IMG/VR virus record: IMGVR_UViG_3300017987_005478
Span: 62,001-126,000 of that record
Strand: one strand, 5' to 3'
From: a virus
Length of the DNA stretch: 64,000 nt
In this document: one piece after another, positions 1 to 64,000 of the stretch
Layout of the letters: each line of letters opens with the position of its first letter
How positions within the stretch are numbered: position 1 is the first letter of the stretch
Translations under genes and position numbers: made by a program
Notes under the pieces: generated by a model
Seen by the model: only the letters and a program-made list of their open reading frames with translations
What the model was told of the DNA's origin: nothing
Database searches by the model: none

Positions 1-232
1 GAAAGTTGGCTGAATTCATCAAAAACGTCAAAAGATCGTCATCCTGAGGTTTAGTCTGACTCTCAACCATTTGAGCTTTTTTACCGAACACGTCTAACAT
101 AGTAAAGTCGTCCGATTTGGTCGTGAATTCAAGACCTGTTATTCTCAAGATACATTTGTCTGTATTCAACCAAACTTTCCCATTTTCTGGATCTACTTCT
201 AAGGATGCGATGGCGAGATCTTTTCTAACCAT
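1..232 (-). CDS. hypothetical protein, N-terminal part (cut by window edge)
   Basis: An open frame runs from an ATG at 232 down to the window start, giving the first 77 residues of a protein whose C-terminus lies outside. It begins MVRKDLAIASLEVDPENG and continues with short hydrophobic/charged alternation (KVWLNTDKCILRITGLEF) that suggests a β-rich start. I do not recognise the family. Its start overlaps the end of the downstream phosphoesterase gene by 8 bp, as expected for a translationally coupled operon member. Confidence 0.55.
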   Translation of the reverse strand, partial: MVRKDLAIASLEVDPENGKVWLNTDKCILRITGLEFTTKSDDFTMLDVFGKKAQMVESQTKPQDDDLLTFLMNSANF

Positions 233-800
233 TCAAAGCACTCCTTTCTCGTTCTCTTCTCATATTTTGTAACCACTTTCTAGCTGTGTATCTTGTACCG
301 TTCCTATAATCCAAAACTTGCTCTCTCACCTGTTTGATGGATAATGGTGTAAAATTATGCATGTCCACTCCAACATTCAGACAGTTTCTCTGCATATAAA
401 ATAGAGTGTGTATATGCCCGCAAAGAAACCACTTATCCACCCATACCTGAGAAAGAGCCGGATCATGGACACATATGAATTCTTCAACTTCAAAATATGG
501 AGCATGAACAGACCAAAACCCCAATTCTGTCCAAAACCACGGATCTTTCACATCATGGTTCCCCATAATCAAATGTAATCGACCTTTTAATTTCCTCACA
601 TATTGTTCGATTTGTCCTCGATGACTTTTCGTCATCATTGTAAAATCTCCCAAGATATAAACGTCATCATTATCATCAACCACACGGTTATGATTTTTAA
701 TAATAACACTATCCATATGTCGAGTCTGTCTAAAAGGACGATCACAACTTTCTATAATTCCATGGTGTCCTAAATGATAATCTGCTGTGAAAAACTTCAT
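225..800 (-). CDS. calcineurin-like metallophosphoesterase
   Basis: A 191-residue protein of the metallophosphoesterase superfamily, probably a two-metal phosphatase or nuclease acting in the cytoplasm on an unknown phosphoester. The motif set is visible in order: TADYHLGHHGI near residue 5 (D-x-H type, although the usual DxH reads DYH), GDFTM near 51, GNHD near 80, VHDP near 112 and the late GHIH near 128. Length is typical of the small phage members of this family. The start at 800 has GAGGTAAACA before the ATG. It lies 3 bp after the WYL_2-like gene in one operon. The substrate cannot be read from the sequence. Confidence 0.85.
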   Translation of the reverse strand: MKFFTADYHLGHHGIIESCDRPFRQTRHMDSVIIKNHNRVVDDNDDVYILGDFTMMTKSHRGQIEQYVRKLKGRLHLIMGNHDVKDPWFWTELGFWSVHAPYFEVEEFICVHDPALSQVWVDKWFLCGHIHTLFYMQRNCLNVGVDMHNFTPLSIKQVREQVLDYRNGTRYTARKWLQNMRRERERSALNG

Positions 801-803
801 TGT

Positions 804-1139
804 TTACCTCGGTGGTTGTATTCTAAATCTCCTTCTGTCTGGTTGGTCTTCTTCGCCTGTCTCCAACCACTGCACTTGTTTGAACGGAACGCTACGCCAA
901 TCTTGTTTTTCAAGATCATAGACATTGATAATTCCGTGTTTGTGCAATCGCTCGAGAATTTTAGCCACATTCACATCTTTCGGTTTCCTCGCTAACGGGA
1001 CATACTGAAAATTGAGAGTGCATTTCATTGTCCTCTCAGTCCCATCTTTTTTCACAAATTTAATGGTTACCTTGTCTTCCTCCTTTACTTTTTGAAAGAA
1101 CGCTGTTGCGCTCGTTATTACATCATCTGGAGTTGCCAT
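804..1139 (-). CDS. WYL_2/DUF2693-like small protein
   Basis: A 111-residue protein with an N-terminal helix and then TIKFVKKDGTERTMKCTL, followed by a segment ending VYDLEKQDWRSVPFKQVQWL. This pattern of a lysine-rich β-hairpin, a central basic patch and a final DxxxxxWRSxPF strand matches my memory of the Sm/SH3-barrel family known as DUF2693 (WYL_2), which is common in T4-like phages. Its role is unknown; a nucleic-acid or protein interaction module is a reasonable guess. The start has a strong GGAGGAAAG site. The C-terminus is very basic (RRRFRIQPPR). Confidence 0.55.
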   Translation of the reverse strand: MATPDDVITSATAFFQKVKEEDKVTIKFVKKDGTERTMKCTLNFQYVPLARKPKDVNVAKILERLHKHGIINVYDLEKQDWRSVPFKQVQWLETGEEDQPDRRRFRIQPPR

Positions 1140-1154
1140 TTGTTCTTTCCTCCG

Positions 1155-1682
1155 TTACCTATTTTGCTCCGTAACTATTACAAAGTCTGGTTCATCAATT
1201 CGAATTTTTCGACCCTCATAGTCCATTGTGGTTCCAACACGACCACCTGATATTTCACCGTCGTTGTCTCCAAAACCAATTTTTAGAAATGATGTCAATC
1301 CTTTCTCTTTTGCACTCTCAAGAAGAGCAATCTTTTCTTGGATTCCCGTAACAATTCTTTTGACCCAACCATCCTCTCTAAATGATACATCATTTTTCCA
1401 AGAATCAAGATCAGATTTAAGTTCTTGAATACCTTCGTCAATTTTCCTAATTTCGGGTCTAATCCATAATTGTTCTGAATTGCTCTTAACTACTTGATCC
1501 AACGCCCTGATGACATCCCATACATGGATATCATAAACCTCTTCATTAAATAATTCATAGTGAAGCTTAAAATGTTCTTTATACTTCACCAGTAATTCGT
1601 ATAGATTGTAGATATCTCCTTTAAATGCCATCAAAAACGACGTTGAAGATGAGTTCGTTACTTCACTTGCTCGAAATTTCAT
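1155..1682 (-). CDS. hypothetical protein A with MKFRASEVTNSSSTSF leader
   Basis: A 175-residue protein of unknown function. The first 16 residues, MKFRASEVTNSSSTSF, are identical to those of the protein encoded at 6768-7202, while the rest of the two proteins does not align. The middle (about residues 60-125) is predicted helical with charged heptad-like spacing, and the C-terminal part is β-like with DGEISGGRVGT. Its ATG overlaps the stop of the radical SAM gene (ATGA) and is preceded by GAGAGGAGAGA. The shared leader suggests a common processing, targeting or modification tag placed on different cargo domains. Confidence 0.7.
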   Translation of the reverse strand: MKFRASEVTNSSSTSFLMAFKGDIYNLYELLVKYKEHFKLHYELFNEEVYDIHVWDVIRALDQVVKSNSEQLWIRPEIRKIDEGIQELKSDLDSWKNDVSFREDGWVKRIVTGIQEKIALLESAKEKGLTSFLKIGFGDNDGEISGGRVGTTMDYEGRKIRIDEPDFVIVTEQNR

Positions 1683-2728
1683 TCTCTCCTCTCGGTGTGC
1701 ACTAAGTCACGATACAGATGTGATTGTTTTGTAATTATCTGGCTCATAAGCATACATGTCCAGTTACAACCTCTACAGTATTTGACTTTGTCTTTCTTGA
1801 GCTGTTGTTTAAGAAATGGATTTAGTTTTCCACCTCGCCCAAAGGCATCAATTGCTTTTACCATTGGAGTCGACAATCCGCGAATTCTCAAACACAACCT
1901 TACAGTTCCATCAGCATCAATTGTCATATTATGAACATTGTGCTCAATACCACAATCCATATCCGCTGGCAGAATCTTCCAAATAGCTGGCAATAGTTTA
2001 TCAGCCATATGAACATCCAATTTGTCATCGATGATTTTATCAAATTGAATGCTCAATTCATCAGATTGTTCCACCAACTGACTCTCATCGAATACATTTG
2101 AGAAATCGTAATATGGACTTTTTGCAATATCCACAAATGTGATATCACTGCTGATTCCCGCTTCTGACAACATAGATACCAACTTGTGTAGATAAGGAAC
2201 GGATTCATTATCGACTGTGATTTCTGCCACAGGGTCTTTAATCAATTCTTTACCATACAAGTTCTTTAACGCCAGAAGTTTTGCATATCCAGATAAACTC
2301 TTATCAAGTCTATGCGGATCTACCTTATCCGGATCCATTACAATAACTGGATCCACAGAGGCAGTATAACCATTGATATGGTCGACCTCAACCATCAAAT
2401 CTTCAAACATAGGCATTATTTCTTTTGAGTTATTTGAGATGATGGTGTAATGAATATCATTCTCATTACAGAAATTAACAATTTGGGCGAGATCCTTCCG
2501 CAATAAGGGTTCGCCGCCATAAAGGATGTGGAATGCATTCGGATTGTGTTCTTTAATTTTTGCGAGAACTTCCAGAATGTATTCCGTTGACATTTCATGT
2601 TGGTGGTAATGTTTCATGTCCGGATATTTATCCGGTTTTCCTTTATAGTTCCTCACCAGAGCACAATATTCACATCGTAAATTACATCTCCTGGTGAGCA
2701 ACCAACTCACAATCTGGATTTTGTCCAT
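1679..2728 (-). CDS. radical SAM enzyme
   Basis: A 349-residue radical SAM protein. The 4Fe-4S-binding CxxxCxxC reads CNLRCEYC near residue 16, followed by the YGGEPLL glycine-rich SAM motif near residue 80 and a TIISNNS strand. The C-terminal third has further cysteines (CGIEHN, RLCLRIRG, YCRGCNWTC) resembling an auxiliary-cluster or SPASM-like region, so the target may be a peptide or protein. The frame is open up to 2755, but GAAGGAGGCC stands just before the ATG at 2728, which I take as the start. It ends in an ATGA overlap with the NSSSTSF-leader protein, a possible substrate. It is not a convincing QueE. Confidence 0.8.
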   Translation of the reverse strand: MDKIQIVSWLLTRRCNLRCEYCALVRNYKGKPDKYPDMKHYHQHEMSTEYILEVLAKIKEHNPNAFHILYGGEPLLRKDLAQIVNFCNENDIHYTIISNNSKEIMPMFEDLMVEVDHINGYTASVDPVIVMDPDKVDPHRLDKSLSGYAKLLALKNLYGKELIKDPVAEITVDNESVPYLHKLVSMLSEAGISSDITFVDIAKSPYYDFSNVFDESQLVEQSDELSIQFDKIIDDKLDVHMADKLLPAIWKILPADMDCGIEHNVHNMTIDADGTVRLCLRIRGLSTPMVKAIDAFGRGGKLNPFLKQQLKKDKVKYCRGCNWTCMLMSQIITKQSHLYRDLVHTERRE

Positions 2729-2741
2729 TCGGCCTCCTTCT

Positions 2742-2951
2742 CTAGAAATATACACCTGACTTCCTAGATAAACAATCTAGGTAAAATTCATCAGCGCATT
2801 CTTCTGTGCAAAATCTTGCAAATCTTTCTTTACCTTGATGATCGACCCAACAAGACTTTACAGTTGTTTGTCCGGTTTTTATACCTTTCCTGCAATTCAA
2901 ACATTTCGTTCTTTTCCCTTCGAATACTTCCTTAATTAAATTCTCACGCAT
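2742..2951 (-). CDS. small zinc-ribbon-like protein
   Basis: A 69-residue protein with CLNCRKG near residue 17, a central CWVDHQG and CTEECADEF near residue 48, followed by DCLSR. The CxxC...CxxxC arrangement suggests one zinc site of a TRASH/treble-clef-like fold. No catalytic motif is present. It lies between a tiny membrane ORF and the radical SAM gene, with 13 bp to the latter's start. A nucleic-acid or protein-binding accessory role is an inference. Confidence 0.6.
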   Translation of the reverse strand: MRENLIKEVFEGKRTKCLNCRKGIKTGQTTVKSCWVDHQGKERFARFCTEECADEFYLDCLSRKSGVYF

Positions 2952-2963
2952 AAAAACCTCTCT

Positions 2964-3071
2964 TCACAAAATTATCCAAAGAATCAATAACCAACATGGA
3001 ATTGAGAAAATTACTCCATTTGCAATACCAACCACGGGTCTATCACACGGGTATTTAGCTTTGAATAACAT
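2964..3071 (-). CDS. tiny membrane protein (35 aa)
   Basis: A 35-residue frame beginning MLFKAKYPCDRP and ending with one hydrophobic segment (IFSIPCWLLILWIIL), which would form a single transmembrane helix at the C-terminus. The ATG starts 2 bp after the stop of the SbcC-like gene and the end of that gene supplies AGGGGG as a plausible ribosome site. It fills most of an otherwise empty 122-bp gap. Function is unknown, and it could be a chance frame. Confidence 0.45.
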   Translation of the reverse strand: MLFKAKYPCDRPVVGIANGVIFSIPCWLLILWIIL

Positions 3072-3073
3072 AA

Positions 3074-5254
3074 TTACCCCCTGAAGCTGAGAACTTCGTC
3101 AGATTCGATTTGGTCAATATGACGATGTGAAATAACTCCAACCCACTTATCCTTTGACACCATCTTTATGAGATTTGCTACAAAGCCGATGTTTTCGTCG
3201 TCAAGAGCATCAAATATCTCATCAAAGAGTAAGAGATTAAATTCCACATCTTGAATCATACTCTGTAAATCACATAAAGTTAAAATTGTCCCAATATCAA
3301 CTATTCGTTCTTGACCACCTGACAATTTCACTCGCGCGTCAGCATGTGTGGTGTTATCAAAAACCTCAACTGAGATCTTATCTCGAAACTCCCCAGCCTT
3401 TGTAGCTTTGAGAGTATCGAATGTAACAGAATATCTCCCGTTGGACAGTTTATACATATATTCAGCAATTTTCTCATTCATAAATGGAATTGCTTCATCA
3501 ATAAGCATAGACTGAATACCCGATGGAGAAAATCCTATTCTCCAAAATTGAACCATCTTCAATTCACGTTCTAGAGTTTCTTTGTTTGTTTGATACTCCT
3601 CAGTTTTACTCCTAAGTTCTTCTAACTTTACAATCAAAGAACGAAACATTGATTTGTCAAATTCACTTTCCTCTTCTCGTTCAAGAGCTTCTTTATTACC
3701 GGCGTAGTCAACTTGCGTGCTCTGCAGCTCTTGTTGGAATGAAACCCTCTGATCCAAAACTTTTTGGAGTTCTTGTTTGGACGTACTTAGCACATCTTTC
3801 TGTTTCTCCAATGTGAGTTTCTTACCCTCAATGGCTTTTGTCCATTCTAGTTTGGTCTCTACAACCATTGCGTCCAACTTTGTTATTGCTGCAGTAAGTC
3901 GCTCTTGCACACCTGCTGTTTTTTGGTCCTCTTCCTCCTTTAATATAAGAAACTCTTCGTTTCTTTTCTTTTTAATGTCGTCAGACTTAATTTGACACTC
4001 GTTCTTTCTATGTTGATTTTCTCGTAGTGCCTTTTGGTTTGTTGTAAGACATGTTTGAAGGGCGTCAATTTGCTTATCAAATCCAGCTATTTTGTCATTG
4101 ATATGCCCAATACATTCCTTTGTAATTTCTTGAAGACAAGTTGGGCAAACAGACAATTCAGAATCAATTCCTAGATCATTTGATCGATCCTCAAGACCTT
4201 TTATCTCACTTTCCTGAGATGCAATCGTCGCCAGCAGTTCTGTTTGATCAGCATCTAGAAGTTTGACTTCTTCGTCCACATCCTTTAATTGTGCGTTGTA
4301 ATGCTCTGAGATTTCATCTCGTTTTAACTGGAACTCTTCTAAAACCAATGTTTTTGCTTCTTGTGCGTCCTTCTCCATACCTGCGAGAGTTGCCTGCGCT
4401 CGAGTTTCAATCTTATCTCGTTCAGCCTTCTTTTCTGACTCGATAGAATCTAACTCATTATTGACAACAGCTAGTTGCTCAAGCACATCTTGCATCTTTG
4501 TGTCAAACCCATCAGACTCCTTTATTTTGTCTTCAAGGTCATGAATTTTGGTTATGAGCAAAGATTTGATGGTTTTGAGATTGTTGAGAGCTTCGTCCTT
4601 ATGTTGCTCGAATTCTTTTTGCAATTCCTTTTGTCTCTCAATATCAGACGCCGTTTGTGTTATCAGACTCGTTGAAACAGAAATATCATTGACAAGCACT
4701 TGAATATCATTCTCGACATCTTTTACTTGCCTACCAGCCTGTTGATGAAACATAACATAATCACCGAGCTTCAGTATCTTTCTAAAGATCTCTTTTTGCT
4801 CAGAATCTTTTAGGTCAGTAAAGAAAGTCTTCACTTTTTGACCAAAGAGAAGGGTATTTGTAAATAACTTATACGGAACCAAGAGTTTCTCAATTTCTGG
4901 CAGAACCTCTTTATGTCCTTTATGGGTCACAACATCATTCTTTTTGAGTGTGACTGTATTACCTAATCGAGTAAATTTCACATAACGGTCTACTCGATAA
5001 ACATCATCCCCCACTGTAAATTCAACCCACACATGACAATTTTTCTTCGTTTTGTCATTTAGGACATCTTCACCTCTTCCCTTTTCACAAACCCCGTATA
5101 AAACATAGGGTAATGCTTGGAACATTGATGTTTTTCCAGAACCATTTGGTCCAGTGACCAATATTAATTGTCCATCCACAAAATTTATTTCAACTGGTTC
5201 GATATGGTTGCAGAAATTCTTCATCCCAAGATGTCGAAATTTCACTTGCTTCAT
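3074..5254 (-). CDS. SbcC/Rad50-like recombination nuclease ATPase (T4 gp46-like)
   Basis: A 726-residue SMC-like ATPase that should pair with the Mre11-like protein at 5719-6771 to process DNA ends. Walker A GPNGSGKT lies at residues 35-42. Two long coiled-coil arms flank a zinc hook CPTC at 370-373. The ABC signature LSGGQER and the Walker B strand NLLLFDEIFDALDD sit in the last 100 residues. Size and domain order match phage gp46 proteins rather than the longer bacterial SbcC. Start ATG at 5254 lies 1 bp after the preceding gene. The gp46/gp47 pair drives recombination-dependent replication in T4 and probably does so here. Confidence 0.93.
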   Translation of the reverse strand: MKQVKFRHLGMKNFCNHIEPVEINFVDGQLILVTGPNGSGKTSMFQALPYVLYGVCEKGRGEDVLNDKTKKNCHVWVEFTVGDDVYRVDRYVKFTRLGNTVTLKKNDVVTHKGHKEVLPEIEKLLVPYKLFTNTLLFGQKVKTFFTDLKDSEQKEIFRKILKLGDYVMFHQQAGRQVKDVENDIQVLVNDISVSTSLITQTASDIERQKELQKEFEQHKDEALNNLKTIKSLLITKIHDLEDKIKESDGFDTKMQDVLEQLAVVNNELDSIESEKKAERDKIETRAQATLAGMEKDAQEAKTLVLEEFQLKRDEISEHYNAQLKDVDEEVKLLDADQTELLATIASQESEIKGLEDRSNDLGIDSELSVCPTCLQEITKECIGHINDKIAGFDKQIDALQTCLTTNQKALRENQHRKNECQIKSDDIKKKRNEEFLILKEEEDQKTAGVQERLTAAITKLDAMVVETKLEWTKAIEGKKLTLEKQKDVLSTSKQELQKVLDQRVSFQQELQSTQVDYAGNKEALEREEESEFDKSMFRSLIVKLEELRSKTEEYQTNKETLERELKMVQFWRIGFSPSGIQSMLIDEAIPFMNEKIAEYMYKLSNGRYSVTFDTLKATKAGEFRDKISVEVFDNTTHADARVKLSGGQERIVDIGTILTLCDLQSMIQDVEFNLLLFDEIFDALDDENIGFVANLIKMVSKDKWVGVISHRHIDQIESDEVLSFRG

Positions 5255-5255
5255 A

Positions 5256-5576
5256 TTATTCTCCCCAGATATCGTCGCCGTAAATCTCCTTTAAGAGCTC
5301 GAGCTCTTTTGGTTTTAATCTCTGCATTTTCTTCAAGGTCTTGACCCCGAAAGTTTTGAACAATTCTTTCCGAAGTTCTCTTTTGGACATAGAGTTTCGA
5401 ATAGATTGCACAAATGCTTTGACATATCTTCTACAATTTGGATAATCTTTTATGTCTATCATCAACATTGTTACAGTTGGAATATTCATATAGATCATCT
5501 TTTGTTTTTGTAATTCCTCAGCGGTCTTTGGCGTGCCTTTATTGACATCCTGACCAAGGTCAACATTACGTCCCAT
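5256..5576 (-). CDS. hypothetical protein between gp46 and gp47 homologues
   Basis: A 106-residue protein beginning MGRNVDLGQDVNKG. The frame extends upstream to 5603, but GAGAGGAAAC precedes the ATG at 5576 and that start overlaps the previous stop (TAATG). The C-terminal half is basic and helical (SIRNSMSKRELRKELFK...LKKMQRLKPKELELLKEIYGDD), suggesting binding to nucleic acid or to the nuclease complex. I do not recognise the family. Its position between the two subunits of the recombination nuclease suggests a linked role. Confidence 0.65.
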   Translation of the reverse strand: MGRNVDLGQDVNKGTPKTAEELQKQKMIYMNIPTVTMLMIDIKDYPNCRRYVKAFVQSIRNSMSKRELRKELFKTFGVKTLKKMQRLKPKELELLKEIYGDDIWGE

Positions 5577-5761
5577 TATTGTTTCCTCTCTCTGAAGTAC
5601 CACTCGATGGCTCCGCTGATATGATATGCTGGACCCATCAGGATTAACAGAAAATAGTAATCCGGTTTGAGTTCTTTCCCTTTTCGATAGTCATTAATAC
5701 CGACCGTGACCGAAGTTACTATACCGACACCAAGCCAGACGATGATGAGTAAGATGTACAT
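5576..5761 (-). CDS. small membrane protein
   Basis: A 61-residue protein starting MYILLIIVWLGVGIVTSVTVG, with one clear N-terminal transmembrane helix and a second hydrophobic stretch (YYFLLILMGPAYHISGAI), ending in a basic tail. The ATG at 5761 has GGGGAGGAAATAGA in front of it, so the longer upstream frame to 5806 is not used. The gene starts inside the end of the SbcD-like gene (43-bp overlap) and stops in a TAATG overlap with the next. Function is unknown. Confidence 0.65.
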   Translation of the reverse strand: MYILLIIVWLGVGIVTSVTVGINDYRKGKELKPDYYFLLILMGPAYHISGAIEWYFRERKQ

Positions 5762-6771
5762 TCTATTTCCTCCCCTGTCGTAGCTCGAATGATATCCAAT
5801 GCACATCTTAGATAAGCTTCCTGTTCTTCAGCAGGAACTTCCTGAATTTCCATATACCGCTTCAGCTTATCTACAGTGGACATACTCGAGTCAATTCCTC
5901 TATTCGTAATATCTTTCTCGACCTTATCAATAATTCGAAAATCTTCTCGTAAATCCTCAACATTCACATCACCCGAAATTCTATGAAGATTTACAATATG
6001 ACCTTCTTCTTGTAATTTCTTCGCTTCGAGGACTTGTTCTTCTTTATTCTCCGACGTGATTTCAATAACATAATGTTTCTTGTAACCTGTTGTTGGGACA
6101 GATTGCACACTGTCGGCTTCAGTATCAACCACCAAAAAACGTTTTTCCTCGTGTTTCTCACCCCAGTCCAATTGTATAATAGAACCTGGGATAATTACAT
6201 TGCCTATCTCTTGCGGAGCATGATAATGTCCGAATATACACCGCCCATACCGTCGCAGGTCGCCGATCTTGATGTCAGATATAATAGATATACCGCTATT
6301 TAATTGCGCCTCATTTAACCCTAAATGCGACACTAGAAAGGGTGAGGTATTCTCCTTTATTGTCTTGACCATCGTTTTTGCATGCCATGGAACAAACAAT
6401 ATTTCCTCGACTTGCTTCGGCTCGTGCATCATTACCACGTTTGGTTCATTATCCACACATTTGAGAGCAGATACTCCTTCACCAGACTTCGAAGACATAT
6501 CATGGTTTCCATCTATAATCCAAAAGGTAAGCTTAGGATTATAATCTCGTATCCAATCTAATAATACAGATTGAGCCAGAGAATGTATAATGCTCTTTGT
6601 ATGGAATGTGTCACCCGCAATAACAATATTCTCAATAGAATGAGCAATCGCATATTCTGCAATGTCTCGTAATACGAAGTTAAGATAATACAATCTCTCA
6701 GGCATCCCTTTGATTATAGGATCTTGAGAATACATTGAGAGATGTAAATCTGCTATACCAATAAATTTCAT
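5719..6771 (-). CDS. SbcD/Mre11-like nuclease (T4 gp47-like)
   Basis: A 350-residue metallophosphoesterase of the Mre11/SbcD family. Motifs in order: GIADLHLS at the N-terminus, IAGDTFH, IDGNHD, VSHLGL and FGHYHAPQ, followed by PGSIIQLDWGE, which is characteristic of SbcD capping regions. It should form the nuclease subunit with the gp46-like ATPase nearby. The start at 6771 follows GACGGAGAAACGAT and overlaps the preceding stop (ATGA), so the longer frame to 6819 is not used. The order gp47, small membrane protein, 106-aa protein, gp46 resembles T4, where small genes sit between 47 and 46. Confidence 0.92.
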   Translation of the reverse strand: MKFIGIADLHLSMYSQDPIIKGMPERLYYLNFVLRDIAEYAIAHSIENIVIAGDTFHTKSIIHSLAQSVLLDWIRDYNPKLTFWIIDGNHDMSSKSGEGVSALKCVDNEPNVVMMHEPKQVEEILFVPWHAKTMVKTIKENTSPFLVSHLGLNEAQLNSGISIISDIKIGDLRRYGRCIFGHYHAPQEIGNVIIPGSIIQLDWGEKHEEKRFLVVDTEADSVQSVPTTGYKKHYVIEITSENKEEQVLEAKKLQEEGHIVNLHRISGDVNVEDLREDFRIIDKVEKDITNRGIDSSMSTVDKLKRYMEIQEVPAEEQEAYLRCALDIIRATTGEEIECTSYSSSSGLVSV

Positions 6772-7202
6772 ATCGTTTCTCCGTCTTTCGAACCCCAACC
6801 ACCGTGACGAATACCCCATTGACCATCTACTATTTGATCAATTTTGTCTTGTATTTCTTTATTACTGATATTGAAAATTGCTCCACAACCCATAGATGAA
6901 TCCCATTTTCTTATTACTAGCTCAAGCTCTTCAAGAATGTCCAGAACCGCCCAATATGCAATGTATTCAACACCATCCTCACAATATGTCATCACATCGC
7001 TTGCTATCAGTCCGAACTGAGATACAACCATGTCTTCAAGAGATTCAGCCTCCGGATCCTCATTTGTAATCCACTCTTTATAATCTTTTTTGGATTGCTC
7101 TGGTATTAGATGTAGGAACTTTTGTATTTCTAATTTCTCTGGAATAAACACCATAAACGAGGTTGAGGAACTATTCGTTACCTCACTTGCTCGAAATTTC
7201 AT
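6768..7202 (-). CDS. hypothetical protein B with MKFRASEVTNSSSTSF leader
   Basis: A 144-residue protein sharing its first 16 residues exactly with the protein at 1155-1682, but with an unrelated acidic body. The body has a helical region with many Glu/Asp (EWITNEDPEAESLEDMV) and a C-terminal part with CGAIFNISN and GIRHGGWGSKDGE. In the shared leader at least five codons differ synonymously between the two genes, including TCA versus AGT for Ser, so the identity is held at protein level. Start has GAGGACGT; the gene overlaps its neighbours at both ends. Function is unknown. Confidence 0.7.
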   Translation of the reverse strand: MKFRASEVTNSSSTSFMVFIPEKLEIQKFLHLIPEQSKKDYKEWITNEDPEAESLEDMVVSQFGLIASDVMTYCEDGVEYIAYWAVLDILEELELVIRKWDSSMGCGAIFNISNKEIQDKIDQIVDGQWGIRHGGWGSKDGETI

Positions 7203-7383
7203 ACGTCCTCACTGAAATTGTTCTTTTTTTGCCTCTAACTCGTATCTCTTGTTCTGGTTTCTCCATGTTGTGACGTCTCCACAGTTGATATGACTTACAA
7301 TAAGAGGAACATGTCACGCCTACAATACATTCATCACATGGACATAATACCGGAACTTCACCGACTTCATAAGGGTTTATCAT
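7183..7383 (-). CDS. Cys-cluster protein (CPCDEC type), 66 aa
   Basis: A 66-residue protein with a compact cysteine cluster at residues 14-29, C-P-C-D-E-C-I-V-x3-C-x3-C, and a basic C-terminal half (RRHNMEKPEQEIRVRGKKR). The same cluster opens the 122-residue protein at 15919-16287. Five cysteines in 16 residues suggest zinc or an Fe-S cluster. The start overlaps the stop of the helicase gene (ATGA) and the end overlaps the NSSSTSF protein B start by 20 bp. The family is not recognised. Confidence 0.65.
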   Translation of the reverse strand: MINPYEVGEVPVLCPCDECIVGVTCSSYCKSYQLWRRHNMEKPEQEIRVRGKKRTISVRTYEISSK

Positions 7384-8783
7384 AATTTGCCTCTAAGAAT
7401 TTTCATAGCAGTTTTTTCATCTACTGGGTGCAAATTACGAGCTTGGTCGACAACAATATGTTGTACAAACCATCCCTTCGACTCATAATATTGTTTACGT
7501 CCATAATAACTGCTTGAGATTTCTGGACACCCGATGTCAACCATGTCGATAACGATTGGTTCTTGTTTGTCTGGATAAGCTCTGTTTATTCGACCAACCA
7601 TTTGATGTATATTTTTGATTGGTGAAGTCATAATACAGACATCTTTCCATTGAGCATCTACACCATCACGGCATTTACCTGGAGTTGAGAACGTCATTCT
7701 TTCTTCTAAAGCTTCCAATGGGCATCCAGCCGTAAACATTGCTTTACTATTATGTTCTATATCGTCAAAGACAGCATCCAAGACTTTTAATCTTTCAGCA
7801 ATATACAATACATGACGACTTCGAAATTTCTCAAGTAAAGCTTTGCTCACACCCAACACCATTTCTGAATTCTTTATGAGATTAAGATATCTACTCCTTT
7901 GGAATTGACCTTCCCATCTGAGATATTTAAATCTCTTTGGAATATCAACTCCGAAATCAAATAACAGGACCGTTACTCTTGCTGGTAGTGTATCTGATGT
8001 ATCTTCATCCTTATATGTATCTCCAAGGTGATACTCAATAATATCTGTATTACCATCCCATCGATATGGTGTTGCGCTCAACCCAAATACCACTCTAGAT
8101 GGAATATGAATAGACGCCTCAGAAAATGTGGGTGCTCCTATTGTAGTATGAACTTCATCTCCAATAAAGATTCCCACTCTAGCTTTATCAAGCTCAACTA
8201 AGAACTGCATTCGTTTTCGATTTAAGATTGACAATAGAGTTTGGTTTGTGGTGATAATCACCGGTTTTTGTAAATCTTCCTCAAATTTAGTTGAGGAAAG
8301 TCTAGCAATATCATCCTCCTTCAAATTCGTAAATGTAAGAAATCTATTCTTCCACTGCTCGACCAATGAATCACGGTGAACAAGAATCAAAGACTTCTTC
8401 TTTCTTGTCGCAATCGTATAAATACTGATCACAGTTTTACCCATTCCAGGTTGTAGCTCAATAATACCACTGTCGTTCTCGAGCATATATTTTATAGCAT
8501 TTTCTTGGGCTTCATTCCGTGGAGTAATATTATGACTAATTTTGATATCTTTCCCTTCATGTGATACGTCACGTATTTTACAATCGACATATTCATGAAT
8601 AGGAAAGAACCTTGGAATGGTCAGATAATTTGGTGTTTCTATAAAGAATTTTTGTATGACGTAATCTGGAGTATTGTATTGCTTTTGTCTCCTGAATAAG
8701 TGCGCTCTGATCTTGTGATAGAACGTCTCATTTTTATACTTCTCAGGAATTGTAATCCCAGATCTTCTCGTCAGTTCAATCAT
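7380..8783 (-). CDS. uvsW: SF2 DNA helicase, UvsW-like
   Basis: A 467-residue superfamily 2 helicase. Walker A reads QPGMGKT near residue 117, motif II is the DEVH box (GDEVHTT) and motif III is GLSATPYR, with a final MVGRINRAYP motif VI. The N-terminal 80 residues form a small β-rich domain as in UvsW. In T4, UvsW unwinds R-loops and branched intermediates and moves forks between replication and recombination modes; the same is likely here next to gp46/gp47. Start has CGGAGTAACAA. Exact orthology with UvsW is probable, but other phage SF2 helicases look similar. Confidence 0.85.
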   Translation of the reverse strand: MIELTRRSGITIPEKYKNETFYHKIRAHLFRRQKQYNTPDYVIQKFFIETPNYLTIPRFFPIHEYVDCKIRDVSHEGKDIKISHNITPRNEAQENAIKYMLENDSGIIELQPGMGKTVISIYTIATRKKKSLILVHRDSLVEQWKNRFLTFTNLKEDDIARLSSTKFEEDLQKPVIITTNQTLLSILNRKRMQFLVELDKARVGIFIGDEVHTTIGAPTFSEASIHIPSRVVFGLSATPYRWDGNTDIIEYHLGDTYKDEDTSDTLPARVTVLLFDFGVDIPKRFKYLRWEGQFQRSRYLNLIKNSEMVLGVSKALLEKFRSRHVLYIAERLKVLDAVFDDIEHNSKAMFTAGCPLEALEERMTFSTPGKCRDGVDAQWKDVCIMTSPIKNIHQMVGRINRAYPDKQEPIVIDMVDIGCPEISSSYYGRKQYYESKGWFVQHIVVDQARNLHPVDEKTAMKILRGKL

Positions 8784-8786
8784 TTG

Positions 8787-9221
8787 TTACTCCGAATATT
8801 CCGTCATACTTCCATCATTTTCCCAAACACGAATCCAATCTAGGACCAGCCGAGAATCTATTTTATTGACGTAATTTTGTATCTTCAAGAATAAGTATTC
8901 CGCAAAGACCTCCGCAGTCGGGTCAACATCTTCATCATACAAAACTCTTGTTTTAAACCCAGCCTTGGTTGAAAATTCTTTCACTGTAGTGTCAGAATTA
9001 TTTACTAAAATAGCATGGTCGAACTGATCCAACATTGGTTCTACAATTGTCTTAATATCTTTAAAGTCAATAACCATGTCATTGTCATTCAACACAAACG
9101 ACGAAATTTGTACCTCAAGTTTTAAGTTGTGACCGTGAATATTTTTACAAAGACCTTTGTGTTTACTCAACCTGTGACCCACAGGCACTTTAAAGATTTT
9201 TCTAACACGCCATATAGCCAT
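8787..9221 (-). CDS. queD: 6-carboxytetrahydropterin synthase (QueD-like)
   Basis: A 144-residue member of the 6-pyruvoyl/6-carboxytetrahydropterin synthase family. Zinc histidines are visible in GHRL near residue 15 and in the HGHNLKLEV segment near 30, preceded by the catalytic cysteine in KGLCKNIHGHN; VIDFKDIK and LDQFDHAILVN are the usual conserved strands, and the final VWENDGS carries the substrate-binding Glu. It would convert dihydroneopterin triphosphate to 6-carboxytetrahydropterin, the second step towards preQ0. Phages use this route for 7-deazaguanine in DNA or for tRNA queuosine. No FolE, QueE, QueC or DpdA is visible in this window. Confidence 0.88.
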   Translation of the reverse strand: MAIWRVRKIFKVPVGHRLSKHKGLCKNIHGHNLKLEVQISSFVLNDNDMVIDFKDIKTIVEPMLDQFDHAILVNNSDTTVKEFSTKAGFKTRVLYDEDVDPTAEVFAEYLFLKIQNYVNKIDSRLVLDWIRVWENDGSMTEYSE

Positions 9222-9224
9222 CCG

Positions 9225-9707
9225 TTACCCTCCTTGACATGGTATTGGGTTAAGACTTCTCCAACCGTCGTCTTTCCCCAAAAAGAATTTTCTATTACCA
9301 ATAAACAGAGTGCTTTCACCATTCTCACACCCAGTTTCAATTTTACCTTGAAGTTGATAACATGGAAACATTTGAATATCTCCATAACTATCTTTTTCAC
9401 CATAAAAGAACTTTGTCTTGTTGATATAGACAATTGCTCTGCCCTCATCATCAACCAACTGACAATCTATGGTTGGTGTGCCCTGCACCGTTTCAATCTT
9501 TTGTTCTTTGTCAGTACTAGTTGTTACGGTAATTTTTACCGGTGAGTTCTCAGAAACAACTCCAGCAATCTCCTTGATGTTGGCGACGCCTTCTTTTAAT
9601 TCTTCCTTATTATCCTTGACGTAATCAAGAACAAGACCAGCTATTGCACCAATAATCACAATAGCGATCAACAACTCGAACAACGTAAATCCTTTCTGTG
9701 ATTTCAT
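9225..9707 (-). CDS. type IV pilin-like protein (pseudopilin)
   Basis: A 160-residue protein with a textbook class III signal peptide: MKSQKG|FTLFE, cleavage between Gly6 and Phe7, Glu at mature position 5, then one hydrophobic helix to about residue 28. The C-terminal half has four cysteines (82, 116, 127, 157) arranged as two diverged copies of a unit that starts with Cys, contains KFFxG and ends P-x2-Cys or P-C, which suggests a tandem duplication with two disulfide loops. Family knowledge says such proteins enter the inner membrane and are trimmed by the host prepilin peptidase. It sits between topoisomerase and QueD genes with an ATGA overlap, so it is a normal operon member. Confidence 0.82.
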   Translation of the reverse strand: MKSQKGFTLFELLIAIVIIGAIAGLVLDYVKDNKEELKEGVANIKEIAGVVSENSPVKITVTTSTDKEQKIETVQGTPTIDCQLVDDEGRAIVYINKTKFFYGEKDSYGDIQMFPCYQLQGKIETGCENGESTLFIGNRKFFLGKDDGWRSLNPIPCQGG

Positions 9708-11047
9708 AACAATTCCTTTCCCGCCTTACTATATTGGTCCAAGACGTATTTTTCGATATTCGTTAAGTTATCTTTTAATTCCTTCACTTTTTCTTGGAGT
9801 TTAGCTGTATCCGTATCAACAGTTAATAATTTTTGAATTGGATACTTGGAAAGAATTTCCTTAACCACGTTCGATCCAACACTCGATTGATTTGACAACT
9901 CCATTACTTTTTCACTCAGCGGTGCTTGTCTAAATTTTTTGTCAGTCATTAATTTAGATAAAGGACCCCGCAACATGGACAAAGCAGTCAATTCTTTGAT
10001 TGACTCGTTGGTCTTATCTATTTCATGATTCAACATTTTGATATTAACACCAGTGAACATTTTATAAGTATTCAATAACATTTCATCAACAGGCACAACT
10101 CGAGTCTGATTATTGGTATCTGTCATTGTTATTTCAAATGTTACCGATCCTGTCGTGGCTTCTTGAATAGCTTTGAGACAAGCTTTATAAATCTTATCTC
10201 GGTTTCTTTGCTTTAAGACACTGAAGACAATCTCAGTTCCGACCTTTTTACTTGAAGAGTCAATATATCCAATATCCTGGTTATCTAACATCTTCTTTAT
10301 GGCTGCTTTATTGAGAATGGATTCAAATCTCCGACCAGGCGGCCAAGATTTCACGATGACTTTGCAAAGAGCAGCGTTGGTTTTAATAACACCTTTCATT
10401 GGTATTGCTGCTTTTCCCGTGGTGAGTAATTTCTCCAAAGTTTTTGCATCAGCTATAATTTGACAATCCGACCTTGGAGATATGGTGGGTTTGGTTTTCC
10501 TGATCCCAAGCAACCACATGAGTCGCTTATGGAGATCAGAAATTAAATAGGTTGGTATGACAGTCCGATAACCAAAACCAATACCTTGACTATAATCCTT
10601 TCCAATAAGACATACAGGAAACATAGTTGGAAGAAAAAGCGGTTCTTTATCATCTTTTGACTCGCTCTCAACCCAAGGCACGTGTTTGATATACTTAAAC
10701 ATTAAAGAATAAGTTCTCGAACTCAATTTACATTCCGTGTATCTCATAGCCGCAGGTGGAGATGGATCTACTCCAATGGAGCTTCCAAAATTTCCTTGTT
10801 TTTCTAGAAAACCTTGATTAGCCATTTGGACTATCGTTCCATATGTAGTGCTGTGTGGATGGAACCGAGCAATACAAGTTCCATCCACCCTTGGACACTT
10901 TGCAAATTTCTCTCTTGCGACCAGATACGCAGATAACAATACCCTACGCTCGACTGGTTTTAACCCATCCAGATCTAAAGGAAATGATCTGAAAGCGTTA
11001 ATATAGTCACCGTAGCTTTTATACTTCCTTGGTATTATCTGGTCCAT
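9704..11047 (-). CDS. type II DNA topoisomerase, GyrA/ParC-like subunit (T4 gp52-like)
   Basis: A 447-residue breakage-reunion subunit. The catalytic tyrosine is in AAMRYTECKLS near residue 102, preceded by GTCIARFHPHSTTYGTIV and GNFGSSIG, matching the CAP/5Y domain of GyrA. The protein ends after a coiled-coil region (residues 390-440) and lacks the GyrA β-pinwheel, as in T4 gp52. With the ATPase subunit at 11696-13492 it would relax and decatenate phage DNA. Start ATG at 11047 is preceded by AGGGAGAACCGG. Confidence 0.93.
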   Translation of the reverse strand: MDQIIPRKYKSYGDYINAFRSFPLDLDGLKPVERRVLLSAYLVAREKFAKCPRVDGTCIARFHPHSTTYGTIVQMANQGFLEKQGNFGSSIGVDPSPPAAMRYTECKLSSRTYSLMFKYIKHVPWVESESKDDKEPLFLPTMFPVCLIGKDYSQGIGFGYRTVIPTYLISDLHKRLMWLLGIRKTKPTISPRSDCQIIADAKTLEKLLTTGKAAIPMKGVIKTNAALCKVIVKSWPPGRRFESILNKAAIKKMLDNQDIGYIDSSSKKVGTEIVFSVLKQRNRDKIYKACLKAIQEATTGSVTFEITMTDTNNQTRVVPVDEMLLNTYKMFTGVNIKMLNHEIDKTNESIKELTALSMLRGPLSKLMTDKKFRQAPLSEKVMELSNQSSVGSNVVKEILSKYPIQKLLTVDTDTAKLQEKVKELKDNLTNIEKYVLDQYSKAGKELL

Positions 11048-11057
11048 CCGGTTCTCC

Positions 11058-11210
11058 CTATTTCTGTTTTTCTTTTAAGCGTCTGGTTTTCTTCTCCATT
11101 CGCTTTTTATGTTTTTCCTGCTTACGCAGCTTGTTGGTCTCCCGTCTCTTTTCTTGTTGGTACTTCTGTGATGCTGGCTTCTTGCTGTTCCGTCCTGGTC
11201 TTTTTGACAT
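11058..11210 (-). CDS. very basic small protein (50 aa), nested in overlap
   Basis: A 50-residue frame beginning MSKRPGRNSKKPASQKYQQE, with about half of its residues Lys or Arg. It has a good ribosome site (CGGAGGAACGC, 5-nt spacing) and lies between the two topoisomerase genes, overlapping the last 89 bp of the 190-residue gene in another frame. The composition suggests nucleic-acid binding. The strong site and its fit to the gap before the GyrA-like gene support it being real; low complexity is the main doubt. Confidence 0.55.
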   Translation of the reverse strand: MSKRPGRNSKKPASQKYQQEKRRETNKLRKQEKHKKRMEKKTRRLKEKQK

Positions 11211-11694
11211 GCGTTCCTCCGTGCACATGATATCTTAGAATCCAAAAGAATGTGTATAATTGGTAGTTATCATATAATTCAATCGTGAATTGCCTCTGAT
11301 TATCCTCATACGACCAATAAACCCACTCGTCACGAAATCCTTCACAATATACTGAGTTGATTTTCTTGTCTTTAAATAATCCAAGAAAGTCAATACTCAA
11401 TTCGACTCCAACTGGAGCACGAACAGACAATTTCCAATCATAGAAATTATATCGTGCAATGAATCGAAAATCATTCCATGTCAACTCAAATACCGGAAGA
11501 GTTACTGATTTGGACGTATGGGTGCTAATAACCATAACACCATCTCGAATACCTCTAAATTCTTCTTGTGATCTAGCAAGAATGCTTGGAATGGTATCCC
11601 GAAACATCTTAACTTGAGGCCACAGACCTCCTTTGTAGATCAGATTTTCGTCTGGTTTGTTTTTGTTAAACCATTCTTGAAGTTTCTCGTACAT
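11122..11694 (-). CDS. hypothetical protein between topoisomerase subunits
   Basis: A 190-residue protein starting MYEKLQEWFNKNKPDENLIY. The middle is β-rich and aromatic (FRFIARYNFYDWKLSVRAPVGVELSIDFLGLF; WVYWSYEDNQRQFTIELYDNY), and the C-terminal 30 residues are polar and disordered, where the reading frame overlaps the basic 50-residue gene. It lies 1 bp after the GyrB-like stop. I do not recognise the family. Conserved position in the topoisomerase operon would be needed to suggest a linked role. Confidence 0.6.
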   Translation of the reverse strand: MYEKLQEWFNKNKPDENLIYKGGLWPQVKMFRDTIPSILARSQEEFRGIRDGVMVISTHTSKSVTLPVFELTWNDFRFIARYNFYDWKLSVRAPVGVELSIDFLGLFKDKKINSVYCEGFRDEWVYWSYEDNQRQFTIELYDNYQLYTFFWILRYHVHGGTHVKKTRTEQQEASITEVPTRKETGDQQAA

Positions 11695-11695
11695 C

Positions 11696-13492
11696 TTAAA
11701 TCTCCCACGTACCTTCCAGGAGTTTGCGCTTTTGGTCTGCTCCAGAGAACAGTTTTGACATCTTTGTAATATTAGACGTCATCTTAATTGGCACTAACTT
11801 TCTTTTCTTTTCATTAATTGCAACTTCCCCAAGTTGATCTGGATTTAATTCAACCAAACCCTTCAGGCGCACTATTGGTTTATTCTCTTTTTTCGCTTTT
11901 TGTATTTCGTCATCCGTCCATAACGGAACAAAGTTCTTTTTCTCATTGATTGCATACAATGGAGTCTCAACAAGATAGTAATGTCCATTTCTAATAACAT
12001 CTGGCACCAATGTGGCGAGAATTAACGTCACCAGACAAAAGATATGAGCGCCATCCTCATCGGCATCAGTTGCACATATAATTTTGTCATACTTCAAACC
12101 AGATATATCAAAGTCAGGACCCACGCCGGTTCCAAGAGCCATAATCATCTCCGAAACCTCTTTATTCTTTATGATATCCTTTGCATTAACCGCATTGGGA
12201 ATTTTACCACGTAATGGTAATATAGCATGCTTCTTTGGATCTCGACATTCCACAAATCCACCACCTGCGGAATCCCCTTCCACGATAAATAATTCACCAT
12301 GAGATGATGTGCAATCTCTGAGTTTGGTAAACTTGGTTGATGCTCGTTTACCGTTAGTTTTTGCCTTAACTTTTCTAGCATTGAGTCTTGCTCGGTATTC
12401 CGCAAATCTCTCAAGCAACTCGGTTAATTGTTCAGGGTTCGCCGCGAAATGAGCTTCAATTTTTGCTTTGAGCTGTGTCACAAACTTACCCAATGTCGCC
12501 TTTCTATTTGTCAGCTTATCTTTGGTCTGTCCGGAGAATTTTGGCTCCTTTAAACTGAGCATTAAATATGCTCTTAGACCCATAAGACAATCGGCTGGCA
12601 TAAAGTTAAACCCTAATTTCTTGCCTTTGGCGACGAAGAAATCTCTGAGAATCTCATAGAGGGCGTTAACGTGAGTTCCCCCGCTGTCGACAGGTAAGAG
12701 ATTGACTGAGGATAATACTCTCGGTGATACACTACCATTCATCGCATATGTCATCATGACATGGAAAGCTTCAGGTCTTTCCAAAGCAGAAAACTTCATT
12801 AGACCGACGTGTTGTTCTCCGTCATGCATGATATGATCCATAAAATGCTCATCCAACGTCAGTTTAAAAAGTTCTCTTTTGTCGTCGACATTGAGAATAA
12901 ATGTAATGTCTTTGCTGAGTTCAGCTGAAGCAGTGCTCAGACGTCTCTTAATCCGTCGAACATCGGGTATGAGATTCTCAAAGATTTTCTTGGAAGGCTT
13001 GAATTCAATTTTGGTTGAGAAGGGTTTTTTATCTGTATAAGGTTTAATAGATTTGCTTTTGAGTTTTCCATTTGCAAATCTGAAGACTCCGTGTTTATTG
13101 TTTCTGTAAACTTCCACCAAGTAATGATCACTCAGAGCAGAGACAGCACACAAACCAACACCGTGCAATCCACTTGCAATTTCATATGCTGTTTTTCTGT
13201 CCTGAAATTTTGCTCCTGAGAATAGTTTTGAGGATATTCTAACTGGAGTATTATCACTTAGCGGAATCCCACGACCATTATCCAATACGGCGCAAACACC
13301 AGTCTTAGTATCAATATTTACTGCTATAATTGACCCATGACCACCTTGAGCCTCATCCAATGCATTATCAAGACATTCCTCTACAAGATGTGCAGGTGTT
13401 TCAGTGCCTCCAACATACATTCCGGCGTTTAACTGGATATGGGTAATCTCATCCAACACCTGCACATCTTTTGCTGTATATCTTTTTACCAT
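11696..13492 (-). CDS. type II DNA topoisomerase, GyrB/ParE-like ATPase subunit (T4 gp39-like)
   Basis: A 598-residue ATPase and TOPRIM subunit. GHKL ATPase motifs appear as EECLDNALDEAQ, VLDNGRGIPL and ASGLHGVGL in the first 120 residues. The TOPRIM domain reads LFIVEGDSAGGGF, then LRGKIPNAVNA, and DADEDGAHI carries the metal-binding aspartates. Length and order match ParE/GyrB without the Gram-negative GyrB insertion. It would power strand passage with the subunit at 9704-11047. Start site GTGAGGATATAACT precedes the ATG. Confidence 0.94.
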   Translation of the reverse strand: MVKRYTAKDVQVLDEITHIQLNAGMYVGGTETPAHLVEECLDNALDEAQGGHGSIIAVNIDTKTGVCAVLDNGRGIPLSDNTPVRISSKLFSGAKFQDRKTAYEIASGLHGVGLCAVSALSDHYLVEVYRNNKHGVFRFANGKLKSKSIKPYTDKKPFSTKIEFKPSKKIFENLIPDVRRIKRRLSTASAELSKDITFILNVDDKRELFKLTLDEHFMDHIMHDGEQHVGLMKFSALERPEAFHVMMTYAMNGSVSPRVLSSVNLLPVDSGGTHVNALYEILRDFFVAKGKKLGFNFMPADCLMGLRAYLMLSLKEPKFSGQTKDKLTNRKATLGKFVTQLKAKIEAHFAANPEQLTELLERFAEYRARLNARKVKAKTNGKRASTKFTKLRDCTSSHGELFIVEGDSAGGGFVECRDPKKHAILPLRGKIPNAVNAKDIIKNKEVSEMIMALGTGVGPDFDISGLKYDKIICATDADEDGAHIFCLVTLILATLVPDVIRNGHYYLVETPLYAINEKKNFVPLWTDDEIQKAKKENKPIVRLKGLVELNPDQLGEVAINEKKRKLVPIKMTSNITKMSKLFSGADQKRKLLEGTWEI

Positions 13493-13494
13493 AG

Positions 13495-14778
13495 TTATAT
13501 CCTCACAATGTAGCCGGTCTTATTTACTTGGTCAATAACACCTTCTTTCTGAATGACCCATATAATTTTCTTAGGAAGCAATTGTCTCGAAATTCCGTTA
13601 ATATTATCACAACCACCATCTGTGAATGCTAACACAACATCCGGTTTTAACTCACGTGCTCGCTCAAGACCCGGAAACAAAGTTGTTCCGCCTCGACCTT
13701 TAACCTCAAAATCAATATCCCGAACCTTCTTACACTCGTATTCTTTTTGAATCTTTGTGTCATTCTCAATAACCGTCGTCTTACAATGACGATCATTTTC
13801 AATTATGTTCTTGATTCCTTTTAAACCTTCTTTAATATCGTCAGGCGACATACTACCTGAGGTATCAATCAAGACCACAATGTTGAATGAGAAGTCTCGA
13901 GTCCGACCTGGAAACGGCGAGATCTGAGGGAGATTTTGTTCTCCGATTGCAAACACGTAAGTCCGTTTACGATTAATCCTGGTAAAAGATCTCTTGAATT
14001 TACTTAATCTTGAACCTCTCACCAGTTTTCTAATTACTTGATAATATGGAACTTTTGGGGGAGTGAGCGCCTTATCTATCAGTTCCTTGACAAATCCCGG
14101 TAGCTCACCTCGCTTCTTTCGAAAATTCTTCAAAGAATCTTTGATGATTTCTTCGACATAACCGTCAATCTTTCGTGATAAGGAGCTCACATCAGCAACC
14201 TGAGAGATTGCTTTCCCCCAAGACCCATGATCGTCCACCGCATCATAGTCTTCACCAGCACCACCAAACTGCATTTCACCACCCATCTGTTTCATTTGAT
14301 CTCTGACTTCATCTAACAGGTGATGATAATAATGCTCGGTCGACTTACCATCTTCCATATCATAAATGTCAGGAAAACAACCCGCCCATGGTTTTCCGGC
14401 TATCGTTACTTCCCTTGGCATTTCTATGATAGGATTAACAGCACAATCAGCTGCAGTATTCCAAATCCTAGCCTTGACAAATTTAATTTCTTTCGAGACC
14501 TCGTTTGAGAGTATTCTCAATAATCTGGACACATGTTTATTCAACACATGCATTCCTTCATGTTCAAGAATTTTCTCTATAACTAAATCATCTGTTTCTT
14601 TCATCAATGCTGGATTAAATATCAGGGAAATGGTACCATCTCGTTCTGGTCCAACCCCCATTATAGATGGAAGAGTATCTGAAGCAATGCGACGAATCCT
14701 ACCAAATAGATAACCCCAATAGCTATGTCGTAATGCCATTTTTGCTATCTGTTTTTTGAGGCGTTCGCTTTGATCCAT
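13495..14778 (-). CDS. VWA-domain protein with metallopeptidase-like N-terminus
   Basis: A 427-residue two-domain protein. The N-terminal domain has HEGMH at residues 73-77 (HExxH zinc-peptidase signature) followed by WNTAADCAVN, as in the DUF2201 metallopeptidase-like domain. The C-terminal third is a von Willebrand A domain with MIDAS motif DTSGS after VVLI and a downstream GGTTLFPGL. Such VWA proteins work with MoxR/CobS-type AAA+ ATPases, and exactly such an ATPase is encoded 2 bp upstream. In some phages the pair is labelled CobS/CobT. The target is unknown; a metal-insertion or protein-remodelling role is possible. Confidence 0.8.
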   Translation of the reverse strand: MDQSERLKKQIAKMALRHSYWGYLFGRIRRIASDTLPSIMGVGPERDGTISLIFNPALMKETDDLVIEKILEHEGMHVLNKHVSRLLRILSNEVSKEIKFVKARIWNTAADCAVNPIIEMPREVTIAGKPWAGCFPDIYDMEDGKSTEHYYHHLLDEVRDQMKQMGGEMQFGGAGEDYDAVDDHGSWGKAISQVADVSSLSRKIDGYVEEIIKDSLKNFRKKRGELPGFVKELIDKALTPPKVPYYQVIRKLVRGSRLSKFKRSFTRINRKRTYVFAIGEQNLPQISPFPGRTRDFSFNIVVLIDTSGSMSPDDIKEGLKGIKNIIENDRHCKTTVIENDTKIQKEYECKKVRDIDFEVKGRGGTTLFPGLERARELKPDVVLAFTDGGCDNINGISRQLLPKKIIWVIQKEGVIDQVNKTGYIVRI

Positions 14779-14780
14779 TA

Positions 14781-16013
14781 TTATTCTCCCTCTTCATCAC
14801 GACCTGTTTTGACAATAGCTTCATAAAACATGATCTTATATTCGGGTATTTTCAACATTGCTGAATGAAGCTTTGTAACATATTTAAATTCTGGAGTTTT
14901 GCGATCCAGACTATCAATATCGGTAACATAAATCGCCGCTGTATCAATAGGCAGGTCAACCAGAAACTGAGCAACATTTTTCTTCTCTTTGTTCGTATAG
15001 TCCGGTCGAGACGTCGTCATAAAAGTTAAGAATGACATCATCACCTCTCCAAGAGATGCGTTATCATTCTCTTTCTTCATAGCGAGAATCTTTGGTCTCA
15101 CTTTGACATAATCATAGAAGATATCTTTGGGATTAATTCCCTTACCTTCTCTAAGAAACTCCATAAATTTCGAAGTCATAGAGACGTTTAACAATCCAGA
15201 AGCTAATGCCTCAATTTCAGCCATATGTTTCTCAATACCACCGTTCAATTGAAATTTCCAGAGGTGGTCGGATAATTTCTCATAACTCGCTGGGTTTGCA
15301 TAAACGGCACCGAGTTTCTGAGAATCCCAGTCATAAAGAAAATCAGGATGAGTCTGAATAAACTCAATGATAACTTCATGGAATTTTTGCTCAATTGCAT
15401 ACTTCAAGAAATCATTTGCATTTACCTCAACGTATAGATGCAATTGACGTCTTAGACCTGCTGCATCCTCCATTGTATCCATTTGATATTCAGAATCATC
15501 TGGATTGTCAATGGATATCACAAACCAATGAGTTGGAAAATCCAACAAATGAACTTTATATTCGTTTTGCACCTGCCAGAGCAACTGCTGCAGGGCATGA
15601 TCGCCTCTAGAACATTCATCAATGACAAATATTCCATAACTCTCTTTGTCTTTAGGGACAAAATCAGAATACAACATCTTAAAAGATGTGTCTCCATTAT
15701 TGATGATTGGAAACGGAATGATAAAATCGTCTCGGGAAAGAACAGGAGCTTTTACCATAATCATTTGAAAATGAACTCCCAGTTCTTCAGATAATTCATT
15801 TGTGATCTGATTTGTTATTTCAGTCTTGCCAACACCAGCCGGTCCTACAATTCTGAAGCATTGTCTTTGTACGTTTCGTCCTTGTTTCCACGTATTGATT
15901 GTGTTTTTAATATCTGCTTTAAGCAACTCCTTGATTTTTGAAATACTTAGAACAGAAATGTTTAACCTTTCGTAATATTTTTGTTCCTGTACCTGTTCTT
16001 CCTCGCTCGGCAT
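14781..16013 (-). CDS. MoxR/CobS-like AAA+ ATPase
   Basis: A 410-residue AAA+ protein with Walker A GPAGVGKT at residues 57-64, Walker B FVIDECSRG near 128 and sensor-like VISIDNP near 160, then a C-terminal helical region. Context with the VWA protein directly downstream marks it as the ATPase half of a MoxR-VWA (or CobS-CobT) pair. The start ATG at 16013 is preceded by AAAAAGGAGATCAAAG, so the 95-bp overlap with the preceding Cys-cluster gene is real. Substrate is unknown. Confidence 0.82.
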   Translation of the reverse strand: MPSEEEQVQEQKYYERLNISVLSISKIKELLKADIKNTINTWKQGRNVQRQCFRIVGPAGVGKTEITNQITNELSEELGVHFQMIMVKAPVLSRDDFIIPFPIINNGDTSFKMLYSDFVPKDKESYGIFVIDECSRGDHALQQLLWQVQNEYKVHLLDFPTHWFVISIDNPDDSEYQMDTMEDAAGLRRQLHLYVEVNANDFLKYAIEQKFHEVIIEFIQTHPDFLYDWDSQKLGAVYANPASYEKLSDHLWKFQLNGGIEKHMAEIEALASGLLNVSMTSKFMEFLREGKGINPKDIFYDYVKVRPKILAMKKENDNASLGEVMMSFLTFMTTSRPDYTNKEKKNVAQFLVDLPIDTAAIYVTDIDSLDRKTPEFKYVTKLHSAMLKIPEYKIMFYEAIVKTGRDEEGE

Positions 16014-16287
16014 CTTTGATCTCCTTTTTCCGTTTCTTCTTTACTGGCGTTTTCTCTATGTCCGCCACGGATAAATATTCCATACTGACTAGTTTTCGTG
16101 CCGTCTCTACATCTTCACCAGTATGTTTTTCTACAATTCGTTTTAGGATTCTTTTCCTTCGTTCATAATATGCGGTCCAGTCAAAATCATCTACCTTTGT
16201 GGTTAAACTTTCAAAATATGGTTTTGCGTTTTCACACATTTCACGACATGGTAACGTAACTAAACAGTCATCACATGGGCATTTCAT
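15919..16287 (-). CDS. Cys-cluster protein (CPCDDC type), 122 aa
   Basis: A 122-residue protein whose N-terminus carries C-P-C-D-D-C-L-V-x3-C-x3-C at residues 3-18, the same spacing as in the 66-residue protein at 7183-7383. The rest is basic and helical, with VKKKRKKEIKDAERGR near residue 80 and a final KHFCSKYFKNQGVA. It is the first gene after the terminator at 16327-16350 and overlaps the AAA+ gene by 95 bp. Metal binding and nucleic-acid contact are inferences from composition. Confidence 0.65.
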   Translation of the reverse strand: MKCPCDDCLVTLPCREMCENAKPYFESLTTKVDDFDWTAYYERRKRILKRIVEKHTGEDVETARKLVSMEYLSVADIEKTPVKKKRKKEIKDAERGRTGTGTKILRKVKHFCSKYFKNQGVA

Positions 16288-16326
16288 ATCTCACCCCTTA
16301 GTAATTCAATATTCGTATTTAAATAT

Positions 16327-16350
16327 AAGAGGGGACCGAAGTCCCCTCTT
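16327..16350 (-). terminator. Rho-independent terminator with UUCG tetraloop
   Basis: A perfect 10-bp stem (16327-16336 with 16341-16350) closes a CGAA loop on the plus strand, which reads C-UUCG-G on the minus-strand RNA, the most stable tetraloop. It is followed by TTATATTTAAATA. It lies directly after the gene at 16365-17312 and before the next minus-strand operon. Confidence 0.85.
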
Positions 16351-16364
16351 TGGGAGGAGGTAAT

Positions 16365-17312
16365 CTAGAAGCTCAAGTCCTCAAATGAGAACGGAGCTTC
16401 CTGGGATTGAGCAGCAGGCTCCTGCTTCTTCTCCTGCGTCTCCTGTGTGGGAGCTTCACTTTGTCCTCCAGTATTTGCTTGTTCAGTCGGTTGGTTATCA
16501 GGGATTTGTGAACCCTCAGGGGCTGCAGCCTGTCCATAACCACTTCCGGCTGCGCCCTTTGACCAATCCATTTTTTCGTTGAACTTCTCTAGCGTCTGTT
16601 TCGCTATTTTCAGTATTTCCATCACATTTTGCTTGGGAATGGCGGCTCCCTTCGCAAGTTCAAACACATTCTTTACCCCATACTGGGAATTCGCCTGACC
16701 CACGGTAATACATGTCACATGGCGCTTGTTATTCACAACTGCTTTTTCGAATTTCTTACTCTCTTCTGTCGGTGGTTCGAATAATGGTTCCAATTCCAAC
16801 TTACTCATCTCGTTCAGATATTCAGCTACTCCCGAATATTTCATCCCCTTCCCCCTGACGAAGATGAAAGTCGGTTTATTTTCCTCTGTGAGTGCGGGTT
16901 TGCCACTCTCATCACAGAGAATACCAGCCACAATCATTTGAGCGCGGCATGCATTACAGAAATCCACAGCCGCTCTTTCTGCAGAATTTATTCCGCATTG
17001 ACGTCCAGATGTACCCTTCCAAGGCGGTCCACCTTCTTGATAACTAAAACACTCTACCGTTTCTTTACCCTGCTGGTTCCTAGCAATTTTTGCGAGAACT
17101 TGCTTGGTATGTGTAATGATCATACACACTGTGCCTTTATTGTACTCGACACCACGGACTTGTAATTTTCCGATTTGCTCCTCAATCCCGACGTGATTTT
17201 TTCTTTGAACTCCAGCGATATATACACTATGAAAGAATTCATCTTCGGGTTTAATCGGTTCTTTACTTTCGTGTCCTGTCGCATACAGTCCTGCATAGTC
17301 TTCGTAACTCAT
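16365..17312 (-). CDS. putative single-stranded-DNA-binding protein
   Basis: A 315-residue protein with a globular N-terminal part (to about 235), a long Gly/Pro/Gln/Glu-rich linker and a short acidic-aromatic tip FSFEDLSF. This layout is that of bacterial and phage SSBs, in which the tip recruits partners. The globular part has four cysteines (CFSYQEG, RQCGIN, DFCNACRAQ) that could hold zinc, as gp32 does. I cannot see a clear OB-fold by eye, so the assignment rests on architecture and on its place ahead of replication genes; it may instead be another structural or regulatory protein. A strong terminator follows it, consistent with high expression. Confidence 0.4.
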   Translation of the reverse strand: MSYEDYAGLYATGHESKEPIKPEDEFFHSVYIAGVQRKNHVGIEEQIGKLQVRGVEYNKGTVCMIITHTKQVLAKIARNQQGKETVECFSYQEGGPPWKGTSGRQCGINSAERAAVDFCNACRAQMIVAGILCDESGKPALTEENKPTFIFVRGKGMKYSGVAEYLNEMSKLELEPLFEPPTEESKKFEKAVVNNKRHVTCITVGQANSQYGVKNVFELAKGAAIPKQNVMEILKIAKQTLEKFNEKMDWSKGAAGSGYGQAAAPEGSQIPDNQPTEQANTGGQSEAPTQETQEKKQEPAAQSQEAPFSFEDLSF

Positions 17313-17325
17313 AATGTACTTCCTC

Positions 17326-17904
17326 CTAACGATTTGGAATTAAACACCAGTTACAATAACTGGAACTTTCTGGTAATGTTACGATTGAAAACTCGTCACT
17401 AAACCAACATTTCATGTTTTGTCCCATTAATTCACTTGAGACAAATTTAAATACTGTCTTGAACTCTGGTAGTCCTGTAAATTCAGGATCATCTACCGTT
17501 GTGATGTTGACCCGTCTGACTTTAGAATTTGTATATCTTCCATTTATGAGTTTTGGATGAGGACAATAGAAAATCACTAATTTTCCATCCACGTTACGGA
17601 AGATTTCATTCTTGTACATGTAAGTTTGTGTGTCAAGATCGAAAGCCACATTATCTGCGTTCATAACTCTTGTAATTGACGTATGTTGACGACAGAATTG
17701 AAACTTGCCTTTCTTAGCTTCACAAACTTTACAACCATCAGCGCTTATCGAGTATTTCGTTCCACCTGCTTTAAATTTAGGATTCGCAACTTTGGAGAAG
17801 TATGATAAAATTCTTCTTCGATTAAGCAGGTATTTCATAATTGTTATTGGATAAACGTCGCACTCTAATCGTTCGACAAACATCTCAACACTAGTCAGTT
17901 TCAT
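17326..17904 (-). CDS. hypothetical Cys-rich protein
   Basis: A 192-residue protein of unknown function. CKVCEAKKGKFQFCRQH near residue 60 and CNWC near the C-terminus could together bind one or two zinc ions. The middle is β-rich (VAFDLDTQTYMYKNEIFRNVDGKLVIFYCPHP). The ATG at 17904 follows GGAGGTGGGTTG, so the TTG three bases upstream is not the start. It is the first gene after the 335-bp structured intergenic region and lies 13 bp before the putative SSB gene. Confidence 0.6.
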   Translation of the reverse strand: MKLTSVEMFVERLECDVYPITIMKYLLNRRRILSYFSKVANPKFKAGGTKYSISADGCKVCEAKKGKFQFCRQHTSITRVMNADNVAFDLDTQTYMYKNEIFRNVDGKLVIFYCPHPKLINGRYTNSKVRRVNITTVDDPEFTGLPEFKTVFKFVSSELMGQNMKCWFSDEFSIVTLPESSSYCNWCLIPNR

Positions 17905-17961
17905 CAACCCACCTCCTTCACTAAAAATTCAACAAAACAAACAAAAACCCTATCATCCCAA

Positions 17962-18057
17962 ATCCGACCCAAGATTTATTAGTAACAAGAATGTCAGCGC
18001 ACATTTTTCAGTGCTTTGCTAACAATAACTTTGATACTAATAAATCTCGAGTCGGAT
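17962..18057. repeat. large inverted repeat (23-bp arms) in 335-bp intergenic region
   Basis: Arms 17962-17984 and 18035-18057 are inverted copies over 23 bp with a 3-bp mismatch in the middle. Inside is a smaller hairpin: GCAC at 17999-18002 pairs with GTGC at 18011-18014 and can extend with flanking bases. The region carries no gene. It may be a structured leader of the gene at 17326-17904, a small RNA or a protein-binding cruciform. Confidence 0.75.
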
Positions 18058-18087
18058 AATATTGTATGATAACGTAGGATACTTATA

Positions 18088-18146
18088 ACTCAATTTTGAC
18101 GGAGGAAAAGAAAGACACTCTTTTCCTGATGAAGAAAAAATTGAGT
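18088..18146. repeat. nested inverted repeats
   Basis: Outer arms ACTCAATTTT (18088-18097) and its complement (18137-18146) enclose inner arms AGGAAAAG (18103-18110) and CTTTTCCT (18120-18127). The two perfect, concentric repeats would form a long interrupted hairpin in RNA of either strand. It lies between the large inverted repeat and the promoter-like motif at 18202-18220. Confidence 0.7.
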
Positions 18147-18201
18147 GTTAATTGATTATTACTTGTTTTTTACTTGAATAAAACTTGACAAATCACTTCT
18201 C

Positions 18202-18220
18202 TAGTAAATTATATATATAG
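18202..18220 (-). promoter_or_regulatory. promoter-like motif, class i (CTATATATATAATTTACTA)
   Basis: On the minus strand this reads CTATATATATAATTTACTA, close to the motif copies at 29381-29398 and 55051-55069. All three are intergenic and stand upstream of minus-strand genes. The start codon downstream is about 300 bp away, so transcription from here would cover the two inverted repeats. Confidence 0.45.
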
Positions 18221-18242
18221 TTTTGTTTATTAAAAATAAAAA

Positions 18243-18563
18243 TTATTCAGCAATAGCCCGAACCGGTTTGACATAATTCAATAGGTCAACGACCAAATCT
18301 GTTGTCTTAAAAGTATTCAATGCTACTGCAATCGATCTTTTTGCTTCCAAAGGCATTCTCGGATCTGTCAAAGTCATGTGAAGATTTCCTTGCAGATTAA
18401 AAACCATTCCATCTCCTGTCTCTTTGACTTCAACCAAATCTGACCTGTTTATTGTAAGTAAAATTGTGTGTTTTTTGATCGTAATTGTTTTATCTGGGAC
18501 CTGTTCCTTCTTTGGTAACTTCTTGTCATTCTTTTTTGATACTCTAGTCACTGAAAGATCCAT
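18243..18563 (-). CDS. hypothetical protein, end of RNA polymerase operon
   Basis: A 106-residue protein with a lysine-rich N-terminus (VSKKNDKKLPKKEQVPDK) and a β-rich middle (TITIKKHTILLTINRSDLVEVKE; GMVFNLQGNLHMTLTD), ending in a helix. It overlaps the preceding gene by 20 bp. The family is not recognised. It is the last gene of the run that contains the RNA polymerase subunits, so a transcription-related role is possible but unsupported by motifs. Confidence 0.6.
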   Translation of the reverse strand: MDLSVTRVSKKNDKKLPKKEQVPDKTITIKKHTILLTINRSDLVEVKETGDGMVFNLQGNLHMTLTDPRMPLEAKRSIAVALNTFKTTDLVVDLLNYVKPVRAIAE

Positions 18564-19143
18564 TCTTTAATTCCCCCTCTCTGATCTTCGCTTCGATCAT
18601 CATTTTCGACTTTTCCGTAAGATTTACAAACAAACTAATCATATTGTCTTTATTATATGTTCTCAAAAAATCTGAAATTATCTGAGGTAAAAAGTGGGAT
18701 TCAATCTGTTCATCAATTACCAACAAGATTCTATCTGCATTTGACAAGCAAAAATCTCGGATATCAGACCGCAAGTCGATATTCATAAATTTCCAAACAT
18801 CGGCAATGAAATCAACATATTCATACTCTATGAATTTTACAAATTTAAAAATAGATGCGATTTCATTCGGTGTCGGAACCTCAGGAAGATGTAACTCAAT
18901 CTCGTATACTTCTTCAACTTTGTCTACCAGATCACGAGCAAGTTCTCTTCTGTCGTCAATATTATAATCATTATTTAAGATATTTTGATAATGAGCTTTG
19001 AAGTCAGGAGTACCTACTGAGTTAATCAAATCAATAAAATCATATCGTTTAAAAGCTATTTCGTCTGGATATATTTCATCGTATTCTTCGCTTTCTGGCT
19101 CTTCGACAGTTCCTAATAAAGCTTTCAAACTTTCTTCAGACAT
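18544..19143 (-). CDS. hypothetical acidic protein next to rpoB
   Basis: A 199-residue acidic protein (early EEPESEEYDEIYPDE), largely helical with hydrophobic segments such as IFKFVKFIEYEYVDFIADVWKFM. No DNA-binding or sigma-like motif is evident. It begins 9 bp after the β-subunit stop codon, so it is probably co-translated with the polymerase and could be an accessory subunit or assembly factor; this is inference from position only. Confidence 0.6.
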   Translation of the reverse strand: MSEESLKALLGTVEEPESEEYDEIYPDEIAFKRYDFIDLINSVGTPDFKAHYQNILNNDYNIDDRRELARDLVDKVEEVYEIELHLPEVPTPNEIASIFKFVKFIEYEYVDFIADVWKFMNIDLRSDIRDFCLSNADRILLVIDEQIESHFLPQIISDFLRTYNKDNMISLFVNLTEKSKMMIEAKIREGELKNGSFSD

Positions 19144-19152
19144 GATATCTCC

Positions 19153-22100
19153 TTACTTTGAAAGAATTAATGCTGTCATATAACTTGAGAGCAAATCTCT
19201 AGCTGGTGATCCTTTAGCAATACGAAATTCAGCATTGCCCTTTTGGACAATATCAGCAATAATCTCATTTTTTGTCACATGATCATCTGACAATGGACCC
19301 ATTAACTCCGATAGCAGGGTTGGGCAGTTATAAGATATAAATGCGTATGTGTCCATTTCACCCAATCTCTGACCACCTTCTCGCCTTTTACCTGATGTTG
19401 GTTGTTTTGTTTTACCAGTAACAGGTCCTGTGGATCGAGCATGAGTTTTCTCTTCACTGATATGTTCAAGTTTATTGATATACATATATCCAACAGGAAC
19501 AGGTTTCTTTGTTTTTGTATTATATTCTGGTAATGTAAGTTTGTATCCCGTTTTTAATCCAAGAAATTTTATCACTTCATATATATTTTGGTGTGAAGGT
19601 GATTTAAATGGTGGCACCATAACAGGAACAAAACCAGAAGCCTGAACCTGCTTCATAAAAGCCTTAAATTTGGCATCAGACAATTTTGCAAAATTTGTCA
19701 GAAATGTTCCACTAAAATCTTGTTTTGGGCTTCCATCTAATCTTGGAAATACTTTTCTAAAAAGAGTAAGTACTTGAGCTTTTGTTTTCATTTTTAAAAC
19801 TTTGTTGCCCAATTCTTTAGAAATCAAACCTGTATATAGTTCAAGCAACTGTCCAACATTCATACGACCAATAATACCAATAGGATTTACTACAATATCA
19901 ACTCGGTCGCCCCACGGAGTTCTTGGCATCAATTCTTCTTTTTCAATTAGACCAATAGTGCCCTTTGCTCCAAATCTATTAGTAAGCTTGTCTCCAATAC
20001 CAATTCTCAATTCTTGCTCAATTTTAAATCTGACCAACACACCTTTTATTGGTGTTCCTCGAACAGTAACTTTATCTTTAGCTGATAAACCATGAATACG
20101 TCTGGTTCTTCGAATTAGTTTTGTCAGCTCTGGAAATTTATCATCTGCAGTATTTGAGAAGACCTCAATATCAACAATTGTGCCACCTGGACTCTTTTTG
20201 ATCATTTGTCCGCCAGCATAATCAACACCTTCTTCATCCTCATCTATACCAAGTAATTCCTCCAGTTCGCCCATTGTCTTACGTAAAATTGGTTGACCTT
20301 TTTCAACCTTCTCACCAATTTGACTGATAAACAGCAGTCGATCTTTTTCAGAAATTAATACTTCTTCAAAAATCCCATGCAAAGAAGTCAGGGTGTCGTC
20401 ACGCACTAAACGATCACTAATAGCAATACTATCCTCAAAGTTATAACCTTTGTAAGGCATAACGGCTACTAATAATGTTCGCCCAAGAGCAATACTGCCA
20501 TCAGCCACACAACTACCCTCAGCCAAGATTTGATTGGTTTTAACTGTTTGACCAACTTTTACTTTGGATTGAAAAACACTTAACGTATCTTTACCAGATC
20601 CAGATCTTAAATGGACAGGAATTATTGAAATGTTTTGTTTTCCACCTTTTGAACACTGAATTGTAATATTATCTCCAGTAACAGCGGTCACTTTGCCCGC
20701 ACACGGACTCTTTTTAACGAAATTCTCCGATAACACATTTGTCAGTAATGATTCATAACCAGATTGAACTACAGGAGGTTCTGGATCCTTTAAAGGAACA
20801 ACCTGTTTTTGTTGTGCTGAAAGCATGATAACCCTTGCTCCATCATTATTCTCAACAAATGGAGTGAGGGTTGTAGTTGTGGACAATACTCCTGATCCCT
20901 CTTTATCTGAAAATTCTTTTGGTAGAAATAATCCCCTCGCAGAAGTCACAAAAGCGTTTACAGTCAAGTGTTGTACAATACCAATATTTCCACCTTCTGG
21001 TGTATCAAGAGGGTCAATATTTCCAAAATAACTATTATGAACACTTCGAGCATTAGTTTGGATTGCTCTCTTATCTGGAATGCCTCCAACATTCTTTCCA
21101 ACGGGCGATGTCCTTGTCATCGTAGACATCTCTTCTATTGGGTTGGAATATTCCATATCTTGAACAATTTCTAATTGGTTAAAGTCAAGAAGAACTTTCT
21201 TTTGGTTAATTTTAAATTCAGCATCCTCATTACCAGCTAATCTTTGTTCTCTATAATCTGTATGTGCTGCCTGTACTTGCTTTTGAACCAAATGGACAAT
21301 AGTTTCAGAACCTCTGATTCTTTGGTTGGTTAAATCATTTCTATCTTGGACAAATCCCTCAATTACCTTTGTTGCCATATAATACATAATATCTTTCAAG
21401 TTTGAGGGTAATTGTTTATTGACTAATACTTGCTTTGCAACAGGATCAACCATATTTTCCAACATATTATTAATTAACCAAGTAGTGTTTACTCTGCCTG
21501 TCATGGCAACAAGCAGACTGTCAAAATATTCTTTCGTACCAAATTTCTCTTTTATATCATATGTGTGAACTTTGGCTTTACCAAAGGAGTCGCAAAACTC
21601 CTCTTTTAGTTCAGTATCTACCTTGGTAAATCTGATATATGATTGTCCAATATTGAAGATGAATTTTTCACCTTTCTTTGGTTTGGTGTCTGTAATTTCA
21701 TAACCCAATCCATAATCTTTCAATATTTGCTCAAAACCAAAACTGTAAAATGAGATAATCGATAGAGGCAACTTATATGAACCAAAGTAGGCTTCAAGAT
21801 ACTTTAAACGTTTTGTCCGCTTACTATGAATTCTGAACTTGGAATATGAACTCTCAAAACGAGACTCATAGGGAGCTGGAAATGTAATCGGACATAACAC
21901 AAGTTGATTAATAAGACACTTCTTTTTACCATAAACTCTAAACGTGCCTGTATTTGGATCAATTTTCGGTATGTCAATTTGGACTACGTGAGGCTTTCCG
22001 TCTTTATCATTTAGAGTTATTTGAGCTGTTTCAATGTCAGATTTATTAAGCTCTCCCTTTGCATGAGCTTTCTTAATAACTTCAACTTTCTTAACAAATA

Positions 22101-23244
22101 ACGGCTGTTCTTTTGATTCCAAAACCTTGAATGAATTTTTCAAATCCTTTTTAAGATTCTTTTGGAAGTCAACTTGTCTTTTCTGAAAAAGGTGTTCTGG
22201 CGTCTTTTTATCGACAGCTTTAGATGGGTTACTTGTAGCAACAAAAACTTCGTCAGTTGATGAAACCGGTTCCTCTGGTTTTAACATTTCATCAGCATAG
22301 TTTTTGTCAACTGCAATGAGAGCTTTACCTAAATTTTTTGGTGCAATTGCTCTTGCCATTGCTGTGGATTTTTGAGGATCACCATTCCCTTTTGTAAGGA
22401 TAGCAGCAATTGCAACTCTTTTAATATCATCACTACTAGCCGCCTTCGACGCGATTTCATCCCGTTTTTTGGGTGAAACCTCCATGTAATCGGCTATCGC
22501 ACCTCGAATCGCCGCCTTATTAGCAGGAGTAACCTGGTCACCAATTTCATCCATTACTTCTTTTGTTGTCTCACCAACTTCCATTTCTACTTCTGCCTCA
22601 ACGTGACGGAGCTTAATGGATTTGAGAATTTGATACACTCTTGTGAATTGAAATTCTCTGTCTTTGATAAGAAGTCTATGACGTGACCCATTCTCTCCAA
22701 CTAAGGTCAAAATCATATGATCAAAAGAAAATTCCATATCTTTGAGTTTTCTCAAAACGGGGAATATTTTACGATTAAGTAGAGACGGCATTTCCTTTGA
22801 GATATTAACAGAATACATCAATACTTTTTGGTAATGAGGGGGATATCTATCAAATGCTCTTTGGAGCATATTCATTAAAAGAAAACCAGCTCTTTGTCTA
22901 TAATTTGAGACTTTATATGTAGTATCAATAGCGGACATATATTTTGTCACATCGTAGAAGATATTTTGTCCAATCGGGACTTTCTGGTTTTCATTATAGG
23001 CGTATAACCCGTATGTTCGATATAGCTTTTTTGTATCTGGAGCTAACCATGTCCTTGGAACCTTCGTTCTGGGTACAACAACATAACGAGCATCAATAGA
23101 TCTAATTCCGAGATGTGGATAATCATCAACCAACAAAGAATTCTCAGAAAAATAGACAATGACAAATGGTTCTGCTGCCTTTTGCGGGAAACGTATCCCT
23201 TTGACTAGATGTGTGTATTGTCGTAACCCTTTAAATTGAATCAT
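19153..23244 (-). CDS. DNA-directed RNA polymerase β subunit (RpoB-like)
   Basis: A 1363-residue multisubunit RNA polymerase β chain, unsplit. Recognisable blocks include PVGKNVGGIPDKRAIQTNAR and NSYFGNIDPLDTPEGGNIGIVQ (fork loop region), GYNFEDSIAISDRL, RIGIGDKLTNRFGAKGTIG (equivalent of the bacterial RHGNKG block), PWGDRVDIVVNPIGIIGRMN and the C-terminal clamp GGQRLGEMDTYAFISYN. Length is about that of bacterial β. The region of residues 240-480 is lysine- and alanine-rich and less conserved. The start codon overlaps the β' stop by one base (TAATG). It would assemble with the β' product to transcribe phage genes; no α, ω or σ subunit is seen in the window. Confidence 0.95.
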   Translation of the reverse strand: MIQFKGLRQYTHLVKGIRFPQKAAEPFVIVYFSENSLLVDDYPHLGIRSIDARYVVVPRTKVPRTWLAPDTKKLYRTYGLYAYNENQKVPIGQNIFYDVTKYMSAIDTTYKVSNYRQRAGFLLMNMLQRAFDRYPPHYQKVLMYSVNISKEMPSLLNRKIFPVLRKLKDMEFSFDHMILTLVGENGSRHRLLIKDREFQFTRVYQILKSIKLRHVEAEVEMEVGETTKEVMDEIGDQVTPANKAAIRGAIADYMEVSPKKRDEIASKAASSDDIKRVAIAAILTKGNGDPQKSTAMARAIAPKNLGKALIAVDKNYADEMLKPEEPVSSTDEVFVATSNPSKAVDKKTPEHLFQKRQVDFQKNLKKDLKNSFKVLESKEQPLFVKKVEVIKKAHAKGELNKSDIETAQITLNDKDGKPHVVQIDIPKIDPNTGTFRVYGKKKCLINQLVLCPITFPAPYESRFESSYSKFRIHSKRTKRLKYLEAYFGSYKLPLSIISFYSFGFEQILKDYGLGYEITDTKPKKGEKFIFNIGQSYIRFTKVDTELKEEFCDSFGKAKVHTYDIKEKFGTKEYFDSLLVAMTGRVNTTWLINNMLENMVDPVAKQVLVNKQLPSNLKDIMYYMATKVIEGFVQDRNDLTNQRIRGSETIVHLVQKQVQAAHTDYREQRLAGNEDAEFKINQKKVLLDFNQLEIVQDMEYSNPIEEMSTMTRTSPVGKNVGGIPDKRAIQTNARSVHNSYFGNIDPLDTPEGGNIGIVQHLTVNAFVTSARGLFLPKEFSDKEGSGVLSTTTTLTPFVENNDGARVIMLSAQQKQVVPLKDPEPPVVQSGYESLLTNVLSENFVKKSPCAGKVTAVTGDNITIQCSKGGKQNISIIPVHLRSGSGKDTLSVFQSKVKVGQTVKTNQILAEGSCVADGSIALGRTLLVAVMPYKGYNFEDSIAISDRLVRDDTLTSLHGIFEEVLISEKDRLLFISQIGEKVEKGQPILRKTMGELEELLGIDEDEEGVDYAGGQMIKKSPGGTIVDIEVFSNTADDKFPELTKLIRRTRRIHGLSAKDKVTVRGTPIKGVLVRFKIEQELRIGIGDKLTNRFGAKGTIGLIEKEELMPRTPWGDRVDIVVNPIGIIGRMNVGQLLELYTGLISKELGNKVLKMKTKAQVLTLFRKVFPRLDGSPKQDFSGTFLTNFAKLSDAKFKAFMKQVQASGFVPVMVPPFKSPSHQNIYEVIKFLGLKTGYKLTLPEYNTKTKKPVPVGYMYINKLEHISEEKTHARSTGPVTGKTKQPTSGKRREGGQRLGEMDTYAFISYNCPTLLSELMGPLSDDHVTKNEIIADIVQKGNAEFRIAKGSPARDLLSSYMTALILSK

Positions 23245-26200
23245 TATTTCTTTTCCTCAACCAATGTTCCTGTAAGAACTTTCTCTAGAATGCTTGGTTC
23301 TACCTCTTCCTCGGAAATTAAACCATTACGGATTGCCTCTCCAATATTTTCAAAAGCAAGACCTTGTAGGAAACCGCTAGAAAATACGACCTTTTTAATA
23401 TTGACAAGAACAGGATCCCAAGTATTTCCTAATCTAGCTGGTATACTCAAGTTATTTTTATCTCGAATACAATTACTTAGCAAGCATTCCAAATGAACCA
23501 TATCCATATCTGCTCCAATTTCAGCATAAACACGGACAAGTTTCAAAATGAGATGGTCAACACTTTTGAATACTTCTTTGCCTGCAAGCAAACGTTCCAC
23601 GTATAATGCTTGCTCTTTTAATTCCAAAGCTTCAAGAGGAATTTCTAAAATAACACTTCCGGGAATATAACGGCAATTAATTGACTTTTTCTTTATAAGC
23701 TCGAATTCTTGTTTTTTGATATCAACAGGATAGTCCAGAACCATATTGAACATTTTGTCTTCAAATTCGATTCTTGAGGATAGACCACTCAACCAAATAC
23801 TATCCTCTTTTATTTCAATATTTTTGCTTTCAGTATAATCCATTAGATCAATTAGTAATTCACAACCTTTTTTACAGACAAGAGATCCACCCTCTTGTAC
23901 AATATATTTCTTAAGAGTGGACATATCTAAATCAGCAATTGGATCATTATTAATAATGTCTTGGAGCATATCCTTTTGTTTGATTGTGACAGCTCCGCCT
24001 GTGTGGAAGGTGCGCATGATTAACTGTGTGCCCTTCTCACCAATGACCTGCGCGGCCAGTACTCCTACATATGGTGTCCGATGTCGTTGTAAGAGTCTAC
24101 CATAGCAAGTAAGACATAATTTTCTGCTACGACAATAGATTGGACTTCTTAATTGAATCACATCACCAGGCTTGAATTTCTCTGGGTCAAATTCTGTTAC
24201 TTTACCTCTATAAATATGAAATCGACCGCTCAATCTACTAATGATATCTTTTGTCAATTTTAATGAAACGGTTTTCTTTGTTCCACAGTCTCTGAGATGT
24301 GTATGGGCTTCTAAATTATTCAATACAAATGCTAGTTTTCTGGACATATAACCTGTAGTCGCAGTATTGATAACTCGGTCAATAATTCCTTTTCTAGCTC
24401 CTGTTGAGGAGTTAAAATACTCGGTTGGACTTAAACCATCTGCAAACGATGCGGAAATAACAGGGAGGATATTTCCTTCTGAGTCTGCAATGATACCTTT
24501 TGCAACCAGAATCTGCATAGGCTGACCCCAACCTTTTGTTGATCCTGATTCTGTAAGATCGTATAAACCAGAATCTTCAAGCTTTTTCTTGACAATAGTA
24601 TACATTTGTTCTAATATCGCCATAGCCTCATCTGTATCTTTGCCTTTTAATTGTTTCTTTAGTTGGTAGACCTTTGCAGGTACTTCAAAATCATCCAGCG
24701 TAATACTCGACCCCATAATTGTTGCAAATTTAAATCCGAGTTTCTCCATACGAGATATACTCTCTCTTGCAATCTCTCCCCCATATGTATCAACCATTTT
24801 GGAAATGATACTATTTGCAACCTTTTTTGTTGCTCTCTGATTCACAAACGGGTAATTCCTTGGAAGACAACTATTAAACAATGCTTTTCCCATGGTCGTA
24901 TTAACACCACGAAATTTGACAGCGATATATGGGTCGGTTGCTTTTTCCAAATCTTCTGGAGAAACCTCTTTTGGAGAATTTTTTGGTTTAACATCTTTTG
25001 TGATTGAATATAATCCAACCATCATTTCTTTAGACAAAGAAAATGTGATTGCAGTTGATGATGAACCGGATTCTGCTCTGAGCATTTTTGCCTTGGCTTC
25101 CTCTTGTGCTTCATCTGTTAATGGATGATATAACGCCATTGCATCACCATCAAAGTCTGCATTATGTCCGCCAACCTGCATTGTACACATTTGAATTGTA
25201 TTGCCTGTAATCAAGACAGGTTTATATGCTCGCACAGATTCAGCTTGTAATGCCGGGTCACGTTTAGCTAAAACAACTCTATCCATCATAGCTACTTCTG
25301 TAGCTTCATAAAATATCTTATACAGTGTGTCTGGTATTTTATCACCAGATTTAATTGCTTTTAATACTTTACGAACACTGTCCACAGATAGTTCAAGCTC
25401 GTTAAATGCTTTAATCTCATTAGATAACATTTCCTTATCAATTCGACCAGCATATAATAACTGGTGTAAAATAAACGGCTCAAACAGTCCCACAGCCATT
25501 CTAAACGGAACACCAATTTCATTAACCTTGAGGTCAGGACCTGGTGTAATAACCGCTCTACCGCTAAAGTCTACACGTTTAGAAAGGAGTTGACTCCTAA
25601 TAATACCTTGTTTTTTAGCAACCTTAGTATGAATATACTTATGGTGTTCAACAATTGCGGTTTGTAAAGAATAGTTTAAAATATCAAAAAGTGGACCAGA
25701 ACCAGATGCACTTCTCACTTGTAGAGCTTTTCTCATAATGTCCATATAGACATCATTCATGGTATCAATAGTCCATTGGTCATCTTCATCTTTATATGCT
25801 GGTCTATGCTCTGGTGGTATGACAGGCAATCTACTTAAAAAGAGTGTTCCTGTTTTATATGCATTTTGAATGACTTTATTTAGTTTTGTGCGGTCTGTTG
25901 TTTCTTCCCTGAATTTGATTTTTGGAAACATTTTAATAAATGCTGCAATACCTGTTACACCATTTTCATCCTCTACTAGCGCGCCACTAGCATCTAGACT
26001 AAAATTCTTCTCTGTTGAAATAAACTTGACTATTTTACCATTGAGGCGTATCAGAATTTTTAATGCCTCCGGATGGATGATTTTCGCATGCAAATCAATA
26101 TACGAAAATGTGCTTCTTCTTTCTTTATCTGTGATTCCGAAAATTGATTCAGAAAACAGACCACCAACATGGAACTCGCCTGCTCTAGTAAAATATTCAG

Positions 26201-26258
26201 TTGTTGTAACAGGTTTGAGTTTCTTCGTAAACTCATCCATATTCAGGAATCGAATCAT
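23244..26258 (-). CDS. DNA-directed RNA polymerase β' subunit (RpoC-like)
   Basis: A 1004-residue β' chain, unsplit but shorter than bacterial β' (about 1400). The catalytic NADFDGD is at residues 366-372, preceded by the SKRVDFSGRAVITPGPDLKV block. Zinc-binding CRSRKLCLTCYGR and the trigger-loop region QVIGEKGTQLIMRTFHTGG lie in the second half. The N-terminal zinc finger of bacterial β' is absent: the protein begins at the equivalent of TEYFTRAGEFHVGGLFSESIFG. The clear bacterial-type blocks separate it from single-chain and crAss-like enzymes. With β it forms the two-barrel catalytic core. Confidence 0.95.
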   Translation of the reverse strand: MIRFLNMDEFTKKLKPVTTTEYFTRAGEFHVGGLFSESIFGITDKERRSTFSYIDLHAKIIHPEALKILIRLNGKIVKFISTEKNFSLDASGALVEDENGVTGIAAFIKMFPKIKFREETTDRTKLNKVIQNAYKTGTLFLSRLPVIPPEHRPAYKDEDDQWTIDTMNDVYMDIMRKALQVRSASGSGPLFDILNYSLQTAIVEHHKYIHTKVAKKQGIIRSQLLSKRVDFSGRAVITPGPDLKVNEIGVPFRMAVGLFEPFILHQLLYAGRIDKEMLSNEIKAFNELELSVDSVRKVLKAIKSGDKIPDTLYKIFYEATEVAMMDRVVLAKRDPALQAESVRAYKPVLITGNTIQMCTMQVGGHNADFDGDAMALYHPLTDEAQEEAKAKMLRAESGSSSTAITFSLSKEMMVGLYSITKDVKPKNSPKEVSPEDLEKATDPYIAVKFRGVNTTMGKALFNSCLPRNYPFVNQRATKKVANSIISKMVDTYGGEIARESISRMEKLGFKFATIMGSSITLDDFEVPAKVYQLKKQLKGKDTDEAMAILEQMYTIVKKKLEDSGLYDLTESGSTKGWGQPMQILVAKGIIADSEGNILPVISASFADGLSPTEYFNSSTGARKGIIDRVINTATTGYMSRKLAFVLNNLEAHTHLRDCGTKKTVSLKLTKDIISRLSGRFHIYRGKVTEFDPEKFKPGDVIQLRSPIYCRSRKLCLTCYGRLLQRHRTPYVGVLAAQVIGEKGTQLIMRTFHTGGAVTIKQKDMLQDIINNDPIADLDMSTLKKYIVQEGGSLVCKKGCELLIDLMDYTESKNIEIKEDSIWLSGLSSRIEFEDKMFNMVLDYPVDIKKQEFELIKKKSINCRYIPGSVILEIPLEALELKEQALYVERLLAGKEVFKSVDHLILKLVRVYAEIGADMDMVHLECLLSNCIRDKNNLSIPARLGNTWDPVLVNIKKVVFSSGFLQGLAFENIGEAIRNGLISEEEVEPSILEKVLTGTLVEEKK

Positions 26259-26698
26259 TATTTAAGACCTTTTAAATAACTAGACATAGCATTAAAATCT
26301 TTTGTGACGTTAGCTTTTCTTGCTGCTTCTGGAGCTGGGGTTGGTATACTCTTAACCAAACGAGCCTTGATACGTCTCAACTGCCCTAACGTGAGATCAA
26401 TTTTATCGGCATCAATTTCAGGTTCATTTTTCAATCTCTGAGCGAGTTTCAATGAAAAGTCAACCATTTGTGGATCGGCAATCCCCGACACGTTACAAAT
26501 TGGAAAAGGAATATCACGACCAATAGGATTTGTCATATTGATAAAGCATTTTGGATGTTTTTCTTGTTGAGCCTTTCTCATATCTCGATCAAGATACCAT
26601 TTGAGATCTGAGTGCATATCAAGAGGACTTATGAGTTTATAAGCCTTTCTGAGTAACTCGTCCAGGATTTGAAAGCTTTCTTCTAGCTTAGTTGTCAT
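26258..26698 (-). CDS. hypothetical protein, first gene of RNA polymerase operon
   Basis: A 146-residue protein, helical, with one possible CFINMTNPIGRDIPFPICN segment and a basic helix RRIKARLVKS near residue 105. It starts the transcription unit containing β' and β: a GAACAAATAATAAA motif lies 30-43 bp upstream and the ribosome site is CAGGGAGAAAATTGCT. Its stop overlaps the β' start (TAATG). No σ-like or α-like motif is recognisable, but position makes it a candidate polymerase partner. Confidence 0.62.
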   Translation of the reverse strand: MTTKLEESFQILDELLRKAYKLISPLDMHSDLKWYLDRDMRKAQQEKHPKCFINMTNPIGRDIPFPICNVSGIADPQMVDFSLKLAQRLKNEPEIDADKIDLTLGQLRRIKARLVKSIPTPAPEAARKANVTKDFNAMSSYLKGLK

Positions 26699-26727
26699 AG
26701 CAATTTTCTCCCTGTAAACGTAATGTA

Positions 26728-26741
26728 TTTATTATTTGTTC
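26728..26741 (-). promoter_or_regulatory. promoter-like motif, class ii (GAACAAATAATAAA)
   Basis: On the minus strand GAACAAATAATAAA, 29 bp before the start of the first gene of the RNA polymerase operon. It matches copies before the KH, ribonucleotide reductase, zinc-ribbon (54515) and frameshifted membrane (54998) genes. Confidence 0.55.
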
Positions 26742-26768
26742 TAATCTCCGAACAAAAAATGACGGAAA

Positions 26769-26796
26769 ACGTCCACCCCCTTTCGAGAGTGGACGT
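26769..26796 (-). terminator. Rho-independent terminator
   Basis: An 8-bp stem ACGTCCAC / GTGGACGT with a 12-nt loop, followed on the minus strand by TTTTCCGTCATTTTTTG. It lies immediately after the stop codon of the gene at 26801-28246. Confidence 0.75.
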
Positions 26797-26800
26797 CCTT

Positions 26801-28246
26801 TCAGAAGTCAGCATCCATCTGTCTAGCTATGTTTCTGATCTCGCTATCCAGTTTTCCAGCAAAGAAAAGAGAGTAAAATCTGATCATATCAAGCTCAACT
26901 TTTGACAATGGTATACCTGACAATTTTGAACCATCAACAACATGACAAAAGTTTATTCTGGATATTCTACCAACAAAATAACTCAAAATTTTATGAGGCA
27001 GAATTTTTGTATTGAACCCAAAAAAGTTCTTTTGTTTATTGCTCACACTGATATACTCATGGACTTTCTTGACTGTGTAACTAGTTGCAATAGCAGGTTG
27101 TGACGTTGGGTAATATCCAAGAAGAGAAATCAAATGTTTATAATCTCCCCGAAAAATTCTCTTCAACAGACCCATTGTATAAACAGATAAAACTGCCGCA
27201 TGTTCAGGCGACAAAGTTCTGAAATGTGTATAGGGTATTGCCGTAATTCTAGATAATATGGGAAACACAAAGCATTCACACAAAGGTGAAACATATTCAA
27301 TTGTGCTTACCCGACTTTGAAAGGAGATAATGAGTTTGTCATCAGGCTCCTGATCGAAAGTCAAAATTGAAGCTCGTTCTAATTGTTCATATATTTGCTC
27401 GTATGCTATTCCCTTTAACCTACCAAGTGTGTCATTGTACGAATATGTTTTTAGATTATTTATATTGAGTCCATGTATATCTTCGGTTGAAATTGAGTCG
27501 TCGTAAATAATTGACCCTTTGTAAACTGACCTCAAGAACCATTTAACACTTTCCTCAACCACACCAACAAAGTATGTAATAGGATTCTTGTCTTCTTCAC
27601 AAAGAATCAGAATAGAGTTCATAATAAAGTTGAATATCTCGATAACGTGAACATCAATGGTTTTACATTGAATCATCTTAATGTAATCCCACATATATTT
27701 GTCCGTAATATTATACTTAAAGGTCTTCGTCTTGATAACATTGAAGATCTTAAATATGATATCTGTTTCCATAATTTCTTTTGCAATTTTATTATACACT
27801 TTTTTGTGTAATCTCTGACTCAATTTTAAGTTATCCGAGTTGGAGAAAATTGCATAGACTTTGAGATATCCTGATAATCTTGTGATCATCTCAATTTCGT
27901 CAGCTGTAAATAAAATGGAATTCTTTTTAGCTTTACTTTCATCAACAAATTGGCTAAAATCAATTCCAGAATTGTCAACATAACTATCAACAAATTCCTT
28001 TAATTGTCTCACGTTTTTAAGAAGGGTTGGATATCTATGTTCTTTATTCTCCACATAATCACGAATTAAAGAAACAAACCATTTGTCAAATTCTTTTCCG
28101 CAAGAACCAGAAACCCTCTCAATAAAACTAGAAACAATATGAAATTTGTTTGTGATAGATGAAGAGGTTAAATTGAGTCGCAGAATCTCTTTATCTCCTA
28201 AAGAAACTAACCACTCTTTTGTAGTGCTTTTCTCAAACTTAATCAC
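26801..28246 (-). CDS. hypothetical protein, possible virion component
   Basis: A 481-residue protein with no recognised domain. It is mostly helical with alternating hydrophobic segments and few cysteines; residues near 380-420 include LGYYPTSQPAIATSYTVKKVHEYISVSNKQ. It is a single-gene unit: a 292-bp structured leader precedes it and a terminator follows it, which separates it from both the tail genes and the polymerase operon. Its own expression unit suggests independent timing. A virion or polymerase-associated role is a guess. Confidence 0.6.
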   Translation of the reverse strand: MIKFEKSTTKEWLVSLGDKEILRLNLTSSSITNKFHIVSSFIERVSGSCGKEFDKWFVSLIRDYVENKEHRYPTLLKNVRQLKEFVDSYVDNSGIDFSQFVDESKAKKNSILFTADEIEMITRLSGYLKVYAIFSNSDNLKLSQRLHKKVYNKIAKEIMETDIIFKIFNVIKTKTFKYNITDKYMWDYIKMIQCKTIDVHVIEIFNFIMNSILILCEEDKNPITYFVGVVEESVKWFLRSVYKGSIIYDDSISTEDIHGLNINNLKTYSYNDTLGRLKGIAYEQIYEQLERASILTFDQEPDDKLIISFQSRVSTIEYVSPLCECFVFPILSRITAIPYTHFRTLSPEHAAVLSVYTMGLLKRIFRGDYKHLISLLGYYPTSQPAIATSYTVKKVHEYISVSNKQKNFFGFNTKILPHKILSYFVGRISRINFCHVVDGSKLSGIPLSKVELDMIRFYSLFFAGKLDSEIRNIARQMDADF

Positions 28247-28324
28247 AAAATTCCTCCTTACAAAAAATCTTCATTAAAAGGTGGGATACCCAAGCCGCAT
28301 TAAGCGACTTGGACTAGGCGGAAA

Positions 28325-28477
28325 TTTGGTAACCCAGCAACGTCCGGAAGTGTTGTGGCGGTTTGCGACAAAACCAAGCACTTGAACCATGTGATATGAT
28401 TAGATACTTAACAGTAACTTGACAGTTACCGCCCTGGTCGCATTGTTTTCACAGTTTACCGTTGCTGGGTTGCCAAA
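28325..28477. ncRNA. candidate structured RNA closed by an 18-bp stem
   Basis: Arms 28325-28342 and 28460-28477 pair over 18 bp; the one non-Watson-Crick position is a G·U wobble if the RNA is read from the plus strand and an A·C mismatch if read from the minus strand. Inside are GGTTT/AAACC within AAGTG/CACTT and GTAAC (28414-28418)/GTTAC (28425-28429), and TGCGAC can pair with GTCGCA. A further hairpin at 28290-28312 (CCAAG/CTTGG) flanks it. There is no open frame. The strand is uncertain; on the minus strand it would be the leader of the 481-residue gene. No known RNA family was recognised. Confidence 0.55.
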
Positions 28478-28484
28478 AACTTAG

Positions 28485-28529
28485 GGTAATATATAGGCGG
28501 ATCTCAAATCCAGATTCTACCATATTACC
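28485..28529. repeat. inverted repeat with TATATTAC-like arms
   Basis: GGTAATAT at 28485-28492 and ATATTACC at 28522-28529 are exact inverted copies around a small GGAT/ATCC hairpin. It lies just after the stop codon of the gene at 28539-29171. On the minus strand it contains CCTATATATTACCC, similar to class i promoter motifs, but the symmetry makes a terminator or processing hairpin equally possible. Confidence 0.5.
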
Positions 28530-28538
28530 AGCATGTTG

Positions 28539-29171
28539 CTAGAGTTCTTCGGGGATTGGAGGGGTGAGCAATTCCGTGGTGGAATTGATGTCGAACAATA
28601 TATCGTCGATCTGATTGATCAAATCAGACCACTCATCTAACAGAGATCTTTTCTTTCTTTCATCGTAGAACTTCACGATTTCAGCGCCGTTTCCTGCAAC
28701 TGAAGCAAGTGAATCATCAACACACATTGCCTCAATTATCATCTCATACAGATGAGCGGCTCCGAATATTTTCTGAGTTTTTGTACCTCCTGATCGAGGT
28801 AATTGACAATTTGTTTTACCCTCCTCCTGTTTAAAACGTTTTCGTTTTAGCGTTTTCCGAATGCCTAATAATGCTGCGACTCGGAAATGCTGTCCATTAA
28901 CCGAAACCCAGGTAATCGAGTTTGTATAGTCGATGTCCGCGCGGATGTTAATAGCTTCCAACAAGAGGTCGAATCCCTCTTGAACCAATTCTAGAATTCG
29001 TTGTCGTTGGACCTCTTCACTCTCAAAGTAAGGTTCGACGGTTGAGAGCATGCTACTATATTTCTTCACATCCTCTACAATCTTCAACATTCTTTGATGT
29101 ATCTTCCTCGTACGTCGCAGCGCAGAGGTCAAGGTCTTCGTTAGTTTCTTCTGGGCTTTAGCTCTAACCAT
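28539..29171 (-). CDS. hypothetical basic protein with N-terminal coiled coil
   Basis: A 210-residue protein starting MVRAKAQKKLTKTLTSALRR, with a strongly basic first 30 residues and helical segments before and after a short β section (ITWVSVNGQHFRVAALLG). A second basic patch (KTLKRKRFKQEEGK) follows. It could bind nucleic acid or be a structural protein. It lies alone between a leader with a terminator upstream and the structured 28247-28538 region downstream. The family is not recognised. Confidence 0.6.
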   Translation of the reverse strand: MVRAKAQKKLTKTLTSALRRTRKIHQRMLKIVEDVKKYSSMLSTVEPYFESEEVQRQRILELVQEGFDLLLEAINIRADIDYTNSITWVSVNGQHFRVAALLGIRKTLKRKRFKQEEGKTNCQLPRSGGTKTQKIFGAAHLYEMIIEAMCVDDSLASVAGNGAEIVKFYDERKKRSLLDEWSDLINQIDDILFDINSTTELLTPPIPEEL

Positions 29172-29285
29172 TTGTGGTAGTCCTCCCTACTTTTCCTCCC
29201 ATGTGGGTTATACGTTAATAAAATCACACCATAGACAATATATCCTCCTTTCGATTTATTTTTGTCCTAGACCTTGATGGTTAAT

Positions 29286-29315
29286 AAAAAAATCAGACTT
29301 GACCACGAAGTCTGA
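29286..29315 (-). terminator. Rho-independent terminator inside a gene leader
   Basis: On the minus strand an 8-bp perfect stem TCAGACTT/AAGTCTGA with a 7-nt loop is followed by seven T. It sits about 70-95 bp after the class i motif at 29381-29398 and 115 bp before the start codon of the next gene, so it could end a short RNA or act as an attenuator. Confidence 0.75.
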
Positions 29316-29380
29316 ACCTCCCCACATCTGTGCCACCCAGTGTAGACACAAATGTTAAACAATACTCCTTACCAATTCAT

Positions 29381-29398
29381 AAAGTAATATATATAGAC
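29381..29398 (-). promoter_or_regulatory. promoter-like motif, class i (CTATATATATTAC)
   Basis: On the minus strand CTATATATATTACTTT, containing TATATTAC. It begins 36 bp after the terminator of the tail operon, as expected for the start of a new transcription unit. About 210 bp of leader follow before the next gene; that 302-bp gap holds this motif and the two terminators and no gene I can support. Confidence 0.55.
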
Positions 29399-29433
29399 AT
29401 TATTGTTATAAATGAAACATACTGACAACGGAA

Positions 29434-29471
29434 AATAGTCGGTCCTTATACTTCTACAAGGACCGACTATT
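29434..29471 (-). terminator. Rho-independent terminator after the tail operon
   Basis: A perfect 14-bp stem (29434-29447 with 29458-29471) and a 10-nt loop directly after the amidase stop codon; the minus-strand RNA continues TTTTCC. Confidence 0.85.
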
Positions 29472-29473
29472 AT

Positions 29474-29986
29474 TTATTTTATCACGAAACGTCTGACCAT
29501 GGCTTCAATCACACCACGATCTATAAACTCACCCGGACAATCCAGATCTTCATTATCTGAAACTTCTTTGTGAAGTTTAATTCTATTTGGAGCTATCTTT
29601 AAAAGCTTTAATAATGGATTTAAAACTCTAAAAGCTAAAACTTCATAACATCTCTTCTCAGGCACTTTAAATGAATAAGAACCCATCAATGCCACGTGGA
29701 CAGCAGCGTTATTAACGCTGGGAGAAATATCATCCCATTCACACATATAGACAAATGGTCTACAAACAATCGGCGCATAGTCTTCTCCAATTTTATCAAT
29801 TATATAATGATAATTCACATCACCTTGTTTTTTCTCAAGAACACCCTTGTAGATACCCGGCATCTGAAATTTCGGATTATCAATTCTCGACGCAGGCTGT
29901 TCGTATATTTCGGCCGTGTGGTGCAGAATAATCCATCTTGTTCTTCTCCTTATTTTAAGGAGACTGGGTCGTAAGGGTATTTTCAT
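29474..29986 (-). CDS. N-acetylmuramoyl-L-alanine amidase (Amidase_2/PGRP fold)
   Basis: A 170-residue zinc amidase of the T7-lysozyme/PGRP type. The first zinc histidines are in WIILHHTA near residue 21, the YHYIID strand is near 60 and the second His and Cys ligands read LHKEVS...DLDCPGE near 140-152. It would cut the bond between MurNAc and L-alanine in peptidoglycan. No signal peptide or membrane anchor is present. It is the last gene of the tail operon, after the PAAR tip, so it may be either the endolysin or a lysozyme carried on the tail; no holin or spanin was recognised beside it. Confidence 0.88.
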   Translation of the reverse strand: MKIPLRPSLLKIRRRTRWIILHHTAEIYEQPASRIDNPKFQMPGIYKGVLEKKQGDVNYHYIIDKIGEDYAPIVCRPFVYMCEWDDISPSVNNAAVHVALMGSYSFKVPEKRCYEVLAFRVLNPLLKLLKIAPNRIKLHKEVSDNEDLDCPGEFIDRGVIEAMVRRFVIK

Positions 29987-29995
29987 ATTCGTTTC

Positions 29996-30298
29996 CTAAT
30001 TTGTTGTATGATCGCCGCTACACGTAATTATGACGCCAATATTACATCCAGCGACCACATCTGTACAACGAGCAACTCCCCGACTATTGCAAAATGTGTC
30101 ACCACTTGCTGTAACAATCACACCTGGGTGCCCACAAAAACCAATGGTGATATCTGAAAGTCTAGCTTGTCCCAAGCTATTGACAGACCGATCAGCACTA
30201 GCAGTAATAATCGGTCCCGCCATGGGAATTCAAGGTGCTGGAGGATGACAACAACAAATTCCCGACCATAAATCAGTCAATCTAGCATTTCCTGGCAT
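29996..30298 (-). CDS. PAAR-repeat spike-tip protein, interrupted by an in-frame TGA
   Basis: From the ATG at 30298, which has GTAGGAGGATAT before it, the frame reads MPGNARLTDLWSGICCCHPP-A-P and meets TGA at 30230-30232; the same frame then continues without a break from IPMAGPIITASADRS to a stop at 29996. The joined product is a complete PAAR protein (100 residues) with the typical MPxxARLTD opening, and repeats of the form ASxDxxVNSxGxARxxD. The internal ATG at 30223 has no ribosome site. PAAR proteins sit on the point of contractile-tail spikes. The TGA may be read through, or be a mutation or sequence error. Confidence 0.8.
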
Positions 30299-30306
30299 AT
30301 ATCCTC

Positions 30307-31038
30307 CTACGATGAATACCTTCCTAATCTATCTGCTCGTGCGTCCACTTTTCCTTGATTTGATTGTAATAATCCTTTTGAGCTTTGAAGGGTGGCTATC
30401 ATTTCCATTGTCCCATACGTTCCCCCGAATCCGAGGGGTTGCACAATATGGTCGTAAGCGTAATCAAAATCTGCTTTTCTATCCTCAATATCTGTATCAC
30501 TATCCCATCCAACTCCACCATATTCATAACTCAAAACACCAGTTCGGTCAACACCGGCCGTTATAACACTGTCCGCTACCTCAACATAAGTCACACCCAC
30601 ATGAGCAGTTGAATCATATACCGAATCAGTAATAGTGGAAAACACAGCCGTTGTAGAATCTACACCAGTAAATAGAATTGTATCCCCTATTGGAAAGGAT
30701 GCAGCCTGATCTCCTTGACATGTAAATTCTGTTCCAGAAATATATGTGATATTATTGTTCGGATCGACGTCAGAGTTATCGAGTATAGCATCAGCAACAT
30801 ACCAATCTGTCGCGTTTGTTATTCGAAAATTACCATACTCAGCAACCATATCACCTTTTCCGGGCACTAGGAAATCAATAATTTGATTGCATGCTTGATC
30901 CATTGTATAATAAAATGCGTCTTGTTTTTCCGTTTCCTCTGCAATTTGTTCATCAACACTATCAATTGATTGTTGAATAGCCGCAGAATCATCTTCTTGA
31001 CTATCAACTAAATCTTTTAAGGTATCAGCTTCGGACAT
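30307..31038 (-). CDS. hypothetical tail/baseplate protein
   Basis: A 243-residue acidic protein with a helical start (DTLKDLVDSQEDDSAAIQQSID), a central β-rich section of Thr/Val/Asp strands (ITYISGTEFTCQGDQ; ILFTGVDSTTAVFSTITDSV) and a helical end (MEMIATLQSSKGLLQSNQ). The Ser/Thr/Asp-rich strands are typical of virion proteins. It lies between the PAAR and spike genes in the tail operon. The family is not recognised. Confidence 0.6.
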   Translation of the reverse strand: MSEADTLKDLVDSQEDDSAAIQQSIDSVDEQIAEETEKQDAFYYTMDQACNQIIDFLVPGKGDMVAEYGNFRITNATDWYVADAILDNSDVDPNNNITYISGTEFTCQGDQAASFPIGDTILFTGVDSTTAVFSTITDSVYDSTAHVGVTYVEVADSVITAGVDRTGVLSYEYGGVGWDSDTDIEDRKADFDYAYDHIVQPLGFGGTYGTMEMIATLQSSKGLLQSNQGKVDARADRLGRYSS

Positions 31039-31050
31039 TCGTCATTCCCC

Positions 31051-31842
31051 CTATGCAAACGGAATATCAATTTTATCGGCTACGGCAGTAACTGCTTGCT
31101 TCTTAATTGATTTCACACTGCTTTTCAAATTCACGCCAGATGTTACTGCTTTTGTCGCAGCATCTGTTGTCGCTGAAATTATACCATCATCTACTGTTGT
31201 GAGAGCATCTATTCTTGATGTATCTAAACCAGCTGTAGAAAATAATTTTCCTCTATCAAGCTTCCCATCATCTCCAACATTCATATCATCTAAAAGATAA
31301 TTCACTGTATCAATTTTTCCACTTACGTCTCTACCGCACATAACATCAATACAATCAAGAAAGCCATCTAACAAACCAAGAAGACCACTTAAATCAAACT
31401 GACTAAGAATTGTATCAATAAGTTGAAACAATTTCCCTATAACAAATTCAATAACATCTCCAATCAAATCGAAGACAGCTCCTAAAGCATCTGCAAGAGC
31501 ATCACCAATTTGTCTAAAAAAATCTCCTACAATACCTTCTGGTGTATTGAGTTCAAAATTAAGTTTCAAATCCAAGCACTTATCCATTAATTCTTGAATA
31601 TCACTTGTATCAGGAATTGCGGGTACAGAACTATCTGCCGCACCCCCTATCTGGTTAAGACCGTTATTGATTATATTAATATCAGAAACGGGAGTTCCAA
31701 GATAATCATTTAACTTACCCTGAACTTGATTTAAAGGGTCTCTCATCGCAGATCTAGCACTATATAATGAACTTATCGCTGAATCGAGTTTCCTTTCAAG
31801 CTCATCACAATACGAATCAGTGAAACCTGTTAAAGCACTCAT
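31051..31842 (-). CDS. hypothetical tail protein with hydrophobic core helix
   Basis: A 263-residue protein with a long amphipathic and hydrophobic stretch (about residues 105-165: QIGDALADALGAVFDLIGDVIEFVIGKLFQLIDTIL) rich in Leu, Ile, Asp and Gly, flanked by polar segments. This could be a membrane-active or tape-like helix, or the core of a coiled trimer. Its start overlaps the stop of the gp5-like gene by one base. Context says baseplate hub or spike neighbourhood; the family is not recognised. Confidence 0.6.
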   Translation of the reverse strand: MSALTGFTDSYCDELERKLDSAISSLYSARSAMRDPLNQVQGKLNDYLGTPVSDINIINNGLNQIGGAADSSVPAIPDTSDIQELMDKCLDLKLNFELNTPEGIVGDFFRQIGDALADALGAVFDLIGDVIEFVIGKLFQLIDTILSQFDLSGLLGLLDGFLDCIDVMCGRDVSGKIDTVNYLLDDMNVGDDGKLDRGKLFSTAGLDTSRIDALTTVDDGIISATTDAATKAVTSGVNLKSSVKSIKKQAVTAVADKIDIPFA

Positions 31843-32735
31843 TATGTATCCCTCTCTCCATCAGGAACTATTGGAGAAGCTGGTGATGCATCAACAGATG
31901 CCCCAGCATTGTCTTGAATCTGGGGTGCATCCCTGTTGAGAGTTGAACCCGCCTTTGTATGATGTTCTCCTCCGGATGTTTCATGGATATTAGTTCCTGC
32001 TTTTCTGTGCATAGCTCGCATGGTCTCTAAAAATAAATCTTCACCAATATTAACGCTAGCAGACTTTCCAACTTTCAAATGAAAATCTCCATCTGTTTGG
32101 AGATGGATTCCTTCTTTAAAATATGCTTGTAACTTTTGTTCTTCGATATCAACATGTATGTAATCGCCCAACCTTGTTCTGATTAAAAGTTTTTCTCTAC
32201 CCTCTTGTTCATCCAATAAAATAACGGTTTGGTTGTCGTCGATCTTATATACAGATGTACCATCCCCATGTGGAGGATTTGACATCTCTCGTTTTTTGCC
32301 TGTGATTTCAACGCGTTCATCACTTGGGTCGTCCGAAATCACAATACAGCGACCTTCAGTGCTTTTAAATACTACCCATTTTCTTTCATAATTACCGTAT
32401 TGACATTCGGCTACAACAGAGGGGGAATCGGGTGGGTTTTCTATATCTAATGCAGCAAAATAATATGGGCGATTGACATTTCCAGCTTCAAAAAAGATCC
32501 ATACCCAAGACCCCTTCTTTGGGATATAACAAGACCCTTGAAAATGGTGTGCTTCTCCCTCTTCCTCAGAGTTGCGACCACCAACTGGATTATTTGCAGG
32601 TCTTGCCCACAAACCTTTTGTATCTTCAACATCAGGCATAATATCAGGGATCCAAACTTTAACTCTTCCTTGCGTATCGGGGTCAATGTTGTCTATTACT
32701 TTTGCACGATAATTCCCGAAAAGAGGAGTTTCCAT
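31842..32735 (-). CDS. baseplate spike protein with gp5/VgrG OB-fold
   Basis: A 297-residue protein. The first 95 residues (METPLFGNYRAKVIDNIDPDTQGRVKVWIPD, then RPANNPVGG, CYIPKKGSWVWIFFEAGNVNRPYY) match the OB-fold domain of T4 gp5 and related spike proteins. After a β-rich middle, residues 200-265 show short repeating strands (DYIHVDIEEQKLQAYFKEGIHLQT-type) that fit a β-helical spike stem. No lysozyme domain is inserted, unlike T4 gp5. It should form the trimeric central spike, tipped by the PAAR protein encoded in the same operon. Confidence 0.8.
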   Translation of the reverse strand: METPLFGNYRAKVIDNIDPDTQGRVKVWIPDIMPDVEDTKGLWARPANNPVGGRNSEEEGEAHHFQGSCYIPKKGSWVWIFFEAGNVNRPYYFAALDIENPPDSPSVVAECQYGNYERKWVVFKSTEGRCIVISDDPSDERVEITGKKREMSNPPHGDGTSVYKIDDNQTVILLDEQEGREKLLIRTRLGDYIHVDIEEQKLQAYFKEGIHLQTDGDFHLKVGKSASVNIGEDLFLETMRAMHRKAGTNIHETSGGEHHTKAGSTLNRDAPQIQDNAGASVDASPASPIVPDGERDT

Positions 32736-32742
32736 TTCATTT

Positions 32743-33630
32743 TTACCTGAAGATTGTCTTCCCTATTGCAAGTATCTTTGCATATTCACTAGCGTTAATA
32801 GAATCTAAGTATGTTGGTACAACATTACTTCCCTTTACACTTGAAGTGATAATAAAAGATATGAATCTGGATATGTCTTCAAATGCAGGAAAAAAGTTAA
32901 TTCCAAAATATCTTAGAGTTTTACCAGCAAATTTATGTTTATCAATACCTGGCAAAACTTTTAATTCTGACAAAGATTTGATAAACTGGTCAACATCTGA
33001 AAAGTCATATTTGTCTAGTTTATCTCTAATATTCTTGAAATCAACTGCAGATAAACTAGAAGCTCGTTTATACGTTGTTAAACCTTTTAAACCAAAGTAT
33101 GCACTCTGGACATAACACGCAATCAAGAATTTAAGTTTTGCAATTTCTGTTGCATATGGTCCTAATAGTCCGTATTCTTTCCCAAACACTTTAACAAAAA
33201 CTGTGGTCAAATAGTTCGAAATTGGACCGTAATACATATCTTTGACCTTTACTTTACCCTTAGCAAGGTCAGAAAATGCTAAACCATATACAAGACACGC
33301 GTAGACATTAATCGGATCTAACCTTGAAATTTCATCAACTTGAAAATATCCCAAATTGATGATAATTCGTTCTGATGTCTGATTATATGAAACAGGTAAT
33401 GGATAATCAATATTAACAACATGTAATGTCTTATTTACATCACGTAAACTCGACGTCAATTTAAATACTCGTTTTGTTGAAAAATGAGAGACACGTTTTT
33501 CAATCAATTGAATTGTTCTAACAAGGTTTGCACGATCTCCAGATATTGTGTTAGCTTTAATAACACCACCAGACAAACGAAGGATATTGGGAATTCCTTT
33601 TAACAGTACAAAATCCTTTTTAATAACCAT
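32743..33630 (-). CDS. hypothetical baseplate-region protein
   Basis: A 295-residue protein beginning MVIKKDFVLLKGIPNILR. The ATG at 33630 overlaps the preceding stop (TAATG), so the TTG two codons upstream is unlikely to be used. The body is mixed α/β with LLPLPVSYN-like strands, a long hydrophobic helical middle and DFSDVDQFIKSLSELKVLPGIDKHKF near residue 215. It lies between the spike and gp53-like wedge genes, so a baseplate role is likely, but I do not recognise the family. Confidence 0.58.
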   Translation of the reverse strand: MVIKKDFVLLKGIPNILRLSGGVIKANTISGDRANLVRTIQLIEKRVSHFSTKRVFKLTSSLRDVNKTLHVVNIDYPLPVSYNQTSERIIINLGYFQVDEISRLDPINVYACLVYGLAFSDLAKGKVKVKDMYYGPISNYLTTVFVKVFGKEYGLLGPYATEIAKLKFLIACYVQSAYFGLKGLTTYKRASSLSAVDFKNIRDKLDKYDFSDVDQFIKSLSELKVLPGIDKHKFAGKTLRYFGINFFPAFEDISRFISFIITSSVKGSNVVPTYLDSINASEYAKILAIGKTIFR

Positions 33631-34019
33631 TACCAACCAACCTCTGTCATTTCAGATACATCTTGTTCTGGATATTTGTCACGAGCAATATCTACAATAG
33701 ATTGGAGTGTTGGTACCACGACTTTTACAAGATCAAATTCTTCGATTGTAAGAACATTATTTACAAACATCAAAACTGGAGCAAGCGTGACTGTACCATA
33801 CTCGTCAAATGATAAATAATCTGGGCGCATGATATATTTTGGATCAAAATCTTTCTGAACAGAATTTTTGAGGAGATAAAACAAATGTTTCTCTATAACC
33901 CACAATGATGGGGAAGTAAACGTATAATACCCGGATGACGTCTTTAACCTCTCAGCCATATTATCTAATTCTAGAGGGTGTCGTATCCTTTGTTTTGCTT
34001 CCTTATCAATTGTAATCAT
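33630..34019 (-). CDS. putative baseplate wedge protein, gp53-like
   Basis: A 129-residue protein with a segment of the form RPDYLSFDEYGTVTLAPVL followed by FVNNVLTIEEFDL and VVVPTLQSIVDI. This arrangement (short strand, xRPDxLAxExYG, hydrophobic helix, NN, acidic turn, PxLxxI) resembles gp53-like wedge proteins of T4-type baseplates as I know them. It is encoded among other baseplate genes and overlaps both neighbours. In T4, gp53 joins wedges together. The assignment is by pattern only. Confidence 0.5.
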   Translation of the reverse strand: MITIDKEAKQRIRHPLELDNMAERLKTSSGYYTFTSPSLWVIEKHLFYLLKNSVQKDFDPKYIMRPDYLSFDEYGTVTLAPVLMFVNNVLTIEEFDLVKVVVPTLQSIVDIARDKYPEQDVSEMTEVGW

Positions 34020-34630
34020 TAACCATGAGCCTCAGCTAGGTCTGAACTGGGGTATTCACCTCTTGACCACCCACAGTTGCTTTCTTCGATAGATAGTCTT
34101 CGATGAATTACATCCATATCTTCATCGTCAACATATCCGCTATATTCCCTGATAAAATATTCATAGTCGCCACGAAGGAGACTAATTGGAATATTTAGAA
34201 ATCCTTTATGAAATTTCTCATGCATACTTTTAATAAGTGTCACATAACCAATCTTATTTTTGAAATGCAATTCAATTGCTTCTTGAGCAATATCAAAAGT
34301 AGAAAACTCCTCTTCCATCTCAACTTTCTTATTGATTAGTGCACTAGTCAAAACATATAGTGATGGAACATGATGATGAACTTCAATAGAACATTCATCA
34401 ATCCTTTCATCTGTAATCATACAAGTGTTGACACCAAGGACGTCAATAATATAATTCTTCCACTGTTTATACTCAATACAGCTTCGAATTAATCTTTCAC
34501 AATTTCTAATAAACTTTTTATATTCAGCCTCGCTTTCAAAATTACGAATTTTTAGTGCCAGACGGAAAGGATATTGATCACTATACAACTCCAAATTCTC
34601 AACGTTTGAGTCAATCCTTATATCGTCCAT
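34019..34630 (-). CDS. HNH-like protein in the baseplate cluster
   Basis: A 203-residue protein. CMITDERIDECSIEVHHHVPS at about residues 70-90, with further histidines at 138 and 142 (HEKFHKG), looks like a ββα-metal (HNH) nuclease site: His-His in the strand and later His ligands. The flanks show no intron or homing-type repeats. It may be an active nuclease or a structural protein built on this fold. It lies between a gp53-like wedge gene and a 527-residue virion candidate, overlapping the former by one base. Confidence 0.45.
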   Translation of the reverse strand: MDDIRIDSNVENLELYSDQYPFRLALKIRNFESEAEYKKFIRNCERLIRSCIEYKQWKNYIIDVLGVNTCMITDERIDECSIEVHHHVPSLYVLTSALINKKVEMEEEFSTFDIAQEAIELHFKNKIGYVTLIKSMHEKFHKGFLNIPISLLRGDYEYFIREYSGYVDDEDMDVIHRRLSIEESNCGWSRGEYPSSDLAEAHG

Positions 34631-34631
34631 T

Positions 34632-36215
34632 TTACTGATTCCTGCAAAGATAAGCTAAAATAATAAATGCAAGAGCAACAAATATAACCCCGGCAAGTAT
34701 GTCGTGTTTCTTACACCAAACCCACGCTTTCTGGATGACTTCACCAATAGTCTCTTTATCATTTATTTTTAAGTTACCTACTGCGGTAAACAGACCTGCG
34801 GAAAATTTTACAGCTGCTGCAATCCATTTACCAATCTGAAACAACCATATTTCACCTTTACCCGCTGCAACATCGGGATCTGGAGCTCCTGGTATACTCC
34901 AATCACCTGTATCAAAGTTCACACTTGCTGATAATCGCGCATATTGCACAAATTGTTTAATACCCTGAACATTAGCTTTTTTTGGATCTTCTGCTCTTGA
35001 TGACCCAAAGGCTATAATACATGCAACAGAATCTGTTAGATTTTTTGGAGCCTTGAGGGAATTAGCAAAAACTCGCTTAGCCATTTCAAAGTTTTGTTTA
35101 AAATCTGGTGGTGATATTTTTTGTGCAATAGAAAATGTTTTGGTAAGATCTACACTCGGAACTCGAGAAAGTACTTTTAGAAATTTCTTAGAATCTTTTG
35201 ATCTTTCAGCTACGTTCAAACCAGCAAACATACTATTAAAGCTAGCTTTCATCCTGTTAGCCATATTTTGGAAATTTTCTGTCAACATTTCAATTTCCTG
35301 GAGTTCTTCTGCATCTCTTAAATCAACACATTCTGACTCCCCAAAAATCTTTCGAACATTTCCCTTCATTCTAAAAATAGCGCTTCCTGTCTTTCGAACA
35401 TCTTCCAAATCTTCGTATACTTTATGATGCCCAACACCAAGAGAAGAATAGATAAAACTATAAGGAATCATAGAACACATTCCTCTAAATTGTTGCAAAC
35501 AAAAATGTGCTTGTCTATTTACGTCATCAGCGATAATAAAAGATCTCCAACCAAGAGAATATAACTTTCTAATACCGCCTGTATTCTTTAGAAATGATTC
35601 CGAATCTTGTAAATCCACCATATTAACTAATGTGAAAATGTTATGTCTATGTTCCGTCTTTGCAAACAATACATCTTTTCTTGGGTCTCCTGTTAATGCC
35701 CCACCTTTATACCCAACTTGTTTCCCAACACCCCTGATAACCGTCCATAATCTTCTAACTGCAGCTCTCTGCCATTTTGATACAGATTTCTTCCAGAAAC
35801 CCATGTTCATATCTTGTAACATTAGCTTGATAATATCTTCTTTTGATTCAACAAGATATGGCACTATTTTAACTCCCAATACTCCAAAGCCATCTTTCAA
35901 TTCGACCTTTACCCACGTAGGTTCCAATGCTAAAGCCTGGTCAATTTTCGGCGGACCTGCAACATCTGGTTTGTCAGTTTTACCACCACCCAGTGGAATA
36001 TTAATCGGACCAATCTTAGGAGCAATGGTTTTATCAGATTTTTCAAGCAGTCTTAGAGAGGAACCAACTCGTTCCATATCTGCTACTTTTCTAGCATTTT
36101 TTAAAATTCTATCCATCTGATATACAATAACATACTTTTCAAGCATTTTACAGATACCAGGAAGGACATTGCCTGAGATATTTTGAGATGTTAGCATTGG
36201 GAATGTAATTATCAT
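34632..36215 (-). CDS. hypothetical protein with C-terminal membrane helix
   Basis: A 527-residue protein. A Pro/Lys-rich segment (residues 65-100, with IPLGGGKTDKP) precedes a mixed α/β body, and the last 25 residues (ILAGVIFVALAFIILAYLC) form one transmembrane helix. Residues 195-240 include HRHNIFTLVNMVDLQDSE and FIIADDVNRQAHFC. The GGGKTD string lacks a surrounding P-loop fold. Position next to tail genes hints at a virion or injection role, and the membrane helix could act in the host envelope. Not recognised. Confidence 0.6.
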   Translation of the reverse strand: MIITFPMLTSQNISGNVLPGICKMLEKYVIVYQMDRILKNARKVADMERVGSSLRLLEKSDKTIAPKIGPINIPLGGGKTDKPDVAGPPKIDQALALEPTWVKVELKDGFGVLGVKIVPYLVESKEDIIKLMLQDMNMGFWKKSVSKWQRAAVRRLWTVIRGVGKQVGYKGGALTGDPRKDVLFAKTEHRHNIFTLVNMVDLQDSESFLKNTGGIRKLYSLGWRSFIIADDVNRQAHFCLQQFRGMCSMIPYSFIYSSLGVGHHKVYEDLEDVRKTGSAIFRMKGNVRKIFGESECVDLRDAEELQEIEMLTENFQNMANRMKASFNSMFAGLNVAERSKDSKKFLKVLSRVPSVDLTKTFSIAQKISPPDFKQNFEMAKRVFANSLKAPKNLTDSVACIIAFGSSRAEDPKKANVQGIKQFVQYARLSASVNFDTGDWSIPGAPDPDVAAGKGEIWLFQIGKWIAAAVKFSAGLFTAVGNLKINDKETIGEVIQKAWVWCKKHDILAGVIFVALAFIILAYLCRNQ

Positions 36216-36230
36216 TTTAAGTATTTCCTC

Positions 36231-37136
36231 CTACAACAAGAAGACGGATTTCTTTTTCACCTTTTTCTTTTCATTAAAAGGTTGTAACAACTCTGTAGGA
36301 TCCTCTTCACAGTATGAACGATAGGGACACCATTTACAGTGTTCGTTAGTAGCGCCCAACGGCTCCGGTACGGATTTTCTTGCTATACTAGTTAACAAGA
36401 TGGGCGCCCGTTTCAAATACAGTTCTGCTTTCTGTAGATTTACAGGAATATCAAAAGGATATACGCCCTTTAGATCTCTTGTAAAGTAAACTACAGTAAC
36501 AGTTTTGATAGAATAATTATATTCTGTATTGAGAATATACGCGTAAATATTCCCTTGAACATAATGATCTTCAATATACTTATTCTTAAATTTCTTCTTG
36601 TCAATAGTTTTATATTCTAACAAAAAGTGATCACGTATACCGTCAATTCTACCTTTTACTTGAAATTTTTCACTTACTATTGTTTTCTCAACCTCTGTAT
36701 GATCATAGAGGTTTTGAACTACTTCATGAACAGTATTACCGACTTGATTGATAAGATAGAGATAAGCGAATTGATATTGTTTTTCGATATCTATCTGATA
36801 CTTCATCCTGACATAATAATTCTTTCTAACACAGGATGTTAACTCGGTAACGGATACATAAGGACGTTCATAAGTTTGACTCTTTTTGTGACCGTCGATA
36901 AGACGCGATCTCATCAAAGACTCAAACTTAGAAACGTCGAAGCCTTTCGATTCGAAAGTTGATTTAGTTAGAGGAATGTCCGCGTGGATCTTCTCCGAAC
37001 ATTCCTCTAACAATTTTTTAGTACTATCTGCAACGACTTTTTCTTGTTTCTCTTCTTTGACTTGAGAAACAACGCGCTCTTGTTGTTGATGTGATTCTAG
37101 ATATTCGACTAATTTAGCGTATTCACTTTGTGGCAT
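36231..37136 (-). CDS. Cas4/RecB-like PD-(D/E)XK nuclease with Fe-S cysteines
   Basis: A 301-residue nuclease. The catalytic set reads H137, D165 (GRIDGIRDH) and E174-x-K176 (LLEYKT), followed by a Q-x3-Y helix (YVQGNIYAY). One cysteine at 102 (SCVRKNYY) and three in CKWCPYRSYC near 263-272 match the four Fe-S ligands of Cas4/AddB-type enzymes. The first 80 residues are a charged extension not found in Cas4. Such phage nucleases act as 5' or 3' exonucleases in recombination. It starts the replication and repair half of the window and is not next to any CRISPR array. Confidence 0.82.
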   Translation of the reverse strand: MPQSEYAKLVEYLESHQQQERVVSQVKEEKQEKVVADSTKKLLEECSEKIHADIPLTKSTFESKGFDVSKFESLMRSRLIDGHKKSQTYERPYVSVTELTSCVRKNYYVRMKYQIDIEKQYQFAYLYLINQVGNTVHEVVQNLYDHTEVEKTIVSEKFQVKGRIDGIRDHFLLEYKTIDKKKFKNKYIEDHYVQGNIYAYILNTEYNYSIKTVTVVYFTRDLKGVYPFDIPVNLQKAELYLKRAPILLTSIARKSVPEPLGATNEHCKWCPYRSYCEEDPTELLQPFNEKKKVKKKSVFLL

Positions 37137-37141
37137 TCAGT

Positions 37142-37693
37142 TTACATTTCACCTAAAATTAACAGAGCGCTATCAACAAGGCTGTCTCTTAGGATCTTGT
37201 AAGAATCTTCAATGATTCTGCCTGACCACTCATTGAGTTCTGTATAATTGATAGACTCTGTAATGGTTGAGGCTATGAGAAGGTGGTCACAAGCAAGACG
37301 GAAGGCTTTTTCCCTGATCTTGGACTCAACCACTGCATTAATATCAACTTCTTTGTCTTCTTCGATGGCTTCACGGAGTTCAGCCTTAATGTCTGCGCGA
37401 CCCTTTTCAGAAGATACAAGTTTGTGAGACATTTCTCTTGCGACTTTTGCTCTGTCTTTTGCAGAACTGAGAAGTTGTGCACTATCAACTTTCTCTTCAA
37501 CCGGCTCAGGCATATGCTCAACCAACTTATACATTTCGATCATGACGGACAATACAGCACCCTTAACCGACAGGTAATCTTCAGCAAGAGCCTCACAACA
37601 TGATTCTACTTCTCTCAACGGTCTACCGAAGAAAGCGAAGTCAAGTGCGTAGAAGTTTTCCAGAACCTTAATCTTGGACTCTTTGGTTAACAT
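37142..37693 (-). CDS. hypothetical helical protein
   Basis: A 183-residue, almost entirely helical and acidic protein with a charged central segment (SSEKGRADIKAELREAIEEDKEVDINAVVESKIREKAF). No motif is recognised. It lies between the KH-domain gene and the Cas4-like nuclease with gaps of 5 bp on each side, so it is co-transcribed with both. Start at 37693 has GGAGGAATAATTACC in front. Confidence 0.6.
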   Translation of the reverse strand: MLTKESKIKVLENFYALDFAFFGRPLREVESCCEALAEDYLSVKGAVLSVMIEMYKLVEHMPEPVEEKVDSAQLLSSAKDRAKVAREMSHKLVSSEKGRADIKAELREAIEEDKEVDINAVVESKIREKAFRLACDHLLIASTITESINYTELNEWSGRIIEDSYKILRDSLVDSALLILGEM

Positions 37694-37698
37694 GGTAA

Positions 37699-38001
37699 TT
37701 ATTCCTCCTTGTTTCTATAACTAAAATCTGACATTTCATCCTCGATAATTTCAACTGAGACTCTTCTATTATCATCAGGAAAATGTGTGTTTTTAATTGC
37801 TAATACTAATATTTTTATTGCCTCGACAGTTCTACCTCTCTTGCCAATAACTTTTCCACAATCCGTTTTAGCTGTTTTAATTTGAATAATAACTGATTTT
37901 GTAGAGACAACCACAGAGACAGAAACTTCTCTTGCATTATCCACGAGCTTCTTAGTAGTATCTTCCACATAATCTTTCAAAACTTCAGACATTGAATTCA
38001 T
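37699..38001 (-). CDS. KH-domain RNA-binding protein (KhpA-like)
   Basis: A 100-residue single-KH protein. The RNA-binding loop GKRG is at residues 53-56 in the context TDCGKVIGKRGRTVEAIKIL, the usual type II KH signature of bacterial KhpA, and a β-strand pair (VSVSVVVSTKSVIIQIKT) precedes it. Length is close to bacterial KhpA plus a short acidic tail. In bacteria KhpA binds many RNAs together with KhpB; here it may act on phage or host RNA. A GAACAAATTATAAA motif stands 44-57 bp upstream and GGAGGAGAATTACT precedes the ATG. Confidence 0.82.
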   Translation of the reverse strand: MNSMSEVLKDYVEDTTKKLVDNAREVSVSVVVSTKSVIIQIKTAKTDCGKVIGKRGRTVEAIKILVLAIKNTHFPDDNRRVSVEIIEDEMSDFSYRNKEE

Positions 38002-38044
38002 AGTAATTCTCCTCCATAATTTCAGTTCGTAGCGTATTTCTCAG

Positions 38045-38058
38045 TTTATAATTTGTTC
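38045..38058 (-). promoter_or_regulatory. promoter-like motif, class ii (GAACAAATTATAAA)
   Basis: Exact GAACAAATTATAAA on the minus strand, 44 bp upstream of the KH gene start and directly after the homing endonuclease stop. It is identical to the copy at 54536-54549. Confidence 0.6.
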
Positions 38059-38078
38059 TTAAATCTGACTGAAGTTGG

Positions 38079-38975
38079 TTACTTAATTTCTGATAATGTA
38101 ACATTTGAGTTTCTGTTTTTCTTTAAATTATTTAAGGCAGGGATAATCTCCAAATTTTTCCAACCACCAATAATATCTGGAGAGATGTTTTGGTGAAACC
38201 CATCAAATATTGAAAGTCTATGATCTAAGTGATATTCAACACCACGAAGTTGTAAGTTTAGTATTTTGTCTTTATGTTTTCGTATAGATCTTCGAGTAAA
38301 TCTTTCTACTAATCGAACATATTCTGTAAATTGTTTATATTCAATATCAGTATTCCGTTTTAAGTATTTTGGATCATGCAGTTTACATTTTGTTGAACAG
38401 TACAAAAAACAACGAAAATTATGTTGTGTACGATAAAGTGCATAATACAACTGATCATATTTTGGCTCAAAATATCTTCCACAAACTTTACATTCAGCTA
38501 ATAAAATATTCTTCTTGTTCTGATATATGTTTAGTTTCTGAAAAGCAAGTGGGTATTTTTTTGATAGATATGCTATACGTTTATATTTTGAACCTTTCTT
38601 TGTCTTGATTAGTTTTTCTATAAACAATTCTTTCCGAATTTTACTTTCTCGCTTCAGTATAATTCTATGTATTTTAGTTTTAATTTTACATCCTGCTGCC
38701 AACTTTTCTCTTTTCTCAATATTTCTACTAGCTTGTAGAACTCTATCATCTGTATTTTTCGTCAATCCTTTATTCCAAGGTTTCTGACCTTTTCTTTTTT
38801 CTGAATATAATAAAACTCTTTGATCTATCTTTTTTGTCAAACCCCTATTCCAAGCTGTAGATCCTGTAGTTCTTTTCGCAGGGCATTGAGTAAAATGTTC
38901 AGAACAACACCATTTTGTCATTCCTTTTCTTGGAGGAAATTTGGCTTCTCTCCCACAACCATAACCGCAGATCAT
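38079..38975 (-). CDS. free-standing HNH homing endonuclease with NUMOD3-like repeats
   Basis: A 298-residue protein. The N-terminus has a zinc-like CGYGCGRE...CCSEHF segment, then two NUMOD3-like repeats (TAWNRGLTKKIDQRV and PWNKGLTKNTDDRV), a middle zinc pair (CKVCGRYF; CSTKC) and a C-terminal HNH core YHLDHRLSIFDGFHQNI followed by GGWKNLEIIPALNNLKK. This is the architecture of phage mobile endonucleases. It sits between the RecA-like and KH genes with 1 bp after the former, and is more AT- and lysine-rich than its neighbours, consistent with recent insertion. It probably cuts and spreads into related phage genomes. Confidence 0.85.
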   Translation of the reverse strand: MICGYGCGREAKFPPRKGMTKWCCSEHFTQCPAKRTTGSTAWNRGLTKKIDQRVLLYSEKRKGQKPWNKGLTKNTDDRVLQASRNIEKREKLAAGCKIKTKIHRIILKRESKIRKELFIEKLIKTKKGSKYKRIAYLSKKYPLAFQKLNIYQNKKNILLAECKVCGRYFEPKYDQLYYALYRTQHNFRCFLYCSTKCKLHDPKYLKRNTDIEYKQFTEYVRLVERFTRRSIRKHKDKILNLQLRGVEYHLDHRLSIFDGFHQNISPDIIGGWKNLEIIPALNNLKKNRNSNVTLSEIK

Positions 38976-38976
38976 T

Positions 38977-40128
38977 TTATATCTCCGGATTATATTTCTC
39001 TATCAATTCTGTATTTATACACTCTGCAACTGCTTCGTCAAACTTCTGTCTGAATTTTTCATCTTCTTGATATGTAATTTTCGCGTCTTTCGTGCGGACC
39101 TTCTTTTCAGGATAATTTTTTAGAAAATTCCAAGCTCCAGTTTGGAGTCGTTTTTCCTGCGCTAAAAAATTGTAACTTGTCCAGAAATTTGAGAACCCCC
39201 TGACAAAATCACCAACTAATTCAACTTCAATGTTTGGCGGAAAGAGTTTACACTTTACAGTTTTAGCTGAAGCAATGATTCCATCAAAACCATACTTGGC
39301 TGGATCTAATGCTCTTTTTGCTTTCATTTCAAGTAATGTAAAAGCATTAAATTTCAAAATATTTCCACCTGGCATACTTTTGCCAGTAGACATAAATCTG
39401 AGATCTTTTGCTGGAGCAAACTGAGTTATCTGGAGCTGATCTCTCAACTGATTTACAGCCAACCAGCATATATTGTACTGAGCGCATCTTGCTACATATT
39501 TTGGCACGAGAATAGATAGCATTCGAGCTTTATAACCAATAACAGAATTGATATCGTCAACCTGTCGCTCTTTTTCACTCAATGTATTTGCAATTGAGTC
39601 CCATACACATACTGAAGGAATCTCAGGAATTTTCTTCTGTTCTTTAAATAAACACAATGTTTCAAGATGTTTAAAAACTTTTTCAACTGTGATATCTGTA
39701 TATGGTTTAATTTTTGGATTTTTTACACCAAGATTTGCTAATCTCAATGTTGTGGTTGCTTCCTCCGAATCCAAAAATGAAGCGAGAAATTTCTCATACT
39801 GCACCTGTCCAGCAGCAATGGTTTTGATAGCTAACATACTTTTACCACTACCAGGAGTTCCAACAATGATACTCAAAGCACCAACCGGAAAACCACCACC
39901 CAAAATGGCGTCTAATACATCAACTCCTGTTGGGACAAGTAATTTGACTCCTGTATCAAAAGACATATCTGCTTTAACTTCAAGAAAATCACTAAACTCT
40001 TCATATAATGATTGAGCTTCTGTTTTCTTTTCTGGTTCTTTATCACTCAGTTTTACACTGTTTAAAACTTCTTCAGGTTTAACAGGTTCTTGAGCAACCT
40101 CTTCAGTCTCTGCTTTTTCGACGTTCAT
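38977..40128 (-). CDS. RecA/UvsX-like recombinase
   Basis: A 383-residue strand-exchange ATPase. Residues 64-84 (LVPTGVDVLDAILGGGFPVG) and Walker A GTPGSGKS at 90-97 give the RecA core start; SVCVWDSIANT is the Walker B strand and WLAVNQLRDQ the L2-region start. The first 45 residues are an acidic tail. Length fits phage UvsX. It would form filaments on single-stranded DNA and drive recombination-dependent replication with gp46/gp47 and UvsW homologues. A homing endonuclease gene follows one base after its stop. Confidence 0.9.
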   Translation of the reverse strand: MNVEKAETEEVAQEPVKPEEVLNSVKLSDKEPEKKTEAQSLYEEFSDFLEVKADMSFDTGVKLLVPTGVDVLDAILGGGFPVGALSIIVGTPGSGKSMLAIKTIAAGQVQYEKFLASFLDSEEATTTLRLANLGVKNPKIKPYTDITVEKVFKHLETLCLFKEQKKIPEIPSVCVWDSIANTLSEKERQVDDINSVIGYKARMLSILVPKYVARCAQYNICWLAVNQLRDQLQITQFAPAKDLRFMSTGKSMPGGNILKFNAFTLLEMKAKRALDPAKYGFDGIIASAKTVKCKLFPPNIEVELVGDFVRGFSNFWTSYNFLAQEKRLQTGAWNFLKNYPEKKVRTKDAKITYQEDEKFRQKFDEAVAECINTELIEKYNPEI

Positions 40129-40137
40129 TCAAGCCTC

Positions 40138-40533
40138 CTACGCGGCGTCTTGTTTCAATTCATCCGTCCGTTTTTGAAAATTCTCTACTTTCTTGGCGAT
40201 TTTTCGAATGTCAAAAAGTTCTTCTAGAGATTCAGCTTCACCAAGATCGTCTTTTAATAGTCTTCGTCTCAGTTCAATTTCATCCTTGAGACTTTTAGTT
40301 ATTTCTTTCCTCATATCAAGCAATGTGTTAAATATACCTGTCGCTGCTTTAACTTTTTCTTCAAAAATTCTAATAAATCTTTGATCCATTTTCTGAGGAA
40401 AGAGACTGTCTACTTTTGTTTTGATAGCATCAAGATCCGTAATCATAGCTTTGATGGCGTCTCGTTGTTCTTTAAATTCACTAAGCAAGCTATCTAAAAT
40501 TTCTACATTAGGATCTCTAATTTCATCATTCAT
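40138..40533 (-). CDS. hypothetical coiled-coil protein next to RecA
   Basis: A 131-residue protein, nearly all helix, with heptad-like spacing (EFKEQRDAIKAMITDLDAIKTKVDSLF; DMRKEITKSLKDEIELRRRLLK). No enzymatic motif. It ends 9 bp before the RecA-like start, suggesting a recombination mediator or structural accessory, but there is no direct evidence for that. UvsY-like function could be tested because UvsY is also a small helical protein. Confidence 0.6.
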   Translation of the reverse strand: MNDEIRDPNVEILDSLLSEFKEQRDAIKAMITDLDAIKTKVDSLFPQKMDQRFIRIFEEKVKAATGIFNTLLDMRKEITKSLKDEIELRRRLLKDDLGEAESLEELFDIRKIAKKVENFQKRTDELKQDAA

Positions 40534-40542
40534 ATTAACCCC

Positions 40543-40749
40543 TTATATTTGTTCAGTAAGGACTTGCATCTTACCTGTCACATCATGAGGATTTCTTTGT
40601 GAACCGCCCTCAACAATCTTTCCGCCTTGTACATATTCACAAGAAAATTGAGTTAATCTATCTCGTCTTGCACCAAAACAAGATCCTGTTTTATTATATG
40701 GACACGTCTGTCCATGCGGACATGCTTCTCCTTCTTTTAACACGAGCAT
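40543..40749 (-). CDS. small Cys-rich phage protein
   Basis: A 68-residue protein with CPHGQTCPYNKTGSCFG near the N-terminus and a fourth cysteine in FSCEYVQGGK. The pattern CPHGxxCPYNxxGSCxG looks like a conserved zinc knuckle known from T4-like phage small proteins of unknown role. Its start overlaps the previous gene by 13 bp. Confidence 0.65.
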   Translation of the reverse strand: MLVLKEGEACPHGQTCPYNKTGSCFGARRDRLTQFSCEYVQGGKIVEGGSQRNPHDVTGKMQVLTEQI

Positions 40750-41144
40750 ACTGATTCCTCCAACTGTTTCATTGCTTTAAGACCTTCTATTGCGGCCTCG
40801 TTAGTACGTTTTGCGAGTTGTACAAGTTCAAACCCTAACATATCGTTTTTGATTTTTTCCCATGTTTTACGATTAAAATGTCCATCTGGAAGATCTCTTC
40901 CTCTGGTCCAATCCTCTCCAGCTCTAGGTTTTCTAGAAGAGACCTGACATCCAAGATACCCGGGATGATCATACTTGTCCAATGCAACAAAACGATACAC
41001 ATAATTGTCAGTATACAACGCGAAAACCCATTTTGTTTCCTCATTGTTTCCATGACCTGCAACATCCTCCACTGCTTCGTCAAAGTTGACGAAACGACAA
41101 AGGTCAGTTTTGACCCAATTTCTCAATTCATCCATTTTATTCAT
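40737..41144 (-). CDS. hypothetical protein
   Basis: A 135-residue protein with a β-rich, aromatic middle (ETKWVFALYTDNYVYRFVALDKYDHPGYLGCQVSSRKPRAGEDWTRGRDL), then a DLPDGHFNRKTWEKI segment and a helical end finishing CSC. This resembles small phage proteins of unknown function with a conserved P-R-A-G-E-D-W core, though I cannot name the family. Start at 41144 has TAGGAGAATGAATT. Confidence 0.6.
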   Translation of the reverse strand: MNKMDELRNWVKTDLCRFVNFDEAVEDVAGHGNNEETKWVFALYTDNYVYRFVALDKYDHPGYLGCQVSSRKPRAGEDWTRGRDLPDGHFNRKTWEKIKNDMLGFELVQLAKRTNEAAIEGLKAMKQLEESVCSC

Positions 41145-41173
41145 AATTCATTCTCCTATTCTACAAAAGACTC

Positions 41174-41187
41174 CTCTAGACGCAGAG
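41174..41187 (+). repeat. 14-bp inverted repeat flanking the β-barrel gene, left copy
   Basis: CTCTAGACGCAGAG, the exact inverse of the copy at 41795-41808. The pair brackets only the outer-membrane protein gene (607 bp apart). Each copy can also form a small hairpin (CTCT/AGAG), so a terminator or processing role is also possible. Confidence 0.75.
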
Positions 41188-41208
41188 ATTTTGTAAAAAA
41201 ATTATAGT

Positions 41209-41763
41209 CTAGTCGAAGTAATAATGTACACCAAAACCAACCATGATTTGTTGATCTTCATTGTCAATCTCAATCGTGCCATCTGTATCTGTTAGATAAT
41301 ATCCAGTCTCAATATCAAAGCCGAGTTCAGGGACGCCCGCAAAGCTCCATTCAAATCCAAAACCAGCACCATATGTTGTGACGTCTGCTTTGTCAGAGAT
41401 TGAAATATCATCAACTTTCCCCCATAGACCTTCACCAAAGAAATAGAACTTTGATTGTTCCGATCTTACTGGAGCAGCCATGAGTTTAACACCGTAAAGA
41501 GCAAGATCACCATCAGATTGTATACCGGTTTCATCTTTTACTTCTGTATTTGAGTAATAAAAATTTCCTTCTGCACCGAACCAGCCGTCTGTCCAGCCTC
41601 GGATGCTTACACCCATATAGTTATCTTCTGTTGAATTCAGCGTATGAAATCCAAAACCAATTTTGCCAGGATTACCTGAATCTGGTACTTCAGCCAAAAC
41701 CGGTGTTGCGAACATAAGAGCAGCAATAACTGCGATTATACTTAATGCCTTAAAAATCTTCAT
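41209..41763 (-). CDS. outer-membrane β-barrel protein with signal peptide
   Basis: A 184-residue protein. Residues 1-24 form a classic Sec signal peptide ending in VLA with cleavage before EVPDS. The mature part alternates short amphipathic strands and turns with many aromatic and glycine residues (KIGFGFHTL, YMGVSIRGW, YGAGFGFEWSF, IMVGFGVHYYF) and ends in an aromatic strand, as in eight-stranded barrels of the OmpA/OmpX/OmpW kind. Phage-borne barrels may change host surface properties or block superinfection. It is flanked by exact 14-bp inverted repeats and looks like a moron cassette. The last residue is Asp after Phe, a slight departure from the usual terminal Phe. Confidence 0.8.
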   Translation of the reverse strand: MKIFKALSIIAVIAALMFATPVLAEVPDSGNPGKIGFGFHTLNSTEDNYMGVSIRGWTDGWFGAEGNFYYSNTEVKDETGIQSDGDLALYGVKLMAAPVRSEQSKFYFFGEGLWGKVDDISISDKADVTTYGAGFGFEWSFAGVPELGFDIETGYYLTDTDGTIEIDNEDQQIMVGFGVHYYFD

Positions 41764-41794
41764 TCTAAAAATTTCCTCCTGTTTTTGAAATGTA

Positions 41795-41808
41795 CTCTGC
41801 GTCTAGAG
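41795..41808 (-). repeat. 14-bp inverted repeat flanking the β-barrel gene, right copy
   Basis: CTCTGCGTCTAGAG on the plus strand, the inverse of the copy at 41174-41187. It lies between the ribonucleotide reductase stop and the β-barrel ribosome site. Confidence 0.75.
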
Positions 41809-41815
41809 TCGCCTT

Positions 41816-43546
41816 TTATATTTCACATGAACCCGTTGCACATTGGACGTCAGCTTCCGTCCTCGTCATCTCAATTACTCCATTCTTACTGAGTAGATAT
41901 TCTCTTGCGTCTTCTTCAGAGACTCTGTTCAAAGGTTGTCCGTCTCGACAACCATCTCTATAAACTGTAACTCCTTTCAAGTCCGTAATATACTCTAGTA
42001 GTAATGCGCTCAATTCATCGTCCGTTGTGTCATGAGGAAGATTAATTGTCTTCGAAACGGATCCGTCAGTATATTTTTGGAGCGCTACCTGGACCTCGAA
42101 ATGGTCTGTAGGTGACAAATCGAATGCGTCAACGTACCAATCTGGAATTTCTTCTCCTGATTGTAGGAGCTTTTCATAGATTGGGTGGACATACATTCGA
42201 TCACCTACTCGATCGTGCCTCATATATGCTTTCGCGAATAGTGGTTCTCCACTGCCCGTATATTCCGTTAGAAGTGAAATTGTCCCATTTGGAGCAAGGG
42301 CCATCAATGTAGTGTTCCTAATACCATAATTTTTAATATCAGTTCTGATTCTGGCGGGAAGTTTTCTAACGAAAGATGCTTTCTTGTGTTGAATTGGGTC
42401 AAATGCTGGAAAGGAACCTTTTTCAGCGGCGAGTTCAATTGAAGCGGTGTAGCAAGCGTTGCGGATAAATTGCATTAATCTCTCGATTTCTGCACAGGCT
42501 CGTTCACTTCCATAGCGTAGTTTTTTAGCAAAAAGATATTCCGCTAATCCAAGAATACCAATACCAATTCTTCTTGATTTATGAGCATTGATGTCAATAT
42601 CTTTAAGAGTATATTTGTTTACATCAATAACATTATCTAAAAAACGAACTGCAAGTTTAATTGTCCGTTCAAGTTTTTGCCAGTTTGTATTAACTTTACC
42701 GGTAATAAAATTTGGTAAAACTAAAGAACCAAGGTCACAAACACCATACGGTCCAAGAGTTGTTTCACCACATGGATTTGTTCCTAATACAGGTTCAAAA
42801 TAATATGAATTGTTCTTTTGAAAATTATCCCAGTTGAGTAAACCAGGCTCAGCACACTTGACCATGTTTGACACAATTTTCTGCCAAATAGTTCTTGCTT
42901 TTACTTTACCATAACTTCTCTGTTTGAATTTGAATTCCCAATCATCGTCCGCCTCAACTGCTTCTAGAAATTTACCATTTACAGAAACGGATATATTGAA
43001 ATGTGAAATTCTACCATCAACTAACTTTGCGTCAATAAAATCACCAACTTCTGGGTGTGATACATCAACATGTGCAATAGCTGCAGCTCTCCTGCTTCCA
43101 CCACTCTCAATGGTATCGGCTACAGCATCTGTTGCTTGGATAAAACTTACAAGACCTGAAGACTCTCCACCTTTACCAAAAATCTTGTCTCCTTTTGGTC
43201 TTAATGGAGTAAAATTAACTCCAACTCCTCCACCCTCTGACCAGAGTATTAAAGAATCTTTAATTAACTGACCTATTTCTTCAATGCTATCACCAACCGG
43301 GAGATGATAACAATTAAATAATGATCCTCGGGGACGACCACAATTTCTAAGGATTCTACCTCCGGGTAGAAAATCCATATTATGTATCATTTCATGGAAT
43401 TTTTCAATATAATGTTGTCTCTTAACTTCGGGTGTTGAAATTACACTAGCAACTCTCAGGGAACATGCGTCCCAATCCTCTCCTTCCATGAAGTATCTGC
43501 TTGTTGCAACTTGGATCGCATTGTCAGTCATTTTGACCTTTTTCAT
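41816..43546 (-). CDS. nrdJ: class II (adenosylcobalamin-dependent) ribonucleotide reductase
   Basis: A 576-residue monomeric-type reductase that makes deoxynucleotides. Landmarks are FLPGGRILRN with the first active-site Cys in SLFNCYH, EGGGVGVNF, the NPCGET loop carrying active-site Cys and Glu, APNGTIS, and LKGVTVYRDGCRDGQPL typical of NrdJ. The tail CATGSC supplies the redox-shuttle cysteine pair. No NrdB-like or NrdG-like partner is next to it, which supports class II. The upstream frame is open to 43567, but TTAAGGAGAATTTAT precedes the ATG at 43546. A class ii promoter-like motif lies 26-39 bp upstream. Confidence 0.92.
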   Translation of the reverse strand: MKKVKMTDNAIQVATSRYFMEGEDWDACSLRVASVISTPEVKRQHYIEKFHEMIHNMDFLPGGRILRNCGRPRGSLFNCYHLPVGDSIEEIGQLIKDSLILWSEGGGVGVNFTPLRPKGDKIFGKGGESSGLVSFIQATDAVADTIESGGSRRAAAIAHVDVSHPEVGDFIDAKLVDGRISHFNISVSVNGKFLEAVEADDDWEFKFKQRSYGKVKARTIWQKIVSNMVKCAEPGLLNWDNFQKNNSYYFEPVLGTNPCGETTLGPYGVCDLGSLVLPNFITGKVNTNWQKLERTIKLAVRFLDNVIDVNKYTLKDIDINAHKSRRIGIGILGLAEYLFAKKLRYGSERACAEIERLMQFIRNACYTASIELAAEKGSFPAFDPIQHKKASFVRKLPARIRTDIKNYGIRNTTLMALAPNGTISLLTEYTGSGEPLFAKAYMRHDRVGDRMYVHPIYEKLLQSGEEIPDWYVDAFDLSPTDHFEVQVALQKYTDGSVSKTINLPHDTTDDELSALLLEYITDLKGVTVYRDGCRDGQPLNRVSEEDAREYLLSKNGVIEMTRTEADVQCATGSCEI

Positions 43547-43571
43547 ATAAATTCTCCTTAATCTCACGTAA

Positions 43572-43585
43572 TTTGTATTTTGTTC
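43572..43585 (-). promoter_or_regulatory. promoter-like motif, class ii (GAACAAAATACAAA)
   Basis: GAACAAAATACAAA on the minus strand, preceded by CC as in two other copies, 26 bp upstream of the ribonucleotide reductase start. The 107-bp gap also holds an AATAGTTT/AAACTATT inverted repeat. Confidence 0.5.
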
Positions 43586-43653
43586 GGTTAATTCAGAATA
43601 GTTTCTTAACTAACTAGATTCATACTGTTCCTCCATGCGCTTCAAACTATTTC

Positions 43654-43980
43654 TTATTCTCTTCTTTTTATCAAGTCTTTGACTTCTTCCTCTCCCTCTT
43701 CCTCTGCGGGTTCATGTTCTGTATCAAGCGATTCTAACAAATACTCAAACTCTCCAATGTGCTCCTTTTCTTCTTTAGCTACATCTAAAAGAACACGACG
43801 CACATTCTCATCCTGACAAAAATGTGCCATATTTTCATAGAGATTTGCAGCATCATATTCAGCAATTATCGCCAATCTTAACATTTGATACTCTCTTTGT
43901 GGCGATTCCAAATCAATAATTGTTTTTAATTTAACAAACAATTCAGTAAGATTCTGTTTCATTTCAGTTATTTGATTCAT
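43654..43980 (-). CDS. ferritin-like half-domain protein (EncFtn/rubrerythrin-like)
   Basis: A 108-residue protein with two helices carrying AEYDAANLYENMAHF (Glu41) and DVAKEEKEHIGEF (Glu71, His74). The Glu to Glu spacing of 30 and the Glu-x-x-His pair match the two-helix encapsulated-ferritin type, in which two subunits together form a four-helix di-iron site. The C-terminus is an acidic tail. Iron oxidation or storage, or peroxide protection of phage DNA or enzymes, are possible roles. A rubrerythrin-like reading is an alternative. It overlaps the 3'-phosphoesterase gene by 4 bp. Confidence 0.72.
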   Translation of the reverse strand: MNQITEMKQNLTELFVKLKTIIDLESPQREYQMLRLAIIAEYDAANLYENMAHFCQDENVRRVLLDVAKEEKEHIGEFEYLLESLDTEHEPAEEEGEEEVKDLIKRRE

Positions 43981-44618
43981 GATATTTTTCCTTTAAATAA
44001 CATGTAGTGTTGCTGCTTATATTGTCCACCTCTTGCAACACCAGTATTTATTAGGTGATATAAACCCTTTAACTTTTTTCCTTGTAAACTAACAGCTATA
44101 TGTGCCGGAGAATATTTTTCAACAATACACGAACCTTCATCAAAAACTTTCAGTGTTCCGCCACCATATTCTCCTTTCGGAATCTTACCAACAAATAAAG
44201 CTTCTTTATCTGAATGGGCATGGGTTTTGATTGCAAGAACCTTTGTCCCAGGTTTTAAAGGAACACCCTTTGGAACTGCAAATGAATCCCACTTATCCGA
44301 TGCAACACGAATTCTCAAATCTTGATGTTTACCAGCTCTCAAGGCTAGATGATCATGTACAACAAATGTTGTTTTAGTCCCAGGTCGTACTTTGATAGCT
44401 TCCGAAACATTTGAACCAAGTGGACTGTTGTGTTTCATCCCACGCCTCTTCATTTCCTCAACAATAACAGCATGTTTTTGTCTGAGTAATTTCAACAACA
44501 CTTTATTATCATGCTTTTTTGCAACAGTATATAACTGATGTGTCCTATAATGAAGGTTAGTTAATTCTTTTAAAGGAACCTTCTTAATTGTTTTTGAAGT
44601 TATTAAATCAAGTTTCAT
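43977..44618 (-). CDS. LigD-type 3'-phosphoesterase (stand-alone)
   Basis: A 213-residue protein. The second half matches the phosphoesterase domain of bacterial DNA ligase D: FVVHDHLALRAGKHQDLRIR (His90, His98, Asp100, Arg102), WDSFAVPKG, LAIKTHAHS, VGKIPKGEYGGGTLKVFD. This enzyme trims 3'-phosphates and ribonucleotides from DNA ends. No ligase or polymerase domain is attached, as in some archaeal and bacterial free-standing members. The first 65 residues form a basic helical extension. It lies in a repair-rich stretch with a resolvase and a flap nuclease. Confidence 0.85.
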   Translation of the reverse strand: MKLDLITSKTIKKVPLKELTNLHYRTHQLYTVAKKHDNKVLLKLLRQKHAVIVEEMKRRGMKHNSPLGSNVSEAIKVRPGTKTTFVVHDHLALRAGKHQDLRIRVASDKWDSFAVPKGVPLKPGTKVLAIKTHAHSDKEALFVGKIPKGEYGGGTLKVFDEGSCIVEKYSPAHIAVSLQGKKLKGLYHLINTGVARGGQYKQQHYMLFKGKIS

Positions 44619-44830
44619 ACAGCACCTTTTGTTACACGCTTTAATGAAACTTTAAGGACCATTTTAATTAACGCTTTAGCTGCTTTCCAATTTCCTGTAT
44701 TTGCAATTCTATCCATCATTCTCGCTTGACCTGGAGTTGCCCTTTCGTAAAACCGGACCATCTCCTCAAACCCAAGATTTCCAACATAAGCAACCTCAAG
44801 CTGAATAATTGATAAATAGTTATTTAACAT
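44615..44830 (-). CDS. hypothetical small protein
   Basis: A 71-residue helical protein starting MLNNYLSIIQLEVAYVGN and ending basic (KMVLKVSLKRVTKGAV). GGAGAAACGGAG precedes the ATG at 44830, so the longer frame to 44872 is not needed. It overlaps the RuvC-like gene by 11 bp and the phosphoesterase gene by 4 bp. The segment FYERATPGQARMMDRIANTGNW may be a small helical module. Unknown function. Confidence 0.58.
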   Translation of the reverse strand: MLNNYLSIIQLEVAYVGNLGFEEMVRFYERATPGQARMMDRIANTGNWKAAKALIKMVLKVSLKRVTKGAV

Positions 44831-45317
44831 CTCCGTTTCTCCGATCCGCCAATGCCAGTCTAGCAAGACCATAAGCGTCTGCTAAATTGTCATCTTTAAA
44901 ATCGATTCCCCATCTAGTTCTGATTGACTCCATCATTTGATCTTTTTTCGCGTGTCCATTATCTGTAACAAATTTCTTTAGAGTCATTGGCGGCACAACT
45001 TTGTATTTTATATCTCGATCAAACATAAACATTGTCATTGAATACAACAATGCACATCGTTCAAAAAGTGTCGGACTTGCCGACATATATGATAATCCTT
45101 CAATACACACAGAGTGTAGCTTTCTAATATTAGCAATAAACTTTACATCATTGAATATATCAAGAATTCTCTGCTCAGGACAGAGATAACATTCTTTATA
45201 AGTTGAGATTAATTTTTCTTGAATCAATTCCCCTTTGTCATTTATAATCACCACTGCATTTCCAGTAAGTGATGGGTCAATACCGACAAAAAACTCCTTA
45301 TCTTGATAACTTGGCAT
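44820..45317 (-). CDS. RuvC-like Holliday junction resolvase
   Basis: A 165-residue RNase H-fold nuclease. The first catalytic Asp is in FVGIDPSLTGNAVV, the second acidic residue in VCIEGLSYMS, and the C-terminal pair in DDNLADAYGLARLA, with the KKDQMMESI helix in between. This is the RuvC arrangement and length. It should resolve branched phage DNA before packaging, in place of a T4 gp49-type enzyme. The ATG at 45317 has AAGGAGTGAGG before it, although a GTG two codons earlier is in frame. Confidence 0.8.
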   Translation of the reverse strand: MPSYQDKEFFVGIDPSLTGNAVVIINDKGELIQEKLISTYKECYLCPEQRILDIFNDVKFIANIRKLHSVCIEGLSYMSASPTLFERCALLYSMTMFMFDRDIKYKVVPPMTLKKFVTDNGHAKKDQMMESIRTRWGIDFKDDNLADAYGLARLALADRRNGDVK

Positions 45318-45326
45318 CCTCACTCC

Positions 45327-46049
45327 TTACCCGAATTCAATTGTCACATTTGGTAAATATGTTTGTTTGAATATTTCTTCCATTTCTCGTTTTAATTCTT
45401 TACCTTCTTCATAAATATCTGCTGATATTGGTATTTCTCCAAACGGAGTTCTCATTTGTCCATCAGCGTATTTCTTACGAATGCGCCCTAGTTTAATCAT
45501 AATATCTGCAAGGGCGTATTTACAAAAATATAATTGTAGATCATTCGGAATGCCGCGATAGTCAGGTGGTTGCACTCTTTCATATTCCACTGTAACGGAT
45601 GTATCATGTGATGGATTTATTGGTGAAATACGAATAATATTTGGATGTTCAAATTCATATGTTTTATCATATGAAGAATGCATCATAACATCCATTGATT
45701 GTGAAACACTTAATGCCCATGATTCTAACTCACCATGACTCATCGGACCTAGGGGTGGGTGACCATGTAGAATATGATGTCCTAACGTCCAGTATACTTC
45801 AATAACATTTAGAATTTCCAGTCCTTCTGGTTCTTCCAGATAAAATTCATTCACTCTTCCTGGAACTTGATTAGTCTCTAAAAGTAAGTTCAGGTTCATC
45901 TTTTTTACATCAGGAATATAATATGAAAACTCCCTCAACGTATATGTCTCGACAAATTCAAGAATATTCTCGTCAGTCAGCTCCAATTGTTGGAATGGAA
46001 AGCCTAAATGGTCTTTGATGTAATTAAGGACCCGACTTTGATTTAACAT
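45327..46049 (-). CDS. probable virion (neck-like) protein
   Basis: A 240-residue protein. It opens SRVLNYIKDHLGFPFQQLELTDENILEFVE followed by an aromatic ETYTLREFSYYIP, a pattern I associate with neck and head-completion proteins of large myoviruses (short helix, L-G-x-P, LTDxxIxxxVE). The C-terminal part has LQLYFCKYALADIMIKLGRIRKKY, similar to a conserved hydrophobic helix and PFGEIPISADIYEEGKELKREMEE in such proteins. The family call is tentative. It is an isolated virion-like gene among repair genes. Confidence 0.45.
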   Translation of the reverse strand: MLNQSRVLNYIKDHLGFPFQQLELTDENILEFVETYTLREFSYYIPDVKKMNLNLLLETNQVPGRVNEFYLEEPEGLEILNVIEVYWTLGHHILHGHPPLGPMSHGELESWALSVSQSMDVMMHSSYDKTYEFEHPNIIRISPINPSHDTSVTVEYERVQPPDYRGIPNDLQLYFCKYALADIMIKLGRIRKKYADGQMRTPFGEIPISADIYEEGKELKREMEEIFKQTYLPNVTIEFG

Positions 46050-46060
46050 ACATACCTCTC

Positions 46061-47200
46061 TTATGTTCCGAAGTATATAGTGTCAAGATCCTCCTCTATA
46101 ATTGTAACGTTCATTTGATTCAATGCGTCCTTAATTGCTTGACATGGTGCAATACTACAATCTTGGACAATATCTCTCACTTGTTTTCGCCGTTTCACCA
46201 TCTCGACACTACTTGGATCATCTAAATGTCTTGACAGTAGCTCGAACGAAACTAAACGCATATTTTCTGAAATAAGCGAATTAGCCTGTTCTTCTTGAAT
46301 AACACTATTTAGATATTTGTTCGAGTTTCGATAGCCAGTAAGATCAAAAATTGGCTTTTCAGCCATGATCATATCATACAATTGATCCATACCACCAACC
46401 ATATTTACAGCTTTTTCTAGCATGTCAGAAGCTCGTTTTGGACCAACACCTTTTACACCATCCACATCATCTCCAGAGTCTCCCATAATTGCCATAGCAA
46501 ATGGTATGTAATCATCTGGGTGTGGGTTGTCAATTTTAAGACACGATTTCATTCCTTGTCCTCTCCGGACAATTCTTTTTGTCTTAAAAGCTTTCTGAAA
46601 CATATATACATGTTCCCCAGCAGTCAAACACTGAAGCAGATCATGATCATTTGAATATACAACATGTGCAGTTTTATCGCTCTTGTCAACTAGATTTCTA
46701 CTAATCAAGTAGTACGGAATAAAGTCGGCTTCAAGATGTTGCAAACGAAACAACTTTATGTTTGGAAGTTTGTTGCATGCTCTCTCAGCCAACTTTAGGT
46801 TTTTCTGACATACATCAAAAAATAATTCTCTCTTTTCTCTCTCTAAACCATATAGATCATCTATCCTTCTGGATATTTTATACTTCTTTCTAATGTTAGT
46901 ATGATATACTGAGGTTCCAGTCTCAAAGAAAATAAAAATATTTATTTTGAGTTGTCGTTTAATGGCGTAAAGTTTGTGGAAGGCTAAAAAAGAAATAATT
47001 GCAGAAAAAATTGAACTATCAGAGACATTAGATCTAATAGTATTTTCCACAATATTTTTGATGGTATGCTCCATATACAACGTTTGTAAATTGTTTTTCA
47101 AATCCATGTATATGTTGAGAGTGTCATAATCTCCATACGACACTATCTCGTCCAACAAAGAGTATGTTGGATAGTAGCTTAATATTGATGACGGGTGCAT
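46061..47200 (-). CDS. FEN-type 5'-3' exonuclease (T4 RNase H-like)
   Basis: A 379-residue flap nuclease. HLEADFIPYYL and VVYSNDHDLLQCL carry the first metal-binding acids, and MGDSGDDVDGVKGVGPKRASDML gives the second site plus the helix-hairpin-helix that grips DNA. The first 100 residues and the C-terminal 90 are less typical. In T4 this enzyme (Rnh) removes RNA primers from Okazaki fragments. It fits with the neighbouring clamp, primase and clamp-loader genes. DNA polymerase I domains are absent. Confidence 0.85.
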   Translation of the reverse strand: MHPSSILSYYPTYSLLDEIVSYGDYDTLNIYMDLKNNLQTLYMEHTIKNIVENTIRSNVSDSSIFSAIISFLAFHKLYAIKRQLKINIFIFFETGTSVYHTNIRKKYKISRRIDDLYGLEREKRELFFDVCQKNLKLAERACNKLPNIKLFRLQHLEADFIPYYLISRNLVDKSDKTAHVVYSNDHDLLQCLTAGEHVYMFQKAFKTKRIVRRGQGMKSCLKIDNPHPDDYIPFAMAIMGDSGDDVDGVKGVGPKRASDMLEKAVNMVGGMDQLYDMIMAEKPIFDLTGYRNSNKYLNSVIQEEQANSLISENMRLVSFELLSRHLDDPSSVEMVKRRKQVRDIVQDCSIAPCQAIKDALNQMNVTIIEEDLDTIYFGT

Positions 47201-47640
47201 TACGTCTCCATTCTTAGTTCATGGTCTAATCTAATAGTATCGCCTGGTCCTATAAACACTTTACCTCTACCAAACCCTGTCGTTCTCCGCATTCCCATCT
47301 CAGGTATTTCGATTGTGACTTCCTCTATCTCCATACTTTTCTTAACAGGAATCTCTAAATTGAATTTGATAGTCTCAAAGTTAATTGGAACCTCTGTTTT
47401 ACAAATCAACCACTCATCTAAATAAAGTTTTACCTCAGTGTGATGAACCTCTGGCTCTGGTGGCTTATCTTCTTCATCAAAAAACCAATCCCGCCAGTCG
47501 CCCCAAATAATCTTTTTTGTTGTGACAACAATTTCCTTGTTGTCTGTTGTAACATCTACATTACGTTTTTTCTTCGCTGACTCCCATATTTTGGAAAAAG
47601 ATTTCGGGATTATCGGCAAGTTTCTTAACAAATTTTTCAA
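47200..47640 (-). CDS. hypothetical protein with TTG start
   Basis: A 146-residue protein of unknown function. The first 35 residues are basic and the rest is β-rich, with EVPINFETIKFNLEIPVKKSMEIEEVTIEIPEMG and a final GRGKVFIGPGDTIRLDHEL. The only nearby start is TTG at 47640, which has GGAGG nine bases upstream inside the zinc-ribbon gene; no ATG exists until late in the frame. It overlaps the zinc-ribbon gene by 80 bp and the exonuclease start by one base. Confidence 0.58.
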   Translation of the reverse strand: MKNLLRNLPIIPKSFSKIWESAKKKRNVDVTTDNKEIVVTTKKIIWGDWRDWFFDEEDKPPEPEVHHTEVKLYLDEWLICKTEVPINFETIKFNLEIPVKKSMEIEEVTIEIPEMGMRRTTGFGRGKVFIGPGDTIRLDHELRMET

Positions 47641-47752
47641 ACGGAGTCACCTCCTCTAAAACATGTGACTGGCCGCCACACCAGTCACATTTTCGCATGT
47701 TATCAGTACCTTCCCACTCATGGTGGCAATCATTACATTTATAGTACGGCAT
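47561..47752 (-). CDS. zinc-ribbon protein, 63 aa
   Basis: A 63-residue protein starting MPYYKCNDCHHEWEG with CDWCGGQ near residue 22: a rubredoxin-knuckle zinc ribbon. The remaining 35 residues are helical and acidic. It begins at the last base of the sliding-clamp candidate stop codon (TAATG). Such ribbons in phage replication regions are often transcription or clamp accessory factors (for example T4 late-gene regulators), but no specific link is visible. Confidence 0.7.
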   Translation of the reverse strand: MPYYKCNDCHHEWEGTDNMRKCDWCGGQSHVLEEVTPFEKFVKKLADNPEIFFQNMGVSEEKT

Positions 47753-48519
47753 TACTCCTCCGCATCTTCTCCTGTATCGACCAAAGCAGAACGGGTATAC
47801 AAATTAATATCAATATCAGCAATGGTCGTAGAGAATTTATTTGCTGATACATTTGGTTGGACATTAAACATTTGAAATGCAATATCTCCGTCATGGTCAA
47901 TAATAAACGGTGTAATAACCATATGCGAAGAGCATTGCAAAACCTTGTCAGTAACAAGACCCTCTAGAAATTTGGCGTACTGATCTCCAGATTGAGTCTT
48001 CGCATATATTGAGGCTTCTTCACCTTCTACATCAACTTGTACCGTATTGACACTAAAACCAGCAGATACAATACGCATTCTGTCAGAAATGAAACTGGAA
48101 ATATCCGCACTGAGTATGAGATCCTCATCATTCATTGCAAAAATGTTTGCCATCTCCTCTTCAGGTATAAATTTATTATCCATGTAATCAAGATCTGGCA
48201 TTTCAAATCTCAATACAGAATATTGATCTGAAAATGAAAATGATCCGTTTTCTCCCTCAGGCACATCAACTGTAATCTCAACCTCTTGTTCAGAAAACAT
48301 TTTAAGTAAGTCGAGTTTTTGTTTTAAACCAGAAAATGGAATTGTTATATCACCAACCAAAGGCGTCAGGTCAATCTCAAATACAGAGGTATTTTCATTT
48401 GCTCGTTGGCGGACAATACCTTCACGAATATCTGCATCATTACAATGTTCTCTCAACACAGACAAACATCTCAACAATTCGTCAAATTTTTCAGCATCCA
48501 AATTAATAGTTTGCTCCAT
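47752..48519 (-). CDS. putative sliding clamp (gp45/PCNA-like)
   Basis: A 255-residue, β-rich acidic protein. The strand pattern ITIPFSGLKQKLDLLKMF, FSFSDQYSVLRFEMP, LILSADISSFISDRMRIVSAG, VQVDVEGEEASIYAKT and DGDIAFQMFNV resembles two clamp domains like T4 gp45 (228 residues). The polymerase-interaction surface cannot be judged by eye. Context supports it: clamp loader, primase and flap nuclease lie within 4 kb. No other clamp candidate is present in the window. Confidence is moderate because clamps are weakly conserved in sequence. Confidence 0.5.
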   Translation of the reverse strand: MEQTINLDAEKFDELLRCLSVLREHCNDADIREGIVRQRANENTSVFEIDLTPLVGDITIPFSGLKQKLDLLKMFSEQEVEITVDVPEGENGSFSFSDQYSVLRFEMPDLDYMDNKFIPEEEMANIFAMNDEDLILSADISSFISDRMRIVSAGFSVNTVQVDVEGEEASIYAKTQSGDQYAKFLEGLVTDKVLQCSSHMVITPFIIDHDGDIAFQMFNVQPNVSANKFSTTIADIDINLYTRSALVDTGEDAEE

Positions 48520-48534
48520 TACACAATCTCCTTT

Positions 48535-48717
48535 CTATTTTCCCCATCCATCTTGTTTACCGTGGGTAGGCCACAGCTCTTTCGCACACTTATACACACC
48601 TGTTCCACTCATTTGTGAAAAGGTTAGTTCACCTTTAACTCTTTTGATTGTCGCTAGAACTTTCGGATCCTTCTTTGCTACAAGATCCAGTATCATTCTC
48701 GCTCGCTTTTTTCTCAC
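48535..48717 (-). CDS. small basic protein with GTG start
   Basis: A 60-residue frame whose GTG at 48717 has GAGGGAGGTGAAGA in front, a better site than many neighbours. The product begins RKKRARMILDLVAKKDPK and has one CAKELW segment. It overlaps the C-terminal, low-complexity end of the 179-residue gene by 83 bp in another frame. It fills the gap before the clamp candidate. Unknown function. Confidence 0.5.
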   Translation of the reverse strand: MRKKRARMILDLVAKKDPKVLATIKRVKGELTFSQMSGTGVYKCAKELWPTHGKQDGWGK

Positions 48718-49174
48718 TCTTCACCTCCCTCTCCTTTTTCTTCATTTTTCTCTTTTTCTTCTTTTGTATTTGTGCAATTTCTCTTGTTAAAGATTGTACA
48801 AATTCCTCGTTATATTTTTTGACTATTGTTACATAAACAAACTTGTCATCTTTGTTTTCCATTGAATTTGAATAATCCAATGTAACAAAACACTGCTCTG
48901 TATTCTCAATAATCTCCATAACACGTTCTGCAATATGCTTCGTACCAGAGTCCGAATTAATCGGTATTGAAAAGACCATTAATACAGAATCATCACCTTC
49001 ATATGTAAAATTGAGCATATAAAAATTAGCACCCAATATCTTAAATACATGATCATCCGATGCTGCTTTACAATACAAATTAAAGTAATTGATATCTTCG
49101 AGATCACCCGTATACCTCAAATTTGTATTGATTGTCTTTTGAAAAATTTCTTTCATCCGTTCCTGAATCATCAT
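48635..49174 (-). CDS. hypothetical protein with lysine/serine-rich tail
   Basis: A 179-residue protein. Residues 1-125 look globular (NINYFNLYCKAASDDHVFKILGANFYMLNFTYEGDD-type α/β, then CFVTLDYSN), and the tail from 135 is KKKKRKMKKKEREVKSEKK followed by Ser/Asp/Glu. The globular part could be a small chaperone or adapter. The tail is where a second gene overlaps. Not recognised. Confidence 0.58.
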   Translation of the reverse strand: MMIQERMKEIFQKTINTNLRYTGDLEDINYFNLYCKAASDDHVFKILGANFYMLNFTYEGDDSVLMVFSIPINSDSGTKHIAERVMEIIENTEQCFVTLDYSNSMENKDDKFVYVTIVKKYNEEFVQSLTREIAQIQKKKKRKMKKKEREVKSEKKASENDTGSCSKEGSESSSDNQKS

Positions 49175-49189
49175 TGGTAATTTCCTCTC

Positions 49190-50173
49190 CTAAATTATGA
49201 ACTTCTCTACAACAACAGGCGTGTCGTTAAAATCTTTTCCCATTTTATTGTAATAGACAGTAATCGTATCTATAATATGTTTATTGTAATGTTTAATCTT
49301 TTTGTAGTAATCAAGATCAACATTCCTATCTGATAAAATATGAGCATTGACACGAAATATTGATTCATGAAATGCAATACTTTTTATTAAAGCATGATAC
49401 GACGTTGAAAGTCCAGCAGCATATAAACAACTCTGACTTTTCATGTCTATTGTGTCAAAAATATGTTCGGCGTATATGTCAAAAATTCCCTCAGCAAGAA
49501 CCACATCTCTAGAAAATTTCTTCGTACTGGGAAGTTTATAATAATCGAGGAACTTAGATGATTGGACTCTAAGTTTATAATATCGGAAGGATGATTGAGG
49601 ATCAATATTTCTTAAAATGAGGACTGAGCCGTGTTCTGTTAAAAACCCAACAAAATTTGTTTGTAGAAAATCTTTGATTCTAAATAGTTGTTCATCTACT
49701 GCAATATCATTCATTGCAATAAAAGCATTTATATCAAACACCAATCCTTTAATACTCGGAATACTAACATTTGCAAATTTTAAGCGTTGTTGAATATATC
49801 GATATTTATACTGAAAAATATTTTCATTTAATGGTGGAGTTTTAATTTCTGTCGGACGAATAACATTCCTGTCAAATTCCAACCGTTTTTTAACGTTGGC
49901 TTTAACAAGTTCTTTATTAACAAATTTATCAGGGTCTGCTCCACTAATATACCTTAATAATTTTGTTATAGTTCCCTTTTGTTCACAACCAGCATGAAAA
50001 CAATGAAAAATAGGAGCTTCTATGCTTATCCATAAATGATAGTGACCTTTATCTTGACCTGCTTCACACCAAGGACAACGACAAACGATATTTTTTGGAG
50101 TTGTTTTTATTGGATCTCCAAGGTGGTCTCGCAAGTATTCAATAAATTCGTCTTCATAGATTCCTACTGACAA
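49190..50173 (-). CDS. DNA primase (zinc-binding + TOPRIM, gp61-like)
   Basis: A 327-residue primase. The N-terminal zinc domain reads CRCPWCEAGQDKGHYHLWI...FHCFHAGCEQKGTI (about residues 31-65), and VVLAEGIFDIYA near 225 is the TOPRIM start, followed by a serine-rich YAAGLSTSYH turn and HILSDRNVD. It would make RNA primers on the lagging strand. No helicase domain is fused. A replicative (DnaB/gp41-type) helicase is not seen in this window. Confidence 0.85.
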   Translation of the reverse strand: MSVGIYEDEFIEYLRDHLGDPIKTTPKNIVCRCPWCEAGQDKGHYHLWISIEAPIFHCFHAGCEQKGTITKLLRYISGADPDKFVNKELVKANVKKRLEFDRNVIRPTEIKTPPLNENIFQYKYRYIQQRLKFANVSIPSIKGLVFDINAFIAMNDIAVDEQLFRIKDFLQTNFVGFLTEHGSVLILRNIDPQSSFRYYKLRVQSSKFLDYYKLPSTKKFSRDVVLAEGIFDIYAEHIFDTIDMKSQSCLYAAGLSTSYHALIKSIAFHESIFRVNAHILSDRNVDLDYYKKIKHYNKHIIDTITVYYNKMGKDFNDTPVVVEKFII

Positions 50174-50394
50174 TTGTTTTCTCCATTCTTTTTATTGTTA
50201 TTACATTTCGCCTTATTATATTCAATACTTCGATAGTTTTCAATACCGTTCAAATGTCTTAGGAGGTTAAAGATTGTTTTGTCATATATTTTTGCGATTT
50301 TTATAGATTTCTTTGGATTAATACCCAAATCGCGCAATCTACAAAAAATGTGGAGCGGGTTCAACACATGTTCGATATACTTTGGGAGTCTCAT
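50164..50394 (-). CDS. hypothetical basic small protein
   Basis: A 76-residue protein beginning MRLPKYIEHVLNPLHIFCRLRDLGINPKKS, helical and basic, ending in an Asn/Lys-rich tail (KCNNNKKNGENNCQ). CGGAGTGACAG precedes the ATG. It overlaps the primase gene by 10 bp, so it is probably translated with it. A helix-turn-helix-like arrangement in the first 45 residues is possible but not clear. Confidence 0.55.
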   Translation of the reverse strand: MRLPKYIEHVLNPLHIFCRLRDLGINPKKSIKIAKIYDKTIFNLLRHLNGIENYRSIEYNKAKCNNNKKNGENNCQ

Positions 50395-50448
50395 CTGTCA
50401 CTCCGTTACGAGGTATTTTTATAATGTTCAGTATCTTAGTCCCCTTTG

Positions 50449-50862
50449 TCATTCTTCTTTTGGAAAGGTCAACAATAAACTTTCTTCCATTTCTTCTTTA
50501 CGGTCTCCGCCGCAAATACCCGCATTGACTCCCGCTCGCCTTGCTTCAACCCAATCCAAAATTCCTTTACCATCACACTTTGTACAGGCGGCAGTCCTGC
50601 TACCTCCAGAACCTCCACATTGATCACAAATTGCATAAAGTTGGTCATCTCGAAAATCAATATAACCTGTACCAGAACAAACAGGACAATATTCTCCGTT
50701 CCACGAATGTCCTTGTCCATTGTTGAGTTTGGTAACTCCAGTCAAACCAGTTCCACCACACGCCTTACATTCAACAGTTTTCGTAAGGTCCTGATATCTT
50801 TTTGCAAAGTTGTGTAATTTTTCTGCTCTTCTTCTCTCCGTTGCTTCAAGAAAATTACCCAT
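50449..50862 (-). CDS. DnaJ-type zinc-finger protein without J domain
   Basis: A 137-residue protein containing four CxxCxGxG repeats: CKACGGTG, CPVCSGTG, CDQCGGSG and CTKCDGKG, the exact signature of the DnaJ cysteine-rich region, which binds two zinc ions. There is no HPD-containing J domain before it and no client-binding domain after it. The start at 50862 gives MGNFLEAT; the longer frame to 50892 is less likely. It could be a disulfide/zinc chaperone or an adapter for host DnaK, or bind nucleic acid. Confidence 0.8.
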   Translation of the reverse strand: MGNFLEATERRRAEKLHNFAKRYQDLTKTVECKACGGTGLTGVTKLNNGQGHSWNGEYCPVCSGTGYIDFRDDQLYAICDQCGGSGGSRTAACTKCDGKGILDWVEARRAGVNAGICGGDRKEEMEESLLLTFPKEE

Positions 50863-50864
50863 CG

Positions 50865-51092
50865 TTATCCTGGCGGAGGTTTTGGTCCGCACTTTCCTTT
50901 CTTTCTGTTAATATGTTGTTCCATTTCATAATCAGATGGTCTCAACACAAAATCTGCAAATTTCTCAGCAAGACTCACCACTTCACTTGGGTGATGTCCT
51001 CTGCCATCAAACATCGCTTTAGCAACTTTCAAACATTCCACTCTTGCCCACTCATTTTTTGAATAAGGTGGGACAATCATAAATTGTTCCAT
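50865..51092 (-). CDS. hypothetical small protein
   Basis: A 75-residue protein (MEQFMIVPPYSKNEWARVECL) with a conserved-looking helix (SEVVSLAEKFADFVLRPSDYEMEQHI) and a basic end KKGKCGPKPPPG. Resembles short uncharacterised proteins that occur near phage replication genes. It ends 2 bp before the DnaJ-zinc-finger gene start. Confidence 0.6.
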   Translation of the reverse strand: MEQFMIVPPYSKNEWARVECLKVAKAMFDGRGHHPSEVVSLAEKFADFVLRPSDYEMEQHINRKKGKCGPKPPPG

Positions 51093-51110
51093 TTTTTCTC
51101 CACTCTGCTC

Positions 51111-52097
51111 CTATTTACCTTTCGCCGCCTTCGTGTACTGACCGAGCGCTTGGATGACTTCGAGGACCATTCCCATGAAGTGCATACTAGGCACGAGGCA
51201 ATCTTTATGTGAATTCGCATACTTGTTAATAACAATCTTCGCAGCAACGTTAATATCTTTGTTGAAAAATAGTTGGTTGTATACACTTCTAAACTCCAAA
51301 TCATGTTCATTCAATAAATTCGTAATAACACCGACCACTTTATTAATCTTGTGCATTTGACCGGCTTTAATATAACTACATATTTCAATCATCGAACTTA
51401 CTAAAACGCGCTCAGACGTGAGCACTGATTTTTTATTAACCTTTAATCGACCTCTTATAGAACTCTGTTGTAAGTGGTCAATAACGCGTCTGACGTCGGG
51501 ATATAACCCATCAATGACAAATTTTACATCTCCCTCGTCATATTTAATACCCTCTGTGTCCAACATTTTGAAACAATATTTTTGGACATATTCAACAGGT
51601 ATTTGTTTAAAAATATACGGGGTAAATCTACTCTGCACAGGCTCTGGAATTTTGGAAAGATAATTACAAGTAATTATGAATCGACCATATTTAACTTGGT
51701 ACTTCTCAATAACTCCTCTCAGAGAACTAAATGCTGAATCTGTGAGGTAATCACCCTCGTCAATAAAGACGATTCTCCACCGATCTTTTCCTGCAGGTGG
51801 GATTTTGAGGAATGGTTCAACAACTTTATCAACAAAATCAATACCTCTTGTTTCTTTTGCTGAACCATTAATAACAAGTGTATTATCTTTTGGATTTTGT
51901 AATACACCTTGTTTTGACGTGATAATTCTTGCGAGAGTAGTTTTACCACCACCAGGCGGACCACTCATTAATAAATTTGGTATTTCTTTAGTTTTAATGT
52001 ATCTATGTATTTGCTCTTTATGAGCTTCTGGTAGAACCAAATCTTCAAATTTTCTTGGTCGATATTTCTCAACCCACAATGCTTGCTCTATCTTCAC
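51111..52097 (-). CDS. clamp loader large subunit (RFC/gp44-like AAA+)
   Basis: A 328-residue AAA+ clamp loader. It opens WVEKYRPRKFEDLVLPEAHK, the RFC signature; Walker A is SGPPGGGKTT near residue 43, Walker B VFIDEGDYL, and the sensor strand FIITCNYLSKIPEPVQSRF includes the SRC-like arginine region (here SRF). It should load the sliding clamp on primed DNA. The small subunit (gp62) is not obvious; the gene upstream (52119-52517) is an unverified candidate only by position. In T4 the order is 45-44-62, so gene order differs here. Confidence 0.92.
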   Translation of the reverse strand: MKIEQALWVEKYRPRKFEDLVLPEAHKEQIHRYIKTKEIPNLLMSGPPGGGKTTLARIITSKQGVLQNPKDNTLVINGSAKETRGIDFVDKVVEPFLKIPPAGKDRWRIVFIDEGDYLTDSAFSSLRGVIEKYQVKYGRFIITCNYLSKIPEPVQSRFTPYIFKQIPVEYVQKYCFKMLDTEGIKYDEGDVKFVIDGLYPDVRRVIDHLQQSSIRGRLKVNKKSVLTSERVLVSSMIEICSYIKAGQMHKINKVVGVITNLLNEHDLEFRSVYNQLFFNKDINVAAKIVINKYANSHKDCLVPSMHFMGMVLEVIQALGQYTKAAKGK

Positions 52098-52118
52098 AAA
52101 TTCCTCCGTTCATATATT

Positions 52119-52517
52119 CTAGCATTCTGGTAAATCTTGACATGATGCTAGAAAATGCAACTGCTCTTGTTCACTTACAAATTCACCAATAATATTAGAT
52201 TTTATCGAATGTTCAAAAGCTTCTATGGCATCATCACCTGTGATAATATTCGTCAAGTCATCAACATAAATAAATAGATCAGTAATCGCAATCTGCTCAA
52301 CACCTTTAACCTCTTTTAAACCCAACACAACTTGAGCTGATTCATCTGGTTTTGCAGCAACATGAAAAAGTAGTTTTACAAGTCCCTGTTCAGCAAAACA
52401 TGATAGGATCATCATGTTTGTACATAGAATCTCAACATCATCTCTATCATATTGTTCATGAATATCAACATTCCATGATTTAATTTTTTTGACAATCCTT
52501 TTCATAAGTCTTGACAT
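52119..52517 (-). CDS. hypothetical protein upstream of clamp loader
   Basis: A 132-residue protein beginning MSRLMKRIVKKIKSWNVDIHEQYDRDDVEILCTNMM. It is mixed α/β with a hydrophobic strand pair (LVKLLFHVAAKP; AQVVLGLKEVKGVEQIAITDLFIYVDDL) and an acidic C-terminal helix. No motif is recognised. It starts the transcription unit with the clamp loader, and a GTAACAAATAAATA sequence upstream (52533 region) is a weak relative of the class ii motif. Confidence 0.6.
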   Translation of the reverse strand: MSRLMKRIVKKIKSWNVDIHEQYDRDDVEILCTNMMILSCFAEQGLVKLLFHVAAKPDESAQVVLGLKEVKGVEQIAITDLFIYVDDLTNIITGDDAIEAFEHSIKSNIIGEFVSEQEQLHFLASCQDLPEC

Positions 52518-52560
52518 GTTATCACCTATTTATTTGTTACCCATAGAGAAAAAATAGACA

Positions 52561-52593
52561 AAAAAAGGAGTGGAGAAACCCCCATCCTTTTTT
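52561..52593 (-). terminator. Rho-independent terminator
   Basis: AAAAAAGGA and TGG pair with CCATCCTTTTTT across a one-base bulge and a short loop; the minus-strand RNA ends in a run of T. It lies just after the stop of the membrane protein gene at 52598. Confidence 0.75.
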
Positions 52594-52597
52594 CGTT

Positions 52598-52882
52598 TTA
52601 TACATGCTCTTCCATCTCCTTAGTCGGAAATAATCTAGCATGAATAGCGCAAATCAAAACTGCAAGTAATGCAATCGGTCCAAGAGCAATCGCCAGAACT
52701 GCTGGCACCAAACCCGTATATATGTGTTTTGCCCAAAAGACCAAAAATAGCATTAGTAAACTACTAATCGACCATGCCCACTTTAAAAAGTTTACAAAAG
52801 GCATTCCGATAGCTATTAACAACATCCCGAAAATAATTATACTTGTAAAAAACGATAGTTGTGAAATTACTTTCTCACTCAA
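52598..52882 (-). CDS. three-helix membrane protein
   Basis: A 94-residue protein with three hydrophobic segments (FFTSIIIFGMLLIAIGMPF, SISSLLMLFLVFWA, VPAVLAIALGPIALLAVLICAI) and a short charged tail. It is the last gene before a terminator, just downstream of a second small membrane protein. Holin-like or superinfection-related roles are possible, but the three-helix pattern alone does not decide. Confidence 0.65.
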   Translation of the reverse strand: MSEKVISQLSFFTSIIIFGMLLIAIGMPFVNFLKWAWSISSLLMLFLVFWAKHIYTGLVPAVLAIALGPIALLAVLICAIHARLFPTKEMEEHV

Positions 52883-53015
52883 TTGTCAGCTCTCCTTTCA
52901 CTGTGACGCAGCCTTTTTTCTCAACGCTTTCACCATATGATGCTGCCTTATTCATAGCATAAAGAGCATAACACACTACAAAACTTGCGATACACCATAA
53001 CAAGACCGTAAACAC
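52875..53015 (-). CDS. small membrane protein with GTG start
   Basis: A 46-residue protein, MFTVLLWCIASFVVCYALYAM followed by a polar tail (NKAASYGESVEKKGCVTVKGELTIE). The GTG at 53015 has TAAGGAGGCTACT in front, so I prefer it to the earlier in-frame start at 53132, which would overlap the helicase by 107 bp. One N-terminal transmembrane helix is clear. Unknown function. Confidence 0.58.
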   Translation of the reverse strand: MFTVLLWCIASFVVCYALYAMNKAASYGESVEKKGCVTVKGELTIE

Positions 53016-53025
53016 AGTAGCCTCC

Positions 53026-54264
53026 TTACCAGAAATCTGAAATGACAAACAAATTCTTTTTGGCTCTGGTGACAGCAGTATATAACCACCTTTTGTAATA
53101 ATCTGCATCCCAATGTTTTGTATACTGCTCAAAAAGAACTACATTACTCCATTCCGACCCCTGACTTCTATGAACAGAAATACAATATCCATAATCAAAA
53201 AGATCCATGGTTTTATATCCTGTCCTTTTAAATATTCCTTTATTTTTCTTCCTGCCTATTTCATCATAACTACCATCATAAGAATCTTGCCCAAAACAGC
53301 AATTATGAACTAAGTTTGTGTAAAATTCTCCAAAATCATCCATTTCGATTGTCATCTCATAGATTCTTGGAGCTCGTCTTGAAAACCAAACCATTGTCCC
53401 AAGTTGACCGTTCATCACTTTTGTTGTATGATTATTCTTGAGACAAATCACTCGTTCATCAGGATATGGTTCGGGTAATGTATATTTATATTTATCCCGA
53501 ATCATTTGGTTAAGTTTTACCCTAGTCGCATTAAAACCACACAAAATAATATAATTCCTATCCCATGCAATTTTGTTAAAAAGTCTCTGCGTCTCGGCAA
53601 ATTTCCAACTAAATTTATAAACCTTATGAGTATCTTTTGAATACACACCTGGTTTAATATAACCATAATTCCTGATATCCATTGACAACTGAATAATAGG
53701 ATTATCTGCAGCTTGTCTATGAATCTTAGTTAACACATGATTTGGATTTTCTAAAACATTAAAGTTATCACCAACAGGGGGAAGCTGACCATGATCACCA
53801 ACTGCAATTATTGGGACACCATACATTTTCAAATCATTCCAGATCTCAAAGTTGACCATTGATGCTTCATCAACTATTATTAAATCAGCATCAATCTCTT
53901 TAGCTAAATGCCAACCTGCAATGACTTTACGACCTTGTTTATCCACTATATAACGCGGTGTATAAATAAGTCCATGAATAGTGCCAGTATAATCACCTCG
54001 AGCAAGAGCGTCTGCTTCCTTCAATCTTTTTCTCAAAACAGAAGAAGCCTTACCTGTAAAACAACAGAAAGCTATTTTAAAACGACCAATCTTAATCGTC
54101 CGTATTCTTTTTGCTAATTCGGCAATCAGAAAGGTTTTCCCAGTTCCTGCATATCCTGCAATTGTAAGGAGTTTTTGATTCTTCTGTCTTGGTCTAAATG
54201 TAAATAGAGATTTGTTTTTTATCACCCGATCACAGATTCGCTCTTGTTCCTCGCTGAGATCCAA
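53026..54264 (-). CDS. dda: SF1 DNA helicase, Dda/RecD-like
   Basis: A 412-residue helicase. Walker A is GYAGTGKTF near residue 37, motif II IVDEASMVN, motif III AVGDHGQLPPVG, and the end carries SVHRSQGSEW and YTAVTRAKKNL (motifs V and VI). Length and order match T4 Dda, a 5'-3' helicase used at origin initiation and in recombination. It starts 2 bp after a zinc-ribbon gene. RecD2-type bacterial enzymes are longer, so Dda is the better match. Confidence 0.88.
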   Translation of the reverse strand: MDLSEEQERICDRVIKNKSLFTFRPRQKNQKLLTIAGYAGTGKTFLIAELAKRIRTIKIGRFKIAFCCFTGKASSVLRKRLKEADALARGDYTGTIHGLIYTPRYIVDKQGRKVIAGWHLAKEIDADLIIVDEASMVNFEIWNDLKMYGVPIIAVGDHGQLPPVGDNFNVLENPNHVLTKIHRQAADNPIIQLSMDIRNYGYIKPGVYSKDTHKVYKFSWKFAETQRLFNKIAWDRNYIILCGFNATRVKLNQMIRDKYKYTLPEPYPDERVICLKNNHTTKVMNGQLGTMVWFSRRAPRIYEMTIEMDDFGEFYTNLVHNCCFGQDSYDGSYDEIGRKKNKGIFKRTGYKTMDLFDYGYCISVHRSQGSEWSNVVLFEQYTKHWDADYYKRWLYTAVTRAKKNLFVISDFW

Positions 54265-54266
54265 CT

Positions 54267-54515
54267 CTATTCCTCCTTATATTCTTCTAAAAATTTTGTG
54301 ATTTCAACAATCACAGCGCCGAACAACTTTTGATGATCTTTGATCTGTTTGGCGGTGATTTGACTTTCGACAATATTCTTAAGTGGTCTTAATAGTGGGT
54401 CAAAATTCACTTCTTGTCCACCAGGTCCTACTGGTCCTTTTGCCATCGGACATTTTTCTCCTTCAGGAAGAGCTGGATGAAATAAACCACACTGACTACA
54501 TTGAACACCAGGCAT
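54267..54515 (-). CDS. zinc-ribbon protein, 82 aa
   Basis: An 82-residue protein with CSQCGLFHP and a third cysteine in EKCPMAKGPVG, then a Gly/Pro-rich turn and a helical C-terminal half (ITAKQIKDHQKLFGAVIVEITKFLEEYKEE). The CxxC...C pattern suggests zinc with a His. It starts the operon with the Dda-like helicase; an exact class ii promoter-like motif lies 21-34 bp before its start. Confidence 0.62.
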   Translation of the reverse strand: MPGVQCSQCGLFHPALPEGEKCPMAKGPVGPGGQEVNFDPLLRPLKNIVESQITAKQIKDHQKLFGAVIVEITKFLEEYKEE

Positions 54516-54535
54516 AACGTAATACTCCTTTCTGT

Positions 54536-54549
54536 TTTATAATTTGTTC
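54536..54549 (-). promoter_or_regulatory. promoter-like motif, class ii (GAACAAATTATAAA)
   Basis: Exact GAACAAATTATAAA on the minus strand, preceded by CGG, 21 bp upstream of the 82-residue zinc-ribbon gene. It is identical to the copy at 38045-38058. Confidence 0.6.
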
Positions 54550-54569
54550 CGAAAACAGAAAAAAGCGAC

Positions 54570-54818
54570 CTAGTCCGGAACACATTCATGTGATTCTTTT
54601 GTTCCTTTATAATTCATCACTTCTCCAAAATGGTCTGTATATATTTTTAACAAACCAGTATGGTAAGTAATCTGTAATTCCATTTTCTTTATTTCGTGGT
54701 CTAGCTCTGCACTGAAGTAGGAAGTAATTGCGAGTTGTTCTGATATTGGTAAATCATCAGCATCAAGACTACCATATAAAAAAAGTAACGCTATGGCAGT
54801 AGCTAGGATCCACCTCAT
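54570..54818 (-). CDS. small exported protein
   Basis: An 82-residue protein with an N-terminal signal sequence (MRWILATAIALLFLYGSLDADD) and a polar, helical mature part with one late cysteine (HECVPD). The ATG at 54818 follows GAAGGGGGTGAG; an in-frame TTG at 54836 would add six residues. It may be periplasmic or a lipid-free membrane-anchored protein. Near the strand switch and far from lysis genes. Unknown function. Confidence 0.6.
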   Translation of the reverse strand: MRWILATAIALLFLYGSLDADDLPISEQLAITSYFSAELDHEIKKMELQITYHTGLLKIYTDHFGEVMNYKGTKESHECVPD

Positions 54819-54832
54819 TTTACTCACCCCCT

Positions 54833-54998
54833 TCAAAAAAGGATTGTTCTAAGAATAATAATCCACCCTACTACCCATGGTATAAAAAGAGCAAATACCA
54901 CAGTAAGTAGGATACTATAACAGATTGTTGCATCTTTAATATCAGCCCATTTATCAGAATTCCATCCAAACAGACGATAGACTATATCTTCCATCATA
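54833..54998 (-). pseudogene. possible frameshifted small membrane protein
   Basis: From the ATG pair at 54998/54995, preceded by AAAAGGAGAT, the frame reads MMEDIVYRLFGW and stops two codons later at 54957. Removing one A of the AAA at about 54960-54962 would join it to an open frame ending at 54833 that encodes NSDKWADIKDATICYSILL and a long hydrophobic helix. This suggests a one-base insertion or a sequence error in a gene of about 54 residues. The chance that both halves fit by accident is not negligible. Confidence 0.4.
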
Positions 54999-55005
54999 TC
55001 TCCTT

Positions 55006-55019
55006 TTAAAATTTGTTCG
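55006..55019 (-). promoter_or_regulatory. promoter-like motif, class ii (GAACAAATTTTAAA)
   Basis: GAACAAATTTTAAA on the minus strand, preceded by CC, just upstream of the frameshifted membrane-protein frame and overlapping its ribosome-site region. Confidence 0.4.
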
Positions 55020-55050
55020 GACTCGATAAAAATACTACTAACAACTATCT

Positions 55051-55069
55051 TAGTAAATAATATATATAG
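55051..55069 (-). promoter_or_regulatory. promoter-like motif, class i (CTATATATATTATTTACTA)
   Basis: On the minus strand CTATATATATTATTTACTA, the same pattern as at 18202-18220 including the trailing TTTACTA. It stands in the divergent intergenic region (54837-55149) and would drive the leftward operon. On the plus strand it also precedes the rightward gene. Confidence 0.5.
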
Positions 55070-55103
55070 AGTTGTGTTCTTTAAGATATTTTCATTGGTT
55101 CAC

Positions 55104-55146
55104 GTAACATAATAATGGAGTAATATTGAATAGTATGAAAGGAGAT
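55104..55146 (+). promoter_or_regulatory. plus-strand promoter/leader element, copy 1
   Basis: GTAACATAATA at 55104-55114, a 17-bp spacer, then AGTATGAAAGGAGAT at 55132-55146, which contains the ribosome site of the gene starting at 55150. The same two blocks at the same spacing precede the gene at 56600. Confidence 0.6.
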
Positions 55147-55149
55147 CTT

Positions 55150-56223
55150 ATGTTGTATATTGCAGAGCGTAGTGTGAATAAATGCTTCTATCCAATTATT
55201 CCAAAACGCGGCAAAAAATTAGAAGGTGTATATAAAAAACCAGCATTTGAAGCAACACCAGGATCAAGATGGACTCTCAATTGTTACAAATTTATGGATT
55301 TTTTAGCTAGCAAAATAAAAGATATTCATGATACAAAATTTAGACAAGTTAGAGGCAGAAAGTTTAATAGTAAAGAATCAATGGCTTCAGAAGCATTTCC
55401 TTTATTACAACATCCACATGAAATTAACAGATTTGATGAACGTGAGAAATTTCCTGAAGATCCAAATGTGAAAAATATCATTCAACTTTATACAAAAACA
55501 TTTGAGATATCACTTTCTGAAGTTTTAAAATCACCATGTTTTCTCAAGACAAACACCGCAGTAGTCAGAAATACAATACAAACAATTTCAAATTGTCAAT
55601 TAAAATGTCGTTTTGAATTTAAAACACAAAATCAAAAAACTAGAAAAGAAAATTTCCAACAATCTTGTAATATAGCTAATGGTTATTATACATTATTTCG
55701 TGCTGAAGAAATTTCTGGTGATGAGGGAAAAGATGGTAAAAAATATGGAACTAAGTATAAAATTCATTTTGAAAATAAACTAGGCGCTTTATTTCTGCAT
55801 AATGTTTTAACCGGAGGTTATAATATCATCGGAGATAACGAACTTGATCCTTTAGTTGTTTTTAATTTTTATAGATTAACAGAATATGCAAGTATTTTCT
55901 TTCGAAAATTTTTGATGCATCTTAATACAGTTCCTATTATCACAGTCTCTCAAGATCTTGTTTTAGATGCTCTTGGAGTAATAACCCCAAATCAAACTAA
56001 CAGAAAAAAGTTATTTATCAGATTATTGAATGAATTAAGTATTGGACATGACTTAATCACTATAGTATCTAAAAATAATGATTTTTCAGAAGTTAGAATT
56101 AAAAGAATTAAACAACCTAGTATTGATGATGATTATATTCCAAACCCAAATGAACACAACCAATCATTAGCTGAAGATGCTTTGAAAATTACAGATCCGT
56201 TTGACAATGTTGATGGATGGTAA
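55150..56223 (+). CDS. putative replication initiator-like protein
   Basis: A 357-residue protein starting MLYIAERSVNKCFYPIIPKRG; the ATG at 55150 follows AAAGGAGATCTT, so the frame to 55126 is not used. The second half, with GTKYKIHFENKLGALFLHNVLTGG, LDPLVVFNFYRLTEYASIFFRKFL and a TVSQDLVLDALGV...RKKLFIRLLNELS segment, suggests one or two winged-helix units as in iteron-plasmid Rep proteins. The gene is followed within 1 bp by almost four 21-bp tandem repeats. Both points together suggest a Rep/iteron pair. I do not see a firm Rep signature, so a virion or regulatory role remains possible. Confidence 0.4.
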   Translation: MLYIAERSVNKCFYPIIPKRGKKLEGVYKKPAFEATPGSRWTLNCYKFMDFLASKIKDIHDTKFRQVRGRKFNSKESMASEAFPLLQHPHEINRFDEREKFPEDPNVKNIIQLYTKTFEISLSEVLKSPCFLKTNTAVVRNTIQTISNCQLKCRFEFKTQNQKTRKENFQQSCNIANGYYTLFRAEEISGDEGKDGKKYGTKYKIHFENKLGALFLHNVLTGGYNIIGDNELDPLVVFNFYRLTEYASIFFRKFLMHLNTVPIITVSQDLVLDALGVITPNQTNRKKLFIRLLNELSIGHDLITIVSKNNDFSEVRIKRIKQPSIDDDYIPNPNEHNQSLAEDALKITDPFDNVDGW

Positions 56224-56224
56224 A

Positions 56225-56305
56225 CCTATAACCTAGTTAAACTATCCTATAACCTAGTTAAACTATCCTATAACCTAGTTAAACTATCCTATAACCTAGT
56301 TAAAC
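56225..56305. repeat. 21-bp direct tandem repeats (3.9 copies), iteron-like
   Basis: Three perfect 21-bp units start at 56225, 56246 and 56267, and a fourth, 18 bp long, at 56288. Each contains CCTATAACCTAGTTAAAC with an inner TAAC-CTA-GTTA dyad. The unit length is two helical turns, so a protein bound to each unit would line up on one face of the DNA. The array begins one base after the stop codon of the Rep-like gene. Confidence 0.9.
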
Positions 56306-56347
56306 TTTTCGGGTCTTTTTTATAATAAATTCAACTGTGTATTCTCC

Positions 56348-56403
56348 TTAATCATTATTATATAATGATTAATGCGACTCCTTACCTTTAGACATATATA
56401 TGT
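56348..56403. repeat. AT-rich palindromic zone next to the tandem repeats
   Basis: A 10-bp inverted repeat TTAATCATTA (56348-56357 with 56363-56372) and, 19 bp further, a 12-bp perfect palindrome ACATATATATGT (56392-56403). The surrounding 56318-56420 is strongly AT-rich and has no gene. This could be a DNA-unwinding element of an origin or regulatory DNA. Confidence 0.65.
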
Positions 56404-56470
56404 AATTATCTATGTACAAAAAAGGACTCAGAAAAGAGATTGAATAACAAAAAGAAAAGAACATACAACG

Positions 56471-56518
56471 TTCCCCTTCGTCCATCCGGCGCTGGGGGCG
56501 CCTTGTCCTCCGGTCCCG
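56471..56518. other. GC-rich island in AT-rich intergenic DNA
   Basis: About 48 bp of G+C-rich sequence with a GGCGC/GCGCC hairpin (56488-56492 with 56498-56502) and flanking CCGG tetramers, unlike anything near it. It is part of the 376-bp gap 56224-56599. It might be a structured RNA, a protein site or an insertion remnant; no gene is supported. Confidence 0.5.
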
Positions 56519-56549
56519 TTTTGAATAAATGAATATTTTATCAGTAAAG

Positions 56550-56592
56550 GTAACATAATATAAATAGATTAGAGATCAGTATGAAAGGAGAT
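56550..56592 (+). promoter_or_regulatory. plus-strand promoter/leader element, copy 2, with TATAAATA
   Basis: GTAACATAATA at 56550-56560 and AGTATGAAAGGAGAT at 56578-56592 with the same 17-bp spacer as copy 1. Here the spacer start forms TATAAATA (56559-56566), the T4 late-promoter core. The gene at 56600 follows. Confidence 0.6.
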
Positions 56593-56599
56593 TTTCGAG

Positions 56600-58483
56600 A
56601 TGAGTTATGACGAAAACAGAGAGTGGGTTAATCGACAGTTAATTTTTTACGAAGACAAAATTTATAACACTGGTAGCTCACTTTCAATTGACATTGCAAC
56701 ATCTACTTCAGATGGAAAATCATTTTCCCCACCAAAATTATACTTACGTCTAAGAAGTCTTGATGGAAGAAATAGAACATTCAGTTTAGATTATATTTCT
56801 TCTATGGACTTGATTATGTCTTTGGTTAAAGCAAACTTCAAAAATCCAGATCTTGTTTGTCAACAAGGAGAAAATAGTGCGGTAACAAAACGAGGCTACA
56901 ATATCCAATTGCATATAGTAGCAGGTATTGCACCAGATCAAAGTCAAATAGTTTCAATTAGTTTGATTATAAATGAATCAGATCAAGGTAAAATTGCACT
57001 ACCATACACGATTTTTATGGGTATATTTAATTTGTTTATTCTCTTCAAAGAGAAACAGTGGGAAATTTTCTCAGATTTACAAAATGAATATAACATAAAA
57101 ATTCAATCGAATACAATAAAAGAAATTAGAGGATTTTTAAAGACACTTCCAGGTTATCTTGGAAACACTACTGTAAATAATCAAACAGTTGAAAGTCCAG
57201 AGGAGCCAGCTCAAGAAACTCCGACAGAATCAAATGAACTTTTAGCAGATTTTGAGAAGTTTGCTAAAGAAACGGATCCAAGAATTCCTGAAGTAGAACA
57301 TATGGAGATGGAATTGGCTACTGGTGAAATGGATAAACCAGTTGTACAAGAAGTAAAGAGCAAACTATTTGAAGAAGTATTTCAGAACAGTGTAAAGAAT
57401 TTTATAGGATTGGTTGAAACAATTTACCATGATCCAAAATGGCCTACGGAAGCATTTATTTCAAATGTTCAACAAAGATTGGGTATCGAATCATTTATGC
57501 CAGGTATTTCTGCCGATGAACATAAATCACTTGTATATATGTCCAAAGTAAATTTCTGGACAGCATTACGAGGTTATCTGCAACACCAAATAGTAATTCC
57601 AAGTTCTGTTGGAATTTTGAGATATTCTCCTTCACAAGCACCTGGAGTTGAAAATATAGAATTAGCATATGATATTTTGACACTGTTTGCTTACATACAC
57701 AGAATCAGGGAACGAAGAGAATCAAGAGATGCTGATGCTAACAACAATCTGGCGATCACGTACACAGCGGCGCGATGCTTTTTAGATCCTCTCGTCTTTA
57801 GTTTCTTAGTTAATAGCAAACCAGACGTTGTCAAAAATTGTGTGTCAACTCGATATAAATATTATAAGGAAAAAGGTTTCTTCGATCTCGAAGAAGATGT
57901 ACAACTTAACGAGGTTGAAGGTTTCATGGATAAGCTCGGACCAATACTCTCAAAAGTGACGGATGTAAAGACTGGTCACGAGTTTGGATATGAAAAAGGT
58001 ATTTTGTTATTTCCATTCGAGAATAAACATACTTTAGAACAAATTACAAATGAACTAGTGGATAAAACAGTAAAGATTCGACTTGGGGAAAGTAAAGATG
58101 AAAAACCCAAGAAAGTCGACCATAAAAAGAAAACAGTTAAATACAATTCCAATATTCATAGAGTGTTAAGTGAAGTTGATTTTCTCGAGCAAATTCCAAA
58201 ATCTATAAAAGAAGCGTTCATGAAGTATATCATGGAACTCGAAGAAAATTATGATTATGCCGCTTTTCCCCTTGAGGAACTCGGAGATGATGTTGTAAAA
58301 GCATTGTATGTCTGGAACGAAAGTGATAATAAAAAAGAATCATACACTTCATTTAGAACCAATTTAGAACAATGTATAATGAAGAAGAATGATATTATTG
58401 CAAAAGTGAAGGGCTCGAAGGGTGTTGAAGATACAGTTGGTGGAAATGATGAGGAATTTGATTTTAGTAATTTGGTATTGTAG
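56600..58483 (+). CDS. hypothetical protein, first gene of plus-strand operon
   Basis: A 627-residue protein. Residues 1-190 form a β-rich domain (LSIDIATSTSDG, PKLYLRLRSLDGRNRTFSLDY, YNIQLHIVAGI, IVSISLIINESDQGKIALPYTIFMGI), followed by a Glu/Pro/Thr-rich linker (200-260), a long helical domain and an acidic tip DEEFDFSNLVL. The domain order and acidic tip recall DNA-binding proteins with protein-recruiting tails, but the size and place at the head of a virion-like operon also fit a structural protein. Not recognised. The ATG follows AAAGGAGATTTTCGAG. Confidence 0.6.
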   Translation: MSYDENREWVNRQLIFYEDKIYNTGSSLSIDIATSTSDGKSFSPPKLYLRLRSLDGRNRTFSLDYISSMDLIMSLVKANFKNPDLVCQQGENSAVTKRGYNIQLHIVAGIAPDQSQIVSISLIINESDQGKIALPYTIFMGIFNLFILFKEKQWEIFSDLQNEYNIKIQSNTIKEIRGFLKTLPGYLGNTTVNNQTVESPEEPAQETPTESNELLADFEKFAKETDPRIPEVEHMEMELATGEMDKPVVQEVKSKLFEEVFQNSVKNFIGLVETIYHDPKWPTEAFISNVQQRLGIESFMPGISADEHKSLVYMSKVNFWTALRGYLQHQIVIPSSVGILRYSPSQAPGVENIELAYDILTLFAYIHRIRERRESRDADANNNLAITYTAARCFLDPLVFSFLVNSKPDVVKNCVSTRYKYYKEKGFFDLEEDVQLNEVEGFMDKLGPILSKVTDVKTGHEFGYEKGILLFPFENKHTLEQITNELVDKTVKIRLGESKDEKPKKVDHKKKTVKYNSNIHRVLSEVDFLEQIPKSIKEAFMKYIMELEENYDYAAFPLEELGDDVVKALYVWNESDNKKESYTSFRTNLEQCIMKKNDIIAKVKGSKGVEDTVGGNDEEFDFSNLVL

Positions 58484-58498
58484 AAAGGAGAATTAAGA

Positions 58499-59125
58499 AT
58501 GGCGTTAACACTAGGTAAAGCACTAGACCGCTGTTACAATTTAAGAATACCATTTTTGGATGGTTATTACAATATAGGAGTATTTTTCAACAGACGTTCA
58601 ACATTTTTGTTGTTTTCAGTAGATCCTGACTTTCCAAGAAAGAAGACTATTGAAAGATCTCCAAAAATATCAATGTTTAAAAATTTAGAGAGTTCTCGAT
58701 TTGCAGAAACATTTCTTGAGTTACATAATTATCGTAGTAATAATCTGGATATATTGAATCAATTTCAAACGGTTCGTCCTGAATATTACCATGATGTTAA
58801 TACAGTTTTAAATGAAACAATAAGTGTAGCTAAAATTGAGTTGGACGATAGAACTCTTTATGATACGTTGACAATATATGGTCTGTGTCTGACAGCATAT
58901 ACAAATGAATTTATATTTCTTATTGCTGAGAGACAGAGCATTGTAAGGAAATTACAAAAGAAGATTGTTAGAACCACAGCTATGCAAATAGCTACCACAC
59001 CAGGAATCGCCCTATTAGACGACTTCTATAATGAAAAGCTAGAGTCCAAAAGACTACATGAAACACCTGTAATTATACCATCAGATGAGAAAGAGGTTAT
59101 CAGACTTGGCGAACAAGAGGAGTAG
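58499..59125 (+). CDS. hypothetical protein
   Basis: A 208-residue protein, MALTLGKALDRCYNLRIPFLDGYYNIG, mainly helical after an initial strand pair. No motif is recognised. AGAAAGGAGAATTAAG precedes the ATG, and the gene ends 2 bp before the next start, so it belongs to the same plus-strand operon. Confidence 0.6.
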   Translation: MALTLGKALDRCYNLRIPFLDGYYNIGVFFNRRSTFLLFSVDPDFPRKKTIERSPKISMFKNLESSRFAETFLELHNYRSNNLDILNQFQTVRPEYYHDVNTVLNETISVAKIELDDRTLYDTLTIYGLCLTAYTNEFIFLIAERQSIVRKLQKKIVRTTAMQIATTPGIALLDDFYNEKLESKRLHETPVIIPSDEKEVIRLGEQEE

Positions 59126-59127
59126 AT

Positions 59128-60603
59128 ATGCCTTCTGACGCTGATATGACGGAACACCGTTATCATTATTATTTCATTCATAATGTATTTGGTCATTTCT
59201 TTAAAGATGTTTTGGATTATTTTTCAGATTATCTTTATCCAAGATTCCAGTGGACCGTCGTGGGTACATATGAAAAAGCTGTAGAGTATATTGATAAACA
59301 AACAAAGCTGGGACGTGAGGCTGATATGCCGAAGGTTCCAGCTTTGATTTTAAATCCAACGGGTGAATTTACTACTGCGGATGCAGCAGCAGGTGGTCGA
59401 CAATTATGGAGATTTCCAAACTTGGCGCCTGGTCTTGCTAATTTGATTTTTGAACCGATATACACAGATGCTAATGTTGAAGTAAATGTATGTTTCTCCA
59501 GGTTTAAAGGCGAAATAGAACTTATTATGCTTCTGCCATCATTTTATGAATATTGTGATTTAAGAGTTTTATTGATTCAGATATTTGGTGGTCTTGAAAG
59601 GTGGATATACCCGGTATGGTTTAACAGTTTCATTATTTTTGAAGAGGATGCGTGGAACTACACATATGAAAACGATTTAACAGGTGAAAGATACCAAATT
59701 GACTGGGAAAATCATGGAGCATCCGAAAGACTTATTAAATCAACCGCCCGTAATGAAAGAGTCTTTCCTTGTCGGATTAAACCAACATTTAGATTGATGT
59801 CTCTAACTGATGGTTCAACCAGATATGGAGGAACAGATAGACTTCCTGATTGGAGATTAAATGCCACAGTTGAATACGAAGTTGAGTTCCCTTCATACAT
59901 GACATTTAGATCAGATGCTCTTCGTCCATCCGGTTCCCCACCTCCAATTATGAATCTTAAATATGGTTCTTCTTATTCATCTTATGAACAATTCGCTCAA
60001 GATATTGGTGACAAAAAGCATATCATTAGTCAAGGTTCTGATGAATACGAAATCACAAATAGATACTTTCATCAAATTACATCTACTGAAGCAGATTCAA
60101 CAGCAGACATCCAGATTGAGTTACCAATAACGATTGATACAACAAGCGAATTAGATAGTTTTGTAGTTGTTACAAAATATGGTTTGATGGCGTATGGTGA
60201 ACATTATCAACTAATAAATAATGGTAATACGCTGGTAATTTTCTCTAGCGATCCTGAAGATGTTCTTATTGATAGATTATATACAACTATACGAGAGAAA
60301 CAACCAGATGGAACCTACGTTAAAAAGAGCGTTGCTACGCAGAGATATAAGAAAGATTTAGATGGTTCTTTTGTATCAACACCATCTGGTCCGTACGTAA
60401 AAGATATGCAGCAAAGTTACTCTATTACAAAGGATGGTCGATTTTATAAAGATCCTCTTGGACCATATGTATATCGAGGTAATGATGTATATGAAGAAAG
60501 GGAAGAAGATGATTATGATTTAGTTGTCAAAGGTCATTATGTTCCTTTTGAATTAGAAGAAGGGGACTTTATTGAATTCTATATAATGAAACAAATTGCA
60601 TAA
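59128..60603 (+). CDS. probable virion structural protein
   Basis: A 491-residue protein with an aromatic-rich start (HRYHYYFIHNVFGHFFKDVLDYFSDYLYPRF), a β-rich middle (SFIIFEEDAWNYTYENDLTGERYQIDW; PDWRLNATVEYEVEFPSY) and a C-terminal section with two PDGTYVKKS/DGSFVST-like turns followed by GPYVK, GPYVY repeats. The composition (Tyr, Asp, Ser, Thr) is typical of head or tail proteins. Role not known. Confidence 0.55.
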   Translation: MPSDADMTEHRYHYYFIHNVFGHFFKDVLDYFSDYLYPRFQWTVVGTYEKAVEYIDKQTKLGREADMPKVPALILNPTGEFTTADAAAGGRQLWRFPNLAPGLANLIFEPIYTDANVEVNVCFSRFKGEIELIMLLPSFYEYCDLRVLLIQIFGGLERWIYPVWFNSFIIFEEDAWNYTYENDLTGERYQIDWENHGASERLIKSTARNERVFPCRIKPTFRLMSLTDGSTRYGGTDRLPDWRLNATVEYEVEFPSYMTFRSDALRPSGSPPPIMNLKYGSSYSSYEQFAQDIGDKKHIISQGSDEYEITNRYFHQITSTEADSTADIQIELPITIDTTSELDSFVVVTKYGLMAYGEHYQLINNGNTLVIFSSDPEDVLIDRLYTTIREKQPDGTYVKKSVATQRYKKDLDGSFVSTPSGPYVKDMQQSYSITKDGRFYKDPLGPYVYRGNDVYEEREEDDYDLVVKGHYVPFELEEGDFIEFYIMKQIA

Positions 60604-60613
60604 GGACTAAATT

Positions 60614-61174
60614 ATGAAAATTATTGATAATTATTTAGAACAAATAACAACCGTATCTGATGAAGCAAAAATTGAGAAACGGGTTAATGTTGCTTGTGGT
60701 CTCATTATGAAGAAGGGAGAACAGGGAGAAATTCTTTTACTCTTGATTCAAAGAGCCGCTGATGATCATTGGCCTCTACACTTCGAAGCACCAAGAGGTA
60801 AATGTGATAACGGACCAAATGAAAAAGTAATAGCGTGTCTCAAAAGAGAAGTCAAAGAAGAGACTGGGTTAGATATAAAACCCATTAGATTTATTGATAA
60901 ATTCTCTTATATTGCAGATCAAGGTAAAAGGGAATCTACACAATATAATTTCTTATGCACAATGTCGAGACCAAATCAAGAAATCAAATTAAGTAAGGAG
61001 CATGATGATTATAAGTGGGTTTCTAGTATAGGAGAAGTCGAGTTGATGGTTCAACCAGAATTGAAGAAATCTATTGTAAAGGTATTTAATCCTGACGAGA
61101 AAATTGTGGATTATCCAGAAACTGAGCTATCCGATGAAAAAATTAAAGAAATTCTTGATCCGAATGATGGGTGA
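60614..61174 (+). CDS. NUDIX hydrolase
   Basis: A 186-residue NUDIX protein. The catalytic box reads E-x7-REVKEETGL (about residues 74-88) with the preceding glycine two residues further away than the canonical GX5E, i.e. a small insertion. RAADDHWPLHFEAPRGKCD before it matches the diadenosine-polyphosphate-type branch. It would hydrolyse a nucleoside diphosphate linked to a moiety X, such as NTP, NAD or Ap4A. Its end overlaps nothing; the next start is 5 bp away. Confidence 0.85.
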   Translation: MKIIDNYLEQITTVSDEAKIEKRVNVACGLIMKKGEQGEILLLLIQRAADDHWPLHFEAPRGKCDNGPNEKVIACLKREVKEETGLDIKPIRFIDKFSYIADQGKRESTQYNFLCTMSRPNQEIKLSKEHDDYKWVSSIGEVELMVQPELKKSIVKVFNPDEKIVDYPETELSDEKIKEILDPNDG

Positions 61175-61178
61175 AGCA

Positions 61179-61658
61179 ATGATTAAATTGTCAATAAAAC
61201 AACCTGGTGTTTTTGTATCTATTCCTGGAATTCCAGAATTTCGAACTCCAGCAAATGTTGATATTTCAAAACACGACGCAGCATTGATTATTTCAATTAT
61301 GCGTCAACATGGGATATCTGACTATGAGATTATTAGCGGCATTTCTGGGACGAAACCACGCCCATCCAGACCTAAGCCGAAGGTTACTCCAAAAGGTCAA
61401 AAACCTCGTACGGAGGATAGTAAACGACTAGATCGGATTGAAAGAATGTTGGAAAAAGTTTTGGAACAAGGTCTTATTGTCCAAGTAGATAATAAAACAA
61501 CAAAAAAGAAAAAAGAAGTGGAGGATGAATTTATCCCTTCAATTGAGACTGAGCATTTGAGTTCTGGAGGTAAAATAACTACCGAAGAAGATACCATAAC
61601 TGATTCTGATGTAAAAGAATCTGCTGATCTATTGAGAAAGATGCGAAAGGGAGATTAG
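61179..61658 (+). CDS. hypothetical protein with basic linker and coiled coil
   Basis: A 159-residue protein starting MIKLSIKQPGVFVSIPGIPEFRTPANVDI. After this β-rich start and a short helix (AALIISIMRQHGISDYEII) comes a Pro/Lys-rich linker (SGTKPRPSRPKPKVTPKGQK) and a likely coiled coil (KRLDRIERMLEKVLEQG). The C-terminus is acidic. This resembles small virion or scaffold-adapter proteins. Longer in-frame starts exist from 61104 but would overlap the NUDIX gene. Confidence 0.58.
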   Translation: MIKLSIKQPGVFVSIPGIPEFRTPANVDISKHDAALIISIMRQHGISDYEIISGISGTKPRPSRPKPKVTPKGQKPRTEDSKRLDRIERMLEKVLEQGLIVQVDNKTTKKKKEVEDEFIPSIETEHLSSGGKITTEEDTITDSDVKESADLLRKMRKGD

Positions 61659-61659
61659 A

Positions 61660-62676
61660 ATGTCGAAAAATGTAATATCTGTTGGGTTAGATATTGGCAC
61701 TATGAACATTTGTTGTGCGAGGTCTGACTCAAAGAGTGTTAAGACGACTAGAAATGTCTTTTTGGAGATTGACCCTAATGAAATAACAATCTCCGAATTG
61801 ACAAACGTATCGTTTGTGGAAAATCAAGAAGAAAATAAACTATTTATAGTTGGTGCAGACGCCTTTACGTTTGCAAATATTTTTTCTCAACCTGTAGCCA
61901 GACCAATGGAGTCTGGTTTAATCTCTCCAAAAGAACTTTATGCGATAGATGTCCTTACGCTAATGGTTAAAGAATTAGTTGGAGATACAAAAGATCAAGA
62001 AGTTTATTGCAGTTATTCTGTACCTGCTGAAGCAATTGATAAAGGGAGATCTATTACATACCATGAAAAAGTTTTTGGGAGGATTTTGTCGAGTCTTGGG
62101 GTCAATCACACACCAGTTAACGAAGCCATGGCAATCGTCTACTCAGAATGCGCCAAAGAAAAATTCTCTGGGATTGCAATTAGTTTCGGAGCAGGAATGG
62201 CGAACACGTGCATTTCATACAAGGGGATTGAAGCGCTAAAATTTTCAACTGCACGGTCTGGAGATTGGATTGATAATAATGTCAGTTCTTCACTGTCGAT
62301 CATTCCAAATCGTGTAACAAATATAAAAGAGAAACGATTAAACCTTCGTGATGGTTTTATGGCGGAAAAGAATCGTAAGACAAGGCGAGTTCTTGAGGCA
62401 CTAGAGTATTACTATACATCTCTTGTTGAATATACAATAAAAAAGATAATTAAAGAATTTGATGAAAGAGTTGATATTGAAATAGATGAAAAAATACCTC
62501 TTATTGTATCAGGTGGCACGAGTCTGCCCGTCGGATTTTTAGATCTCTTTAAAGATACATTAAGAAAGTATGAGTTGCCTTTTGAGCTCTCTACAATTAG
62601 ACGAGCAAAAAATCCACTTACCGTTGTAGCTAGCGGTCTGTTGGTTAAAACTATGTCAGATACTAAGAAAATTTAG
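61660..62676 (+). CDS. actin-like ATPase (ParM/MreB superfamily)
   Basis: A 338-residue protein with the ASKHA fold pattern: phosphate-1 loop GLDIGTMN near residue 9, SVPAEAID near 118, NEAMAIVYSEC (connect-1) near 157, phosphate-2 ISFGAGMANTCISY near 173 and the adenosine loop IVSGGTSLPVGF near 293. Such proteins form filaments that segregate plasmids or position phage DNA or particles. The pattern is closest to ParM/archaeal actin-like types by eye. A tubulin (PhuZ) was not seen. It sits in a virion-type operon, followed by an 81-residue protein that could be a regulator. Confidence 0.8.
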   Translation: MSKNVISVGLDIGTMNICCARSDSKSVKTTRNVFLEIDPNEITISELTNVSFVENQEENKLFIVGADAFTFANIFSQPVARPMESGLISPKELYAIDVLTLMVKELVGDTKDQEVYCSYSVPAEAIDKGRSITYHEKVFGRILSSLGVNHTPVNEAMAIVYSECAKEKFSGIAISFGAGMANTCISYKGIEALKFSTARSGDWIDNNVSSSLSIIPNRVTNIKEKRLNLRDGFMAEKNRKTRRVLEALEYYYTSLVEYTIKKIIKEFDERVDIEIDEKIPLIVSGGTSLPVGFLDLFKDTLRKYELPFELSTIRRAKNPLTVVASGLLVKTMSDTKKI

Positions 62677-62686
62677 GAGGACAGAA

Positions 62687-62932
62687 ATGAGCCGCGTCAA
62701 AATTGCAGAAAGTATGGTCGACGCTTATTTAGATGGAGATACAAGTGTCTTCAAAGATTTTGAACTTGTTGATGAAAAAATTGATAAGTTGGTAGAATTA
62801 AATGCTTATCAACAATTTTTTGTATCAAAATTGAGAGCAACTGGTAAATCTATAGGAGAGATGACAGACGAGGAGAAGAGTGCCTTCTTCACAGATGTAA
62901 AGAAAGGTTGGGCAGCTCAAAAGAAAGAATAG
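62687..62932 (+). CDS. small helical protein after the actin-like gene
   Basis: An 81-residue, acidic, helical protein (MSRVKIAESMVDAYLDGDTSVFKDFELV) ending TDVKKGWAAQKKE, with TAGGAGGACAGAA before the ATG. Its position 10 bp behind the actin-like gene recalls the ParM-ParR order, but ParR proteins have a ribbon-helix-helix start that I cannot recognise here. Confidence 0.58.
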   Translation: MSRVKIAESMVDAYLDGDTSVFKDFELVDEKIDKLVELNAYQQFFVSKLRATGKSIGEMTDEEKSAFFTDVKKGWAAQKKE

Positions 62933-62954
62933 AATATTCGAAAGGTTGTGAAAC

Positions 62955-64000
62955 ATGGAAGGTTTTGAATATCAGAAACCAGTATATAAAGGTAAACAGA
63001 TTCCAAGTATGGCGATGAAAAAATTCGGGAATCTACAAAGAAAATTGAAGTTTGTGCAAAAATTAGAGGATTTGAGAGCTGATCCACCCAACATCGTTGT
63101 GGCAGAGGCTGTTAGAAATGCCTCATTCTCTCAAAATTATTTTTCACAACAACATTTGAAAAAGAAACAAAAGTATGTAATGAGTGTTGGAGTATATCAA
63201 CAACTTTGGTATGATCCGATGCGCCGTTGGAAAATTTTAAAACCAGCAGCGATTAAATTTTCTAGGATTTACAATCCCTATATTGGTCATGATTTAACAG
63301 ATAAGACCATTCTAGTAACTCGAACTGGAGGTATTGGAGATCTTTTGTTTATCCAACCAAACCTCACTTACCTGAAAGAAAAATACCCAACATGTAAAAT
63401 CATCTTTGCGTGTGGTCCGCAATACCATGCTATGGTTGAAACATGGGATTGTATTGATGAACTTCATACACTTCCTTTCAATTTGTCTGTAATGATTAAG
63501 GCTGATTATCATGTTATTTTTGAAGGTGTAATTGAAAGATGTGCAGAAGCAAAAACTGTCAACGCATATAAGTTATTCACTCGCTGGCTTGGTTTGGATT
63601 TACCTGATGAACGTTTAAGACCAAAACAAGAACCAAAACCAGACAAATTAGAGGCGGTCAAGTATTGGTTAAAGGACAGAAAAATTAATGACTTTACTGT
63701 TATGCAATTGCGGGCCTCTTCACCAATTAGGACACCACGGCCACAGTTCTGGAGAAATATAATTCACCCGTTAGTTAGAGATGGACATACAATTGTTATT
63801 TCTGATGCACCATCAATGGAAAAGAATTTGAATGAGTTTATTGCTACTTTAGATCCAGATGTTAGAGATAAAGTATACAATTTTTCCCCACATTCACCAA
63901 CACTGGATTTTTCAATAGCGCTAACCTCGTTAGCAAAGATGTCAATATCACCAGATAGCTCTTTTATTCATATGGCTACGAGTCTTGGTATTCCCGGATT
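62955..64000 (+). CDS. glycosyltransferase family 9 (heptosyltransferase-like), C-terminus cut off
   Basis: An open frame from the ATG at 62955 to the window edge, 348 residues so far. Residues 1-110 are a basic helical N-terminal extension. From about 115 the GT9 pattern begins: ILVTRTGGIGDLLFIQPNLTYLKEKYP, CGPQYHAMVETW, and near the edge MSISPDSSFIHMATSLGIPGF, corresponding to the ADP-heptose/sugar-binding D-x-H-x-A motif. It would transfer a sugar from a nucleotide donor, possibly to LPS, the virion or DNA. The long N-terminal extension is unusual for GT9. Confidence 0.78.
   Translation, partial: MEGFEYQKPVYKGKQIPSMAMKKFGNLQRKLKFVQKLEDLRADPPNIVVAEAVRNASFSQNYFSQQHLKKKQKYVMSVGVYQQLWYDPMRRWKILKPAAIKFSRIYNPYIGHDLTDKTILVTRTGGIGDLLFIQPNLTYLKEKYPTCKIIFACGPQYHAMVETWDCIDELHTLPFNLSVMIKADYHVIFEGVIERCAEAKTVNAYKLFTRWLGLDLPDERLRPKQEPKPDKLEAVKYWLKDRKINDFTVMQLRASSPIRTPRPQFWRNIIHPLVRDGHTIVISDAPSMEKNLNEFIATLDPDVRDKVYNFSPHSPTLDFSIALTSLAKMSISPDSSFIHMATSLGIPG

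Follow-up and report, generated by a model that had tools for sequence, protein, structure and literature searches.

Introduction

The genomes of jumbo phages of the phiKZ/AR9 type encode a virion RNA polymerase (RNAP) together with a second, non-virion RNAP. All characterised virion enzymes of this type are split (PMC7598289), and in the known jumbo phages they consist of about five fragments. In phage SPN3US, gp244 is the missing end of the virion RNAP beta' subunit and was identified in virion heads, and a role in head targeting has been proposed for the N-terminal extension of gp241 (PMC5105663). AR9 gp226 recognises the -10 element, and both gp226 and phiKZ gp68 belong to the non-virion RNAP (PMC9209446); the late promoters of AR9 have the form AACA-N6-TA/G (PMC7598289). 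Reviews of 2020 and 2026 treat the origin of the virion and non-virion enzymes, by duplication or by two acquisitions, as unsettled (PMC7598289, PMC13282480). Unsplit phage beta and beta' subunits have already been published for the mReC Caudovirales (Weinheimer & Aylward 2020, PMC7481178).

Here, we analyse a window of 64,000 nucleotides (G000:C1:62001-126000) from an IMG/VR record that is itself incomplete at 127,917 bases. The original prediction placed in this window an intact 'bacterial-type' RNAP distinct from the phiKZ/AR9 enzymes; the chains are indeed unsplit, but in sequence comparisons they group with the phiKZ/AR9-type virion RNAP. The window probably holds the virion RNAP operon of a large contractile-tailed phage that has a dual transcription system of its own.

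An unsplit virion-type RNAP operon

The minus strand of the window encodes an unsplit beta' subunit of the virion RNAP type (beta'1, 23244..26258, 1004 amino acids) followed by an unsplit beta subunit of the same type (beta1, 19153..23244, 1363 amino acids). As predicted, both reading frames are uninterrupted from ATG to stop and share the single base 23244. Pfam recognises Rpb1 domains 1, 2, 3 and 5 in beta'1 and Rpb2 domains 3, 6 and 7 in beta1 (best E-value 2e-50), the Rpb1_1 and Rpb2_7 matches scoring under the Pfam gathering score. Beta'1 retains the NADFDGD catalytic motif (25143..25163, minus strand, residues 366-372), an intact bridge helix and trigger loop, and the second zinc site. 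The N-terminal zinc ribbon is missing from it and is present in beta'2, the corresponding subunit of a second RNAP described below. The preserved active site and the absent N-terminal zinc finger of the original prediction both stand. With beta' ahead of beta, the operon runs opposite to the bacterial order rpoB-rpoC. Beta1 is extended at its N-terminus by about 450-480 residues that bacterial beta subunits do not have. In an alignment, the rifampicin-contact positions 516 and 526 are altered in both the window core and the second one. PhiKZ-type phages are rifampicin-independent, and the changes at 516 and 526 would fit such independence. Neither sigma70 region 4 nor an alpha subunit was found in the whole of this incomplete record, in searches whose controls did give matches; the original prediction had likewise seen neither.

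Next to beta' is p146 (26258..26698, minus strand), a conserved small protein with two invariant cysteines whose gene lies upstream of beta' and adjoins it in relatives, where the p146-beta'-beta neighbourhood is kept. Downstream of beta1 are two further conserved neighbours, p199 (18544..19143, minus strand), which has a conserved C-terminal end, and p106 (18243..18563, minus strand). Neither p146 nor p199 could be assigned to a recognisable family. These were the three partners originally proposed for the enzyme, and p146 and p199 hold up as conserved neighbours; the best-supported partner is a fourth gene absent from that list, at 26801-28246.

Tail genes, encoding a gp5-like hub and an amidase, flank the RNAP operon, and the identification of TerL, sheath and baseplate genes marks the contig as that of a tailed phage. 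No major capsid protein was identified among the part of the record proteins scanned with PHROGs. The T4-like replication genes that had been reported are present, comprising a gp44-like clamp loader, topoisomerase II subunits, UvsX, SbcC/SbcD and Dda. Their supposed contrast with a phage-encoded RNAP falls away, as AR9, like the window phage, also encodes a UvsX-like recombinase. A separate gene of the window (36231-37136, minus strand) matches a Cas4-like exonuclease or 'CRISPR-Cas associated' family.

A second unsplit RNAP in the same genome

Outside the window, and thus invisible to the original prediction, the same record carries a second unsplit beta/beta' pair (record 47891-54109), made up of beta'2 (record 51401-54109, 902 amino acids) and beta2 (record 47891-50941, 1016 amino acids). 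This pair is also ordered beta' before beta and is about 33% identical to that of the window. The window-type RNAP also occurs in 29 of the 50 contigs fetched by beta'2, the seven contigs initially found by the window beta' are all within the beta'2 list, and among the 26 of the 50 related contigs that reach at least 80 kb, 24 carry the two types together.

Just outside the window, upstream of the non-virion-type RNAP genes, lies a ubiquitin-like cassette (record 54611-58964; L008:14611-18964) in which Pfam recognises a JAB-like protease and a pair of ThiF/E1-like proteins; it also encodes a 129-residue protein bearing an HPN motif like that of E2. The cassette genes likewise have homologues beside RNAP genes in L300, a contig of this phage group that holds a non-virion-type RNAP pair and was binned in an archaeal (Thermoplasmatales) metagenome-assembled genome (MAG), which may reflect a host link or mis-binning.

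Affinities of the two enzymes

When compared with the RNAP subunits of AR9, phiKZ, SPN3US and phiR1-37, beta'1 and beta1 find their best matches among virion subunits, and beta'2 and beta2 among non-virion subunits, a reciprocal pattern seen in AR9, phiR1-37 and phiKZ; the identities of the AR9 and phiR1-37 fragments were taken independently from record annotation. The N-terminus of the AR9 virion beta' matches beta'1 with an E-value of 4.5e-32 and beta'2 not at all, and that of the AR9 non-virion beta' reaches 5.7e-12 with beta'1 versus 4.6e-18 with beta'2. Profiles of the two beta families agree with this pattern, apart from a single conserved virion exon of AR9, which matches beta2 better. 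In a concatenated tree of 1774 columns, the window type joins the jumbo-phage virion RNAP with support of 99/90 and the second type joins the non-virion RNAP with 95/96; a clade uniting the window type and the second type (v1+n2) is rejected in the concatenated analysis (p-AU 0.025). A tree of beta' alone, which has long branches, leaves the virion versus non-virion placement undecided (p-AU 0.29 for the v1+n2 clade). The SPN3US rows were excluded from later trees because of their very long branches. These sequence comparisons place the pair of the window with the virion RNAP of phiKZ/AR9-type phages and the second pair with their non-virion RNAP.

The original prediction had named placement inside a bacterial clade as one of the outcomes that would count against it. 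Nineteen bacterial sequences, mostly from different phyla, form a single clade (100/99) with every phage sequence outside it, and the window RNAP is therefore not a recent bacterial capture. A search across genomes for a bacterium or prophage carrying this RNAP found only ordinary rpoC genes and a single phage contig binned in an archaeal MAG, and no match to a bacterial genome exceeded about 32% identity.

A candidate sigma-like subunit

Upstream of p146 on the same strand, the window encodes p481 (26801..28246), a predicted homologue of the sigma-like promoter-specificity subunits AR9 gp226 and phiKZ gp68. The likeness to gp226 was put down as a guess ahead of the fold and profile tests. Searches with the p481 sequence only (PHROGs, PDB, jumbo-phage genomes) gave nothing convincing, but fold and profile-profile comparison did match. 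An AlphaFold2 model from 19 sequences reached a pLDDT of 80; an earlier model from only 4 sequences (pLDDT 60) was set aside. The only significant PDB matches of the model in Foldseek are chains 7s01_A and 7um0_A of the AR9 non-virion RNAP holoenzyme, of about 460 residues (gp226), with an E-value of 2.4e-6 and a TM-score of 0.41 for 7s01_A, compared with 1.8 for the best E-value beyond AR9. A viral structure library yielded 12 matches below 1e-3, every one with a probability of 1.00, among them AR9 and other jumbo-phage proteins. HHalign aligned p481 with the gp226 family over 424 columns (probability 97.3, E-value 9.8e-10), and in a gp226-family scan of 74 record proteins p481 ranked first (46.9; runner-up 2.8). 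One strong copy apiece was detected in 12 of 15 large contigs (G002 has one weak match in addition), and even contigs longer than 300 kb carry a single p481. Its gene is close to beta'1 in most contigs; in G043 it is not beside it. Judged by modelled fold and profile similarity, p481 is a gp226-like sigma analogue and the best-supported candidate partner of the window core.

Promoter-like motifs

Two conserved motifs were recognised in the record. M1 (GAACAAAWTATAAA) is promoter-like and lies upstream of both RNAP operons; in the window it reads ATTAGAACAAATAATAAATACA (26724..26745, minus strand), 26 nt ahead of p146. M2 (TAATATATATAG) is AT-rich and occurs ahead of the sheath and TerL genes. 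The record holds 14 strong M1 sites (at least 17 bits) and 10 strong M2 sites, versus 0-1 in ten shuffles each, counts that are optimistic since both matrices were trained on the same record. As a test independent of that training, M1 is also found just upstream of the p146-beta'-beta operon in about ten relative loci, most of them with RNAPs at about 50-60% identity, and in L023 it precedes the gene cluster containing the non-virion RNAP. In relatives, M2 lies antisense upstream of p481. The window has an M2-like site at 29382-29400 on the plus strand, opposite to the operon and between the amidase and p481 genes, and a similar antisense site with no downstream gene is kept in many relatives.

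Splitting of beta' and trigger-loop inserts

Although beta' is intact in most of the 43 loci scored, it is encoded by two genes in L013-L016, L245, L248, L249 and L253, divided at a junction after the trigger loop that corresponds to residues 775-782 of beta'1 (23913..23936, minus strand). The same gap parts virion RNAP fragments of phiR1-37. In L013-L016, the last 225 residues of beta' form a gene of their own of about 240 amino acids. The C-terminal segment of beta'1 matches phiR1-37 g148, which is annotated as a virion structural protein and belongs to the homologue class of SPN3US gp244. A tree of 37 rows comprises 30 unsplit forms, including the most divergent rows (L255, L256 and L251), and 7 forms split at residues 775-783 and scattered over the tree; about five changes of state are required, three of them forced by well-supported branches, and such counts do not reveal the direction of change.

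Two loci (L250:781-4917 and L260:7338-11585) bear inserts of about 370 residues in the beta' trigger loop near residue 749. These start with Cys and finish with His-Asn ahead of Ser/Thr, and from these signatures they look like inteins. The split L248 is the sister of the insert-bearing L250. Other interruptions lie elsewhere in the gene: in the divergent L280, L290 and L157 the virion-type beta' is additionally split near residue 280, ahead of the catalytic motif, unlike in phiKZ, and in L259 (7282-11917) beta' is interrupted at residues 368-374, within NADFDGD, by about 1 kb that may represent an intron or a homing element.

Proposed explanation and alternatives

According to the reading that we prefer, the intact beta'1 and beta1 chains would form the catalytic core of a virion RNAP, p481 would recognise promoters much as AR9 gp226 does, and p146 and p199 may be assembly or packaging partners. 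By analogy with phiKZ and AR9, one RNAP would be packaged and injected to begin transcription, with the other synthesised in the course of infection; both the packaging of beta'1/beta1 in the virion and the early and late division of labour between the two enzymes are suggested by that analogy. The fragmented virion RNAPs of jumbo phages would have arisen by gene fission from such an unsplit form, which we infer to be ancestral, with fission occurring partly at a hotspot that follows the trigger loop, a region in which inteins may also insert. A more ambitious version, which we put forward tentatively and at somewhat less than even chances, holds that both RNAPs were kept unsplit, that the operon in the window specifies an entire holoenzyme fit for injection, made up of beta', beta and a dedicated sigma analogue, that the virion and non-virion enzymes derive from one ancient phage RNAP duplicated before splitting, and that the splits of the isolates came later and were driven by mobile elements.

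One alternative concerns the assignment of roles. Because gp226 and gp68 are non-virion RNAP subunits (PMC9209446), p481 is the sole gp226-like protein found and is not always beside beta'1, and M1, with an AACA like that of AR9 non-virion promoters (PMC7598289), stands ahead of both operons, p481 may act with the other core or with both. On this view, the packaged enzyme would not be the one of the window. We regard such reversed or shared roles as unlikely, given that most contigs have p481 close to beta'1, that the core in the window falls with virion subunits, and that the end of beta'1 resembles a virion structural protein. About as doubtful is a secondary origin of the intact beta', by re-fusion of a gene that had been split before, in place of an ancestral unsplit state. 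Every characterised phiKZ/AR9-type virion RNAP is split (PMC7598289) and the changes on the tree carry no direction, but 30 of 37 rows, the most divergent ones included, are unsplit, and the split forms are scattered, with repeated changes.

Two further alternatives concern descent. If the two RNAPs were the product of a duplication within this lineage, they would not be one-to-one orthologues of the phiKZ/AR9 virion and non-virion enzymes; the beta'-only tree is compatible with such a history, as it fails to reject the v1+n2 clade, but the AU test on the concatenated data and the reciprocal best matches to virion and non-virion subunits oppose it and make it improbable. Recent capture of bacterial rpoB/rpoC genes could explain why both chains are intact and why Pfam models of the bacterial type recognise them, but with the bacterial sequences forming one clade, all phage sequences on the opposite side and bacterial genome matches so distant, we consider it extremely improbable.

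Comparison with known systems

With the preferred reading of a virion-type operon, intact virion-type and non-virion-type RNAPs and a sigma-like factor stand together in one phage group, and the history of the split enzymes therefore becomes directly testable, including origin by duplication versus two acquisitions and the process of splitting itself. The RNAP sequences of AR9 and phiKZ are fragmented and fast-evolving; here both enzymes are full-length, splits appear in progress and the sigma analogue is recognisable, so that this diverse group supplies sequence data, along with simpler proteins for structural and biochemical work. Studies that use phage RNAP in the tree of life must separate two paralogues per genome.

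The closest published enzymes outside the jumbo phages are those of the mReC Caudovirales, which, like that of the window, comprise unsplit tailed-phage beta and beta' subunits lying outside bacteria. As in mReC, this tailed-phage contig combines NADxDGD with Pfam-identified beta and beta' chains that each reach at least 800 amino acids, and the two probably belong to the same wider group. Occurrence in an already described phage group, which the original prediction had named as counting against it, thus applies in part, to the unsplit beta/beta' (PMC7481178). The main text of the mReC paper contains none of the words 'virion', 'two copies' or 'split', and we found in it no description of two RNAPs per genome or of a sigma-like partner (PMC7481178). 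New are the second unsplit pair, the virion/non-virion grouping, the gp226-like p481, the recurrent beta' splits and the conserved M1. We found no description of intact virion and non-virion pairs together in the open-access literature, and one elsewhere is possible; a paper on the 'moraphage' lineage was ruled out as an earlier description, as it reports no RNAP. Rhizobium phage TM30 and Vibrio phage Va2 also have a full-length phage beta' but form a separate deep branch, with one beta' gene each and no beta found by the profiles used here.

Compared with the virion RNAPs of phiKZ, AR9, SPN3US and phiR1-37, the window core is alike in catalytic sequence and likewise without alpha or sigma70. 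An N-terminal extension as in beta1 is present in the virion beta of AR9, phiKZ and phiR1-37 and in SPN3US gp241, SPN3US gp244 and phiR1-37 g148 are homologous to the separable C-terminal segment of the window-type beta', and a non-virion RNAP accompanies the virion type in both. M1 shares AACA with the AR9 non-virion (late) promoters, but its spacing is one base shorter. The predicted fold and full-length profile match of p481 resemble AR9 gp226 and phiKZ gp68, although identity is only about 12% and its gene adjoins a virion-type core, whereas theirs are subunits of the non-virion RNAP. In contrast to the fragmented virion RNAPs of known jumbo phages, the window core consists of two intact chains, with beta' split in some relatives, and the window clusters both core genes with a sigma-like gene and retains the full NADFDGD motif and trigger loop.
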